From: Metaphire vulgaris
Taxonomy: Eukaryota > Annelida > Clitellata > Crassiclitellata > Megascolecidae
DNA length: 64,000 nt
Reading direction: 5' to 3'
NCBI GenBank assembly: GCA_018105865.1
Contig: CM030845.1
Coordinates: 16,390,276-16,454,275 of the forward strand
A model generated the notes under the pieces. The model was not told the origin of the DNA. It did no database searches and was given only the letters and a program-made list of their open reading frames with translations. Positions 1 to 64,000 of the stretch are shown here, piece after piece; the stretch's first letter is position 1; each line of letters begins with the position of its first letter. The translations under genes were made by a program, and so were the position numbers.

Positions 1-577
1 AATATCTAGAGCGCTTGCGGTGACAGTGCGGCGGAGCAACGTGGTGACTTGCCGCGTTGGCTGAATGCAAGTGGAAAGGCACCTTTAGGCGAGCGTCAAA
101 TGTCAAGCAGTAGGCGGAAACGGCATGCAACACAGCACCACAGCATTCTGTCTGATGCCACGTATGTTCTGCAGGGTATCAAAGTCTACACAGCTGGCTG
201 GTTACAGTCGGGGAGCCACTGCGCCGTTGGCTTATTGCCTGACTGCGATGCTGTCCAAAGTAGCGAGTCATATTGCAGACAGACGCAGTATTAAAAGTGA
301 TCCTATTAAGTTTCTATAACATTTTAATTGCATTACAAGTACATTGAATAAATAAGGTACACATAACTTTGAGTTTCAAATAACACTGATTTCGTTGTTG
401 TATTGGACCTAATGGTTGACATCTGTGAACACAATTCAAGTGCATGAAATTCATGAATGAAAAAATGTGCCACTCAGGCACTATAATTTTCAGCTCACGT
501 CGAAAAAATCAGAGAATATAATTGATCTGACAGCCTCTCACATAGGCCAACGGCCTGCTTTGCTGCTGACCAGGGAC
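1..577. other. No recognised feature
   Basis: Short open frames on the plus strand (49-294, 125-319) show no domain, signal peptide or biased composition and I do not consider them genes. AATAAATAAGG near 346 could be a polyadenylation signal but has no gene attached. Confidence 0.4.
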
Positions 578-754
578 CAGAGACGTAGCTAGGCATGGGC
601 TTTGGGGAATCAAGCCCCCAAGCCTGAAGCTAGTCCCCACGGTCCCACTCCCAAATGAATTCAAGCCCAAATGGCGTTGCGGGCTCAGAAAGAAAGGAGG
701 AGAGTGAATCTTGGGCTTCAGACCCTCAAACCTAAAATTCTGGCTAGATCTCTG
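578..754. mobile_element. Small hAT-like MITE
   Basis: Ends CAGAGACGTAGC and (right, inverted) CAGAGATCTAGC form an imperfect terminal inverted repeat of the hAT form. Flanks CCAGGGAC and GCAGGAAC are a plausible 8-bp target duplication with two mismatches. No coding capacity. Confidence 0.5.
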
Positions 755-849
755 GCAGGAACTCCGGCGGAGGAGGGGTAGCTAGCCGAGGCTTATGTTC
801 AAAGGCTTTAAGGCGCATGGACGTTACTAAGTTTATAATTATAATGTGA

Positions 850-1763
850 CTAGGTGTTTACCCGTCAAAAATGACGGGAGAGATTGGCTCTTTTACCACC
901 CGATTTTGCGCAAATGCAATAGCATTTTGCGCAATTAATTGTCCTTAATTCGCCGCCTTTTCCTTCAACCGAGCTAACGCCCATTCGCATGAATTTTCTG
1001 AAACTTGATAGTCAAGGTAGGTGTACTGATTTGGCAGTGTCGAACGACATGCAGTGCTTGATTCTCTTGTTTGCTGTGCTGCTTTTTCACGCCGAGCAAA
1101 CAGCCTGCTACTCATTCTCACTTGATTGTCGCAAACCTCGTGAACGCTGGACTTTTTTGTTTTGCACGGGGGGTTAGAAAGAGGAATAAAAAAGCTAAAC
1201 AATGTTGCAAACCCCATCTTCTTAGCTCTTATATAGCCTGAGATATAGCAAATTCAAAAAATTGGAAACTTTCTCAGAATTCAAAACTTTCGCGAAATTC
1301 ACCGATAATACTTATGTTCAAACATTGGGGTCATCGGGTTAGAATTGATATATCTTTGCCAAATGTCAACCGATTTTCAAAGTTTTTGATTTATTTTGTT
1401 CCTCTGACATCCCTTTACAACTTTGCCGCTGAGCAAAGTGAAGATACTGCTGAAAAAAGTTTGCTAGGGGGCTTTAACAATTTTTTGGGGAGAGAGGGTG
1501 ATATTTTAGGCCGTAAAGTGGACTCTACCAGCCAATTTTTTGGGCACGGACGGTTAGAAAGAGGAAGAAACAATCTAAACAATGGTGCAAACCTCATCTT
1601 CTTAGCTCCTATATAGCCTGAGATATAGCAAATTTAAAACGTTACAGCAATCATTTCTGAAGAAGCTTTTCTGAAAATGAAATCCCCAGTACGGTGACGG
1701 CGTCTGAAAATTTAATCCCCACTTGAGGGGTTAAATTTAAAAAATAGATATAGAGGCTAGGAG

Positions 1764-1801
<38 letters not shown>

Positions 1802-2897
1802 ACGGGGGGCAGGGCATTGGGAGAAAGAAGGAAGGTTTGGGAGAAGGAAAGTGGGTTGTACAGGTTTTCGGAGCAACGCTGTGTAGGTGTGAGAATGGGG
1901 TTTGGGGCCGGTGGGGTAGGGGCGGAGCAGTGATGGGTTGGGCCCAGGGCGATTGGGAGGGAGGGATGGAGAGGTACGGGGGGTTGAAAGAGGGGTTGGG
2001 GAGAGAGAAGGAACGGAGGTTTAGGCCTGTCGGGCAGGGCAGGGCGGGTATGGGTTGGGGCCTGGGCGATTGGGATAGGGATGGGGAGAGGGAAGGGGAT
2101 GGGAAGAGGAAAAGGAACGGGGGTTTGGGGCCAGGCAGGGAATGGGTTGGGGCCGGGCAGGGAATGGGTGGGGGCCGGGGCGGTTGGGAGAGGAATGGGA
2201 AGAGGGAAAAGGGATAAAAGAGGGAAGGGGAACGAGGGTTTGGGTCCGGGTCCGGAATGGGTTGGGGCCGGGGCCGGAATGGGTTGAAGCCGGAGCGATT
2301 GGGAGAGGGTTGGGAAGAAGGAAAGGGATGGAGAGAGAGAAGGGAACGGAGGTTTAGGCCTGTCGGGCAGGGCGGGGCGGGAATGGGTTGGGGCCTGGGC
2401 GATTGGGAGGGATATGGGGAGAAAGAAAAGGGATAGAAGAGGGAAAAGGAACGGGGGTTTGGGTCTGGGTCCGGAATGGGTTGTGGCCGGGGCCGGAATG
2501 GGTTGAAGCCGGGGCGATTGGGAGAGGGATGGGAAGAGGGAAAGGGATGGAGAGAGAGAAGGGAACGGAGGTTTGGGGCCTGTCGGGCAGGGCAGGGCAG
2601 GAATGGGTTGGGGCCTGGGCGATTGGGATGGAGATGGGGAGAGGGAAGGGGATGATGAAAGAGCAGAGGAAAGGAGGTTTGGGGCCGGGACGGGAATGGG
2701 TTGAGGCCTGGGCGATTGATAGAGGGATGGGGTGAGGGAAGAGGGACGGGGGTTTAAGCAGCAATTAAAACGCTTCGTTAAACGCTCCGTTGATAATACA
2801 GTTTTGATTAAACAATATTTGGTTTGTCAATGACAACAGCGTCTTGCAATATCTGCCGTGTTGCCGTCGGACGGACATTGAGAATTATATAATAAGA
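850..2897 (-). mobile_element. Non-autonomous Helitron, copy H1
   Basis: Read on the minus strand it begins A|TCTTATTATATAATTCT and ends with a 7-bp-stem hairpin (CCCGTCA / TGACGGG, 4-nt loop), a 7-nt spacer, then CTAG followed by host T. TC start, hairpin, CTRR end and insertion between A and T without target duplication are the known Helitron hallmarks. It encodes no Rep/helicase. Inside are two partly repeated blocks of about 100 bp (near 1170-1230 and 1550-1625), a (TA)n at 1768-1798 and a G-rich minisatellite (1806-2757). Copy H2 at 47499-49225 matches in opposite orientation. Confidence 0.8.
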
Positions 2898-2903
2898 TTA
2901 AAA

Positions 2904-3284
2904 TAATATAATATAATATAATATAATATAATATAATATAATATAATATAATATAATATAATATAATATAATATAATATAATATAATATAATATAATATA
3001 ATATAATATAATATAATATAATATAATATAATATAATATAATATAATATAATATAATATAATATAATATAATATAATATAATATAATATAATATAATATA
3101 ATATAATATAATATAATATAATATAATATAATATAATATAATATAATATAATATAATATAATATAATATAATATAATATAATATAATATAATATAATATA
3201 ATATAATATAATATAATATAATATAATATAATATAATATAATATAATATAATATAATATAATATAATATAATATAATATAATAT
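2904..3284. repeat. (AATAT)n pentanucleotide microsatellite
   Basis: About 380 bp of almost perfect pentanucleotide repeats with no visible interruption. It abuts the 3' end of the antisense LINE at 3290-4140 and is best read as that element's expanded 3' tail; the Helitron H1 end touches its other side. Open frames through it are artefacts. Confidence 0.9.
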
Positions 3285-3289
3285 TATAA

Positions 3290-4139
3290 ACAAGGTTTAA
3301 AGTGGTTCAGTAGGGACTGCCCTGTGTGAGAACCACTGTTGTTCCCCTCCAATCTAATATCCTAAACTACTGAGGTTTATTTTGAACTCGTTCACAGTTG
3401 TAGCCGTTACTATTCTCTTATCCAGTTCATTCCATATCTGTCCACCACTCTTGCACTAAAAAATGCTGTTTATGTCTTCCAATCCGTTTCTTGAACAGTT
3501 TCATGCTGTGTCCTCTGGTTCGATCATACTGCTTCATTGTAAAGAATCTTTCTCTTGACATTTCCACTTTGTTTGTTAGTATTTTGTAAGTCTCGATCAA
3601 ATCCCCTCTCTCTCTTCCTTTTTCCAGGGTTGTCAATCTACAGTGATTTAGCCTTTCCTCATACGTTAGTTTATGACATTCTTTGATCATCTTTGTAGCT
3701 CTGTGTTATACTCTTTCTAAGGTCTCTATGTGTTTCTTCAGGATGGACACCATGCTTGAACACAATACTCTAAATGCGGGCGTACCAATATCTTGTTAAG
3801 TCTTATTACTACATCCTTCTCTCTGATCACTATCGTTCTTTTGATCATATCTAGAATTTTGTTGGCCTTCTTAGCTGCCTCTGCACATTGCCTAGATGGC
3901 TTTAAGCTGTTATGCATGATGACCCCTAGATCTTTCTCCTCGTTTGTAACTTTTAGTCCCTTTCCACATAACTTAAATTCTTGATCTGTTCCCTTCTTCC
4001 CAATGTGCATCACCGAGCATTTATCTGTATTAAAAAGCATTTGCCAATATGCTGACCACTGAGATAGTGTATTTAGGTTTTGTTGTAAAATTTTTGCTCC
4101 TGCTTCGCTATCGCTCTGTCGACATAGTTGTCCAAACAG

Positions 4140-4140
<1 letters not shown>
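3290..4140 (-). pseudogene. LINE reverse-transcriptase C-terminal fragment (Jockey/CR1-like)
   Basis: Minus-strand segments encode the region after the RT active site: LNTLSQWSAYWQMLFNTDKC, EEKDLGVIMHNSLK, NKILVRPHLEYCVQAW, then RGDLIETYKILTNKV. These are characteristic of the thumb and C-terminal part of Jockey/CR1-type non-LTR elements. The frame is broken near 3700-3740. The same family recurs at 13780, 63520 and 58040-60190. Confidence 0.8.

Positions 4141-4195
<55 letters not shown>
4141..4195. repeat. (TTA)n microsatellite
   Basis: About 55 bp of pure TTA triplets at the junction of two antisense LINE remnants; probably the decayed 3' tail or an expansion between them. Confidence 0.85.
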
Positions 4196-4196
<1 letters not shown>

Positions 4197-4199
4197 CAA

Positions 4200-4932
4200 C
4201 GTAGAGATTTATGTGGCAACTAATACAGTGACTGCGTGGACACATTACAAATTATAAATTGCAATAGCTTGTGCGAAATAGCCAAGTTTTAAGATTCTTC
4301 TTTAAGGTGTCTGGCGTTAGGGAGAGTTGAACTGAAGAAGGCAGGCGGTTCCATGCCCTTGCAGCAGTCACGGGAAAGGCACGATCGCCTACAGTACGAA
4401 GGCGCGTCAATGGAACGAACAGAGAAGCGGTTCTAGCAGATCTCCTCAGGCGACGCCGACCTGCCTGATCTGCGACTCGTGCTAATTCTGTCGCTAGGTA
4501 CTCTGGCCCTATACCATTCAGGCAAACGGTAAGCAGTGATGTTAACAAGGACCGACCCCCAAGGACGAGGATAAGGACAAGGACCGACCCCCCAAGGACG
4601 AGGATAAGGACAAGGACCGAACCCCCAAGGACGAGGATAAGGACGAGGACGAACCCTTCAGGACGAGGACAAGGACTTACCCCGCAAGCACAAGGACCAC
4701 AAGGACTGACCCCTAAGGACAAGGATCAAGGACAAGGACAAGGACCAACCTCTGTAAAACAAAAAAGTCAGAAAGTAAAAAACCAAACACAATTTCAATT
4801 CGAATCACAAAATTAGAAAAGCAAAAAAAGAATGTTGTAAAACATAGTCTAGTCAACAGCAATGCTGCATTTCAAATGCGCCTTTGACTTTAGCCACCTA
4901 GCTATGTTACTGCGCTTAAGAAATTGTCAAGT

Positions 4933-5004
<72 letters not shown>

Positions 5005-5692
5005 GAACAAGTGTTTCCAGCAGCTGATTAGTCATGCACACACGGTGAGGTCTAATTATGAGACCACTTTGCGAAAACACTCATTCAACTGGAACCGACG
5101 TCGCTGGGAAAAAAAATTCTGCTAAAGAATCAACTGGTGTTATAAAGGAAACAATGACTAAACATTTAGAGTAACTCAAAGCAAGTATGTAGCCAAAATA
5201 TAAATCCATATACTACTCTTACCTTGGAACAAAATTATCAGTACAATTGAAAATGGTATACAAGTAATTTGGTCCTTATAAGGACTTTTCAAGGACTAAG
5301 TTACAAGGACCAGGACAAGGACCGATCTGCAAGGACGAGGATAAGGACAAGGACCGAACCCCCAAGGACGAGGATAAGGACGAGGACTGACTACCCAAGG
5401 ACGAGGACAAGGACAAGGACTTCAAATTGGTCCTTAAGGAGTCCTTAAGGACAAGGACCAGGACAAGGATTAACATCACTGGCGGTAAGCCAGCATTGCT
5501 AACTTAAACTGAATCCGCTCCGGCATTGATAGCCAGTGTAAGTCTCGTAGAAGCGGTGTTACATGTTCACGAGAAGGGACCTGGAAGATCAACCGCGCCG
5601 CTGCGTTCAATACGACCTGGAGACGGTCCAGCAGGTGTTGCGGTGATCCGGCGAGTGTCGCGTTCCCGTAGTCTAGTTTGGTCAGCACCAAT
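4200..5692 (-). pseudogene. L2/CR1-like LINE 3' fragment split by a MITE
   Basis: The minus strand encodes [27 protein letters not shown] and RIQFKLAMLAYR (5691-5485) and continues at 4533 with CLNGIGPEYLATEL, VGDRAFPVTAARAWNRLP and LKTWLFR. The two parts are consecutive pieces of the same RT C-terminal region, separated exactly by the element at 4534-5481. The 5' portion is missing; a (GATA)n tract adjoins. Confidence 0.8.
4534..5481. mobile_element. hAT-like MITE with AAGGAC minisatellite arms
   Basis: Ends form the inverted repeat CAGTGATGTTAA, flanked by ACGGTAAG and GCGGTAAG (8 bp, one mismatch). Both arms (4545-4740 and 5277-5475) consist of tandem AAGGAC(A/G)AGGA(T/C) units; the middle holds a (TAA)n run at about 4936-5001. 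Excising it restores the continuity of the host LINE. No transposase. Confidence 0.72.
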
Positions 5693-5700
5693 GATGAAAC

Positions 5701-5894
<194 letters not shown>

Positions 5895-6164
5895 CAGACA
5901 GCCGAGAACCGTCGAAGCGCAGTCAGTTATTAAAATATATGGTGCTGCATTAAATATGGCGGACATGAGGCTTATAATAGCTAATCCTAAAAACGAGTGA
6001 ATTTTGACAAAGACCATATTGTTCAAAATCATCTGAACGAGTCAATCCACGTCCCTCTGTTGCGGAAGGAGGAGATGCCAAATTGGCGAACGAGGACAAT
6101 GACGACATCCCAACGGATGTGATTGGCGAAGAAGACGCATTCATTTTCTATTCTATTCTATTAC

Positions 6165-6949
6165 AACGTACTGATTAATGTGGTAACTCGTCCTAAAAGA
6201 ACTGCATGAACACATACAAAAACACAAGAAATCACAAGTAGCTCCTGCGGAAAAGTCAGGTTTTAAGCTTCTTTTTGAAGGTGTTGAGAGAAGGAGAGAG
6301 CTGCACAAATGGAGGCAGACAGTTCCACGCTCTCGACGCGGCCACAGGGAACGCACGATCACCGACAGTTCGAAGGCGCATCCTTGAAACGACCAGTGAG
6401 GTGGAACGGGCGGATCTCAAGCGTTGCCGACCTTCCAAGTTAGCTACTCGTACCAGTTCAGTCGCCAGGTATGCAGGGCCGACACCGTTCAGGCATCGGT
6501 AGGCTAATAACGCGAGCTTGAAGTGGATTCTTTCTGGCGCTGATAGCCAGTGCAAATCACGAAGCGATGGAGTTACGTGTTCACCTGGTGGAACATGGCA
6601 GATCATACGAGCAGCAGCGTTAAGAACGGACTGAAGACGATTGAGAAGGTATTTCCGTATTCCGGCGAGAGTAGCATTGCCATGGTTCTAGGACTATTGA
6701 CCAAAAGACGATTGACCATAGGACGATTGACCATAGGACGATTGACCATAGGACGATTGACCACTGGTTTGTTCGTTATAGCAGGCTTAGCACGCTGTCT
6801 GCTGCATGCATGCATGCACGCATGCAAAAAAAGGAAACCAAATGCTGGGAATGATGAAAAGGACAATAGTGAGTCGATATATATATATATATTACATATA
6901 AAAATTTATATATATACATATATATATACATATATATACATATATATAC

Positions 6950-6982
<33 letters not shown>

Positions 6983-7760
6983 CATACATATATATACATA
7001 TATATACATATATGTACAATTGTACATATATATGTATAATAACATTGTATATATATATACATATATATGCATATATATACATATATACATATATGCATAT
7101 ATATACATATAGATACATATATACATATATATATACATATATATACATACATATATATACATATATATAAATACATATATATACATATATATAAATACAT
7201 ATATATACATATATTCATATATATACATATATACATACATATATGTACATATATATATACAAATGCTATTGTCTATATATATATATATATATATATATAG
7301 ACAATAGCATTTGGTTTCCTTTTTTTGTATGCGTACATGCATGCAAGCAGCAGACAGCGTGCTAAGCCTGATACTCACGGCTGTGGTCAATCGTCCAGTG
7401 GTCAAAGGTCCGCTGTGGTCACTCGTCCAGTGGTCAATCGTCATATGGTCAATCGTCCTATGGTCAATCGTCCTATGGTCAATCGTCCTGTGGTCAATAG
7501 TCCGCGTACCCATTGCCATAATCTAATTTGGTCAACACCAGAGTGGAGACCAGTGTTTTGAGTGCAGTGGCTGACACTGAGCGACGAATACTTCTAATCA
7601 GCCTGAGGGCATTGAAGCATCCAGCCACAGTCTTCGAAACGTGTGTCTTCATTGATACTGTGCTATCCAGGAATATCCCGAGGTTCCGTACCGACGACAC
7701 CGGCTGCACATCAATTCCGTCGATACGTATGCAGGTAGACGGTATCAAATGATTCTGTCT
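6165..7760 (-). pseudogene. L2/CR1-like LINE 3' fragment split by a foldback element
   Basis: Minus-strand coding remnants lie at 7748-7520 (GIDVQPVSSVRNLGIFLDS, VSTLVLTKLDYGN) and 6660-6250 ([50 protein letters not shown]). They are consecutive parts of one RT C-terminal region, the same family as at 4200-5692, interrupted at 6684-7510. Confidence 0.8.
6684..7510. mobile_element. Foldback element with long inverted repeats (MULE-like)
   Basis: Flanked by the perfect 9-bp duplication CATTGCCAT (6675-6683 and 7511-7519). The arms, about 200 bp each, are inverted copies: tandem GATTGACCATAGGAC units, then a stretch with CAGACAGCGTGCTAAGCCTG (arm versions similar) and GCATTTGGTTTCCTTTTTTT on the right. 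The core (6876-7300) is a (TA/CATA)n microsatellite that is itself partly palindromic. A 9-bp duplication with long TIRs fits Mutator-like elements; no transposase is present. Confidence 0.7.
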
Positions 7761-8124
7761 TTCAGCAGAGTGAGCAGACTGTCAATGATTAGTTGCAGTT
7801 TTAGAAATATCTGCCTGCTACAATTGCTGCTTGTAAGAGAAGTTTTTCAGCTATGAAGATAATGAAAACTGATCTACGAAGAACAATGTCTGACAGTCGC
7901 CTTTAGCAATATTGCTATGCTATCAGTTGAGTCGAAGCGTTCTCGCACAATCGACTTAAATGCTTTCATTGGCGAATTTGATGCTAGACATAACTGAAAA
8001 CTAGCCCTTCATTGACTGCTACAACAGACCTAAATATGCCATTAATTTGGTTCGTAGATTCTGGTTTGTTCGTTATAGATAATAATGTTGTTTGATTTGT
8101 CTGTTGCAAGTGTAAACGTATAAT
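7761..8124. other. No recognised feature
   Basis: Unique-looking AT-rich sequence between two LINE remnants. No coding, splice or repeat structure could be supported. Confidence 0.4.
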
Positions 8125-9606
8125 ACATTCATCATCATCATGTGTCATCTTCATATCTGAAGGTTGACGGTCATGAGTTGTTTCCACTTCGTTCTGTCTT
8201 TAGCAATCCTTTTTAGTCTTCCGTAGTTCTTTTCCTGTATGTGTTCCTTAACGTCGTCCAGCCAGTCTCTTCTAGGTCTTCCTCTGGCCCTGTTTCCCTC
8301 ATATCTGCCCTCTAATAGGACTTTTGCTTGTTCTGTGCTCGAACCCCGCATTATGTGTCCAGCATACTGAGTTTTCCTGTTTATAATTTCTGTCAGGAGT
8401 TGTCTCTTTTCTCCAATTTTCTTTAGTACCTCTTCATTTGTTATTCTCTCTTGCCAGCTAATTTTCAAGATTCTTCTGAAGCACCACATTTCAAAGGCCA
8501 GTATTTTATTTTTCAACTGCTTTGTTAGAGTCCAGCATTCGTAGGAGAATGTGATAACCGAGTATACATAGCATCTCAGGATTCGTAGTTTTAGTGCTAG
8601 GTCTAGGTTTCTTCTTAGTAGTTCTTTTTGTTTCCAAAAGGCTTCTTTGGCCATAGCAATTCTGGCGTTTATGTCTCTTGTACATCGTCCGTTTTCTGTT
8701 ATGAAACTGCCCAGATATTTGTATTCCTTTACTTGTTCCAACTTAGTGCTATCAATTAGGATGTTGTGTTTCTCATTTTTGTGTTTGCTTACTATCATCG
8801 TTTTTGTTTTCTTTCTGTTAATTTCCATCCCGTATTCTTTGCTTTTGTCGTTTATCTTGTTAATTATGAGTTGGAGGTCTTCCTCTTTTTCTGCAAAGAT
8901 TACCGTATCATCTGCATATCTGAGTATGTTATAGATTGTTCCATTGATTTTCATTCCAGGAGTTTGTTCTAATGCTTCCTTTATTAATAGCTCTGTATAT
9001 AGGTTAAATAGTAAAGGGGATAGTATGCATCCTTGTCTGACTCCTTTTTTTATTTGTATCTTCTCGGATTCCTCCTCTTTTAGTCTTATGGTGGCGTATT
9101 CATTCCAGTATAAGTTACAGATTAAATTTTGCTCCAGTTTTGGTATTCCTGCCCATTTTAGTGTCTCCAATAGCTTTTGATGATTTATTCTATCGAATGC
9201 TTTTTTATAATCAATGAAGCATATGTGTAATTTCTTTCCCATTTTTTGGGCATTTTCGCAAAGTATCCTTAGTTGAAAGATGGCATCTCTGGTTCCCTTG
9301 CCTTTTCTGAAACCCAGTTGATTTTCTGATAATATTGATTCTGCTAATGGTGTGATTCTGTTCTTTATTACTTGTAGTAAGATTTTAGATGCATGCGATA
9401 TCAAGCTTATAATTCTGTAGTCGTCGCAGTCTTGAGCTTTGTTTATCTTTGGAATTGGGACGAATATGCATTTTAAGAAATCCTCCGGTATGTCTCCTGT
9501 TTTATATATTATGTTTATTAGCTCTGTGATTATTTCATATCCTACCGGCCCCAAGTTTTGTATAAGTTCTGCGCAAATTCCATCTTCTCCAGTTGCTTCA
9601 ATACAT
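8125..9606 (-). pseudogene. Non-LTR retrotransposon reverse transcriptase, 5'-truncated
   Basis: A 467-codon minus-strand frame (9554-8151) covers most of an RT: FRKGKGTRDAIFQLR, CFIDYKKAFDRINHQKLL, KKGVRQGCILSPLLFNLY, and the intact catalytic LRYADDTVIF, then the C-terminal signature GHIMRG and RGRPRRDWLDDVKE. The endonuclease is missing: upstream of 9606 the coding similarity stops. The 3' end carries a short (CAT)n tail on the plus strand. Of all LINE remnants here it is the least damaged, but truncation makes it inactive by itself. Confidence 0.85.
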
Positions 9607-9812
9607 TAGCCTAGGTCAAAATTGTTGTTAGCTCATCGTTATTAATTGACTGTAGAATTACAGCAACAATTCCAGATATTGCACACTGACTTTTATACAA
9701 GCTGTTCAAATACGCAACACTGGACTCCCATCGAGGGTCATATTCTTCCTGTATGTTCTGATTTATGAAAAATAGTTGGTCACCCATGCTTAGAAGTTGC
9801 CACCCAACGCCC
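9607..9812. other. Unassigned sequence with an hAT-like internal fragment
   Basis: Contains near 9790 the phrase AGTTGCCACCCAACGCCCCC, which recurs at 12443 and, varied, in the element at 42179-42540. Otherwise nothing recognised. Confidence 0.4.
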
Positions 9813-9848
9813 CCCTCTTTATGTAATTTTATCGTCTAACATCCGTAA

Positions 9849-10127
9849 GGCGGAAGGTTTGATGGCAGATTGGTAAGACGCTAAAGTGACACACTGACTG
9901 AATGGGTTCAACAATCCCCTAAGGTCGACTCAGCTTTCGTTTCGCTAGAGGGCGGTGGTAAATGAATAGCAGCTTTGGCTGCGAAGGTTAAACGCGGGTC
10001 TGGAGAAAGCAATGGCAAGCTATTCTAGATTAATGGCGCAAGCCACTTGCGTCGCTATTTGCCTGAAATCGGAGATCAGCGCCAAGCCGAACGCTCGAAC
10101 TCGAGTATGGGCGAAACTTTACCTTTT
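9849..10127 (+). mobile_element. tRNA-derived SINE
   Basis: A 279-bp insertion flanked by ACATCCGTAA (9839-9848, 10128-10137). The head has a pol III A-box-like TGGCAGATTGG and a B-box-like GGTTCAACAATCC, spaced as in tRNA genes. The partner repeat at 32340 shows the site without the insertion. Confidence 0.7.
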
Positions 10128-10639
10128 ACATCCGTAAATAATATTTAGAATCACGTCGTGATTATAATTTTTTTTCCTGTTTACGATTTCGAAATAATTT
10201 TAAGTGTTTTTTTGCGAAAACATGCATTTTCTCTGCTATCCGAGGAACAGACAGATCTTACAACATTCACAGCTACTTTGCAGTCCAACGATAGAATTGC
10301 AAAATAGCAATGCCCTTATTCATCTGTAAAATTCATCTTCCTCCAGCAATCTATCATCTATGATATTAACATTTCAAGAAATCACTATTGCCCAATGATA
10401 TTATATGAGATTATTTTGTTTTTAGCACATTCTTGTAACAGCAACTTTGTGCGTAAGCTAAGTCTTTTCGCTTTGCAAATGAATGGCTTATGCATTTTGA
10501 TTTATTTTGACACTCTGCATGTATACTTAGACACTTGAGTTATGTGATGTTTACATCATTATTTTTATTTTAAATTGCTGCTTCAATGATTTCAGGCTTA
10601 TTCATTACTACTAACATGCTACTGTCATGCGATAACTTA

Positions 10640-11455
10640 CTTCCCTTCACCATCATCATCACGATCATCGGCAAGCTCACTGACGAAGCGTAGCCTTTTC
10701 CAATAAACATTTCCAAGAACCTCTGTTTTGAGCCGTTTCCCAGGCAGTGAAAAGTCCAACGTTACACTGAGCCAAGTCAGATCGAATTGTTCTGGTCCAG
10801 GTAATTCTTTGTTGACCAACTGGTCTCTTCCACGATTTTTGGGGGCCTTTAATTGCTTCCTGTAGAGCTCTCGCATGGTCCATGTTTGGGGCTGCTCTCG
10901 CAACATGCCCAAAGTAGTGGAGACGCCTGCTTTGTATTTTTTATGGATATGGGTTTCTCTCCTCTACGTCGGAACACCTCTTCATTTGTTGTATGTGAGG
11001 TGTACGATATTTGAAGGATTCTTCTCAGGTACCATTGATGGAAGGCATCCAGTTTCCTGATAATGGATGAGGTCAGAGTCCATGTTTCTACTCCGTAGAG
11101 CAACACTGGAATTATGTAAACGGCATACAGGCGAAGCTTTGTGTGGAGGTGGATACTCGAGCGCCGAATATTTATTTTCAGCGAGGCAAAACTTTCCCTT
11201 GCAATACCAATTCGCCTCAGCACCTCTGATTCACTGCTTCCGGTGCTGTCTGTTAGTGAGCCTATAGATAGACGAACTCCTTAACTACCTCCACTTTATT
11301 ACCAGCCACAAACACAGATGAGTGTTGTGATGGGGCAGTAGTCTGAATCTTAGTTTTGGACCAGTTCACCTCCAATCCCAGCTCTCGTGCTTCCTCATCC
11401 AGGATTTCTAATGACAGAACAATGACTTTTAGCATTTTTGGCAGGTTCCCTTAAT
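10640..11455 (-). pseudogene. LINE reverse-transcriptase C-terminal fragment
   Basis: The minus strand encodes KLRLYAVYIIPVLLYGVETW, LRRILQISYTSHTTNEEVF and RPVGQ-like C-terminal pieces in two frames, the RT thumb/C-terminus of the same broad group as 8125-9606. A (CAT)n-like tail (ACCATCATCATC) marks the 3' end at about 10650. Confidence 0.75.
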
Positions 11456-12049
11456 CAGTGATGTGCAAGATACTATTTTGAAAATAGTATTTCTATTTTG
11501 AAAATAAAAAATACTATTTTATTTTCTATTTTAAAAATACTTTTTAAAATTATTTTATTTCATTATTTTCAAAATAGTTTTAAGAAGTATTTGTGACCTT
11601 AAGGAAATACTTTTCCAAAATACTTTTTCAAAATAAAAATTTTATCAAAGTTTGTTGTCAACTTGTAAGGCTAACAGACTTACACTGTTCTTGTGAGTTG
11701 TTCTCGTGTTCAACAGTTCAGGAATTATGCTAACTTTGCCGAGGAACTGACATTTGCGGTTGGTTTTTTAGTTTTTACTGGCCATAATGGACGATGGATT
11801 GTGTTGAATCTGCTGCTGTAGAAAACCTTAATACAATATTGTGATGCAATGCAAGAATCAATTTATTGACGTAAGGCAAAGTATTTTACGAATGTATTTT
11901 CCAAAAAGTATTTTGAAAATACTATTTTATTTTGTATTATGCAAATACTTTTGTAAAGTATTTCATTTTGTTATTTTCAAAATACTTTTTTTGCACTATT
12001 TTATTTTCTATTTTGAAAATACTTTTGAAAAGTATTTTGCCCATCACTG
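11456..12049. mobile_element. hAT-like MITE filled with AAAATAC repeats
   Basis: Perfect 8-bp duplication CCCTTAAT at both sides; ends CAGTGATG(T/G)GC and its inverse. The interior is a degenerate palindromic series of AAAATAGTATTTC-like units with about 130 bp of unrelated sequence in the middle. No coding capacity; the frame at 11841-12056 is composition-driven. Confidence 0.75.
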
Positions 12050-12442
12050 CCCTTAATAGCATGTTATTTCTAATATTACACTTTGCAATTGAGTTAGAAC
12101 TATAGAGAGTTACGCGCTTCTCTCTGTAGCTTAGTGACTTGAAACACTATGCAATGGTTTTGTTTGGAAATCAATCCTTGATTTATTAATTGATTTTCAT
12201 TTTAATTTACAGCAGTTGCATCTGTTTCATGGAGTAGAGACACATATCAATCATGTCATTACATATCATTTAAACGCTATTATTCGAGTTCGTTATTTGA
12301 ATTTTTATATAAGCAGAATAATTTGATTAAGATTTCGATTTGATCAACTAATGTCTTCGAGATTGCTTCGGCCTATTTATTCCTGTCTATATTTTATTAA
12401 ACCAAACTGCATTGTTAAGATGTGTGCTGCTTATCTGTGATA

Positions 12443-12493
12443 AGTTGCCACCCAACGCCCCCATTTGCCAAATCCTAGAGCCGCCACTGTTAA
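12443..12493. mobile_element. hAT-like element right end
   Basis: Ends CCTAGAGCCGCCACTG and shares AAGTTGCCACCCAACGCCCC with 9790 and the element at 42179-42540. Only the terminal portion is present. Confidence 0.5.
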
Positions 12494-12727
12494 CTAAACC
12501 TAATCCAAATATTATACCTAATCTTACGATCGATTAGTCATATTCCAAGAGACATCAGAGTATATGCATGCAGTTTCTTTGTATTTTCTAATGAATATAA
12601 ATGTTCTTAGTCAATTAAAAATCACGGGGACGTTTCAGATACAAATAAATGAATTTAGATTTGTTATTTAGCCCGTCTAAACAATTATCTATTTAGTTTG
12701 TAGTTTATTGCATTTTACAAAACACAG

Positions 12728-13039
12728 AGCTACAATTAATGCCGAAATTTGCCGAAGTTCAAGTGGGAGAGAGCTTTCAATTCACCTGCAAAACCTTTTA
12801 TAAGGATGAAGCAATCAGATGGCAACGCATTCCAATGGAAAACACTTTTCCAGTCGATGTGTATCTATATGACCAACTGGTCAATGACTATGATACTCGG
12901 TATGAGGTTAAAAAGGAAGTGGAAGCTGGGATCAATAAACTCATTATTAAAAGAGCTGAAATGGGAGACTCGGGAAAATTCCGCTGCATCGACAGATCAG
13001 GCCATGGACAGCATGTGGACTCTCTGCTAACAGTTGTCG
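12728..13039 (+). CDS. Ig domain exon (D1, copy A) of plus-strand receptor
   Basis: The exon runs from acceptor AAAACACAG to donor GTAATT, 312 nt, phase 1-1, so the in-frame ATG at 12739 is an internal methionine and not a start. It encodes a V-like Ig domain: FTCKTF (B-strand Cys), IRWQRIP (core Trp), DVYLYD, LIIKRAE and DSGKFRC (F-strand Cys). The pattern W-x-x-IP ... DVYL ... D-x-GxFRC is shared with the exon at 53746, so both belong to one receptor family. The second Ig exon follows after a 359-bp intron. Its signal-peptide exon was not identified, and upstream sequence is repeat-filled. It could be part of a functional gene or a partial duplicate. Confidence 0.78.
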
Positions 13040-13398
13040 GTAATTACACTTTTCTAGGATTTCGAATGGTTCTCACTTTTAAAATGAAAATTTGGAAGAA
13101 CTTTATATACGGATAAATAATGAAGCTAATCCTTTAATAAAACTCATTTGTTAATAAAACATATTTGGCTTTCCATTAACAGTGGCATTAACTACAACTA
13201 TGGACGAAGTCTCAAATGGTTCATTTGATTGAATTATGATGATTTTACCTTGCTCGCCTCATTTTCAAAAAAGATTATTCACAAAGTTCCATTGGAAATC
13301 TCATATTTGCTGAGATTTAACGTCTCAATTTGATATTTCGATTAATATTGCGTCTCATTATGGAAGCTAATGAACTACAGTTGTCTGCTTATTTATAG

Positions 13399-13683
13399 GG
13401 CCTCCTAAGTGTCATTCGTCCATTAACGCGTCATGTGATTTGGACGACATAGAAAACGTTACCTTGACCTGTAATGTGAAATTTTCTGGAAAAATGCGTC
13501 CCACCATCGAGTGGAAACATGAAGGGGAAAAGATGTTGGGTGCAACCTCCACTTTTTCAGCTGAGGTTCAGTCTTACCTGACAATCCAAATCGATCAAAG
13601 AAGTTCTTATTCGTCACCCTACAGTTGCTTGTCCTTGACATCCAATTCATCATGTACCATTAGAATTCAGCATGACTGTACAG
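13399..13683 (+). CDS. Ig domain exon (D2, copy A) of plus-strand receptor
   Basis: Bounded by acceptor CTTATTTATAG and donor GTATGT, 285 nt, phase 1-1. It encodes a C2-like Ig domain: an extra N-terminal cysteine pair (KCHSS, ASCDL), then VTLTCNVKF (B-strand Cys), TIEWKHEG (core Trp) and SPYSCLSL (F-strand Cys), with further cysteines in SSCTI and HDCTG near the end. The extra cysteines suggest an added disulfide outside the canonical pair. The exon would join to a downstream transmembrane exon; the first compatible one is at 30736. Confidence 0.78.
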
Positions 13684-13779
13684 GTATGTAATGTAGAATT
13701 TGAAATGCTAAGATTTCTAATGCATGATTTCTGAGGTTAAAAAATAATAATATGAACTACCTGTTTCAACACTCCATCC

Positions 13780-13985
13780 AGTTTCGTATAGATACTTTAT
13801 CAAAAGCTTTAGCAAAATCTAAGTATATTATATCGACTGCCTTGCCCTCATCTTGGTCATCATAGATCTCCTCCATAAAGTCTAACATGTTGGTCAGGCA
13901 TGACCGTCCCTTTGAAAATCCATGCTGACTGTCATTAATAATTTTTAAACATTCTCACAATTATTGTCACAGCTCCCTTAACTCT
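13780..13985 (-). pseudogene. LINE RT fragment downstream of D2 (copy A)
   Basis: The minus strand reads as RT palm sequence around GFSKGRSCLTNMLDFMEEI and KAVDIIYLDFAKAFDKVS, split only by small lesions; Jockey/CR1-like. The same fragment is at 63520-63725, so insertion preceded the duplication. Confidence 0.75.
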
Positions 13986-14439
13986 AACGCCTACAACGCA
14001 GGTCATTTGGCTCGTGACCTCATACCCCACTCCTTACGTTAATCCATTACCAGTAAACGTGTGCGTGGGTGAATAAAGTGTGGAAACGAAATACATTTAT
14101 ATCTTGTAGATCAAAGACCCGTTTCTCAATAAACATATTATGAGGAAACTTTAAAATAAGTGTAAGTTTTTGTCGTAAGTCTTAGAAGTCATGGAATGAA
14201 GACATCGTAAGAGAAATCTCGGATAGATTCACAGCAGTCCACTTCCGATATCGCAAATTTATCATGGAATTAAATCTGCTGAACAACTAGCAACAATTTT
14301 CATAGTCTCGTTCACACAGTCATAGAACTACACAGTGCATCTTAAAGAGGATGCTGCGAACCCGCATAAGTTGAAATAGTTTGAATTTGTGACAAGCCAT
14401 TTCACAGATCAGTGGAGGCCCGAGCCATTTGCAAATCTT

Positions 14440-16915
14440 AGTTAGTTAGTTAGTTATAGGCTAATTTATATAGCGCTATTGTCCTAGCGGGCTAGAGTCA
14501 AGAGTGCTTTACAGCGAATTAAAAGCGTGTTCAAACAAGTGCGTTTTTAGTTTCTTAGTGAATGTTTCCAAGTTGGTCGCGCTGGTGACAATGTCTGGTA
14601 ACGACTAACGCGTTCCAGAGAGCCGGGTTCCCTCGAGTAACAGAACGCTCCCCCAGTTGGGCTGTTCTCGAGGGAGGAGGCACCGTCAGTCGGACCAGAC
14701 TGGAGGAGCGGAGCCTCAAGCGACCTTCTGTGGATGAAGGCTTTCGAAGAAGCACCGAAAGATAGTCTGGGCAGAACGGGTCGTAGAGTGCTCTGAACGT
14801 GAACCAGCACCTTTTGTAGATTACCCGCTCCGGTATGCGGAGCCAGTGTAGTCTGTTCCGAAGTTGGGGAGTGACGTGCTCACACCACCTGGTCTGAAAG
14901 ATCAGTCGGGCGGAAGCGTTCAAGACCATCTGCAGACGATTGAGCTGGTAGCCTGGCGTTCCGAGTAGTATACTATTACAGTAGTCTATTCTCGTAAGCA
15001 CCAGTGCCCGCGCAAGCTGGGTCGCAGCAGACGCAGGTATGTGTCTTTTTATCGCTCTAATCCGCCGGAGCTGGTAGAAGGAATTGCGAGCGACGATGCC
15101 GATGTGGTTACGGAGTGACAGCGACTCGTCTAATAGAACTCCGAGAAGGCGGACCTCGGCCGACGGGACAATAGGGATCTGGTCGATGACGAGCGGCGCA
15201 TGACTGATTAGATGCGTCCTCCTTGGGGTGGTAATCCAGAGAACTTCCGTCTTGGCTGGGTTGAGAGCCAGACCATTTGCCTCGGTCCAGAGTTTGATTT
15301 TGGCTATGCACGCTATGACGCGGTCACGTAGTTGTTCCGTGTCCCTGGCAGGACAAGAGGCGAGGATCTGTACATAATCTGCGTAAGCATGAGGGGCTAG
15401 CCCGCACTCCTCGACAATCCGTCCGATGTCTGCGACATACAGAATAAACAGGAGAGGGCCTAGCACAGACCTTTGCGGCACGCCACTGAGAACAGGACGC
15501 GGTGAGGACATGGTCCCGTTCCACCATACCGACTGCGTGCGATCGGTTAGGTAGTCTTGCAGCCACTTGAGGGTTCCTCCCTTGATGCCGTAAGAAAGCT
15601 CCAGCCGTCGGAACATAATCTCGTGATCAACAGTATCGAAGGCTGCCGATAGGTCCAGAAGACAGAGGAGAGCGACTCGATCATTCGATATGGCATCAAC
15701 AATATCATTAAAAATGCGCAGGATGGCCGACTCAGTGGAATGACCGCGTCTGTATGCCGACTGTTTCTTCGGCATTAGTCCGTTCGCTGCTAGATATCCA
15801 ACCATTTGCGTATTGACGAACCTCTCCAGGACTTTGGAGAGGAAGGTTAGGTTGGAAACTGGGCGATGGTTGTCGATGTCGGTTGTATTCGCTCCCACCC
15901 GCTTCAGCCGTGGACGTACAATTGCATGTCTCCAGCACGAGGGAAACTCGCCGGTTCTCAGAGACGTGGTCATAAGCGTCACGAGAAATGGCGCCAGAGT
16001 GTCGATCACTTCCTTGAGAAGCCATACTGGAAGGGGGTCGAGGTCGCACTGTTTATTCGGGGATGTCCGGACGATCGCGATAACGTCCTCCCTCGTCGGA
16101 GCCGAGAGCTCGGTGAGGGAGGATCCTGTAATCTCGGTGTAGCCGACCGGCTCCGCATCCGACGTTCTTCTGCGAATGGCGGTGATCTTGTCCTCAAGAT
16201 GCTGATGGAAGTCGTCTGCAGAAAAACTAGTGGTCACACGGCCGCGATGATCGTGGTTTCCAAGAAGTCTGTCCAGGTGCTTCCATGTCTGCTCCGAATC
16301 CGAAGCTGCTGATTCGAGCGAGCTCTTCCAGAATTGGCGACCCTTCGCCCTAACAAGACGCCTGCTATCTTTAAGGGCTTCGCGCCAGGCGTTATAAGCA
16401 GCGTCGTCTCTGCCGAACCCACGCTTCTTCCGCTTCTGGAAAGCCCGTTCCAAACGTCGAGCCTTCTGCCCCGCCTTTCGGCAGTCCTGATCATAGTAAG
16501 GGAGGTGAGGTCGAATCGGCACAGTCGATTTCACGAACGGTGCCAGGTCATCCAATATTCCAGTGATAACTGTGTGGTAACGGTCGGCCAGATCCGTTGC
16601 AGTAGCTGGTTCTATGAGGTCTTGAGGGCTGCAAAGCGACGACTCTTTAAGCCGGTCGATAAACCGACCCCGATCCAAGAGCGCCCGGCGCCTCCTCCGA
16701 ATCGTCATGAATTCTGGTTGCGGACGTGCGACTGGGAGTGTCCAGCGGACCAGCTTATGATCTGAGAGGCCGGCGTGTGTCCTCATCCGCTGGAGAGATG
16801 ACTACGTCTAGCAGCCCTACACGATCGTGTGTCGGCTCCCTGACTAATTGCCGCAGGTTGAACGTGTCAAGAAGCTGAATGAGTAACTCAGGTAACTCAG
16901 TATCCCAACTCTTAA
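14440..16915 (-). pseudogene. L2/CR1-like LINE: endonuclease end, RT and C-terminus
   Basis: A 743-codon frame (16786-14555) begins with the endonuclease C-terminal GLSDHKLVRW motif, continues through a linker and RT: RPVSNLTFLSKVLERFV, LLDLSAAFDTVDHEIM, LSGVPQRSVLGPLLF, and the active-site strand HAYADYVQ, then NRLHWLRIPERVIYKRC. The catalytic box is YADY where YADD is required, and the preceding PQG is PQR, so the enzyme should be dead although the frame is open. Upstream, 16787-16915 continues the endonuclease in another frame (LVREPTHDRVGLLDVVIS). The 3' end is a (TAAC)n tail at 14441-14456. Confidence 0.85.
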
Positions 16916-17443
16916 TATGAATCTAGAGCCGAGAGTGCGCGCGTGTGTGTGTGTGTGTGGTGTTTGTTCATAGAAGCGTCCGTATAAAAGACGATGGGCG
17001 TCTATGTGTGCTTGTATGTGTGTTTGGCTCCTCCTTTCTCAACCAGGGTTTGCCACCGGCTATGGCGGAGTTAGCCTTAAGAGAATTACAAAGAATTACA
17101 CAGAAATTATTTATATGCCTATATGTCCATTATTTCGAGGCCCCATTTTAAGCAGAGCTGCGGGCCAAGAGGGCTTCCTGTCCCCTCGAGTAGGGGGTCC
17201 TGCGTGGTCGAGTATTCAGCCAGCGGATGAATTATCTAGCAATAAAATAGGAGAAATAGGCGAAGACAAACACAAACCTACTTCTCAAATGATAAAAACG
17301 AAGCATTCATTTACGGTCGATTGGCCTAGTTGCGCTGCAGCGTGGCAATGTTCGAAGTTTCAATAAACCATAACCAAAGACTTCTTAGTATTAACAAGAG
17401 ATACATAATTAGAAAATACATTCCAGAACCAATGTGCTAGAAT
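16916..17443. other. No gene; short (GT)n tract
   Basis: A (GT)n run at about 16941-16959 lies just upstream of the truncated LINE. Remaining sequence to 17443 shows no supported feature. Confidence 0.45.
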
Positions 17444-17772
17444 CAGTGCCTGCACCAGAGTATTTGGCGCCTTAGGCGAACTTGTCGCACTGCTCTTCCA
17501 CACCTGCCAATCAGTCTAAAATGTTCTCAAAAAGTTATAAAGTTTTAAAAAATGTAGAAAAATGTATATGAAGGGCGTAAAAAAGTGATGATGACCTTTT
17601 TTGCGTGTGCACCAAACGGACCTGAAAACCACCGGTTCAATCCATTTATTACTAAAGGGAGGCATTTGTTAATATTTATTTTGTTGCATTTCTTTCGTTG
17701 CCGCTCCACAGAATTTTGCCGCTCTAGACGCCCCCACCTATTGTAGATCGCCCAGTGGTTAAACCGGCCCTG
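17444..17772. mobile_element. hAT-like MITE
   Basis: Perfect 8-bp duplication GCTAGAAT at 17436-17443 and 17773-17780; ends CAGTGCCTGC and GCCGGCCCTG are hAT-like but weakly inverted. No transposase. Confidence 0.65.
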
Positions 17773-17780
17773 GCTAGAAT

Positions 17781-18175
17781 ATCGTTCGATGGCATTCGAA
17801 ATCGATCCCAGCAGGCAACGACGCGAAATTCTGTGAATTTCTCAAGCGATTAAACTGATGAAATGGAGTAATTAATCCGCGGTTTTAAATAACAAAGCAA
17901 AGTAATAGTTGGCATCAGGACAATGTCCGCAGCGTTAAGTTAACATTGCTTCCGCCAGAACATGTAGTTTTCTTTCACAGCAAAGGTATTTGGCAAGGCT
18001 CCGATAACATTGCTTGCATTTACCGCATTCACGTGATTAAATTAATCCGCATCGAACATACTGTACGAGGACCAGGCATACACAAATGGACTTTGTAGCA
18101 GCAGCAGCAGCGATTCATCTGAGATTATTCTGTATAATTCAAGAGCTGTCTTCCTCTGTCATAAACTTCTTTAAC
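17781..18175. other. No recognised feature
   Basis: Apparently unique sequence with a short (CAG)n run near 18097. It forms the left flank of the Gypsy element insertion. Confidence 0.4.
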
Positions 18176-18179
18176 ATAG

Positions 18180-18320
18180 TGTTGTAAGCTCGGTGGGCAA
18201 ATACTACAAAAGACTTGATTTTAAGCTCTTTAATCCAAATCGACTAATCTTGTCGATCAACTCAACCGGAAGACCCCTTCAATCCTCATTAAGCAAGTAT
18301 GTACAGTGCATCCTCCAACA
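18180..18320 (-). repeat. 3' LTR of the Gypsy element
   Basis: Same length and apparently the same sequence as the 5' LTR. Unusually short for Gypsy LTRs. The left flank is ATAG. Confidence 0.92.
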
Positions 18321-18323
18321 TAT

Positions 18324-18333
18324 CCCTCCCCCT
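18324..18333 (-). promoter_or_regulatory. Polypurine tract
   Basis: The minus strand reads AGGGGGAGGG three bases before the 3' LTR, the expected position and composition of the plus-strand DNA primer. Confidence 0.8.
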
Positions 18334-18449
18334 AATGTTGATTGTTTTTCTGGGAAGGAAACAATCACAAAAGTTACAGGAAAAATCACAGAAAATTTAC
18401 ATAACAATTGCACTATACAGGAAATAATTATCAAAACCTAACAGACAAA

Positions 18450-21400
18450 TCAAACATCAGGTACTCTACTTAACAGATCTGGTAGAATATTGTACTTTCC
18501 TGCTCTGTGTCTAATGTCCAATTCATACTGGTTAAGCTCAAGACTCCATCTTAACAAACGAGCATTATAATTTGACATAGTAGCTAAAGATTTCAATGGA
18601 GAATGATCAGTATATACAACAACAGAATTCGATCCAAAGTAAACAGAAAACAAACGAACTGCAAGAACCAGAGCATACGCTTCTTTTTCTACAATTGAGT
18701 AATTAATCTGGTGTTTATCCAATTTCCTACTGAAGAAACAAACTGGATGTTCTATTTCCTGATAAATTTGAAAAAGACATCCACCAACACAAAACGTAGA
18801 AGCGTCAACAGCTAAATAAAATTTCTCATTATAATCTGGAGGTCTCAAAATTGGACGAGACGCCAATCTTGATTTTAATTCCACAAATGAATCTTCAGCC
18901 TCTTTAGACCACTCAAAATTTCTGTTCTTTTTCAACATATTTGTCAATGGTAAAGTTAATTCAGAATAATGTGGCAAAAATCGTTTGTAATAGCCCGCCA
19001 CACCTAACCAGGACAAAATTTGTTTCTTATTCTTTGGTCTGGGAAAATTTAACACAACATCAATCTTTGATCTCAATGGTTGTACACAATTCAAACCCAG
19101 ATGATATCCTAAAAAATCTACTTCAGCATTTGCAAAACAACATTTCTTCGGATTCAATGTCAAACCAGCATCTTTTATTCTATGCAAAATTTCAGTTAAA
19201 TGTTTCGCATGATCTACCCAAGTAAGACTGAAAATAATAATATCATCAAAAAATACATCACAAAACTCTTGCACCCCTTTCACTAAAATTCTTCCCAACT
19301 TAGCAAAAGTTGCTGGAGCTCCCTTTAAACCGAAACTCATATACTTCCACTGATAATGACCATTAGGTAATACAAATCCAGTTAAAGGAACAGACTCCTC
19401 ATCAAGTTCAACTTGCCAGAAACCTCGCGAAACATCCAGCTTTGACATATACTTTGCCTTGCCTACCTTATCTATTAAATCTTCCACACGAGGCATTGGA
19501 AAAGAATCATCGCAAGTAAGAGCATTTAAACGACGAAAATCTGTACACAACCGATCTGAACCATCAGACTTCTTAACGACCACTATTGGTGCAGCCCATT
19601 CGGAATTAGACTCCTCAATAATCCCCAATTTCAGTAACTCCGAAATCTCTTTCTCAACCCTTTTCAATTTTTCAGGATTCATGCGATAAGCTTTTTGAAC
19701 CACAGGTTTTGCACCTTCTACTAACTTAATTTTGTGTTTAACCAAATTTGTGCAACCTGGTCTAGTCGTAAACACTTCAGCAAAAGGTTTCAAAACATCA
19801 AACAGTTCAGACTTCAAACTCTTATCTAATTGTGACTTATCTACAAAATCTTGAATAATCATATCATTATCAACCAATTTATCAATCTCTGACAAATCAT
19901 ACGGACATTCTGATTGACAAAACTCATCACAATCAACCTTATCCGAAATTACATCAGAACACAAAACCGACACATCATTCTGCTTCAAACAACAGAAATA
20001 AGAATCATCCTTAATCACAGATTTACCATTATTTACAAAATCAGCAAACTTTACATTATTTACAATATCATCCACTTCAACTGTCTCTGTGTCCTGAACA
20101 CAACACTTTACATCTAAATTCAACAAATCAGAACACAATACAGAAAAATAACGCTGTTCATATTTCTTCATCAAATTCACATGACAGATCCTTTTATTTT
20201 TTCTACGATCAGGGGTCGAAACAACATAGTCAACAGGACCAAGTTTCCTCATTACTTCATACGGACCACAGTACTTTGCCTGTAAAGGCTTACCTTTCAC
20301 AGGAAGTAACAGCAAAACTTTATCACCAACATCAAAAGAAACTTCAACAGTTTTACGATCAAACCAACTCTTTGATTTTGCTTGAGACACAATAGTATTA
20401 TCATTAGCTGTTTCAACTGCTGTTCTAACTTTTTCACGCAAATCTAACACAAAATCAACTAAATTAGTTTTCTTTGACTTACTCAAAAATTCATCCACAG
20501 TCTCAGCTAACCAAAATTGCTTAATCAGCGAAAGCGGACCACAGACTTCCCGTCCAAACATCAAATCAAATGGAGCAAAATTAATTCCCTTCACCGGAAC
20601 CTCCCGATAAGCAAAAAGAACCCAAGGCAAAAATTCATCCCAATTTTCGTGATACGTTTCCGCCATTGCTTTCAGCATATCTTTTAACACTCTATGAAAA
20701 CGTTCCAAATTTCCATCCGTTTCCGGATGGTACGGACTCGTACGGATATGATGTATACCAAACTCCAGCATAAACACTTGTAACAAGTCCGACAGAAAGT
20801 TCGATGCATTGTCCGACAAAATCTCATTAACAAATCCAAACATCGAAAATGCACTTATTAGACACTTTGCTACCTCCGAAGCTGAATAATTCTGCAAAGG
20901 AAAAGCCAAAGGAAAATGTGTGGCTAAATCTAACATTGTCAAAATGTACCTGTTACCCGAATTCTTACACACACTTAGAGGACCGACTACATCGATTGCG
21001 ACACGTGACCACGCCTTCGAAATTACTGGTAAATTCATCAAAGGTGCTTTAGGCCTCGATCTGCCCTTACCCAATCTCTGACATACATCACAAGTACGAC
21101 AATACTTTTTCACCATACTCGAAATTCCAGGCCACCAAAAATTCCTTTGAACCCTATCCAAAGTTTTTTGAACACTCAAATGAGCACTGGCTGGGATATC
21201 ATGACCTAAAAAGATTAACTTATTTCTCAAAATTCGTGGGACTACAATTTGATCAAACCCCAAGTCCACATCAGAATTACACTTATTCCTTGCTCTTCTG
21301 ATCAAAACATCATTCTGCAGAACAAAACATGGTAGTTTAGCACAATTTCTAGCATCAACTACTAAATCATATAAAGGTCTTAAAGAAACATCCTCATGCT

Positions 21401-22973
21401 GTAATCTTATTAAATCACCATGCGTTACACAATTGAAATCAACATCAGAATTTGTATAATTGACTACACTGTCTTCTGACACATCACTCTCTTCCTCAAA
21501 ATTTGCATCATCATCCATATCAGATACATTAGCTTGAATGTCCTCAGACAGAACATTATCCGAATACAAATTAGACAAATCCTCCTCACACAAATTCACA
21601 ATTACATCATCCTTATCAAATTCAACTGGTAAATTATCAAGATCCTTATTCCCAACAAAATCATCCTTATCAGGTTGATCAACTTCAAGTAATTTCTTAG
21701 CCTGTAATCGAGTAACTACATTCACACTTTCAATCTTTGAATCAGGATCTAAATCATTTCCAATGATAAAATCAACATTCTCTGGTAAATAATCGGTAAC
21801 ACCGAGCAAAACAACTCCCTCACAAAATTTGCTCTTTAAATTCACCTCAACCAACGGAATTTCTGAAACAATGCCATTAGCACAACGAATTAATCTAATC
21901 TCCTTAGTATCAGTAAATTCACCTTCCTTCAACACATCCTTCTTAACCAAGCTCTGCAACGAACCTGAATCTCTTAACACTACCACATCACGCCGCACCG
22001 AACCGTCAACACTTACTACCGACCCACCAGAACAAAAATTCTTAAATTTAGGATCAACTCCCAAACTCACATTATTCACAAAATTCACATTTTTAGGTTG
22101 CAAATTTCTACTCGATTCACCAGATGATCTCTCATTTTTACGCTTTAATCTCTCACAGTTAGAGATAGAATGTGAAGTATCCTTACAATAAGAACACACT
22201 GGAAATTTTCCAAATTTATCATTGAATCTTCCACCAAATTTTGGCGAAGCATTAAATTTTCTAGCTTCGAAATTATTCAAACTCACATTTGAATTTTCAC
22301 GTTTCCCAAATCTCCAATTACTTCCAAAATTTCCAAAAGAAACATTTCCCTCATTCCTTCGAAAATCACCAAAAGATACATTCGAACTACTGTGAAAACG
22401 CAACGAAGAATCTGTCTTATGCAAAACCGCATATTCATCTGCCCATCTAGCAGCTTCAACCAAATTTTGAGGTTTTTTATCAAGAAGCCATTGTTTAATT
22501 GGGAAAGGCAAACACTTAACAAATTGCTCAATTTTAAGCACTTCCAAAAGTTTTTCCAAATCCCTTTCACACTTTTCACTTTGTAACCAACGAAAAAATG
22601 GTTTTTGCAATCGAAATGCAAAACTAGCATAGGTTTCTTTAGAATTTATAGTCAAATTTCTAAAACACAATCGATAGTGCTCCGGCACCTTTTCGAAAGC
22701 TGTAAGCAATGCAGATTTGAAAATCTCGTAATCTTTCGAATCATCCACTGATAGTTCAGAAAACACATTCAATGCTCTCCCTGATAACTGAGTATACAGA
22801 AGCCTTGACCATTTGTCTTTATGAACATCATTTAACAACATCGCTTTTTCAAATGAAAGAAGATAATCCTCAATATCCATCGTATCAGAATATTTAGGCA
22901 CAAATTTTATCAGATTAGAATGTCTAAAAGAATTCAAATTAGGAGAATTAGGTGAATCATGATCACTGTGCAA
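18450..22973 (-). CDS. Gag-Pol polyprotein with integrase upstream of reverse transcriptase
   Basis: An open frame of 1507 codons. Order: SCAN-like Gag helices (about 110-190, including KIEQFVKCLPFPIKQWL and LVEAARWADEY); CCHC zinc knuckle CX2CX4HX4C (260-273); aspartic protease with RDSG (334-337) and IIGNDL; acidic spacer; integrase with HHCC zinc finger (about 590-628) and DDE residues D661, D721, E757 (D-35-E spacing), then a GPY/F-type module (YCGPYEV, about 901); reverse transcriptase (about 1090-1290, LDVSRGFWQ and catalytic FFDD at 1241-1244); RNase H (about 1385-1500, LAVDAS, YTDHSPL). All catalytic residues appear intact. It copies element RNA into DNA and integrates it. The frame is open beyond the first methionine up to a TAG at 23070, so the true start is probably farther upstream. 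Confidence 0.9.
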   Translation of the reverse strand: MHSDHDSPNSPNLNSFRHSNLIKFVPKYSDTMDIEDYLLSFEKAMLLNDVHKDKWSRLLYTQLSGRALNVFSELSVDDSKDYEIFKSALLTAFEKVPEHYRLCFRNLTINSKETYASFAFRLQKPFFRWLQSEKCERDLEKLLEVLKIEQFVKCLPFPIKQWLLDKKPQNLVEAARWADEYAVLHKTDSSLRFHSSSNVSFGDFRRNEGNVSFGNFGSNWRFGKRENSNVSLNNFEARKFNASPKFGGRFNDKFGKFPVCSYCKDTSHSISNCERLKRKNERSSGESSRNLQPKNVNFVNNVSLGVDPKFKNFCSGGSVVSVDGSVRRDVVVLRDSGSLQSLVKKDVLKEGEFTDTKEIRLIRCANGIVSEIPLVEVNLKSKFCEGVVLLGVTDYLPENVDFIIGNDLDPDSKIESVNVVTRLQAKKLLEVDQPDKDDFVGNKDLDNLPVEFDKDDVIVNLCEEDLSNLYSDNVLSEDIQANVSDMDDDANFEEESDVSEDSVVNYTNSDVDFNCVTHGDLIRLQHEDVSLRPLYDLVVDARNCAKLPCFVLQNDVLIRRARNKCNSDVDLGFDQIVVPRILRNKLIFLGHDIPASAHLSVQKTLDRVQRNFWWPGISSMVKKYCRTCDVCQRLGKGRSRPKAPLMNLPVISKAWSRVAIDVVGPLSVCKNSGNRYILTMLDLATHFPLAFPLQNYSASEVAKCLISAFSMFGFVNEILSDNASNFLSDLLQVFMLEFGIHHIRTSPYHPETDGNLERFHRVLKDMLKAMAETYHENWDEFLPWVLFAYREVPVKGINFAPFDLMFGREVCGPLSLIKQFWLAETVDEFLSKSKKTNLVDFVLDLREKVRTAVETANDNTIVSQAKSKSWFDRKTVEVSFDVGDKVLLLLPVKGKPLQAKYCGPYEVMRKLGPVDYVVSTPDRRKNKRICHVNLMKKYEQRYFSVLCSDLLNLDVKCCVQDTETVEVDDIVNNVKFADFVNNGKSVIKDDSYFCCLKQNDVSVLCSDVISDKVDCDEFCQSECPYDLSEIDKLVDNDMIIQDFVDKSQLDKSLKSELFDVLKPFAEVFTTRPGCTNLVKHKIKLVEGAKPVVQKAYRMNPEKLKRVEKEISELLKLGIIEESNSEWAAPIVVVKKSDGSDRLCTDFRRLNALTCDDSFPMPRVEDLIDKVGKAKYMSKLDVSRGFWQVELDEESVPLTGFVLPNGHYQWKYMSFGLKGAPATFAKLGRILVKGVQEFCDVFFDDIIIFSLTWVDHAKHLTEILHRIKDAGLTLNPKKCCFANAEVDFLGYHLGLNCVQPLRSKIDVVLNFPRPKNKKQILSWLGVAGYYKRFLPHYSELTLPLTNMLKKNRNFEWSKEAEDSFVELKSRLASRPILRPPDYNEKFYLAVDASTFCVGGCLFQIYQEIEHPVCFFSRKLDKHQINYSIVEKEAYALVLAVRLFSVYFGSNSVVVYTDHSPLKSLATMSNYNARLLRWSLELNQYELDIRHRAGKYNILPDLLSRVPDV

Positions 22974-23069
22974 TGATTCAGAGTCAGACTCTTTTTTAAG
23001 CTCGAGCGCCTTTAACTCGAGTTCGTGTTTCCGAGTTCTCTCTCGCTCCTCTGCATCTAATCTCCTCTG

Positions 23070-23432
23070 CTAACTTCTTTCCGCTGCAAATCTTTCTTCC
23101 TTTTTCATCTCGATTTCTAATCTCCTCTCCTCAACTGCAGCCGCCATTTTCCTCTCCTCAGCTGCAGCTAACCGTTCCTCTCTCTTTTGCTCCAACTCCA
23201 ACTGTTTTAATTTTAATTGAATTTCCGAAATTTCTTCAACTTTAGTCTTATCAGTTAATATTTTACATAAATGCTTTTGCATAGCCGGACGTGCCCAGCC
23301 CTTCGTATCGACTCCCAGTTTTGTTAATTCTTCCCTTAACTGATCAATAGTTAGATCAAAAACAGAATCAAATGTTAACCTCACAGGTGAAACTAATGAC
23401 GTCACAGGATCCATTTTAAATACACAACACAA
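23070..23432 (-). CDS. N-terminal Gag segment ended by an in-frame TAG
   Basis: This 120-codon frame lies in the same frame as, and just upstream of, the long Gag-Pol frame; the codons between are open. It holds a SAP-like helix-loop-helix (LTIDQLREELTKLGVDTKGW) followed by a charged coiled coil (repeated EER, EEK, RLE) that carries on past the stop codon. The likeliest start is the methionine of MDPVTS. Either the TAG is a recent disabling mutation, or it is read through, or Gag and the downstream frame start separately; identical LTRs make a fresh lesion easy to believe. Confidence 0.75.
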   Translation of the reverse strand: MCCVFKMDPVTSLVSPVRLTFDSVFDLTIDQLREELTKLGVDTKGWARPAMQKHLCKILTDKTKVEEISEIQLKLKQLELEQKREERLAAAEERKMAAAVEERRLEIEMKKEERFAAERS

Positions 23433-24683
23433 TACCTTGAAAATTCAAAAACTTCAGCAGAATCTCAAACAACAGCAACACAAACTTCAAAACACAGCAA
23501 AATTCTTAAACAATACTCTCAATATAATCACAATCAGATCAGAACTAAATCACAATTAAATCAGAATCAATGCAAGCTTTTCCAATTGCCTGTGAATAGT
23601 TTCACTTTGCTCAATGCTAACAGAGAGTTGGCTAAGCCAAATTTCACATTCAATGTGAAACAGTTCATTGAAGATCTTAGGAGCTTGATTTTCTTTGCTT
23701 CACGCGACTGTCTCTGCTCAAATCTTCTAATTGACTGCTGTAGAAGCAGCCACGAATCAGACAGGATTGCTTGACAGTATCTTCCAATTGACTGCTGTGG
23801 AAGCAGCCACGAATCAGACAGGATTGCCTGACATGAAGTGACCTGACCTGACGTCAGATCCGCCGAAGAACAGCGCAGGATCCGCACCTGATTGCAAATG
23901 ACGCTTGAAATGCTCTGGCACACTTGCCAGACCCGACGATGGACAAACGCTCTGGGCAGAATTGCCAGAACCGACGATAGACAAACGAAAATCGCTGACG
24001 TTTCGATATAGCGAACGAGACAGTGCCAGACTGCACTGACGAGAGACAACGCTGGTCAACGCTGAAGAAACAGCGCCAAGGCACGCTGACGAAGACGGCG
24101 CTAGAACATTCAAAACGCCGAAGGATGACGAGTGACAACCGTTAGTCGAACGACAACGACACACGGTTACGAAACAACCGAGGTAACACGCTGTTGTCCT
24201 GCGTGACAACTGAATGGCGAAGATTCTCCCCTCGACGAAACGAGAAGAACGAGGATACGCCGAAGATACACCGAGGATGGCACGCCGACGAGGATACACC
24301 GACGAAGTGAGCGAAGAGACAGACTGAACGAGAATCAAGACGCCAATAGCGCCACATAAATACTATAGATGACCGCAAACGTCAACTCGATGCACAAAAC
24401 GCTTCTAACGAAACGAAAAAACTTTCCAGGATTCCTAACCAACTGCTTCAGAATCGCAAAACAAATCGATAAATCGATCGAAATTCTTAAAATTCTCAAA
24501 GTCTCTCTCCACTCAATAGAATTTCCAAAGCGCACACAGAACTGGTCACAACTGCGCAAAAACAAACACAAGAACCGGTTCCAACTGGTTCTCAAATGAA
24601 TCTCCTCGTGCTATTCTAACGTCAATCGAAATCTTCAAAAATACTCATCTTCCGCAAAAACGCACTCGTTAAGTCTACTAAGC
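23433..24683 (-). other. 5' leader of the Gypsy element
   Basis: About 1.25 kb between the primer site and Gag without a convincing frame. It contains a tandem duplication of about 62 bp (units around 23735-23770 and 23797-23832, sharing GAAGCAGCCACGAATCAGAC). Packaging or translational signals would be expected here. The short frames on both strands are not supported. Confidence 0.6.
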
Positions 24684-24695
24684 GACGAGCCCCCA
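24684..24695 (-). promoter_or_regulatory. Primer binding site, tRNA-Pro type
   Basis: Three bases inside the 5' LTR the minus strand reads TGGGGGCTCGTC, complementary to the CCA-bearing 3' end of animal tRNA-Pro. Twelve bases match before the sequence diverges, enough for a minus-strand DNA primer site. Confidence 0.8.
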
Positions 24696-24698
24696 TAA

Positions 24699-24839
24699 TG
24701 TTGTAAGCTCGGTGGGCAAATACTACAAAAGACTTGATTTTAAGCTCTTTAATCCAAATCGACTAATCTTGTCGATCAACTCAACCGGAAGACCCCTTCA
24801 ATCCTCATTAAGCAAGTATGTACAGTGCATCCTCCAACA
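24699..24839 (-). repeat. 5' LTR of the Gypsy element
   Basis: 141 bp, TG...CA bounded, with 5-bp inverted ends TGTTG/CAACA. It must carry the promoter, but no clear TATA box could be assigned in so short an LTR. Confidence 0.92.
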
Positions 24840-24881
24840 ATAGCAACATTGCCAAAATCATGGAGAGGCCTAGTGACATTA

Positions 24882-25290
24882 GGGGCTGTCCACTAATTAT
24901 GTCAACAATTTTTGGGCAATTTTTGACCCCTCCCTTCTTGTGAACAAGTGTCAACTTTCACTTAACCCCCCATAATTACGTCAAAATGTTTTGACCTCCC
25001 ACGCCCAAGATCAATGACAGGTCCTAATAACAAGGTTATTATTTTTGTGGTGATGACCATTTTTCGCTTTTTTTCTCATCGAGTGTCAAAATGTGGTGGT
25101 GATGACCTTTTTTGCCATGCTTTTTTCCATTGTAATAAGTAGTATTCCATGAAATTTCCTATTTTTTGATTATTTGTAAAAAGTGAAATTGTTGACGTCA
25201 ACTTCTCTTGATCCCCTCCCCCTGTCAACAACTGTCAAACTTTTTCAAACCCCTCCCCCTTAAATTGTTGACGTAATTAATGGGCAGCCC
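24882..25290. mobile_element. Harbinger-like MITE, copy 1
   Basis: Terminal inverted repeats GGGGCTGTCCA(C/T)TAATTA (right end slightly eroded) with TTA at both flanks, the 3-bp duplication typical of PIF/Harbinger. Copy 2 lies at 52917-53318 with closely similar interior. Confidence 0.75.
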
Positions 25291-25603
25291 TTAATGATTG
25301 TTCTGTCCTCTGCCGCTGAAGATATCTTTACATCGCAACTACAGTAAGTCATGATAGGCCTGTGGACTTCCTACAAGCATTTCGGTTCACTGAGATAAAG
25401 TATAGGAAACGTATAACGTGGTCGCAGAGTCTTTCTGTTTTGACATTTTGACGAATCTGTCTCTATAACTTCATCGCTAGAGTTGGAATGACGTCCCCCA
25501 TTCTGCGTGACTGTTCTGCAATCGAATGTATTGTCCCGCGTCCCGCTAAAACATCTGTAAAACCATAATCTGTTCCGTTGCAAGAACATGGAAGTGCATT
25601 TAG

Positions 25604-25648
<45 letters not shown>

Positions 25649-26043
25649 GTTCTCTGTCTTGGGACAGGTTCGGGGCTTCATTGTTTCCATTTCTTTCTGC
25701 GTCTTGCTTCTTCTTTGATTTCTGCATAGGTCTTGTGACGCTGTGCATCTGTTTTCGTCATCCAGTCCAGTAGCATCTTCCTTGCTTTCCCTTTTCTCTC
25801 TTATTCCTGATATACTCCTTTAAATTACTGTTCTTGAAATTGGGAAATTGGAATTGTCACGCGTAAGCGTGTGGTTAGTTTCGGTTAGTAGACACGACTA
25901 TATTGTTTAGTACACAAGCCGAGGAGCATTAGGTTTTAATTATGCGCCTAGAAATGATGATGATGATGATGATGATGATGCTGATGATGATGATGATGAT
26001 GATGATGGTGATGATGGTGATGATGATGATGATGATGATGATG
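25291..26043 (-). pseudogene. LINE 3' fragment with (ATC)n and (GAT)n tracts
   Basis: Minus strand around 25900-25650 encodes the C-terminal LINE signature RKARKMLLDWMTKTD-like residues followed by a (CAT)n tail (plus strand 25605-25650). A second GAT-rich tract occupies 25944-26043 and is the tail of the next antisense LINE. The poly-Asp and poly-Met frames here are microsatellite artefacts. Confidence 0.6.
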
Positions 26044-26800
26044 ATTGTCTGAGTAATGATTCTCCTCTTAGTACGTGTCCAATCCAGTTCCTCTGTCTTT
26101 TTTGATGGTGCTGATTATCGATCTTTATTCGTCCACCATCTGTAATACTTTATCGTTTGTTTTCTTGTCCGTCCACTTGATGTTTTCCATTCTTCTCCAT
26201 ATCCACATTTCGAATGCTTCCAGCTTTTGTATGTCCTTCTTCTGGAGAGTCCAGGTTTCTGATGCAAATAAAGTGACACTCCATATCAACGCGTTTTTAT
26301 CAGTCTCTTCTTTAGTTCTCTATTTAGCCTTCCTCTTACCAGTTCTTCTCTGTCCAAAAAGGCTTTTTTTCCCATCGCTATTCTTCTCTTTATCTCCTCC
26401 TGGCATCTGGAATCTTCTGTTATTAGGCTCCCAAAGTAGCAGAATTGCGTGACCTGTTCCAGTTCTATTCCATCAACCGTTATGGTGAATCTAGGTGGAT
26501 TTTTGCTCTTTGTTGTTACCATGATTTTTGTTTTTTGAGCGTTTATTTTCATGCCATATTCTTTTGATGTTGTATTTAGTTTGTCCAATATTCTTTGTAG
26601 TTCTCTTTTACTCCCTGTTAGCATCGCTTGATCGTCTGCAAAACGTATGGCTTGTATCAGTTTCCCTTCGATGTTTATTCCCGCTCTTTATTCCTCTAGT
26701 GGGCAGCCTTGTCGTGATCTCCTTCCGATTTCTCCGGTCTCCGAGTTATCATTCCCAATCCATATTTAGGTTCAATCTATCGAATATTGCGTCAAAGTAT
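26044..26800 (-). pseudogene. LINE reverse-transcriptase fragment
   Basis: Minus-strand frame 26624-26286 encodes KLNTTSKEYGMKINAQKTKI, QVTQFCYFGSLITEDSRC and RRIAMGKKAFLDREEL, the RT thumb of the same group as 8125-9606; similarity continues on both sides in shifted frames. Confidence 0.75.
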
Positions 26801-27105
26801 TATATCAAAGGTGTCAAGACTTTTTGGGCGGGCGGCCAAATGACATGTCTCCCATATGGGCAAACTTTGCTTGGCAATATTATTCTAAAATCTAAACTTC
26901 TAAAAATCTAAAGTAAAATTACGAAAACCTGAAAGGCCATTCAATCGTTACATTGATTAAAACCTATTGTGGCAACTATGACAGGCCGTATTCTTGTCCA
27001 GTGTAATAGAAAGAGTTAATTTTTAATTTTTTTACGGTGAATATGAAATTGAAAACAAATAAAGTTAGATGACAGTCGATGTAGACGTGGAAGCTGAGGA
27101 GACAT
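26801..27105. other. Possible hAT terminal remnant
   Basis: Contains GGTGTCAAGACTTTTTGGGC followed by GGGCGGCC, resembling hAT termini; sequence at 30390-30450 (GCAGCCCGCGGCCC) may be its other end, split by the 27106-30115 composite. Weak. Confidence 0.3.
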
Positions 27106-28030
27106 CAGGGGCGGAGCTAGGGCATCCGGATCCCGGAGACAAAACATACTGATGGCGCCCCCCTCAACTTGACGAAAATCCTAAGAAGCAAAAAATGGCG
27201 TCGTTCTGTCCATTTTGGCGACTCTTCATTCTTCACTAGAACGATGCTCGATTCGCTCGCAATGCAGGATAATACTTTTGTGGAGAATTTGTATTTCTCG
27301 TCTATTGTTAGCAGGTACTGGAATATACGGCGTCATAGCCGCACGTCTACGGGCAGTGTTGCCAGTGTGGGTTTTTCCAACCTAATCTGGTTTTTTGGGC
27401 CTCGTTTGGTTGTTTTTTGTCGGAATCTGTTTTCGGAATCTCGCTTCGCTCGCAGTGCAGGATGATACTAATCCAATACCTATACCTAATACCCAATCAT
27501 TGAATTCATGCTGAACAACATTTCAATGATGTACTGTACATACGCCACCTAGCAAAGCTCTGCGCCACGTAATAATTAGGCCTATGTACGTTAAAATCAC
27601 GCAACTGTGACCATCTGTGACGCTGTACACGTACTTTTGTGTACGTTAAAATTGCGCAACTTCCTCAAGCTACACCCACCAACGCATCGCGACGTTGTAC
27701 ACTTATGACGCTGCAATGAACAATTGAATGTACGCTTCGTCAAACGCTTCTTGGACTAAACCGTTTGGTTACCAATAGTCAACCGATCAGAACGCTTGAA
27801 GGTAACAGAGGCACAGAGGAAGGATTTTAATATGATAGATTCAACTTCGCGAATACCCTGACAACCAAAAAAGGTCATCATCCGTAAAATTCCGGATGAA
27901 ACCTAATTTTGGCACTTCCTGATTTTAGTTTATTAATTGATTGATTGGTTGAAATTTGCTTATGTCAATTCAACTTATGACATACATAGGCCTACATTTA
28001 CCGTTAGTAACAATCCAGAATACTGAGCTC

Positions 28031-28411
28031 CCTGTAAAGTGGCGAGGGGGCAGCGGGGGCGAACTGCTCCAGGTGGCACTTGATCTATACGGGTGGCAGT
28101 TTTGGGTATTTTCCACGCATATATGCTGACATACACGGTGATCTCGGGACTTTGATAAAAACGCGACGACCTTTTTTGCCCGTCAAGATTTTTGGGAATT
28201 TGACTTAAGGCGGCAGCATTGTGTCAGGGGCGGCGTTTTTGGGTTTGGTAAAACATAATAATAAATAATAATCATTTTTTGTTAAAAAATGCGACGACCT
28301 TTGTTTGCTTGCCAAGATTTTTTTCGGAAATTTTGTGTCGTGCTTTTTTCCGCCGCAAAAACGTGACACTTTATTTTCCCCCAGGCGGCACTTTGCCCAG
28401 CTACGCCACTG
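28031..28411. mobile_element. hAT-like MITE
   Basis: Perfect duplication CTGAGCTC (28023-28030, 28412-28419). The right end GCTACGCCACTG is canonical; the left end has a small change (CCTGTAAAGTGGCG). Interior resembles the element at 50716-51031 (GACGACCTTTTTTGC). Confidence 0.7.
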
Positions 28412-28469
28412 CTGAGCTCTATTATACATTTAGTACATAATGGAAATTAGTAATTTAGGTTCATTCCTT

Positions 28470-29155
28470 CTTTCTTCTTCATGTGTCATGTATTGCTACG
28501 TTGGCGACCATGGATTTCCACTCTTCTCTGTTTCTGGCTTTCCTTATCAGTTCAATGTTGTCTGTAGTTCTTGTCGCTTCTCTTAGGCTGTCCGTAAACT
28601 TTATTCTTTGTCTTCCTCTTGCTCTTTTACCCTATTTTTTCCTGTTATAGCTAGATTTTGCAATCCGTCTTTTCTTATTAGATGTCCAAAGAGTTCAAGC
28701 TGCTGCTTTCTTGTGGTTTTTAGCAATTTTCTTTTTGCACCAAATACTTCTAGTACTTCTCGTTGGTTATTTTTCTGTCCATGAAAGTTTTTGTATACGT
28801 CTGAGAAACCACATCTCTGCAGCTTTCAGCTTCCTTTCTGTTGATTTTGTCAGCGTCCATGTTTCTGACCCATAGGCCTACATCAGAACTGCCCAAACAT
28901 AGCTTTGAAGAATTCTGAGCCGTGTTGTGGTTGTAATGTGTTTATTTGTGAGGATCTTTTTAAGTTGAGTGAAGGCTGTCTTCGCCATTCCTATTCTGGT
29001 TTCAATGTCCTTTTCACTTCTTCCATCGCTTGTGAAAATGCTTCCTAGATATTTGAACTTTGTTACCTGTTTTATTTCTATCCCCTATATTGTAGTCTGC
29101 ACCTAAGAATTTTTCTTTTTTTAGTATGACCATACAGTACGTCTTTTTGTATGAA
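28470..29155 (-). pseudogene. LINE reverse-transcriptase C-terminal fragment
   Basis: Minus strand carries broken frames of an RT thumb/C-terminal region, like 8125-9606. It resumes at 29730-29840, where the minus strand reads ERYADDTTLMADTERKLQ, so the L2-like copy between them is a later insertion. Confidence 0.65.
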
Positions 29156-29159
29156 TCCC

Positions 29160-29663
29160 TGGGAACCGGCTTAGCAGACTCCAGGCGGTTATCAATGCCT
29201 CTGCTCGGATTAATTTCGGCTTGAGGTGGCACGACCACGTGACACCTGTGCTAAGGGACAGGCTCCATTGGCTTCGGGTCCCGGAGCGCATAGTTTACAA
29301 GCGGTGTTGGCTGACTTTTCGCGCGCTTCGGGACCCTGCCTGTCCTGATTACTTGTCATGCCTGGTACGGAAACAAGCGACGACCGGGTGCCGTCTCCAG
29401 CTGAGATCTAGCAGTCGCCACCGGCTTTACGTTCCTCCTCCGGCCAGGACTCGGAAGTTTGGCGAGCGCTCCATGACTCGCGGTAACCCACTTCTGTGGA
29501 ATGCGCTCCCCGAGGCGCTGGTCGGGATTACTTCACCTGAAACGTTTGCTAAAGAACTAAAAACGTACTTGTTCACCAGATCGTACTGTTATTAGTTGAG
29601 TGTTGACTGTACAGAGCTTTTGGTTTTGGCCGATGGCCATGTTATGGCGCTTCACAAATAGTC

Positions 29664-29728
<65 letters not shown>
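29160..29728 (+). pseudogene. L2/CR1-like LINE 3' end with (TAA)n tail
   Basis: Frame 29221-29595 encodes HVTPVLRDRLHWLRVPERIV, RCWLTFRALRDPACPDYLS and GERSMTRGNPLLWNALPEAL, matching the C-terminus of the LINE at 14440-16915, and ends ELKTYLFTRSYCY with a stop. A (TAA)n tail at 29664-29727 closes the copy. Strongly 5'-truncated. Confidence 0.8.
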
Positions 29729-30123
29729 TCTTAGTCCTTTCTCTACACTCTTTTCTGTCACTCTGTCTAATAACCTTTGTAATTTTCTTTCCGTATCTGC
29801 CATTAGTGTGGTGTCATCTGCGTATCGTTCATTCCTCAGTTAGATTAGCACAAGAAGTCATTACAAAAGCAAACATATATGCTAAATTGTGTTAGCCCAA
29901 TAAGAAAAACTCGGAATAGCCTCTGGGGGCCTTTTGATGAAAGAGGGGCCGCCATAATTACTGCGGGGGCCAGGAAAACTACTGGGGGGCCGCGGCCCCC
30001 GTAGTTAACATGTTAAAAAACACCGTGACCCTACCTTAAACCAATTTTGGCGCCTCTCCCACCTCGGCGCCCGGGGACATCTGTACCCCCATGCACCCCC
30101 CTAGTACCGCCTCTGGGAGACAT

Positions 30124-30735
30124 GGCATTGTTTATTTTTCACAAGTTTTGCAACATCTGACTTTAAATCCGCAGCCAAAGCTACTCTCAAATTTGCCTGT
30201 AAATTTCCTTTGGACAGACGTCATCTCAGTTTTGCCTTTAGCAGTGTCGTCTTGGAAAAGCCTTGCTCACTAAGTGAGTGCTTATCAAAAATAGAAATAA
30301 CAGCAAAACATAGGATCTCCGATTCTACATCAAACAAATTATTCAAACGAAAGATATTCTACATCAAATCAATTTCTCGCATAGCCATATAGCAAAACAT
30401 TTCAAAAACGTATATACTGTCGCGGGTCAACTAAAAGCAGCCCGCGGCCCATATCTATGATTGTATGGCTAGGCATACGTAGGAAAGAATGTACAACTTA
30501 GTTACAGTCGAGGCTAAATGAATGGGTGTAACATTCGGCTTAAGCCTACGACGGTCGAATTTCTTTGGCGCATATTTTCTGAAAAATGTCCGCATTCCGT
30601 CGAAATATTTCTGGCAGCCATAGGAGAATAGGTGTCGCGTGTAGTCACCTAATATGCCATTATCTTGTAACTCGTGTTTTTAGTGTATTGATCGGTTATT
30701 TCTGTTTTAGAATTTGGTTTCATATTTAGTTTCAG
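30124..30735. other. No supported gene
   Basis: Sequence upstream of the transmembrane exon. Short frames at 30091-30392 lack domain signals. Contains possible hAT remnant sequence near 30420-30450. Confidence 0.4.
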
Positions 30736-30882
30736 GTGAATCAACAGTAACACCGTTGGCTGATCCGTCATCATCAGATGGTCAAAATATCGCAGCCATA
30801 GTGGCTCCCATCGTCGTCGTCGTCGGCGTCGTCGTCGTCGTCGGCGGCGGCATCAGAGTTTTCTTCATCAGGCGCCAACGCA
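30736..30882 (+). CDS. Transmembrane exon of a plus-strand Ig receptor
   Basis: Acceptor GTTTCAG and donor GTAAGG bound 147 nt with phase 1-1. The translation has a Ser/Thr/Pro-rich stalk (GESTVTPLADPSSSDG), then about 24 residues made almost wholly of Val, Ile and Gly, and a basic stop-transfer end (FFIRRQR). It fits in frame after the D2 exon at 13399-13683, the split codon then being glycine. The intervening 17 kb holds an L2-like LINE, a whole Gypsy element and an hAT composite, so the link is inference. The helix is encoded by a run of GTC/GGC triplets. No tail exon was recognised downstream. Confidence 0.62.
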
Positions 30883-31084
30883 GTAAGGAAAATGAAAATA
30901 TTTTTCATATAATCTAGTAGATAAAGACACAGATATGTTAGGGTTTTATTCTGTTTTTATTCGGCTGGGTTGTCAGAATGGTATAATAACGTGATCTTAT
31001 TTCTGGCATTTGCAAGAAACACTGTGACTAACTGATTTCTAATGAAAATCTACTGCACAGTGTCACTAAGTAGGCCTACATAGA

Positions 31085-31822
31085 CAGGCGCTAAACATTC
31101 ATCTGGCACAATTTTTTTTCCGGTGGCGCCGTTTCCGGCGGCCAAGCATGCTCCTGTGCATGCCTCGGAAAAGCGTCGTTCTGGGCGGTTCGACGATATG
31201 TTGCGCTCGTTTTAGCGCAAAATGTGCGAGTAGTGACTTTCCCGTCATTTTCGGGAGGTCCTCTGCGCTTTTCTCGGGTGGATTAGGACGGTTTTAGTCG
31301 CTGATTCGTCGCCTGTCTGGTCCGCCATCTTGTTTTGCGATTTTTCTATCAACGCGGCCTGGCAGAACTGCAGACTAGATACCCGTGCGGGAATGCTGCG
31401 ACATCCGTTCTAATTGTAACCTGGAATTCCATCCAAAGTCGGATTCACCTAGATCGACGACGGTTTACTCACGGGAGTCCGCATCTCAGAAATTCTCCGT
31501 GTGGCTCGCCTCGCGGACAGTTCTCACAACATCCGCGGAATTTACAACATCTCATCCCGTGTTTTTGTTCCTTTGACGTGCCTGGTGCGGACGGTTCTAC
31601 AGCGGAAGGCTCCTTTCTACGGGATTGCTGTCGTGGGCGTTTGGGCGGCGATTTCCGTCGTTTCCATCAGGGCTGACTTTACGCTGTCTCTGTTATCCGA
31701 CGTTCCCCATAGGCATGCCAAAGTATGTCAAAGTATGTCAAAGCGCCTTTGACTTCGACCTTCGTCGTGCGTACGGCGCTATAGAAGTCGTCAAGAAGAT
31801 AAAGATAAAGATAAAGATAATC
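31085..31822 (+). mobile_element. Non-autonomous L2-like retroelement
   Basis: A GC-richer block that ends GGCGCTATAGAAGTCGTCAA followed by an (AAGATA)n-type tail, the form of 3' ends seen on L2/CR1 LINEs. It begins near 31085 and shows no RT, so it looks like a LINE-mobilised element with 5' and 3' parts only. Boundaries are approximate. Confidence 0.5.
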
Positions 31823-32324
31823 ATGTGAATTTGAAAATCATAATTTCAGCTGAAGCGACCTATAAGCAGTAATATTACCAAATAATAATTGTTTTAGCCA
31901 CATGCAAATTTCATTTACTTTCTGTAGGAAACTGCTAAGTCAATAATCCAATTGCATTTTATGTGCTATTATATCGTATTTAGTCAGCATGACAAATTCC
32001 TGTAACTTGGCAATTTAGGTTTTAAACTAGGAACGTTCACTGTGCTTGTATACGTGAACCACAAATGGCATTTGCTTTTAAACACTGTTTTATTCGAAGG
32101 CCAGAAAGAATTGGGACGAAACAATAACCAGATCTAGCTACAAGAATTATCTCCATTAATTAAAGGATGACGAGTAACCGCTCCGGACATTCGCTCCAGT
32201 CGGATAGTGTGGTATTCGGCAATATCCGGATTCGCCAAATACTAATGTCACGAAATTACCGAACCCGAGTATTGATCTTTGTTTTGGTTTTTAATTTCTT
32301 TGTTGAACTATTCCTTAGTTCGAT
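31823..32324. other. No recognised feature
   Basis: AT-rich sequence. The open frame at 32167-32367 contains a hydrophobic stretch but no splice or domain support. Confidence 0.4.
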
Positions 32325-33556
32325 CTTTATGCAATTTTATCATGTAACATCCGTAAATAGTATTTAGAATCACTTCATGATTATTTTATAAATTCTATTC
32401 CTCTGCGATTTCAAAATAATTTTGCGTGATAGCCTACATTTTCTCTGCTATCATGGACGTCCGCAGAAGTTTTTCCAGAAGGTGCAAAGCAATACCCTGG
32501 GACGAAATAAATGAAAACAATTCCAGTGGGGTGAAAACAAGGTTTTGTGACGAAAGAAACAGCTAATTTTACTTTTATCAATACTCCATATTTTTCAGGC
32601 GGGTGCAATTGCAGCCCTTGGATCCCCCTCCGGACGCCCATATCTGCTATCGGAGGAACAGGCAAATCTTACGACGCTCACAGCTACTTTGCAGTCCAAT
32701 GATTGAATTGCGAAATAACAATGCCCTTATTCATCTGTAAAATTCATCTTCCTCCAGCAATCTATGATATTAGTATTTCAATAAATCAAACCATTGCTCA
32801 ATGATATTCTATGACATTATTTTGTTCTTACTTAGTATAACACAATCTTGTAACATAGTAACTTTGTGCCTAAGCTAAGTTTTTTTCGCTTTGCAAATGA
32901 ATGGCTTATGCATTTTGATTTATTTTGACACTCTAGTCTCTACTTGTATACTTAGACGCTTGAGTTATGTGATGTTTACATCATTATTTTTATTTTAAAT
33001 TGCTGCTTCAATGATTTGAGGCTTATTTATTACTATTAACATGCTACTGCCATGCGGGAACTTAGGCTCCGATAATGGCATGTTGTTTTCAAAATTACAC
33101 TTTGCAATGAAATTAAAACTAATAAAAGTTACGCGCTTCTCTCTGTAAATTAGTACCTTGAAACACTAATGCAATGGTTTTGTTTGAAAATAAATCCTTG
33201 ATTGATTAATTGATTTTCATTTTCAATTACAACAGTTGCATTTGTTACACAGAGTCATGTCTTTACATATCATTTAAACACTATCATTTGAGTTCCTTAT
33301 TTGAATTTGTATGTAATTATAATGAACTGATTAAGATTTCTATTTGATCAACTAACATCTTTGAGATTGTTTAGACCTATTTATTCCTGTCGATATTTCA
33401 TATAACCAAACTGCATTGTCAAGATAAAAGCAGAATGTTTTGATTAAGAATTCTATTTTATCAACTAACATCTTTGAGATTGTTTAGGCGTATTTATTCC
33501 TGTCAATATTTCATTAAACCAAACTGCATTGTTAAGATGTGTTCTGCTTATCTGTG
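32325..33556 (+). repeat. Dispersed repeat unit, copy B (partner 9813-12442)
   Basis: Begins CTTTATGCAATTTTATCATG and ends CTGCTTATCTGTG as copy A does, but its outer flanks differ. It lacks the SINE, LINE and AT-rich hAT of copy A and has its own small hAT (32452-32642) and an internal tandem duplication of about 100 bp (33353-33415 versus 33454-33545). Confidence 0.7.
32452..32642. mobile_element. Small hAT-like MITE
   Basis: Perfect duplication TCTGCTAT (32444-32451, 32643-32650); ends CATGGACGTCCG and, inverted, TATGGGCGTCCG. Copy A of the surrounding repeat (near 10240) has the empty site. Confidence 0.7.
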
Positions 33557-34960
33557 TTCACGCTCAATTGTTGCGCATAAAATCAAAGTTGAACACGTTT
33601 TACCGTGGATTGATGTCCAGTCGTTTAGAATTTTTCATCTTGTTGGATACTGTGGTTTAATCAATGGCGATTAATATCATATCATATCATATATGTTTAC
33701 TGTATAGGTCTACATATCAAATGATGAATATCTATCGTGTTATACAGTGGCAGCATTTTGACTCTATTGTAATATTGAATGATTGTTATCATATTATAAT
33801 GCATTAAATTAGGCCTAATTTGAATAATTAGTATTTTGAAAAATGTTTACTGAGCCCTGCGTTAAAAATGAACAGCAATGTTGTGATATCAAAGACGTAC
33901 TTTAATTATCTCTGATCTGGCTCAGATGTTACACATAGAATCACATTCTAACATGAGTTGCTTATTGACAATAACAGAGAATTTTGGTTTCGTTTATTAT
34001 GTGCTTCACGGTCACTATAATAATCTTTATTTCGTGACAAGCACAGCATCAAATACAACCAAAAAAAGACAATAATAAACTAATAATAAACCAACAAAAC
34101 ACACACTTTAAGTAAAACAAACGAACAAAACTCAAATACCTATTCAACTAACATAACATTCATTCCATCATATCCATAACCTCAGACCTCAAGCACACAT
34201 TAACTATACAGTCAGAAAAAAATAGCGATTTTTCCTTATACTTCAATAAAAAGGATTGCTGCCGGTATTTTACTGCATCATGTGTCAGCTGCAATCCAAC
34301 CATATCCCTATGTATTGTTATTATGATTCCAACGAATTATTACAGATGCACATGATAGGGTGATGTACATTATGTTGTATTGATGCATACCTATCCATTA
34401 TTCAATCGTTCAGATTTTGCTGTGTTTTTTGACAACAGCTGCTGTGTGATCAATGGTGGTTTCTGATATATTATTTCCAAAGAGCAATTTCTATATAGTT
34501 TTGCTTGTTGTTAAGAGGAAATTATATGCATAATTTTTATTGTAAGATTCAGAAATAACTGCCCATTATTGTGAATAAGCATTTAGAATAGTCTTCATAC
34601 TCTTTTAAGTAACATAATTAATCTAAACATCTTTAAAAGAAAATTAAAACAATATATTTTATCGGTTAAATTTAAATTACTTATTAACTAAGTTCCTTGA
34701 TTATTAAATTTAAACGATGTTTTTGTCTGTCATTGCACTATCCTAACTTTTATATTTACTAATTAATTTTTTACATATCATCCAAGGTACCTATTTGCTG
34801 GAATCCTGCTCCCTTTTAGTATCTTTTATTTTTTTCTTTCTCTTGCAATTTGCGTCTAATTATGAGCAATTCACTGATTTTTTTTCTATTATGCTTTATG
34901 CAAATAAATTTTAAACCTTGTAAACTTGTATGATACTATAGTTTGTCTCTTTTGGCTTGG
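33557..34960. other. No recognised gene
   Basis: AT-rich, apparently non-coding; a short ATATC run near 33680. No splice-bounded Ig, transmembrane or tail exon could be found although a tail exon of the plus-strand gene might be expected here. Confidence 0.4.
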
Positions 34961-34964
34961 AACC

Positions 34965-35370
34965 GTCCATAAATGACGTCACGCACTTAGGTGTTTCAAA
35001 CATTTGTGACGATGTGTGACGACGGGTGAGGGGTTTCCAGAAATGTGACGTCACGTAATACTAATTATTGTTATTAATACCGCAATGATACACGTATGTT
35101 ACCGCAATGTTGAACGTATTTTACACTTATAAAAAGTTTCAGAATTTTGCTCCAACTATAATAATTATAATGAATATTTTCAAACGAATTGATTGCGATA
35201 CCCGCTTCATTCAAGAAATAAGTGCATTGAAACATTAATTTTGACATTAAAAAAACAAGGAGGGGTTAACGCGTTGTGACGTCATTTTTAGAGGTCTGAC
35301 TTTTGTGACGAGGGCAGGGGCGGGTCAAAAAACTGCCAAAATCGCGTGACGTCATTCATGGACGGCCCCT
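34965..35370. mobile_element. MITE with GACGTCAC ends
   Basis: Inverted ends CCGTCCATAAATGACGTCAC and (right) CCGTCCATGAATGACGTCAC enclose about 400 bp. The outermost bases and target duplication are unclear, so the superfamily is not assigned; it resembles the Harbinger-like MITEs elsewhere in the window. Confidence 0.6.
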
Positions 35371-37106
35371 TATATGTTCGTGTTATCAGAAATGCCTCTT
35401 GTAGTATGCTTTTCACCAGTTTTTCTATATTAATTGGAGTTCTTTTTTGTCTTTTTCTTGTTTAATCTTTTACATATCAGTAGGCTGTAGTTTATTAGTT
35501 GGGCACTTTGCTTTTCTGTTATTTTAATTGGTCTATTGTGGTGTTGGGCTAGATTTGGATTTGGAAGATGAATGAAGCCAAATAAATTGTGAAGGCACTA
35601 GACCTTAAACCAGAGATGTCCATAGCTCGGTTTTCTGAAGCAAGACCCAAATGAAATTGATGTCTGGTGACCCAATCCGACGTGAACGTGAAAGTACAAT
35701 TGCACTTTTTACAACCTACATATATGCTTACAAAAATGATCAAATCGATGTCTAATAAACGATAGAATCTGGGCTAGCGTGGGTCTACATGTCGCCATGA
35801 GGGGCATGCAGTCTGCAATATATGCCACAATATAAGGATCTGTGGCTACGCTCAAAGCAGTACACAGAAAACGTACGGTATATTTATTTAACGTGGTTAA
35901 CGGGTATTGACTCATGAAACCCAACCCATTAATTTTTTCAAAATCTGGACCCAATCCAATCCATGAGTCAACCCAAGATATGGACAAGTCTGACCTAAGC
36001 ATGTAAATAAACCTATTTTTAAAAATGTTTACATGTAAAATGAAATTTTTCGTAAGTTGTCATTAGTTAAGATTCTGAATCATCGCTTAGATCAGCAAAT
36101 GTGAAGAGTCAATTCAAATTCAAGTACTCCACTTCATCTTTATGATAAGCAATCAGTACACGTGATAACCATACTCACGTGAATAGACGAATATGAAATT
36201 ATTTTGATGTTACGAACGCCTTCTATAAGCTTATGGTTGACTACAGTGACTATAATAATTAATCAATAAAAAGAAAAATGAATGTACACTGTAATAAATC
36301 AGTCAATGTCCCACAGTTCACAAGTGATAAAACCGATTGAAAGCCTACCAAGACTGATATCACTAATGCTAATATCTTACTTCAACCCCCAGACGAATAA
36401 GAAGATCTTGCTCCTTGTTCTCCCATTCCTTATTGACTTCCAAGGCTCAGCATAAGAATCAAGCTCTTCTCTTCCAGTGAATAATAAAACGAGAAATCGG
36501 GGTTGTCATGTAGATAACGTTATTCTAAATCATCATCACAGATTTATAGATTCGTTTTCCATACTGCCAGCATACTTTAAATAGAAGTTTAATTTGAAAC
36601 TTTACAATCACAATTCCACATATGCGACTAGGCAAATGATATAAAGGTTTTCTATACATATCTTTATTCATCTGTAAGGAATGGAATCCATGAGAGCTCC
36701 GAAACACAAAATATACTTTAAAATTTAAACACTTGATTACATTTGACAATATTCTTCTCATTGCAACGAATCCTTAAAAGTCTAACAACCGTTCGACAGA
36801 ATGGCTTCCTTGATAAGTGCTATGGTAGTCTCATGGCACGTGTCCCTTTGTTCCTCGCAACCAAAATAAGGTTGAGTTAAAGGCTTCATTGTATCTGAGA
36901 GTAGCATTTTGGAACAGCGGCGAAAAGATAATGTCCATATTGTAAACTTAACTATCAATAAGCATTTGTCCTCATGATACGATACATGGTCAATTTTAAT
37001 AATAAAGCTGTAGCAAGAGGCCAGCGGAAAATAAGTAACGTAACGTATTAATAGTTTGAGTTTTCTTTGCTAAAATGACGCCTGCGTGCCATTTTCTTCA
37101 ATTCTT
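35371..37106. other. No recognised gene; 3' flank and probable 3' UTR of the minus-strand receptor
   Basis: Minus-strand AATAAA at 36668-36663 could end the receptor transcript. Short frames at 35549-36002 and 36525-36761 show no domain. Confidence 0.4.
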
Positions 37107-37843
37107 TTACATCGTATCGTCTCCTAGTGTTACGTTTTCGTATGACTGTGGCTGTGTCACGTTCATTTCTTTTATTTTATCTTTGCTGTTTTCGTCTTCA
37201 TTCAATTCTTCTGTTGAGTTGTCTTCAATTCTTATTTCTGTGTTTTCGTAGGATTGCTTTGTAGTATTTGCTTTGACGATAGCCATATTACCCAGTTGCA
37301 TAGCCTTTTCTTTTCTTTCATCGTGTTCTTCGTTTTCCAGTTCGACGTTTTCGTAAGACTGCGCTGTCATATTATCATTCGATGAAGCTGAGTTGAAGGT
37401 AACGTTACTTCGGCCAATAGCGACATTCGTATAAGCGGGACGTCTTGTCTGATGCTCTGCCTCGATGTCTTCCTGTCCGTCTGAATCGTGTATTGATACT
37501 TCGGCGTTAACCAGGCGATGTTCCAGAGATCCTATATCATCTGAATCCATTTCATTTTCCCGCTGTCTGATCCTAGTTTCGTCGTGAACATCGACATTGA
37601 TGTAAGGAGGAGGACGCCTTAGTGATTGACCCTCAGATGAAGTACCGCCGACTGATTGTCCCTGTGCATCAGTCAGCCTCAGGTAGGTGGTCTGTGCTGG
37701 AGTCTGATTAATGTTCTGGCGAGCGATCATCTCTTCGTATCCTGGTCTCATGACTATCACTTCTTCCCCTTGCTCTCTTTCACTCGAAGTGCTCTGACTA
37801 GAGTTCGCCATATCGGTGTCTTGAATGCCGCGCAGGTCGTAAT
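37107..37843 (-). CDS. Exon 5 of minus-strand Ig receptor: long tyrosine-motif cytoplasmic tail and stop
   Basis: After TTATTCTCAG this exon encodes about 245 hydrophilic, acidic residues ending GDDTM and a TAA stop. Tyrosine motifs occur in order: GYEEM, TTYLRL, PPYINV, PAYTNV, QSYENV, QSYENT and QSYENV. Five of the seven are YxN, the known consensus bound by Grb2-family SH2 domains; most also fit YxxV/L. TTYLRL resembles an ITIM/ITSM core, though none matches the strict consensus. The last three QSYEN units are clearly repeats of one another, spaced some 35-45 residues apart, suggesting internal duplication. The region is otherwise low in hydrophobics and probably disordered. Confidence 0.8.
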
Positions 37844-40532
37844 CTGAGAATAAGATTTCAAAATAGCGTATTGTATTGCTGAACATGTAAAAATGAATAA
37901 AAGACTTCACGGCCTTTGAGTTATGGTGCTACAGAAGTCATTGAATTGCCAAAAATGCCTAAAATTTGCCTAAAATTTGTCAAAAATTTGCAAAAAAATT
38001 TTCTCTCCCCCCCAAAGAAAAGTGTGAAATGACGCCACTGCGCGGACCTCAGCTATCGGCCCTATGTCTTCACACGAGCCCTTATTTAAGTGATTCCCGG
38101 TCCGCTAAAGAGTGATATGCTAAACTCACTTTACTAATTCCTTCACTGCTTACTAACAACTAGCGTCACCTACCGAACTATCGGGGCCTGTACTCTATAG
38201 ACCATTTTTACTATTTCTTATTAAGCTCTTATTAGTATTGGACCTCAGTCTTACTTTTTATTGACTATTAACTTGTATCGCTCACTACTTAATAACTTCG
38301 TCACAGTAACAATGCGAACGCTCCCTCCCCCTCTCCTTCCTCTCCTCCCCATTCTCAATCGTTCCTCTGTCGTAGTAACAATGCGAACGAAGCAGGAATG
38401 TCTGGAGAAGGATATAATGCAGGACACAATGCCTGGATCACGAAAAAGAGGCAGGTCAAGAAAAAAGTGGGAAGACAACATCAAAGAATGGACAGGACTC
38501 ACTATCGAGCAGGCGATAAGAAGAGCAGAAGATCGTAACATCTGGAAGATGACAGTTCATAATGCAACCAATCTTCGGAGCGAAGACGGTTGAAGACAAG
38601 ACAAGACAAGTAACAATGGCAACGCCGTTCCCAACAGCGTATAGTGACCTTACCCTCCCCAGCATACTTTAAATCCAATTTAGCAAGTATTATGTTGAAA
38701 ATATTTGCAAATCTTTGCATATAATTTGAAGTCGTTTGAAATTGAGAAAGCATTGCAACATATATATGTTGGATTTAAGCGAATTTTGTATGTTAATTAA
38801 AAAGAATGAGTAGTCAATAACTATACTTGACTGTACAACTACGGGAACGGGGCGTTCCCACTAAAACCCGGCGCGTGAGGCCTGCGGCCGCAGGGGGCCC
38901 CGCCGGCCGGCCTCGGATACTTAAGAGTTTTAATTTTCTTATTCTTAAATTAATCCAAGTAAGTTATTGCGAAGAAAAGTTTAAATTAGAATTGCTGTGG
39001 CACAATCACTGTGTTTCTATGTTTGGGTGTACACCTTAAAAAGACCAGTTATAATCATAATAATTTTTTCAAGCCTTTACATGGTGACTTGCTTACTTTT
39101 TAGTGGAAATTTCCACAACCAAAAATAGGCTGTTTTGAAAATTTGACGCGAATGCGTGCAGTGTACCACTAAGCGTGAAAATAGCTCAAGAAAATAGCTT
39201 GTCAAGACTTTTCAAAAACGTTGCAGAGGCCCCTCGTAAAAAGTTGCAGGGGGCCCCCAAAAGTCACGCGCTGGCTCTGTTGCCACTCGTTCCGCTGCCG
39301 CTGTAACAATGGAAACGCCGTTCCCAACAGTTTCCACGACAAATTAACCCTGGTGTGGACGACATCTTTGATTGGACAAACGCAATAAACTACGAAGCCC
39401 TAGAAAGAGCGGCAGAAGTTATAGAGAATTAGAGGAAAGTGACTACCAACCCCCTGATGGAGTGCGGCACATAAAGATGAAGAATAATATAATCTTAAAG
39501 CATTTCAGCAAGACCTGTAATGTAGCTAAGTGTTGCGCACAACTATAAGCAATTCGCAATAAATCTTTTATAATCAGTTATTCAATACATGAAATGTCTA
39601 GGCAACCATTTCTTTGCCAAACTAATACCTTCACTCTTCTTTTTTCGAAACGCCAACACCACAAGAATAATGATCTGCACGAAAATGACAAATGAGATGG
39701 AGATATAAATAATTCCACCAACTCCAACTCTGGCCACCATATTTTCACCATCAACATCTGAAATGTATCACTATATAATTACATCAACAAATTCCCTATT
39801 GACTTTTGTCAATAGGGAATTGATTCCCTGTCTCCCTATTGACTTTTGTGTTCCAATTTTCTCTATATTCTATCACAACTCTTTCCTTTTCCGACATTGC
39901 CTCGACTGTGCTTGTCTTTTTTCCTATTTCAACAAGATTATCGCTGTGTAGATATTAGTCAAATGAATTGCTAAGCATTTTACCACTGCTGTTGAGTGAA
40001 GGCTGAGTCAACTTCTGGGCAAATATAGAGAGTCCTGGGAATCAGTCCTTCTCTAAAATGAGGTAGACGGGAAAGAGGAAGATAAGGGCGAGGGGAGGAG
40101 GGTGAGAATATGGAAGAGAGAGAGAGTAGATAGGGAGATAGAAGAATGAGAGAGGAGTGGGTACGAAAAGGAGAGGGAGGCAGATGATGGTAAAAAGAGC
40201 GGTGGAGAATGGGTTGGGAATGGGAAAGGAGGAAGAAGGAGAGGGTAGTTTGCTTGCGTGGCGTTTCTGGGAGGGGAAAGGAGGGAGAGAGTGGAGGGAG
40301 GTTGTGAGAAGGATATAGAGCGAGCAGAGATGGTTCGTAAAAGAGAGAGGAAGGAGTGTAGAATGGAGGGTAGAAGAGGGAAAGGAGAAGAAAAGGACGT
40401 AGAAGGGAGGGATTGGGAAAAGGTATGCGATATACTCGCGCACAAATTAAAAAAGTTATAGTCGTATGAGCAGCTATAAAATATAAAGAGAAGCATTAAT
40501 TATAAAATGACGTGGCCAGTTTTTACTTGTTC

Positions 40533-40582
<50 letters not shown>

Positions 40583-43500
40583 GAAAGTCGTAATCTTGTC
40601 TTACTAAAATGTTCGCTTGTCATTTCTGTCATGTTCTGTTGGTCCCAGGTGATGATGTTAGATACATTTGGTTCCAAAGTAACGGAGTCTTCATATGTGG
40701 GAACATTAGAAGCCATGTGTTCATATGAGAAGTTCCGACTTTTAAAACGCAGATGACATCTGTAAATAGCGTTGCTGAACTCAACTGAACTGATTTCCAA
40801 ATGGACGATGATCTTACGACTGTCATTTGACAATAAGAATGAGTGTTGTTCTCTTTGCACTGCGCCGAATTCTGATCCAGTCAGCACCAGCTGAGGTTCC
40901 CACGGTCCATTGAAAAGAACTTCACAGGAGATGTGGGAAGAATTCGTGCTGTATATTTTAAGACTTCCATCTAAGTGACGAATAGACGAAAGCATAATTG
41001 CTATATATACAACACAACATTGATTGATATTGCAAAGAGCGGCACCAGCACTATGGGACAGGAGGCACCAAGAGCAGCAGTGCAGAGAGAGCTACCAGTG
41101 ATAGGTAGGTTCCGGAAGAGAGCGGCACCAAGAAAAAGATAGAGCTATATCAACAGTGATTCCAGCGCTGAGTTTATTCTCAGATCCTGGCTTTCCGGCT
41201 CTCGAATGGGTACCTGGTTTTTCTGCGGAATCTGGGTTTCTAAAGTTCTTGAAAACAGTGGCGTCATTTCACACTATTCTTGGGGGGCGAGAACATTTTT
41301 TGCAAATTTTTGACAAATTGTGGGCAAATTGTTTGCAAGTTTTGGCAAATTTTGGGCATTTTTTGCAATTTTTTTGCAAATTTTGAGCAGTTTTGGCAAA
41401 TTTTGAGGTAATGTTGGAAAATTTACAATTTTTTGATATTTTTGGGCAATTTTTGCACACTAATACATTATAAATTAATATTTTCATTTCATTGGGGTGC
41501 ACAGTCTCCCTCCCCCAGCGCCCCAAATGACGCCTCTGCTTGAAAATACATTATTATTTGGAATCTTTGGTATTTGGAGTCTGGACTTCACTCGGGTGAC
41601 TCATGGAGTTATTATTAGAGGAGACGGCATTACGTCATTTCTAACCAGGCTGCTTGAAGCCAGTAGCGCGTAGGCTAAAAATAGCACCTCCATTGTTAGC
41701 GGCCAATGTGGTTGAATCGGACGCGTGGGGGTAACTGAAAGTTGGCAGTTGATGACAAGGGGAGGGGCAGTGTTATTTCTAGGATTTTGAATTTGGGGTG
41801 GTGTCGGGAAAATAAAGGGGGGTCGAAATTTTTAAGTCTCTCCCAGGAAAAAGGATGACAAAAAAGGTCATCTGACAATAAAAGTTTGAGGGAGGGGGTG
41901 TCCTCCATTGGGGGGAGGAGTGTTCAGAGCTAATTAGTATCCATTTTGCATTGTCACATTACCAAATTTTGGGGGTGTCGACCTCAAATGGAGTGGTGGT
42001 GTTGAGGGGTGTTAGGAGGGTATAAAAATTTCCCTGGAAGGGGGTCGAAATTGCCCAAAAATTGTTGACATAATTAATGGACAGCCCCCATGCCTTATTG
42101 AAAACACGATTAATGTCATCCAATAGGCTGTCCACTTGCTATTTTTCAAACACAAATTTCGAACAATAGCATCTTAATTCAGTGGTGGCTCCATAGGGGG
42201 GGGGCCGGGGAGTCGTGCCCCTATTGAGTGCCTGGCCTCCCAGTGGCCCCTGTTGGGACCCTATACTTAATACTACATACCTAACAACAAACGGTAGGCC
42301 CCCATGATTAGAAGCTGCCACCCCAACGGCCCCCCACTTGCCAAATCCTGGAGCCGCCACTGGGCCCAGGGTGGGTCCGTGCCCCTTATAATTCTTATTG
42401 AGTGCCTGGCCCCCAATGGCCACCCTGTTGGAACCCTATACTTAATACTACATACCTAACAACAAGCGGTAGGACCCCCTGATTAGAAGTTGCCACCCCA
42501 ACACCCCCCCCCCATTTGCCAAATCCTGGAGCCTCCACTAATCTGAATCTCCATTTTCATTACATACTAATAAAAAGTTCTTAGATCGTTGATAAAACAT
42601 ATCCGCAGCTATTCCCCATGGCTCAGCTGATGATTTTTTGGGTCTACCAATGTGGCTGCCGTTTGGGAATTTCCCAAATAGTTGGCTTCAGCCAAATGAC
42701 GTAATGCCGTCTCCTCTAATAATAACTCCATGGGTTGACTGTTGATCTGAGGATTAAACGGAAGTCACGTGGTTAGTTAGATACGTATATGAGTAATATG
42801 ACGGTATGAGTGGTGAATATTGTCTATACAGACCCACGTCGAGCCAGGTGTATAAAAATACGAAATGAAATAAGTAAGTAAGTAAGTAAAATCTCGTGGA
42901 TTTATATAGCCCTTTGGAAAGTGGCTCAACAGTAAATGCTTATTCTTAGGCGCTAAGCCTTTCTTCAAATAGCTATGGGAAAGGTATGAGATCAGCCAGG
43001 CAATGGTCAATAAATACGCTTTGACCTAAAGCTAACAGTTATATTAGTTTAGTTAACAGTGTATATTAGTATATTTCTAACAGTAATTTTGAATTTAAAT
43101 TACCTTATTGGAAAGTTTCAGCCAACTTATGTGAGGTTTTGAGCACTCCAGGGGTTTCAGGGCTTTCTTTAGGACGCAATCTGTTTTTTTCTTCAAAAAG
43201 TTGACTGGCAACACTGGGTACCGGAGACAGCGGTACCAAAGGTACAGGTACAGGGGGTAAAGGTACAGGAGGCACAGGTAACAGAGATCTAAGAGACACC
43301 AGAGCCATAAGAGTAAAGATTACCGGGGTACCAAGACAAAGGTAAAGGACAGAGAGATAAGAGTCCACTTCGCACGGAAGGCTTCCTAGCCAGAAAGCTA
43401 GGATGAATGTACACCATAGATCCCCATTCTAGCAGGTACCCAGGCCGTGGGATTTGCGCATGACCGTTGAGAAATTTCGCTGAGGGGTAGTTAGAATGAT

Positions 43501-44609
43501 CGAAGAGTATACACGAATTTGCCAAAAACTCCTTGGCGAATATTTTTACCCGAAATTCTAGATGATCCCCTCCCCTATTTCTGAACCCTGGCTACGCCAC
43601 TGGACTATATTCCTGGTAATAATATTTCGATCTTACTCAATGCATATAAAGCCGAGTTTTTGCCTACTAGATTCCGAAGCCAACTACTATAGGCCTATGT
43701 TTCATGTGTGTGTGGGTGTTACAGTCAAAAAAGCGTCAGTCATTGTGTGTAATGACCAATAGGGTCAGTCATTTCATGCAATGACTAACTTTCCCAAATA
43801 TTTATTTCACACTTTGACTGACCGCTATATTCGCTAATATAATCCTATAAGACTGCGATTTCCGCGTCTCAGGCTGCAGTTTAATGTGACCCTTATTGAA
43901 TATATCTACTCGCCCATTATTATGACTTGAACCCTTCTATGTATGTTACTCGAATTTCCTTTTGTCTTGCAATCGTACGTCCCAGCGTCCTTCAGCCGCA
44001 AATGATGAATGATCAGAACGTAAGAGCCATTTGTTGTAATGGCTTCAGCTCGTGAACTGAATTCACGAGAGAAATTTCTCGATATACTGTAGATTCGTTT
44101 GTCATTGGTGCTGTTAACTGGGAAGTAAAACCAGCCAAGAAGCTCAGTCTTTGCATCTTCTACTGTACACTGTAACTTCAACTGCTGACCTTTGCGAAGG
44201 GCAACATTGTATAGCAATGCACGTGTTGTACCTAAAACGAAGAACAACTAATTCAATCATAGAAATGTTCAGTCGCGGACGTCATTCGCCCGTTTGCACA
44301 GCCAACCGCCGCACAGTTACGATGCTGTGTATCATGACATGACATATTGAGTCTTGCCGTTTCTGAGTTGAACACTTGTACACGTATAGGCCTAACCTAC
44401 TAAGCACGGCTGTTTTGTTCTAGAATCTAGATTATGGATTCAATATGCTACTTTAAAAGCTAGCCATTAGAACAGTGAACAATTTTTCAATCATTCATTC
44501 AGTCCGTTAGTCAATCAGTCCGTAAGTCGTTGAGCTTTTACATACCATAGAAAGTCAGGACCAAAGAAATCAATATCAAAATTCCATGATTGCGCAAATT
44601 ATATTTCAT
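37107..44609 (-). CDS. Complete five-exon Ig-superfamily transmembrane receptor (gene model)
   Basis: Joining 44609-44546, 44231-43914, 40970-40605, 39757-39629 and 37843-37107 on the minus strand gives an uninterrupted frame of about 537 residues: signal peptide (about 1-22), Ig domain 1 (about 23-127), Ig-like domain 2 (128-250), membrane helix (about 262-284), then a cytoplasmic tail of about 245 residues rich in tyrosine motifs. Every junction is phase 1, as is usual for Ig-superfamily exons, and every intron has AG at its 3' end. Four introns separate the exons; three begin GT and the one after exon 2 appears to begin GC. Such proteins sit in the plasma membrane, bind ligands outside and signal through phosphotyrosine-dependent adaptors; here that is inference from architecture. 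The ligand is unknown and I cannot name an orthologue. A minus-strand AATAAA about 440 nt past the stop (36663-36668) is a possible polyadenylation signal. Introns contain hAT and LINE fragments. Confidence 0.8.
37940..38039. mobile_element. hAT-like element fragment (right end)
   Basis: Ends GTGAAATGACGCCACTG and carries the TTTGCC/AAATTTG-rich interior of the element at 41256-41538. The left end is missing. Confidence 0.55.
38350..38612 (+). pseudogene. LINE 3' end with ACAAG tail
   Basis: The plus frame reads LEKDIMQDTMPGSRKRGR, RKKWEDNIKEWTGLTIEQA and RSEDG before a stop, the C-terminal signature of endonuclease-RT LINEs, then a tail of ACAAG repeats. It lies in an intron of the receptor, on the opposite strand. 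Confidence 0.75.
38613..39628. other. Intron 4 sequence of the minus-strand receptor
   Basis: Contains a GC-rich patch near 38870-38920 and a repeat-like segment with GGGGCCCCCAAAAGTC near 39240; no supported gene. Confidence 0.4.
39629..39757 (-). CDS. Exon 4 of minus-strand Ig receptor: transmembrane helix
   Basis: This 129-nt exon follows TTTCAG and ends GAAG before GTATTAG, phase 1-1. It encodes a short acidic lead, then about 23 hydrophobic residues (core IIYISISFVIFVQIIILVVL) followed by the basic stop-transfer sequence FRKKK. A glutamine lies within the helix. It links the Ig exons to the tail in frame, making an asparagine codon at the upstream junction and an aspartate codon at the downstream one. 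There is no charged residue in the helix of the kind used to pair with ITAM adaptors. Confidence 0.8.
40040..40443. repeat. Polypurine (GA-rich) tract in intron 3 of the receptor
   Basis: About 400 bp of strongly purine-biased plus-strand sequence; its open frames on both strands result from composition. Confidence 0.75.
40538..40580. repeat. (TA)n microsatellite
   Basis: About 40 bp of TA dinucleotides, 25 bp inside the intron after exon 3 of the receptor. Confidence 0.9.
40605..40970 (-). CDS. Exon 3 of minus-strand Ig receptor: Ig-like domain 2 and stalk
   Basis: The exon starts after CACTTAG and ends before the strong donor GTAAGA, phase 1 at both ends, 122 codons. HISCEVLF and AIYRCHLRF supply the two Ig cysteines. 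The usual C-strand tryptophan is not obvious (a GPWEPQLVL stretch occupies that place), so this is a divergent C2-like fold. Sequons NSS, NDS, NFS, NVS and NMT are present. The last 30 or so residues, rich in Thr, Ser and Glu, would be a membrane-proximal stalk. A (TA)n microsatellite begins only about 25 bp into the following intron. Confidence 0.75.
41256..41538. mobile_element. hAT-like MITE
   Basis: Perfect duplication CTTGAAAA (41248-41255, 41539-41546); ends CAGTGGCGTCATTT and, inverted, CAGAGGCGTCATTT. Interior is built from irregular TTTTGGGCAAATTTT-like units. Confidence 0.75.
41547..42178. other. Intron 2 sequence with a Harbinger-like MITE end
   Basis: At 42061-42090 the phrase TTGACATAATTAATGGACAG CCCC resembles the right end of the MITEs at 24882 and 52917; no matching left end with TTA was found nearby. 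Nothing else supported. Confidence 0.4.
42179..42540. mobile_element. hAT-like MITE with internal tandem duplication
   Basis: Duplication ATCTTAAT / ATCTGAAT (one mismatch) and ends CAGTGGTGGCTCC / TAGTGGAGGCTCC (inverted). A unit of about 180 bp (from CCCTATACTTAATACTACAT onward) occurs twice in tandem inside. Confidence 0.65.
42549..43913. other. Intron 2 of the minus-strand receptor; LINE and hAT ends
   Basis: At 42878-42920 an antisense L2-like 3' end follows a (TAAG)n tail. A hAT-type right end CTGGCTACGCCACTG sits at about 43587-43601 without a recognised left partner. The frame at 43105-43368 is a proline/valine-rich composition effect of a GGTACAG-like repeat. Confidence 0.45.
43914..44231 (-). 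CDS. Exon 2 of minus-strand Ig receptor: Ig domain 1
   Basis: The exon follows the acceptor TTCGTTTTAG and encodes 106 residues of a V/I-type Ig domain. The B-strand cysteine is in KLQCTV, the core tryptophan in LLGWFYF, and the F-strand cysteine in the diagnostic DAGTYDC motif. Several N-glycosylation sequons (NST, NFS, NGS, NSS) suit an extracellular domain. The phase-1 exit expected from the other exons falls before GCGAGT, so a GC-AG intron is the best model. A GT lies a few bases later (GA/GTAGAT) but would give phase 2 and break the frame with exon 3. Confidence 0.8.
44546..44609 (-). CDS. Exon 1 of minus-strand Ig receptor: start codon and signal peptide
   Basis: The ATG at 44609-44607 opens a 21-codon stretch beginning MKYNLRNHG followed by the hydrophobic core ILILISLVLTF, a typical secretory signal peptide with a basic N-region. 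A G lies at position -3 of the ATG. The exon ends one base into a codon, directly before GTATGT, a good splice donor. Joined to the next exon the split codon gives glycine. It is too short to be seen as a long reading frame; it was chosen because hydrophobicity, donor and phase all agree. Confidence 0.78.
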
Positions 44610-44987
44610 CTCAAATATTCGTCGAACTGAGCGTAAAATCTAAGGACAAACGCTTTTGTCCAACTGACAGGCTAAATGTATTTCAAGTTAATATACGTGA
44701 TGTCAGTCTGATCATTTCAAAGATGTTTTTTATTAGCCACTACAAACTCTTATTGTGGTAAGTTGCCGAAAGAAAGTTGTTTTTAGGTCCAATTTTAACA
44801 CTGTGGCTGATTGCGAAAGTCAATGATAATCTCCACAGAAGGTAAAAGCAAAACTGATCATATAAACCTAGACACTATGAACATAGTGAAGTAAATAATA
44901 AATTAGGGTCATATATAGTCCCTTGGAGGACCTTTGTATTCGCTTTCGTGGCCATATATCATCTGCCATGCTGGTGACTAGTAGATT

Positions 44988-45228
44988 CAGTGGCATAGCC
45001 AGGATTTCCGCAGAGGGGGGGTTGGTCTTGGTCGTGACCAACTTTCCAAAATCAATCTTGGCAAGCAAAATAACAAAAACAAAATAAATGTCGTCAACGT
45101 ACCATCTAAGAGGGTTACAACCCCAAAATCGCGTCCAAAAAATAAAGGATGCATGGAAGCACGTTAACAAAATTTCCGTCGACGGTCAAGGAGATTTTAA
45201 TCCCCAACTCCCCTGGGGTACGCCACTG
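44988..45228. mobile_element. hAT-like MITE
   Basis: Perfect duplication AGTAGATT (44980-44987, 45229-45236); ends CAGTGGCATAGCCAGG and CAGTGGCGTACCCC (inverted). Related to the element at 59544-59851. Confidence 0.75.
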
Positions 45229-45566
45229 AGTAGATTAATTAGCCAAGTCAGTGCGTGCCTATTAATCATTAGCTGTCAGTAACTCTAAAGGCTAAAGACG
45301 GAACTCATTACTAATCACTATTGATAAGCTAGACGTAATGAGGTTATTATATTGCATTAGTTGGTAGGTCGTGCGTAGCTTGTCTGCTGTTGGTTGTGTT
45401 AATGTTTATGATCGACAGTTGGGGCAACGGTTGGCTTCCTCTGGACGCGCGCTCAACAACGGAACATTACGAATATCATACGGCGTCTAGACCAGTGTTT
45501 CGCAAACTGGGGTCCGCGGTCCTATAGGGCAGTGGTTCTTGAACTTTTTCAGGCCACGGACCGGTA

Positions 45567-46543
45567 TAGTGAATTAAAATGAATCCCCTTAAAGATGAAT
45601 CCCCAAGTCATTTTTATACGTGTAATAAAGACTCCCCACCTCTTTATTCCATGTAGAATATTAACTTCCTCTTAATTATTATAACTCTCCTATATATAGT
45701 GACACGAAGTAAAATTTATAAATTGATTTCATGAGATATTAAATTGTGCAAAAGTACAAGAGATGAAGTTACGGTAATGAAATACAATATTCAAACAGGC
45801 AATGAGAGTAGCGTTTATGTAAGTGCAGAAAAAGTATTAATCAAAAACATATATTTTAAGGATCTGTAAACGTATAAATTTCGTATACAAATGTGCTGCC
45901 TTGTCTGTCTTTGTTAGTTGTAAATTTTCTATCCAGATTACTCCAGGAGATTCCTGTAGGCCTATGGCGAGTTATGTTCAATTACTTCGCTAATGACGAT
46001 GACGGTTTCTCTTTCCTTAAACGGCTTCAAATTACACATATGCTGCTTGCACTTTCGCGCACCTTTAGAACCATTAAGCTGGCAAATGCTGGTGTCGTAT
46101 ATTGAAGTAATTTTGTGAGGTCCAAGCCATGGTGTGGTATATTTACCTTTTTGTCTGTCCGCTCTTTTCAAGTTCATCAAAAGTATTTTATCGCCTATAT
46201 AGTCGTCTAAAGGTGTGCTTAAAATTAAGCCGTTTGTTGTATTCCTCATACTGCTTGACTTGAGAATTGGCCATAGACTTTGTTACTGAAACGTTAACAG
46301 CATTACGAATGTTTGTTATAACATCGACAACGTAACGGACGTTGACTTCGTCAAATTCGTGGTTGCCTGGAACGACTGAGTCTGTCGAATACTTCACGTC
46401 TGTTTTACTATCCAAGTAGCATATGGGGAGTAGAAATTCTATACAGGGATTCTTTATTATACGTATAATAGTGAGGTGGGGTTCATTATTCCACGTGTAA
46501 TAATGAGGGGATTCATTTTTCAGAGGATCATTTTAATTCACTA
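45567..46543 (-). mobile_element. TIR-bounded element with Gypsy/Ginger-type integrase remnant
   Basis: Inverted ends TAGTGAATTAAAATGA extend, imperfectly, for about 70 bp and include TGAATCCCC and ACGTG(T/G)AATAA. Inside, minus-strand frames (46415-45962) encode the C-terminal part of a Gypsy-type integrase: VKQYEEYNKR, GDKILLMNLKRADRQKGKY, WLGPHKITSIY and CKQHMCNLKPF. A Gypsy-like integrase between TIRs is the definition of Ginger-type DNA transposons. The catalytic core is deleted; a 4-5 bp duplication could not be fixed. Confidence 0.6.
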
Positions 46544-46595
46544 CACCTGCAATAACTTTTTCCTGAAGCTGGCGGACCACAAGCCTAATGGGGGG

Positions 46596-46655
<60 letters not shown>

Positions 46656-47412
46656 GTATTCACAAAATGTAGGTTATGATATGATTAAGGATGTGCAGTA
46701 AGAATTCTATATTTTAGTTTTTAATTAAAACACCAGGTAAAAATAGAAGAAAAAACCACGAAAGTCCTCAAAAATTAAGTTTATCAAGCCAGAGTGACAA
46801 TGTGCTTGTTTACTCTTAGCAAGTAGATCAATACGAGGCTTGGTGTAGCTCAGAGCGATTTGCAGTGAACTACTGACATTCAAACGATTCTCTTGCCATT
46901 GATCTTTATTTAGACCATTATTCGTTTTAAAGCTATAGCGTCTGTATGCGTGTCTCATGCAGCCGAAAGATCGAGAATAATCAGGGCGTCACCTTTCCTC
47001 TGTGAGGTTCTGTCCATGCACAAAAATTACAATATTGGTTTGAAAAGCGAGTAGAGCAGTTTCAGTCGACTGAAACTCACTGTAGGCAGATTGAAAAGGG
47101 AGATAAAAAGAATTGTTGCATAAGTGTCTGTCAATTCGTCTAGTTTGAGAAGCTTTGATATAAAGTGCAAGTTTGATACCGGTCTGTAGTCTGTAGGGCC
47201 TAGTTACTTAGGCTATTATCGGTGTCAAGAAAGGCATCGGCCTAAAGACTATCGTTGCCTTAAAGTTAAACAGCAAATATTTTCAAATAGATTTGCAAGA
47301 ATAAAATAGGAAGAACAATTTTGCTTAAAGTTTATAAAGTGAAGCTGCCATTGAGTTTAGTTTAGAGAAAGATCGTTCGTATTTTGCATTGAATGTTGTT
47401 CTATTGATAGAA
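46544..47412. other. (TA)n and unassigned sequence
   Basis: (TA)n at about 46600-46651. The rest, up to the signal-peptide exon, shows no supported feature; promoter elements of the second plus-strand receptor would lie here but no clear motif was seen. Confidence 0.4.
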
Positions 47413-47482
47413 ATGCTTCGTCATCGCGGCCTATCATTTGCGCTATGGACAACGGCAGTCTGCATACTCTTCTGCGCAGTTG
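47413..47482 (+). CDS. Signal-peptide exon of a second plus-strand Ig receptor
   Basis: ATG at 47413 opens 23 codons beginning MLRHRGLSFA with hydrophobic core ALWTTAVCILFCAV, followed by one G and the donor GTAATT (phase 1). Basic N-region, hydrophobic core and small residues near the end are typical of a signal peptide. The only downstream plus-strand exon that fits is the Ig exon at 53746, giving an aspartate at the junction. A Helitron begins 16 bp after the donor. Confidence is limited by the short length and the 6.3 kb gap. Confidence 0.55.
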
Positions 47483-47498
47483 GTAATTAGAAGTTTAA

Positions 47499-49225
47499 TC
47501 TTATTATATAATTCTCGATGTCCGGCGAATCTGTCTGTCGGTCACCATACACGGCAGATTTTGCAAGACGCTGTTGCCATAACAACGAAATTGTTTAATC
47601 AAAACTGTATAAACAACTCAGCGTTTAACGAAGCGTCTCAATTGCAGCTCAAATCCCCGTTCCCCCTTCCCTCTCCCCATTCCTCTCCCAATCGCCCCGG
47701 CCCCAACCCATCTCCGCCCCGGCCCAACCCATCTCCGCCCCGCCCTACCCCACAGGCCCCAAACCCCCGTTTCCCCTTCCCTCTCCTCATCCCTCTCACA
47801 ACCCCTTCCCTCTCCCAATCGCCCGGCCCAACACATCCCGCCCCGGCCCCAGCCCATCCCGCCCATGCCCCAAACCATACCCGCCCCGCGCTACCCCACA
47901 GGCCCAAACCCCCGTTCCCCTTCCTCTTCCATCCCTCCCTCAAACCCCCTTCCCTCTCCCCATCCCTCTCCCAATCGCTCCGGCCTCACACATCCCCGCC
48001 CAGGCCCCAACCCATACCCGCCCCGCCCTAACCCACAGGCCCCAAACTCCCGTTCCACTTCCCTCTCCCCATCCCTCTCCCAAGCGCCCCGGCCCTAACC
48101 CATAACCGCTCCGCCCTACCCCACCGGCCCCAAACCCCGTTTCCAAACCTACACAACGCTGCTCCGAAAACCCGTACAACCCACTTTCCTCCTCCCAAAC
48201 CTCCCTCCCTCTCCCAATGCCCTGCCCCCCGTTATTATATATATTTACTCCTTCCTAACCTCAATACCTATTTTTTTAAATTTAGCCCTTCAAGTGGGGA
48301 TTACATTTTCAGAAGCCGTCACCGTACTAGGGATTTAATTTTTGGAAAAGCGTTCTTCAGAAATGATTGCTGTAACGTTTTAAATTTTCTATATCTCAGG
48401 CTATATAGGAGCTAAAAAGATGAGGTTTGCACCATTGTTTAGATTGTTTATTCCTCTTTCTAACCGTCCGTGCAAAACAAAAAAATGGGGGTAGAGTCCA
48501 CTTTACGGCTTAAAATATCACCCTCTCCCCCAAAAAATCTCAAAGCCCCCTAACAAACAATTTTCTGCGGTAACCCCACTTTGTTCAGCGGCAAAGTTGT
48601 AAAGGGATGTCAGAGGAACAAAATAAACAAAAAGTTTGAAAATCGGTTAACATTTGGAAAAGATCTATCAATTCTAACCCGATGACCCCAATGTTTGAAC
48701 ATAAATATTATGAGCGAATTTCGCGAAAGTTTTGAATTCTGAGAGAGTTTCCAAATTTTTTTGAATTTGCTATATCTCAGGCTGAATAAGAGCTAAGAAG
48801 ATGAGGTTTGTACCATTGTTTAGCTTTTTTATTCCTCTTTCTAACCGTCCGTGCAAAACAAAAAAGTCTAACGTTCACGAACTTTCCGACAATCAAGTGA
48901 GAATGAGGAGCAGGCTGTTGCTCGGCGTGCAAAAGCAGCACAGCAAACAAGAGAATCAAGCACTGCATGTCGTTCGACACTGCCAAATCAGTACACTAAC
49001 GTTGACTATCAAGTTTCAGAAAATTCATGCGAATGGGCGTTAACTCGGTTGAAGGAAAAGGCGGCGAGTTAAGGACAATTAATTGCGCAAAATGCTATTG
49101 CATTTGCGCAAAATCGGGTGGTAAAACAGCCAATCTCCCCCGTCATAAAATGCTATTGCATTTGCGCAAAATCGGGTGGTAAAACAGCCAATTCCCCCCG
49201 TCATTTTTGACGGGTAAACACCTAG
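47499..49225 (+). mobile_element. Non-autonomous Helitron, copy H2
   Basis: Begins A|TCTTATTATATAATTCTC and ends with hairpin CCCGTCA-TTTT-TGACGGG (49197-49214), TAAACAC, then CTAG|T. It matches H1 in inverse orientation, with a C-rich minisatellite (47655-48235), a duplicated block of about 90 bp (near 48390-48480 and 48770-48860) and, near the 3' end, a tandem 58-bp duplication (49085-49200). No Rep/helicase frame. It sits in the intron after the signal-peptide exon. Confidence 0.8.
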
Positions 49226-49499
49226 TAATAGAATAATTTTCTGGGAGTTTTGTTGACAGACTCGCTATGCTGCTTCATTAGCGTCTAGCGCAACTAAACT
49301 AATTCCGTAATGAATTGCTTTTGCTGTGGAAATTTGTTGCGAATTTATTTGGACCAAACTCCTTCTTTGTATATACAAACTGCTTAAACAGACCCAATTT
49401 GATGCGCAGTGGTGGCTGTAATACTAGTGGTGGGCCAATAATTACACTCGTAGAAACAATGTTTGTTTAGATACATGCTTCATATTGAGTCGAGGTGGG

Positions 49500-50400
49500 C
49501 AGTTTTTTGCTTTTGCCAGTGTTGACTTCTGGCTCAGCTGTCCCACGCGCACAGAATGCATGGCTTTTTGTGTAGCCTTTCTGCTGACCAAGCAGCATAC
49601 AGATCTCCACATACCATCCAGTTATATTCTTTGTATCTGATCTTGGTCAAAACACGTTGAAACTTTTCATAGGTTTCCTTCAGCCGTGTTGAGTATGCTA
49701 CTGGAACGGATCCATAGTCATTTCCATTGATAAGTAAAACAGCTTTCAAACTAGTTTTAGACAATTCAATGAACAGTCTCCAATCTCTGGCACTTTATTT
49801 GATTCGAGGCTCCTAAACGGCACACAAGTTCAGGAACGTCACAGCAAAACATCAGACCATCTGCTACAAAATAAGGTCAAAATTCTTCTTCCCGATGTCT
49901 GTGCCATCAGTTTGTTGTGCCTGGATAAAGTAAATTCTTTGCACTTAATCTCGAACCAAGAAGCTCTTCACAATCTTTTGTAAGGTTCAGTTCTCTCGCC
50001 AAGTCATTGAGTTCGTCAAAAACTGCAGCAGGTGCACGTGGGTTCGACGGGCCACGGGGTATTTCCAGGGTCTTGTTATGGCTCTCAGTGGGCCTGCTGT
50101 AGTTATTCTGACAAATCTTAGTGTTAAAGTTTATTGCAATCTGAAGACAGAGTCATAGCGCCTTTCAGCTTCAGTTTTACTGCAAGGGCGGATAAAAACC
50201 AGTTGGACAAGAGTCCAGCAGACACGAGAAAGAAAACTCAAACTGGGATTTACTAAAACAATCCTTGTTATCAAAATAATAGTCACTTTTTTCATCTCTT
50301 TTGTGTCGTCAATGGGCGAGAAGGGCAAAAGAGGTTGATTAACGGACGACATTCTACGCCGCAGAGCCGCTCTCTTGTAATTCAGGTTCACAGCTAGCGA
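49500..50400 (-). pseudogene. Remnant of an unrecognised transposon-type protein
   Basis: Minus-strand frame 49764-49534 reads AVLLINGNDYGSVPVAYSTR, LKETYEKFQRVL, WMVCGDLYAAW and KPCILCAWDS. The CGDL and CxxCxWDS signatures recall a protein common in repeat families of invertebrate genomes, but I cannot name the superfamily. Further broken coding sequence may extend to 50391. Confidence 0.45.
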
Positions 50401-50715
50401 CCAAGATCTCGTACACAGTTCAACTAAGCCATTCTAAGGCGCCTGGGGGACCAAGCGGCAGCGGGATGAGAAAAGGGAATCAAGGCGTTCTGCCGTAGAA
50501 GAACGGAATGTCTGGTAGTCGCTGACCTCTCGTCTGACAGGACAATGAGTTGAAGACCGGGAACTAAAAGCGTCGGCGACGGGTGACAAAGTGATTTGGC
50601 GATGGACGACGCCACTCAACTCCTATAAGCACCCGAGAGAAACCGGGTTTGCCAAAACGAATGCCCGAATCCTACCAGAAACAGATTCACCTCTTTCAAT
50701 TGACCTTTCTCCATA

Positions 50716-51031
50716 CAGTGGCGTAGCGATGGAGTGGCAATGGAGGCGAACCGTCCTAGGCGGCACTTTAGAATATTTTCGGGTTTTTATGCATGTCCTT
50801 TGCTAAAAATGCGACTTTTGCTTGTCAAGATTTGTAGGAAGTTGAATGAGGGTGGAAGGCGTCAACAGGGGCGGCATTTTCGGGTTTTATAGATAAGAGC
50901 ATTTTTATTTTACAAAATGTGAAGACTTTTTTGCTTGTCGAGATTTTTGGGGAGTTGTTGGAAGTTATATTTTTCGGAGGCGGCACTTTTTATTTTCGCC
51001 CCAAGCGGCACTTTGCCTCGCTACGCCACTG
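50716..51031. mobile_element. hAT-like MITE
   Basis: Flanks TCTCCATA and TCCCCATA (one mismatch); ends CAGTGGCGTAGCGA perfectly inverted at the right. Same family as 28031-28411. Confidence 0.75.
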
Positions 51032-51179
51032 TCCCCATAATCCTTGTCACTGTTTCCTAAAGCGAAACATTGCCTTGTCATTGAACCGGATCTTCTGCAG
51101 ACGGATTTGATAGCATTGTTATATTAGACGTGGACTTTAAAGCCTAACGGTCAAATAGTAGAATTGTTATTCATTAATT

Positions 51180-51448
51180 CATTCTTGGACGATTTCTATA
51201 GCGCTGTAACAAGGCTGAGGCCCACAACAAAAGCGCTTTCACATCTCAACTATACCCCAACCCAAACAGATGCGTTTTTAAGCTCTTGATGAAGTGCTCA
51301 GGAGTATTAGCCGTGGTGACATCGTCGGGAAGAGTTATTGTTATTATTGTTATTGTTATTGTTATTATTATTATTGTTGTTGTCATTATTTTTTATTGGT
51401 AGTAGTAGTAGTAGTAGTAGTAAGTAAGTAGTAGTAGTAGTAAGTAAA

Positions 51449-51483
<35 letters not shown>

Positions 51484-51489
51484 AGTAAA

Positions 51490-51582
<93 letters not shown>

Positions 51583-51592
51583 CAGTAGTAAC
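51180..51592 (-). repeat. L2-like LINE 3' end and (AGT/TTA)n microsatellite
   Basis: 51180-51335 contains the antisense 3' region typical of L2-like copies (TCTATAGCGCTGTAAC, AGCGCTTT). From about 51337 to 51592 there are TTATTG then long AGT/AGTAAGTA tracts; the poly-Leu/Thr frames are artefacts. Confidence 0.7.
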
Positions 51593-51717
51593 CACTGTTC
51601 TACTCGGTTGTAGGGCCAACGAGTACAGGCAAGTTTTGGATTCATTTGTAAGTTTTGTATTCATGTATGTGACTGGGTCACTAGATAGTTTATGATAGAG
51701 TGGCAGTTATGCTAAAC

Positions 51718-52182
51718 TAGAGCTGTACCGATTAATCGGCAATATTCACAATCGGACCGATTATTAGGACAATCGGAACAATCGGTAATCGGGTGCCAGT
51801 CCGGTGCCGATACCGATTAATCGGTAACACTTGTTTTCTGGCCGATTATTAGGATAATTGGAACAATCGGTTATAAATTACAATGTGAACATAGAAATTT
51901 AAAAATTGACATAATAAGTATTGATAGCAAAATCATTATTCATTAATGATCAAGCACACATTATGCATTGAATCTCTTGGCAAACCTCGAATTGAACCTG
52001 CATACGGAGGGCATGTGCATTTACGCTACACTTTTATGGCAAATTTGATTGCATGACCATTAAAAACGCCTGATTTGGAGAATTCGACAGATAATCGGTA
52101 TCGGCAAAACAATCGGTTGTCTAACAATCGGAACAATCGGTAATCGGAACAATCGGCAAAATGTGCAATCGGTACAGCTCTT
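51718..52182. mobile_element. hAT-like MITE with AATCGG repeats
   Basis: Perfect duplication TGCTAAAC (51710-51717, 52183-52190); ends TAGAGCTGTACCGATT and AAGAGCTGTACCGATT (inverted). Both subterminal regions repeat AATCGG/CCGATT many times, as transposase-binding regions often do. No coding capacity. Confidence 0.75.
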
Positions 52183-52190
52183 TGCTAAAC

Positions 52191-52554
52191 ATTTTATCAC
52201 GTATATGTATGAGGAATTTTGACTGTTCAATGCTAAGGAATGTATGTCAACAGCCCTGCGTTGTAGCCTAAAGTCACCGCTGGTGAGAATATTTTTCATA
52301 CGTAACCTCAATGCTAAGAATTCAGAGTGTAGAGTTCACAGTCTGTGTTAACCAGTGGGGAAAGTGAAAAATGCAAGCGAAATGCATATGCACCTGATAA
52401 CTTGTATAGGAACCTTATTCTATTTCCTTAACCATATTGAACGCAAATTTTAAGCGATATAATTATGCAAACTTATAACTAACAATTATATTATCATCGT
52501 TTTGCTGTCTAATTATAGGATTACTTATGTTACAATCATCAGCAGCATTGTCAT
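52191..52554. other. No recognised feature
   Basis: Unique-looking AT-rich intron sequence between the hAT element and the LINE tail. Confidence 0.4.
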
Positions 52555-53440
52555 CAGCATCATAATCATCATCGTCGTCGTAGTAGTAGTAGTCATCATC
52601 ATCATCATCATCATCACGTAGGATCTCTGCCAGCCAATTGCGGCTATAGATAGACAGGAAATGTTTCCAATGGTTTCTTTCTTTGGTTCGTCTTTCAGCT
52701 TCTGCGATGTTTACTTGTCTGAGCTCGAGGTCTTCTTTGATGTTGTCAACTTGTCAATCCACCGTTTATTCGGTCTTCGGTTTCTCCTATTTCCCCGTAT
52801 CTTTGTGTGTAAGCCTAGAGCTTTGCATGGCGCCACATCGGTTATTTTTTTCAATTCTTCACCCACGACAAACCAAGATAATCTTCTTCTGATCATTCCT
52901 ACTATGTTTTATCTTAGGGGCTGTCCATTGATTATGTCAAAAAAATTTTGGGCAATTTTTGACCCCTCCCCCTTGTCAACAACTGTCAACTTTCAGTTAC
53001 CCCCCATAATTACGTCAAAAACTTTTGACTCCCCCAAGATCAATGACAGGTCCCCATAACAAGGCTATTATTTTGTGCGGTGATGACCATTTTCCTCTGT
53101 TTTGCTCATCGAGTGTCAAAATGTGGTGGTGATGACCTTTTTCCATGCTTTTTCCATTGTAATAAGTAGTATTCCATGAAATTTCCTATTTTTTGATTAC
53201 TGTATTTGTAAAAAGTGAAATTGTTGACGTCAACTTCTCTTGATCTCCCCGTCAACAACTGCCAAACTTTTTCAAACCCCCTCTTCCTAAATTGTTGACG
53301 TAATTAATGGACAGCCCCTTATACCGATTCGTTATCTGATATATCCAGGTCTTATCTTTTACAATCCACTCATACCAAGTTTTAGTCTCAAACAGCACTA
53401 ATTATCTGCCAGCATTAGATTCTTCATCCGCTCTTTAGAA
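52555..53440 (-). pseudogene. LINE 3' fragment interrupted by a Harbinger-like MITE
   Basis: (CAT)n and (AGT)n tail at 52555-52615, then antisense coding remnants (RGNRRNRRPNKRWIDKL) to 52916 that appear to resume after 53321. Degraded. Confidence 0.6.
52917..53318. mobile_element. Harbinger-like MITE, copy 2
   Basis: Inverted ends GGGGCTGTCCATT(G/A)ATTA, TTA at both flanks. Closely similar to 24882-25290 throughout. Confidence 0.78.
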
Positions 53441-53745
53441 TTCATATTTCTGATCTGTTATTATTATTACGAACATTTATAAAGCGCAAGTTCGCGGTGC
53501 AGCAAATGCGCTAAATCTGTATTGTATTTGAGGAACAATTGTTGTGACGTATATTTTGTTGTGGTGTATATTTTCATTTTGGTTCCAATTGTTAAGTCGC
53601 TTTTTCCTACAGCGTTTTTCCTTCCTTCCAATTGTTTGGAGTCATTTCGATATTCTTGATTTTATATCCTCTTGTTGGCTGTCATCGTTGCAATTGTTTA
53701 TAACAATGCATACTAATGCAATTGCAAAGCTCTGATGTTTTTTAG

Positions 53746-54069
53746 ATTTCGTGAATTCCACTCTTGTGGTTGTTCCTAGCGATACAGTCGCCACAAACGG
53801 GAGTAGCACTCAACTGAATTGTTCAACTAATCTATCGACTCCCCTCCTTTGGCAGCATATTCCACTTGGATCTACGTTTTCAAATGATGTCTATTTACAC
53901 AACGCCATAGTCAATAGATACGTTGGACGATTTCAGGTACAAGTGGACAGTAACACAGGCGCCTACAACCTCGTTATTAACAACATTCAGTTTGAAGATG
54001 CCGGCACTTTCAGATGCAGAGACGACCAAGGAGAAGGAGAACAGATAGACGCTAAACTCAACGTCACTG
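53746..54069 (+). CDS. Ig domain exon, divergent paralogue of the D1 exons
   Basis: From acceptor TTTTTTAG to donor GTATGT, 324 nt, phase 1-1. It encodes a V-like Ig domain: TQLNCSTN (B-strand Cys), PLLWQHIP (core Trp), NDVYLHN, LVINNIQ and DAGTFRC (F-strand Cys). The spacing and the W-Q-x-IP / DVYL / GTFRC signature match the D1 exons at 12728 and 62481, though the residues are otherwise divergent. The signal exon at 47413 fits upstream; downstream it could join D1/D2 at 62481 and 63152, making a three-Ig protein, or a D2 I did not recognise. A minus-strand LINE 3' tail starts about 15-30 bp past the donor. Confidence 0.75.
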
Positions 54070-54084
54070 GTATGTACAAACAGA

Positions 54085-54530
54085 TACATACATACATACA
54101 TAAAGTTCATTTGCTAGGCGCAATTATTACAAATGCGCCTCGGTTGCCAGGCCAAACATATATGTTTTAAGACGAGCGAGAAAAGTGTCACGGATGAAAA
54201 TTTCATCTCTGAGAGGAGGCGGAAGCTGATTACAGAGTGATGGACCAATCACCCTGAACGCACGCTCTACAATTCTGGTACGAGTGCGTGGCACGGATAA
54301 TGTCCTGGTGGAATTGGAACGTGTGACCATCGTTCGAGTGAGAGCTGTATCAGATAGCAGTTTACAGTCTCGAATAAGATACTGCGGAGCTTCTTTTCTT
54401 TGACATCTGTCGACTAGCGAAAGCAGCTTGAACGATATTCGCTTATGTATCGGCGCCAGTGGAGTTGTTGCAGCACTGGTGTGAAGTGTTGCCGCCTTGA
54501 GGTACTCGTGATGAGTCGTGCCCAATGTCC
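54085..54530 (-). pseudogene. L2/CR1-like LINE C-terminal fragment
   Basis: Minus-strand frame 54525-54127 reads HKRISFKLLSLVDRCQRKEA, SVPRTRTRIVERAFRVIGP and LCNQLPPPLRDEIF, the RT C-terminus of a LINE family distinct from that at 14440. Its (CATA)n tail (54087-54105) begins almost at the splice donor of the Ig exon. Confidence 0.78.
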
Positions 54531-55408
54531 CCTCTGAGATGCGCTACCGTGCGCTGGCGCACAGATTTCTAGGCTCGTAGCGCACGGAATTTTGCCCTAG
54601 CGCAGGGGAAGGCAATATGGGAAAATTGCGTTATTGACTACTAAAATAAAAGGTAATGCAAGCAATCAAGCAGCGCCGTCGCAGAATCTACGGTAACTTT
54701 AAGCGCAGTCCTACCACTTTCGTCAATTAGGCCTACACTGTAGTTAACCAAGGTCTTTTCGCTCTGTTTCTTAGCGTGAGGTGATGTTATCTCGTTATCA
54801 TAGGCGGCAATCATGATGCAAAATATACATTTGAACTCAAGTGGAGTTGGTTGATGGGGGTGTCTGTCGAAACGTCGATGCCGGTTGTAACTTCACGCAC
54901 ATGTATACAACTGGGCGAAAATTTCTAATACTAACTTGAACCTTGCAATTGATTTGATTAATTATCAAACATTACTGAAATACAGCTTCAGGTACTCCTT
55001 AAGACTGAACCTTATGGTAGGCTCAACATCAGCAGCAGAGTCTGAATGGATATACACCGGTTGTAGTACATCTGTGCCCACCGTTACTAAATTAATCAAC
55101 GGCACGCCGGTGTAAGTTGGTAAATCAGATTGGTTTACTGTAATACTGTCATCAGACAATCAAACGTCTTTAAACGGACGATAACAGCGAGTGATTGATG
55201 CGCAATGTTGACGTGTTGTAAGAATTGTAAATAGGAAAATATTGAATAATCTATGAGCAAGTAATCTTGTTTTCTCATTTATTCCAAATTATTTTGAAAC
55301 TTTTGTTTTCAATGCTCTGAACTGAGCGGCAAGACGAACAATAACGACAGGAAATGGATGATTTGCTTTAATGAGAAGTTCCGAGACACGAAATTTAGCA
55401 TAAAATTC

Positions 55409-55460
<52 letters not shown>

Positions 55461-56574
55461 TGTAATGGAAAGTATCGCGACCTAGATGCGCAATGAAATT
55501 TTTACAGTAAAATCGTGCATGGTATAAAAGCTAACTTATTAAACGAGAGAAATTGAAATATAATGAGCTAGAGCAATTTTAAAAAATTCTTATTCAAATT
55601 TAACGATCTGACAGAAAGACATGTTTTCAAAGCGCTAGAATTAGGATAAGCATTCATTCAATCGTTAGCCTATTTTGGCACTTCAAAATTAGAAAACCGA
55701 CTTACTTATATAATTTCAGCTAATTTCGTTTAATTTTGATTAACGTGCAAAGACGCTACTGTTACTTTACTGTGTAGAGGCCTAGGCCTATATGGCATAA
55801 TTTATAGGCCTATTAAACCCTATTGCGCAGTCAGACGGTGGTGACCAACTGGCCATTTCCCTATGGTAGCCTAGCTCCAGTTTTAATAAAGCTAGGCTTA
55901 CAACTTGGACAATGCTTTTACAATGAAAACAGACAAAATAAGACGAAAAGTAAATTAGAATATTTCTAACTCTATTTTGTGTGGGTTTCAAAATTTTGCA
56001 CACACACGCTGTCACGGTCATAGATGGATTTACCTATCCTGTCCTCGACATTATAATCGATGCGCATAGGTAAGCTATATCAAGATGAGTTATGAGTTAG
56101 TTCAACCGAGAAATAATGTAAAGCAACACAGTGGTGGTATTTCAAATATTATTAAATGTCATCTGTCTTCCACCTAATAACATGAATATTAGATCAACAA
56201 GTTCTCAGCAATATATATCAGTTACTTAAATTACTATTCTATTATTAGTCTACCTAGAGGCTGGTCAATTAACAAGAAAACTTATCACTTCCCTCCCCAT
56301 CTTTGTGATCTAAGGATGATCTCTTTTCCATCGTTCTTTCTCGACTCTCGGTGTTGACCGTGAAGATTTGTTGAGTAGTTTCGAACGGAATTCTTCTTAC
56401 TTCCCTGCGTCTATGCACAAATGTCCATGTCGTCAGAGCTGCCGTTGAATGTCTTCGACGATCCTCCTCTGCTTCTTCTTTAACGTCCCGATATAATCGT
56501 CTCGAAAGATAGTTCGTTGACTTCACGATTAGGCCTATCCCTCATTACTGAATTTTTCTACACTATAGTTTTAT
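54531..56574. other. No supported gene; (CAT)n microsatellite
   Basis: (ATC)n at about 55409-55461. The minus frame 55159-54965 (SDLPTYTGVPLINLVTVGTD and onward) is open and not obviously low-complexity but I could not assign it; it may be transposon-derived. The frame 56526-56269 is charged and unassigned. A 41-bp segment at about 55968-56008 recurs at 56906-56946. Confidence 0.4.
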
Positions 56575-56999
56575 CGTTTTCTATGACAGATGTGTCATAA
56601 TCATCATTCACGCCACGAATCCAGTTTCTTCGTAAACGAAATCCCCACGAGAGGTGTCCATAAACCGTCTGCTGTAAGATTTCCTCTTCCTCTGCCTTTC
56701 TGGAACCCCCCAACGTATTTATATTTTCTTTAGCGCCCTCTGGCTGTCAATCGACGTCGCAGTAACGTTCCGATAGGTTGATGACAGGCTCCCAAGTCCT
56801 CCCACATCTATTATTATTCATAAGCGACCAGCCTCAACGACCAGCCTCAATTAATATAATCACTTTCCTTAACCTGAACGATTTTAACATATATTGAGAC
56901 CATCACTCTATTTTGTGTGGGTTTCAAAATTTTGCACACACACGCAACATTTTTGTTGTAAAACTCGGCCCACGAGTTTTTGATTTTGCACACGAGCCA

Positions 57000-57985
57000 G
57001 CAATCGTTAGAGGGAACATTGGTCGTGCCGCGGCATTCTGAACAAGTTGGAGTCTATATAGTTGATTTTTAGCCGTACATGCAAGTAGGCTATTGCAGTA
57101 ATCGAGGCGAAATGCTATGAAAGCATGGAACAAGACTTGCACTGATTCCTGCGACAGAGAGTCGATCACTACCCGTAATTGTCGAAGCTGGTAGAAACAT
57201 CCTGACACTATTTTACTAATGTGGTTCGACATTGTAAGATTTTCATCAAGGATGACTCCAAGATCTTTCACTTGCTCGGATCTTTTAATAACATTATTTT
57301 CAAAGTTTAGAGCTACTGAGTCTGCCTTGGCCGTTTGCTTACGATTACCGAGTATAATGAATTCTGTTTTTCCCGGATTAAGCTTTAGCCGGCTGCTTCT
57401 CAGCCAGGAATCAATTTCCTGAATACAGCTCGCAAGTATCTGTAGCACCTCCGGCAAGTCGGCAGGACTACAACTGCGATAAAGCTGAGTATCATCAGCA
57501 TAGAAGTGGAAACGAAGGTGATATTTGCAAATGACTTCCCGAAGCTTACTAATAAACAGGATAAAAAAACAGTGGCCCGAGAATGGAACCCTGCGGGACG
57601 CCAATGAACATCGGCTTTGGGCTAGACAGTTCACCTTCGTAAAACACTTGTACCACTTTATCTGAAAGATAAGAAGTAATCCAGCGTAAAGCAGAACCGC
57701 CAATTCCATAGTGACACTGAAGTCTTTTAAGTAGAATGTCATGGTCAACACAGTCGAATGCAGAAGAGAGATCCAAAAGTACTAATGCAGTTACCTGACC
57801 TTGATCAGCCGCATCAAAAACTTCAGACAGGATGTTAAGTAGCGCCGTTTCCGTAGAATGATAGGGGCGATATGAGGATTGTTCTTCCGGTAGGTACTGA
57901 GGTTCCTCTAGATACTGTCTGAGCTGAGCCGCAACCGTCCTTTCAAGTATCTTTGAAAGGTATGAAAGGTTAGATATGGGCTATG

Positions 57986-57986
<1 letters not shown>
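57000..57986 (-). pseudogene. L2/CR1-like LINE reverse transcriptase fragment
   Basis: Minus strand encodes MDLSSAFDCVDHDILLKRL, YGIGGSALRWITSYLSD and GVPQGSILGPLFF (57776-57549), then, after a frameshift, RFHFYADDTQLYRS with an intact catalytic box, LNPGKTEFIILGN, QVKDLGVILDENLTMSNHI and FRLDYCNSLLACT. The 5' side is cut by a (TAA)n tract. The left end runs into the unrelated 41-bp repeat segment. Confidence 0.85.

Positions 57987-58039
<53 letters not shown>
57987..58039. repeat. (TAA)n microsatellite
   Basis: About 53 bp of TAA triplets between two antisense LINEs; the 3' tail of the LINE that begins at 58040. Confidence 0.85.
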
Positions 58040-58041
<2 letters not shown>

Positions 58042-58284
58042 TGATTTAAAGCGGTCTAGGAGGGCAAGTAAGCCGGAGTGAAAACCACTGTAGTAACTTT
58101 CCGCATTCAATAACATAGTTTTCCGAGATAGCCTTTAAATCGTTTACTGTTTCAACTGTCACTCCCACCTCGTCCAAACTGTTCCATTTGTCCACAACCC
58201 TTGCACTAAAAAATTGTCTTTCTTGGACCAATCCTCTGCTTAAACATTTGGCATTTGTGGCCTCTTGTGCTGCTATAGTGTGCC

Positions 58285-59319
58285 CAGTGGCGTATTTACC
58301 ATTGGGCCATTTGGGCCATGGCCCCCCTTTGGTCTTGGCCTAGCCTGTCCTGACCCATCCATTCTGGCCAATCAAGTGCTGTAGTTGTCCCACGTACGTA
58401 CAGACAGGACCGTCTTTAACCAGTGCGGGGCCCCGGGCACCTGGCGGCCTGCGGGCCCTAGACGTGAAGATCAACGTTGACAAGCAAAAAAGGTAATCTC
58501 CAACATTTTTGAATGTTGACAAGCAAAAAAGGTAATCCTACGTTAAAAAAGTAGTTTGCGCGCGGCGCGGGGTCCCTAAGATGCGCGGGGCCCCGGGCAC
58601 TATGCCCGAATTTTTACATGTAAAGACGCCCCTGCGTACAGAAAGTTAATTCAAGTTTATGCCTCTGGTCTACTAATTAAACCATAATCTTAATTTTATA
58701 ATCTTGTCACTCCAGCGTTGGGACTTATAAGAATTATTCTATGAGTTAAATTCAACGGGAATTCAAGGGGTTAAACAACAGTTACAACACGTAGGAGTCA
58801 AGTCATGCATTACTGATAGAAAACAGAACACTGTTAGATTTACTTATTTATTAAGCAGTGTGACGTCACATCTATGATCTTGCGTAACTTACTCTTGGAG
58901 TAATCATTACTCCAAGAACTTACTAGCTTAGTGTTCATGATATTTTTAAAATGTCGTCTGGTCCACCTTCAAAGCGATTTCGCCAGACAACATTAGATTT
59001 TGAGTCTAAAACGCTTACATTTTCAGCCTAATGTGCATACAGGGCTTAGTCACAGCCCACAGAAGTCCATTTTTTCTCCAATAAAGGTGGCTTGCCCATG
59101 TTGATGAAAAGAACATAATCATGCATATTTTCAGAAAAAATTAATCTGGAAAATCTTAAAATGTCGCCAGCTTCAGGGGGGCGAAGCCCCTCTTACCCCC
59201 ACCAGGGGCTTTGCCCCTGGAACACACTGGAGGCGTAGCCCCCAGACCCCCATTATAGGCTCGCGCGAAGCGTTCACCATGGGCTGGCCCCTCTTACCAA
59301 AATTCTAAATACGCCACTG
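58285..59319. mobile_element. hAT-like element containing a nested hAT
   Basis: Perfect duplication AGTGTGCC (58277-58284, 59320-59327); ends CAGTGGCGTATTTA perfectly inverted. 1035 bp without a transposase frame; hosts the element at 58405-58634. Confidence 0.82.
58405..58634. mobile_element. Nested hAT-like MITE
   Basis: Perfect duplication CGTACAGA (58397-58404, 58635-58642); ends CAGGACCGTCTTTA and CAGGGGCGTCTTTA (inverted). Related ends at 60474-60811. Confidence 0.8.
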
Positions 59320-59543
59320 AGTGTGCCAGTGTAAAGAATCGATCGTATGGCACATTTACTTTTCCAGTTATTATTTTATATGTTTCTATCAAATCTCCCT
59401 CTCCCTTCTCTTTTCTAATGTTGTCATTCCACAATATTGAAGTCTTTTCGTAGCTTAAATTATGGCATCCATTAACCATCTTCGTTGCTCGTCTTTGCAC
59501 TTTTTCTAAAAGCTCTATATCTTTCTTTAAGAATGGATTGCAT

Positions 59544-59851
59544 CAGTGGCGTAGCCAGGATTTTCGGAAAAGGGGTTTTGGTTACGATCGTGACCAAACT
59601 TTGCAAAATTGTTCTTATTTTTCTTTTTTAGGAGCCGACAAGCAAAAAAGGTCGTCACTTTCGTATTCTTTCTATTTTTTTCAATTTTTTATAGCACTTA
59701 GAAAAATTTTCAATCGGCAGCCAGCCAAGGGGGTTTGACCAAAAAATCGCGTCCGAAAATGAAAACTGTATGGAAAACATGTAAAAAATTTTCGTCGGCA
59801 GTCAAAGGGGTTTAAGGCTTTAAGCCTTAAAACCCCCTGGCTACGCCACTA
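59544..59851. mobile_element. hAT-like MITE
   Basis: Flanks GATTGCAT and GATTCCAT (one mismatch); ends CAGTGGCGTAGCCAGG and TAGTGGCGTAGCCAGG (inverted). Same family as 44988-45228. Confidence 0.75.
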
Positions 59852-60473
59852 GATTCCATGCCTGAACACAGTATTCTAGATGAGGCCTTACTAATGACTT
59901 ATAAAGTTTTACGAATATCTCTTTGTCTCGACTCACTATTGTTCTTATCATCATTCCCAACATTTGGTTTCCCTTTTTTGCTGCTTCCATACATTTTTGA
60001 GATGGATTCATACTTCTATGGATGATTACCCCAAGTCTCTTTCTTTTTCTGTTGTGGTTAGAACCTTCCCCCCTAAAGAATATTCATTACCATTATTAGA
60101 TTTCCCAAAGTGCATTACAGAACATTTACCAATATTGAAAAGCATCTGCCAGTCCACAGACCACTGAAACAATTTCCTTAGATCTTCCTGTCTTGTTTCA
60201 ATGCCTGTCGTGAGAGAAGACGTATACGTTGTTCCTTTGTTCGGAATTATTGAAGAAAATCGTTGTCTTATTATAGTTCTGTTTCGTGGGGTTGCGATGT
60301 TTCGTTGTTGTTAGACGGCGTGTTACATCGTTACAGCCTCCAAGGAGTTTCCATCAATCGATAGTGTGGGAGGCTGCACGCCAGAACCAAGACCCCGTAG
60401 TTTCGTCTTATTCCAGGAGATATGGAGGCCGAGTGCAGCGGATGACTCACCAAAACTGGAGAGACATGCGAGG

Positions 60474-60811
60474 CAGGCCCGTCTTTTTTAGCCAGTGTGA
60501 GGCCCCTGGCACCTGGCGGCCTGCGAGGCCCCGGATAGGTTGGATCTAGGGTCGTTTTAAGGCATAGGCAAGATAGGCACGGGCCTAGGGTCTCACGATA
60601 TGTGGGGGGTTCCGGATGGGCGACAAAAGTTTGTTCTGATGCTCGAAAAATTTGACGAGCCAAAAAGTCATCACGTTTTTTGGAACTTGATCTTTCAATT
60701 AATTTACTTTCCGGAAGTTGATAAAACGCAAAAAATGTCAAAACATAAAAGGCTGGAGCGCGCGGGGCCCCGGGAACAGTGCCCCATTTCCAACACATAA
60801 AGAGGGACCTG
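60474..60811. mobile_element. hAT-like MITE
   Basis: Flanks ATGCGAGG and ATGCGGGA (two mismatches); ends CAGGCCCGTCTTT and CAGGTCCCTCTTT (inverted). Related to 58405-58634. Confidence 0.65.
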
Positions 60812-61088
60812 ATGCGGGAGCGTCAGATGCGGAGGGATTGAGGAGGGTAGTTTTGCCGGCATACACTAGATCATTGTACACTGTAGATAGAAGTACCTAT
60901 CTTCTACCCGAGGTTTGATCGTCATATGTTCAATTATCCAGTTCATTGTTGCCCAGAACAGTGTAGGAGCAAAGAATGCAGCCTTAAGTTGTCTGACCCC
61001 GGAAGTGGGGTGAAAAACGACGAGAAGGCTTTCCGTTTACTCATACTGTCGCACCAGAGCAGTCATGCTTGTAGTCGTGTGGTTATTG

Positions 61089-61378
61089 CAGGCCCTCCGA
61101 GAGAAATTCCGGGCCCCTGTGCAGGATAGCCGACGGGCCCTTGAGAAGTAATAATTTCTTGACGACCTTTTTTTGCTTGTCGGCCATTTATTTAGCACTG
61201 TGTCCCGGGCCCCCTTGTGCTCGCCGGGCCCCTCTGCTGAACTGACATTTAAACCATTCTTTTAGTGTTATTATTCATTTTATTGTTAATTATACATATT
61301 CATCATCGGCCCGGCCCCCTCCAGACCGCCGGGCCCCTGTGCAGTTGCCCCCCCCCTGCTCCCCTCTCGGAGGGCCTG
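61089..61378. mobile_element. hAT-like MITE
   Basis: Perfect duplication GGTTATTG (61081-61088, 61379-61386) and perfectly inverted ends CAGGCCCTCCGAGAG. GC-rich interior with repeated CGGGCCCCTGTGC phrases. Confidence 0.82.
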
Positions 61379-61660
61379 GGTTATTGGAGAATTGAGCTAG
61401 AAGCTATCTGTCCAATATGGCGTGACATTCCACCGGAGAATGATTGACGGGAGGACGCACAACAAGTGCGACGCCATACTTGCGCTGGTCGCCTGCATCT
61501 GAGTGGAGAATCAGGGCAGCCTCGACCCTTTCGGTGGCCATTTCCTGATGTCTTTGCTTCTGATATTCCGGCGGCGAGGCGGATGTCGAAACGTGCCATG
61601 CAGTTCTCTCACTATAGCGCAACCTGATATCCAACACCTGCCAATGTCATGACACTCCAT

Positions 61661-62229
61661 GTAGCCAGTTTGATGTCACTTCGTAAATTGATCTGTGATC
61701 CTTTCCTTCTTACCTGTATCGACGCGCCACCGTCCCGATGTGGGCTTTGGGCGGCGATTGTCATATCCTCGCTTTTACGTGTGCATGGGAGGTTGGAACG
61801 GCAATAGGTGTTTGAGGAGTTGAACCCTGGTGTATAATGCGATAGCCATTTTCAGAATAGGCGTGGAGCGATGACCTCATCGGGTCGGGGAAGACGGAAA
61901 GCGCAGCAATGCAGGCTATATGTACTCTTTGTTGTACATAGGGATACCCTGCACTGATGCGTTCCACGCCGTTGAGGACAATCGGTTGTGCACCTCTGCC
62001 GTGAGTAGCAAGACACGGCTGCTGTCCCGTGTCCTGGGTTTGGTCTTGTTTCCCGGTTCCTGGTGGATCTCAGCCGTCAAACGAGGCTCACGTCCTCTCA
62101 GGCACTCAACAACCCGGAGTTTCACGAGCCCCAATTGGACGTTGCCTGGATCTCGCCGCGAGGAGGCGGCCATCCAGAGACCAAAAATTGTCATTACCTA
62201 CTGCCAATGTCACAGAACATATTGACCGT
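61661..62229. other. No supported gene
   Basis: Overlapping short frames on both strands (61761-62335) show no domain signals. Possibly old LINE endonuclease sequence continuing from 61660. Confidence 0.4.
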
Positions 62230-62480
62230 GACTATATTTAGCCCTATCCCTAATATTATACTTAATGTTGAGATCGCTCAGTCGTATCCCATGCAGGAGA
62301 CATCAGAGCACATGCAAACAGTTTGTATTTTGTAATGAATATAGGCCCAAGTGTGGCTACAATCATTTTAAAAAAATCATATGGACGCTTCAAATACAAA
62401 TAAATGAATTTAGATTTGTTATTCAGTCTGTTTAAACAATTACTATTTCAGTTCAGTTTATTGCATTTTAGAAAACACAG

Positions 62481-62792
62481 AGCTACAATTAACGCCGAAA
62501 TTTGCCGAAGTTCAAGAGGGAGACATCTTTCAATTGACCTGCAAAACCTATTATAAGGATGAAGCAATCAGATGGCAACGCATTCCAATGGAAAACACTT
62601 TACCAGTTGATGTGTATCTAGATGACCAACTGGTCAATGACTATGATACTCGGTATGAGGTTAGAAAGGAAGTAGAAGCTGGGATCAATAAACTCATTAT
62701 TAAAAGAGCGGAAATGAGAGACTCGGGGACATTCCGCTGCATCGACAGATCAGGTCATGGACAGCAGGTGGACTCTCTGCTAACAGCTGTCG
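62481..62792 (+). CDS. Ig domain exon (D1, copy C), recent duplicate of 12728-13039
   Basis: Identical in length (312 nt), acceptor (AAAACACAG) and phase to copy A; the donor here is the stronger GTAAGT. By eye about 18 nucleotide differences separate the copies, of which about 13 change the residue, with both Ig cysteines (LTCKTY, GTFRC) and the tryptophan conserved. The reading frame is open throughout. Changes fall at positions spread over the domain (for example VYLYD to VYLDD, GKFRC to GTFRC), so the two copies would present different surfaces. Confidence 0.78.
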
Positions 62793-63151
62793 GTAAGTAC
62801 ACTTTTCTAGTATTTCGAATGGTTCTCACGTTTAAACTGAAAAATTGGATGAACTTTATACACGGATAAGTAATGAAGCAAATCCTTTAATAAAACTTAT
62901 TTGTTAATAAAACATATTTGGCTTTCCATTAACAATGGCATTAACTACAACTATGGACGAAGTCTCAAATACTTCAATTGATTGAATTATAATAATTTTA
63001 CCATTCTCGCCTCTTTTTCAAAAAAGATTATTTACAAAGTTCCATTGGAAATCTCATATTTGCTGAGATTTAACGTCTCAATATGATATTTTGATTAATA
63101 TTGTGTCTCATTATGGAAGCTAATGAACTACAATTGTCTGGCTATTTATAG

Positions 63152-63436
63152 GGCCCCCTAAGTGTCATTCGTCCATTAACGCGTCATGTGATTTGGACGA
63201 CATGGAAAACGTTACCTTGACCTGTAATGTGAAATTTTCTGGAAAAATTAGTCCCACCATCGAGTGGAAACATGAAGGGGAAAAGATGTTGGGTGCAACC
63301 TCCACTTTTTCAGCCGATGTTCAGTCTTACCTGACAATCCAAATCGATCAAGGAAGTTCTTATTCGTCACCCTACAGTTGCTTGTCCTTAACATCCAATT
63401 CATCATGTACCATTAAAATTCAGCATGACTGTACAG
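63152..63436 (+). CDS. Ig domain exon (D2, copy C), recent duplicate of 13399-13683
   Basis: 285 nt between CTATTTATAG and GTATGT, phase 1-1, after a 359-bp intron of the same length as in copy A. About nine nucleotide differences from copy A, six of them changing residues; all cysteines and the core tryptophan are kept. The gene continues beyond the window edge, so any transmembrane and tail exons are out of view. Confidence 0.78.
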
Positions 63437-63519
63437 GTATGTAATGTAAGATTTGAAATGTTAAGATTTCTAATGCATGATTTCTAAGGTAAACAAATAA
63501 TAATATGAACTACCTGTTT

Positions 63520-63725
63520 CAATACTCCATTCAGTCTCGTTTAGATACTTTATCAAAAGCTTTATCAAAATCTAAGTATATTATATCGACTGCCTTGCCC
63601 TCATCTAGGTCATCATAAATCTCCTCCATACAGTCTAACATGTTGGTCAGGCATGACCGTCTCTTTGAAAATCCATGCTGACTGTCATTGACAATTTTTA
63701 ACCATTCTCACAATTATTGTCACAG
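63520..63725 (-). pseudogene. LINE RT fragment downstream of D2 (copy C)
   Basis: Duplicate of 13780-13985 with the same boundaries and orientation and few base changes; carried along by the segmental duplication. Confidence 0.75.
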
Positions 63726-64000
63726 CTCCCTTAACTCTAACGCCTACAACGCAGGTCATTTGGCTCGTGACCTCATACCCCACTCCTTGCGTTAATTCGT
63801 TAGGAGTAAACGTGTGTGACTGTGTGTGGGTGAATAAAGTGTTGGAACGAAATACGTTTACACATTGCAGATAAAAATCAGTTTCCCAATAAACATTATG
63901 AGGAAACCTTAAAGTAAGTGTACGTTTTTGTCCTAAGTCTTAGAAGTCATGGAATGAAGACATCCTAAGAGAAATCTCGGATAGATTCACAGCAGTCCAC

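Follow-up and report, generated by a model that had tools for sequence, protein, structure and literature searches.

A candidate immunoglobulin receptor gene with a Grb2-type tyrosine-motif tail in a cluster of Ig exons of Metaphire vulgaris

Introduction

A stretch of 64,000 nucleotides from the genome of Metaphire vulgaris (assembly GCA_018105865.1, contig CM030845.1, positions 16,390,276 to 16,454,275), referred to below as the window and numbered from its first letter, raises the question of whether five exons on its minus strand make up one complete receptor gene of the immunoglobulin superfamily (IgSF) and, if so, what kind of signal such a receptor would pass on. We find that the locus is credibly a type I single-pass IgSF receptor gene, for which a complete model can be read from the DNA and from which we infer the splicing. 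Invertebrate IgSF receptors are a known kind of molecule; what is new here is the content of the tail and a refined boundary for exon 2. The motif content of the tail is the most informative part of the gene, and neither this nor the GC donor described below was mentioned in an earlier note on the same DNA.

Gene model

The model runs on the minus strand from 44609 to 37107 and comprises five exons:

44546-44609, minus strand: exon 1, ATG and signal peptide (hydrophobic leader, residues 1-22), with a phase-1 donor (ATG/GTATGT, the slash marking the exon end)
43914-44231, minus strand: exon 2, V-set Ig domain, residues 22-128, with C43, W55 and C109 (Pfam V-set match, AF2 model)
40605-40970, minus strand: exon 3, probable second Ig domain and a stalk with N-glycosylation sequons, residues 128-249, with C143 and C199
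39629-39757, minus strand: exon 4, transmembrane helix (hydropathy peak at residues 265-285) and then an RKKK stop-transfer
37107-37843, minus strand: exon 5, cytoplasmic tail of 245 residues and TAA

Joined together, the exons (64, 318, 366, 129 and 737 bases, with introns of 314, 2943, 847 and 1785 bases between them) give 1614 nt, that is 537 codons plus TAA, and the frame is free of stops and frame-shifts throughout. The start codon is the first ATG downstream of an in-frame stop located 10 codons upstream, and it has a purine at -3. All four junctions are in phase 1, and the GC content of the coding sequence differs between codon positions 1, 2 and 3 (0.48, 0.36 and 0.42, respectively). 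The protein has four cysteines in all (C43, C109, C143 and C199), each of them N-terminal to the membrane helix, and nine N-glycosylation sequons upstream of the tail. The earlier note had proposed that five exons assemble into a full Ig receptor gene with every junction in phase 1, and that the product has a signal peptide, a membrane helix and a 245-residue tail; all of this was recovered in the joined 1614 nt open frame. Its count of two Ig domains holds for the first, which is recognised as V-set by Pfam, while the second is probable and has no Pfam match.

The whole exon chain is well supported because of controls against chance, a scan for membrane exons and a looser scan for further exons. 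The stop-free run containing the tail (273 codons) was reached in none of 300 resamplings of the 9 kb segment under a first-order Markov model, the longest run obtained being 240 codons. The open runs of exon 3 (186 codons) and exon 2 (113 codons) were reached in 7 and 208 of the 300 resamplings, respectively, and their lengths therefore say little. When both strands were scanned for phase-1 exons with a membrane helix and basic residues, exon 4 was the sole hit on the minus strand, and a single doubtful candidate (26250-26435) appeared on the plus strand. The looser exon scan, covering 44700 to 37000 with thresholds relaxed until exons 2 and 3 were recovered, returned eight candidates, six of which fall inside exons 2, 3 and 5; neither of the two extra ones (43479-43300 and 38501-38286) has an Ig-type cysteine pair. 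A stricter scan gave 38501-38286 only, at thresholds that exons 2 and 3 themselves fail.

The joining of exons 3, 4 and 5 is suggested by their order, strand and phase together with middling splice scores. As judged by a weight matrix built from general splice-site frequencies, donors 3 and 4 lie at the 87th and 85th percentile, and the exon 4 acceptor reaches the 72nd.

Exon 2 boundary

Two donors in phase 1 were considered for the end of exon 2:

43912-43913, minus strand: GC donor of intron 2 (TGG/GCGAGTAG), phase 1, preferred
43948-43949, minus strand: alternative GT donor (CGA/GTAACA), also phase 1, 74.9th percentile of 3348 GT sites

The most likely end of exon 2 is the GC donor 43913, rather than the GT donor 43949. 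The GC donor ranks at the 99.4th percentile among the 2808 GC dinucleotides on the strand, and the remainder of its sequence (GCGAGT) matches the donor consensus. It is favoured because it retains the G strand of the Ig domain and because it lies 19 residues beyond the second cysteine, close to the 18 residues found for the presumed donors of the three paralogous V exons described below, all of which read G/GT. Use of GT 43949 as the main donor was rejected, as it would cost the domain residues 116-127 and with them the modelled G strand, and a further GT at 43909 is in the wrong phase. It should be underlined that the alignment of the V exons also ends near the GC donor, but the slices had been cut at those points and give no independent support, and that the modelled G strand (model residues 98-105) is hardly tested by structural matches that fall mainly on model residues 1-96.

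A GC donor is unusual, yet ordinary biology. GC-AG introns are reported to account for 0.8% of the junctions in human coding genes, and genes that contain them are described as more prone to alternative splicing (PMC7242645). An in-frame TAG is found within two codons past the GC donor, and retention of intron 2 would therefore be expected to yield a secreted V domain.

Extracellular domains

By its sequence profile, exon 2 is a V-set member of the immunoglobulin superfamily: it scored 35.8 bits against Pfam V-set (cut-off 26; E=1e-8), and C43, W55 and C109 are invariant in its alignment with the three paralogous V exons. The AF2 model built from this four-sequence alignment placed a G strand at residues 120-127; among the five models obtained, the top one had a pLDDT of 65.6 and the other four 33.8-36.9.

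Exon 3 probably encodes a second Ig domain. It shows Ig-like traits in the spacing of C143 and C199, a YxC motif and its exon phase, and no Pfam match was obtained. Single-sequence AF2 modelling gave a low-confidence beta sandwich (best pLDDT 55.6, the other four 40.3-46.2). With this model, the best 50 rows in Foldseek were mostly Ig chains, the lowest E value being only 0.34, and the top four rows in VIA-align were C2 domains, which are not Ig, followed by a mixture of Ig and other beta folds. The models of both exons are of low to middling confidence and are read here without any claim to a structural family. A Pfam search of the joined protein detected no sushi domain at E<=1, and its other matches (Syndecan at the membrane helix, aRib and Pirin_C_2) fall below their cut-offs.

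Cytoplasmic tail

The tail contains eight tyrosines, in the contexts DYDLR, GYEEM, TTYLRL, PYINV, AYTNV, SYENV, SYENT and SYENV. Five are YxN motifs of the Grb2 type (YINV, YTNV, YENV, YENT and YENV), one is a YxxM of the PI3K type (YEEM), one is a TxYxxL and one falls outside these classes. YxxM is a docking site for PI3K.

The tail was also scanned for the motifs ITIM, ITSM, ITAM and hemITAM by their usual consensus patterns. None of the eight tyrosines lies in an ITIM or ITSM ([SIVL]xYxx[IVL] or TxYxx[VI]), the nearest being TTYLRL with its TxYxxL, and the tail has neither an ITAM (YxxL/I x6-12 YxxL/I) nor a hemITAM (acidic YxxL), the spacing between tyrosines ranging from 18 to 57 residues. 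On the motif scan, an identity as an ITIM, ITSM, ITAM or hemITAM receptor was rejected. Nor do the membrane and tail exons contain any cysteine.

The motifs are enriched compared to shuffled tails. Asparagine at +2 in five of eight tyrosines was matched by 37 of 200000 shuffles, L/I/V/M at +3 in six of eight by 130 of 200000, and both counts jointly by none of 200000, a statistic computed post hoc with the motifs already seen.

In LAT, YXNX is described as the motif for the Grb2 SH2 domain, and five Grb2-type sites are given for LAX (PMC3291652); YENV is the Grb2 site of CD22 (PMC6286995). Docking to pYXNX is presented as general to receptor tyrosine signalling, as in the fly, where the Grb2 homologue Drk binds this motif and acts with Sevenless (PMC11203457). 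Since YxN motifs are present in other receptors too, they are not specific for an immune role.

Genomic neighbourhood and relatives

The receptor gene shares the window with related Ig exons and with repeats:

12697-13041, plus strand: paralogous V exon region with a C2-like Ig exon region behind it, at 13374-13688
53736-54071, plus strand: paralogous V exon region, 28% identical to exon 2 (Pfam V-set 29.4 bits)
62450-62794, plus strand: paralogous V exon region with a C2-like Ig exon region behind it, at 63127-63441; this pair duplicates the one at 12.7 kb
41599-42735, strand unassigned: probable small DNA transposon (MITE) in intron 2, with 42-base terminal inverted repeats that are 97.6% alike

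The three plus-strand V exons are 19-28% identical to exon 2. The first and last lie in a segmental duplicate, 12499-14242 being 90.9% identical to 62243-64000. Between the duplicates, dN/dS was 0.75 for the V exons and 0.54 for the C2 exons, values that rest on few differences (14 non-synonymous and 5 synonymous, and 8 and 4, respectively). Taken together, the window looks like an expanding cluster of Ig receptor genes, as far as can be judged from the DNA. No Rfam match at gathering scores was obtained in the window. In a search for retroelement proteins, 857 of 4284 candidates had E<=0.001; among the matches listed, those with an organism name belong to an arachnid, a sea urchin and a sponge, and one further record is labelled as a bacterial MAG.

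A motif scan and a helix scan revealed no convincing membrane or tail exon for the paralogues, the plus-strand candidate mentioned above being doubtful. This agrees with the earlier note's view that the present receptor is the sole one in the window readable from start to stop, as regards membrane and tail exons. The note had also called the gene previously unnamed and suggested a protein search of the joined exons. Such a search, against a set of 5.8 billion proteins, gave nothing at E<=0.01 among 7998 scored candidates, these being the ones that share most words with the query at up to 100 words per search, so that distant orthologues could escape. Residues 23-300 alone gave one of 694 candidates at E<=10 (E=0.34, 22% identity over 21% of the query). 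The set includes some animal proteins (Diadema, Dysidea and Cordylochernes). Both searches fit the view that the receptor was unnamed, since neither brought up a relative in this set that appears convincing by sequence. Among the openly licensed papers searched, we likewise found none on an invertebrate Ig receptor with a tail of repeated YxN motifs.

Proposed mechanism and alternative explanations

On balance, the gene probably encodes a receptor of the innate or allorecognition type whose tail offers multivalent docking for Grb2 and PI3K. An immune or allorecognition role is proposed because of the surrounding cluster of duplicated V and C2 Ig exons, and both this role and expression of the gene are inferred. 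Clusters of duplicated Ig exons are a frequent pattern among immune and allorecognition families, and a less frequent one among conserved genes of development. If the gene is spliced and expressed as modelled, the V-type domain would bind an extracellular ligand, and the resulting clustering of receptors would bring Src/Syk-type kinases to the tail. Once phosphorylated, YINV, YTNV, YENV, YENT and YENV could recruit an adaptor of the Grb2/Drk/Gads type through its SH2 domain, and YEEM could dock PI3K p85. The signal would then leave via SOS-Ras-MAPK and PI3K and not via ITAM/Syk or ITIM/SHP. As one chain offers up to five Grb2 sites, receptors might also be cross-linked by Grb2-SOS, by analogy with what has been modelled for LAT. 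The five Grb2-type sites and the one PI3K-type site, in a tail devoid of ITIM, ITAM and hemITAM, would point to a direct route to Ras and PI3K.

Alternatively, the gene model may be right and the tail may dock Grb2 and PI3K in an IgSF receptor that serves adhesion, development or the nervous system instead of immunity, with another cell-surface protein as its ligand. The generality of pYXNX docking in receptor tyrosine signalling, as with Drk and Sevenless (PMC11203457), is in line with such a function, as is the presence of neuroplastin among the weak sequence matches. We nevertheless consider it rather unlikely, as its neighbours are V and V+C2 Ig exons, of which two lie in the 90.9% identical segmental duplicate, and a conserved orthologue was not found in the 5.8-billion-protein set.

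The chain itself might also be incomplete or wrong, either by combining exons of two genes, by missing exons within introns 2 and 4, or by the existence of isoforms that retain intron 2. The weak scoring of splice junctions 3 and 4 and the GC donor of intron 2 could be taken this way, the more so as genes with GC-AG introns are described as prone to alternative splicing (PMC7242645), and two of the paralogues place a C2-type exon approximately 330 bases after the V exon, compared to an intron of 2.9 kb here. However, exon order, strand and phase are consistent, the minus strand yielded no membrane exon besides exon 4, and the two extra candidates of the looser scan lack the Ig-type cysteine pair, which makes an incorrect chain quite improbable. 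Least credible of all is that the locus is the relic of an old receptor, its donor decayed from GT to GC and its introns filled by transposons: the GC donor, the MITE and repeats within the introns and the second domain that Pfam does not recognise would suit a pseudogene, but the 537 codons are without stops and frame-shifts, base composition varies by codon position, the remaining letters of the donor fit the consensus and the YxN motifs are intact.

Comparison with known systems

Among known systems, the architecture of the putative receptor is closest to that of the fester co-receptors (FcoR) of Botryllus schlosseri, which are described as proteins of 520-610 aa, encoded in one locus, that combine a V-type Ig domain with a sushi domain and two Ig domains of the C2 type and carry Y-x-x-I/L/V motifs in their tails (PMC12065747). 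The similarity lies in the size, the V-type Ig domain, the single transmembrane domain and the long tail; unlike the FcoRs, the present receptor has no sushi match and one further domain only, and in place of the ITIM or hemITAM reported for some FcoRs it carries five YxN motifs (PMC12065747). As in molluscan CgIgIT2, an invertebrate IgSF ectodomain is combined with a tyrosine-motif tail, but CgIgIT2 has an ITAM and the present receptor none (PMC11999971). The same applies to the Ig candidates of the Hydractinia alr locus, whose tails are described with ITIM/ITAM-type motifs that are absent here (PMC12065747). For reviewed invertebrate Ig receptors, the tail motifs given are ITIM, ITAM and hemITAM, plus a YxxI/L/V core stated to be of unknown function (PMC11999971, PMC12065747).

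The receptor was classed neither as an FcoR nor as LAT, because it has no sushi match, no ectodomain of the LAT kind and no LAT cysteines. The palmitoylation cysteines of LAT/LAX-type adaptors are located beside the membrane. LAT is described as palmitoylated and as having an ectodomain of two residues, whereas the membrane and tail exons of the receptor lack cysteines and its ectodomain has approximately 240 residues with a V-set domain; like LAT and LAX, the receptor has a membrane-bound tail with at least three YXNX sites, five in this case (PMC3291652). For LAT, LAB and LAX, three to five Grb2 sites are considered sufficient for Grb2-SOS-Grb2 cross-linking (PMC3291652). If its motifs are used, the molecule might by analogy work as a LAT-tailed Ig receptor. 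The N-terminal domain of CD22 is a V-type Ig domain. CD22 is likewise an Ig receptor whose tail has a YENV site for Grb2, but there the Grb2 site is reported together with ITIMs for SHP-1, which the present receptor lacks (PMC6286995).

These comparisons lead to the idea, which we put forward as unlikely though worth stating, of a receptor that carries its own LAT, a V-type Ig domain and a five-site Grb2 scaffold uniting ligand binding and the assembly of Grb2-SOS (and Gads/SLP-76) in one molecule. Because the receptor is defined as a protein of 537 residues, the idea can be tested by peptides and one cDNA. Ascidians are reported to be without LAT and SLP-76, and some FcoRs have been speculated to be adaptors (PMC12065747); for amphioxus, the authors report that they found no LAT-like molecule and raise the possibility that an unknown membrane protein takes its place (PMC5431462). 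If the idea is true, the receptor described here would be the kind of molecule able to fill the LAT role said to be missing in both groups (PMC12065747, PMC5431462).

Repeats and further coding features of the window

The features discussed here are as follows.

26250-26435, plus strand: exon-like phase-1 stretch with a possible membrane helix
41599-42735: MITE candidate with inverted ends of 42 bases (97.6% alike)
42222-42361 and 42396-42539: direct copies of about 140 bases each (89% identity, 34-base gap)
8151-9605, 14555-16801 and 56924-57781, minus strand: additional reverse-transcriptase reading frames (Pfam)
18450-23069, minus strand: intact reading frame of 1539 codons with SCAN, integrase and reverse-transcriptase domains
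18175-18320 and 24694-24839: short terminal repeats flanking this frame

Besides the receptor's own exon, the plus-strand stretch was the sole match when both strands were scanned for phase-1 exons encoding a membrane helix followed by basic residues; it could be part of another receptor or a chance match. Intron 2 of the receptor gene holds both the direct copies and the probable MITE.

Two larger repeats were also observed: a segmental duplication (12499-14242 and 62243-64000, 90.9% identical) bearing a V and C2 Ig exon pair, and an inverted repeat of about 1.5 kb (871-2327 versus 47663-49146, 83% identity) that includes GC-rich minisatellites.

The three additional reverse-transcriptase frames, of which the last is a fragment slightly below the Pfam cut-off, are probably LINE-type. 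The terminal repeats of the 1539-codon element are 99.3% identical across 146 bases, which makes the insertion a recent one. Its integrase precedes the reverse transcriptase, and we take it to be a Gmr1-like Ty3-type element.
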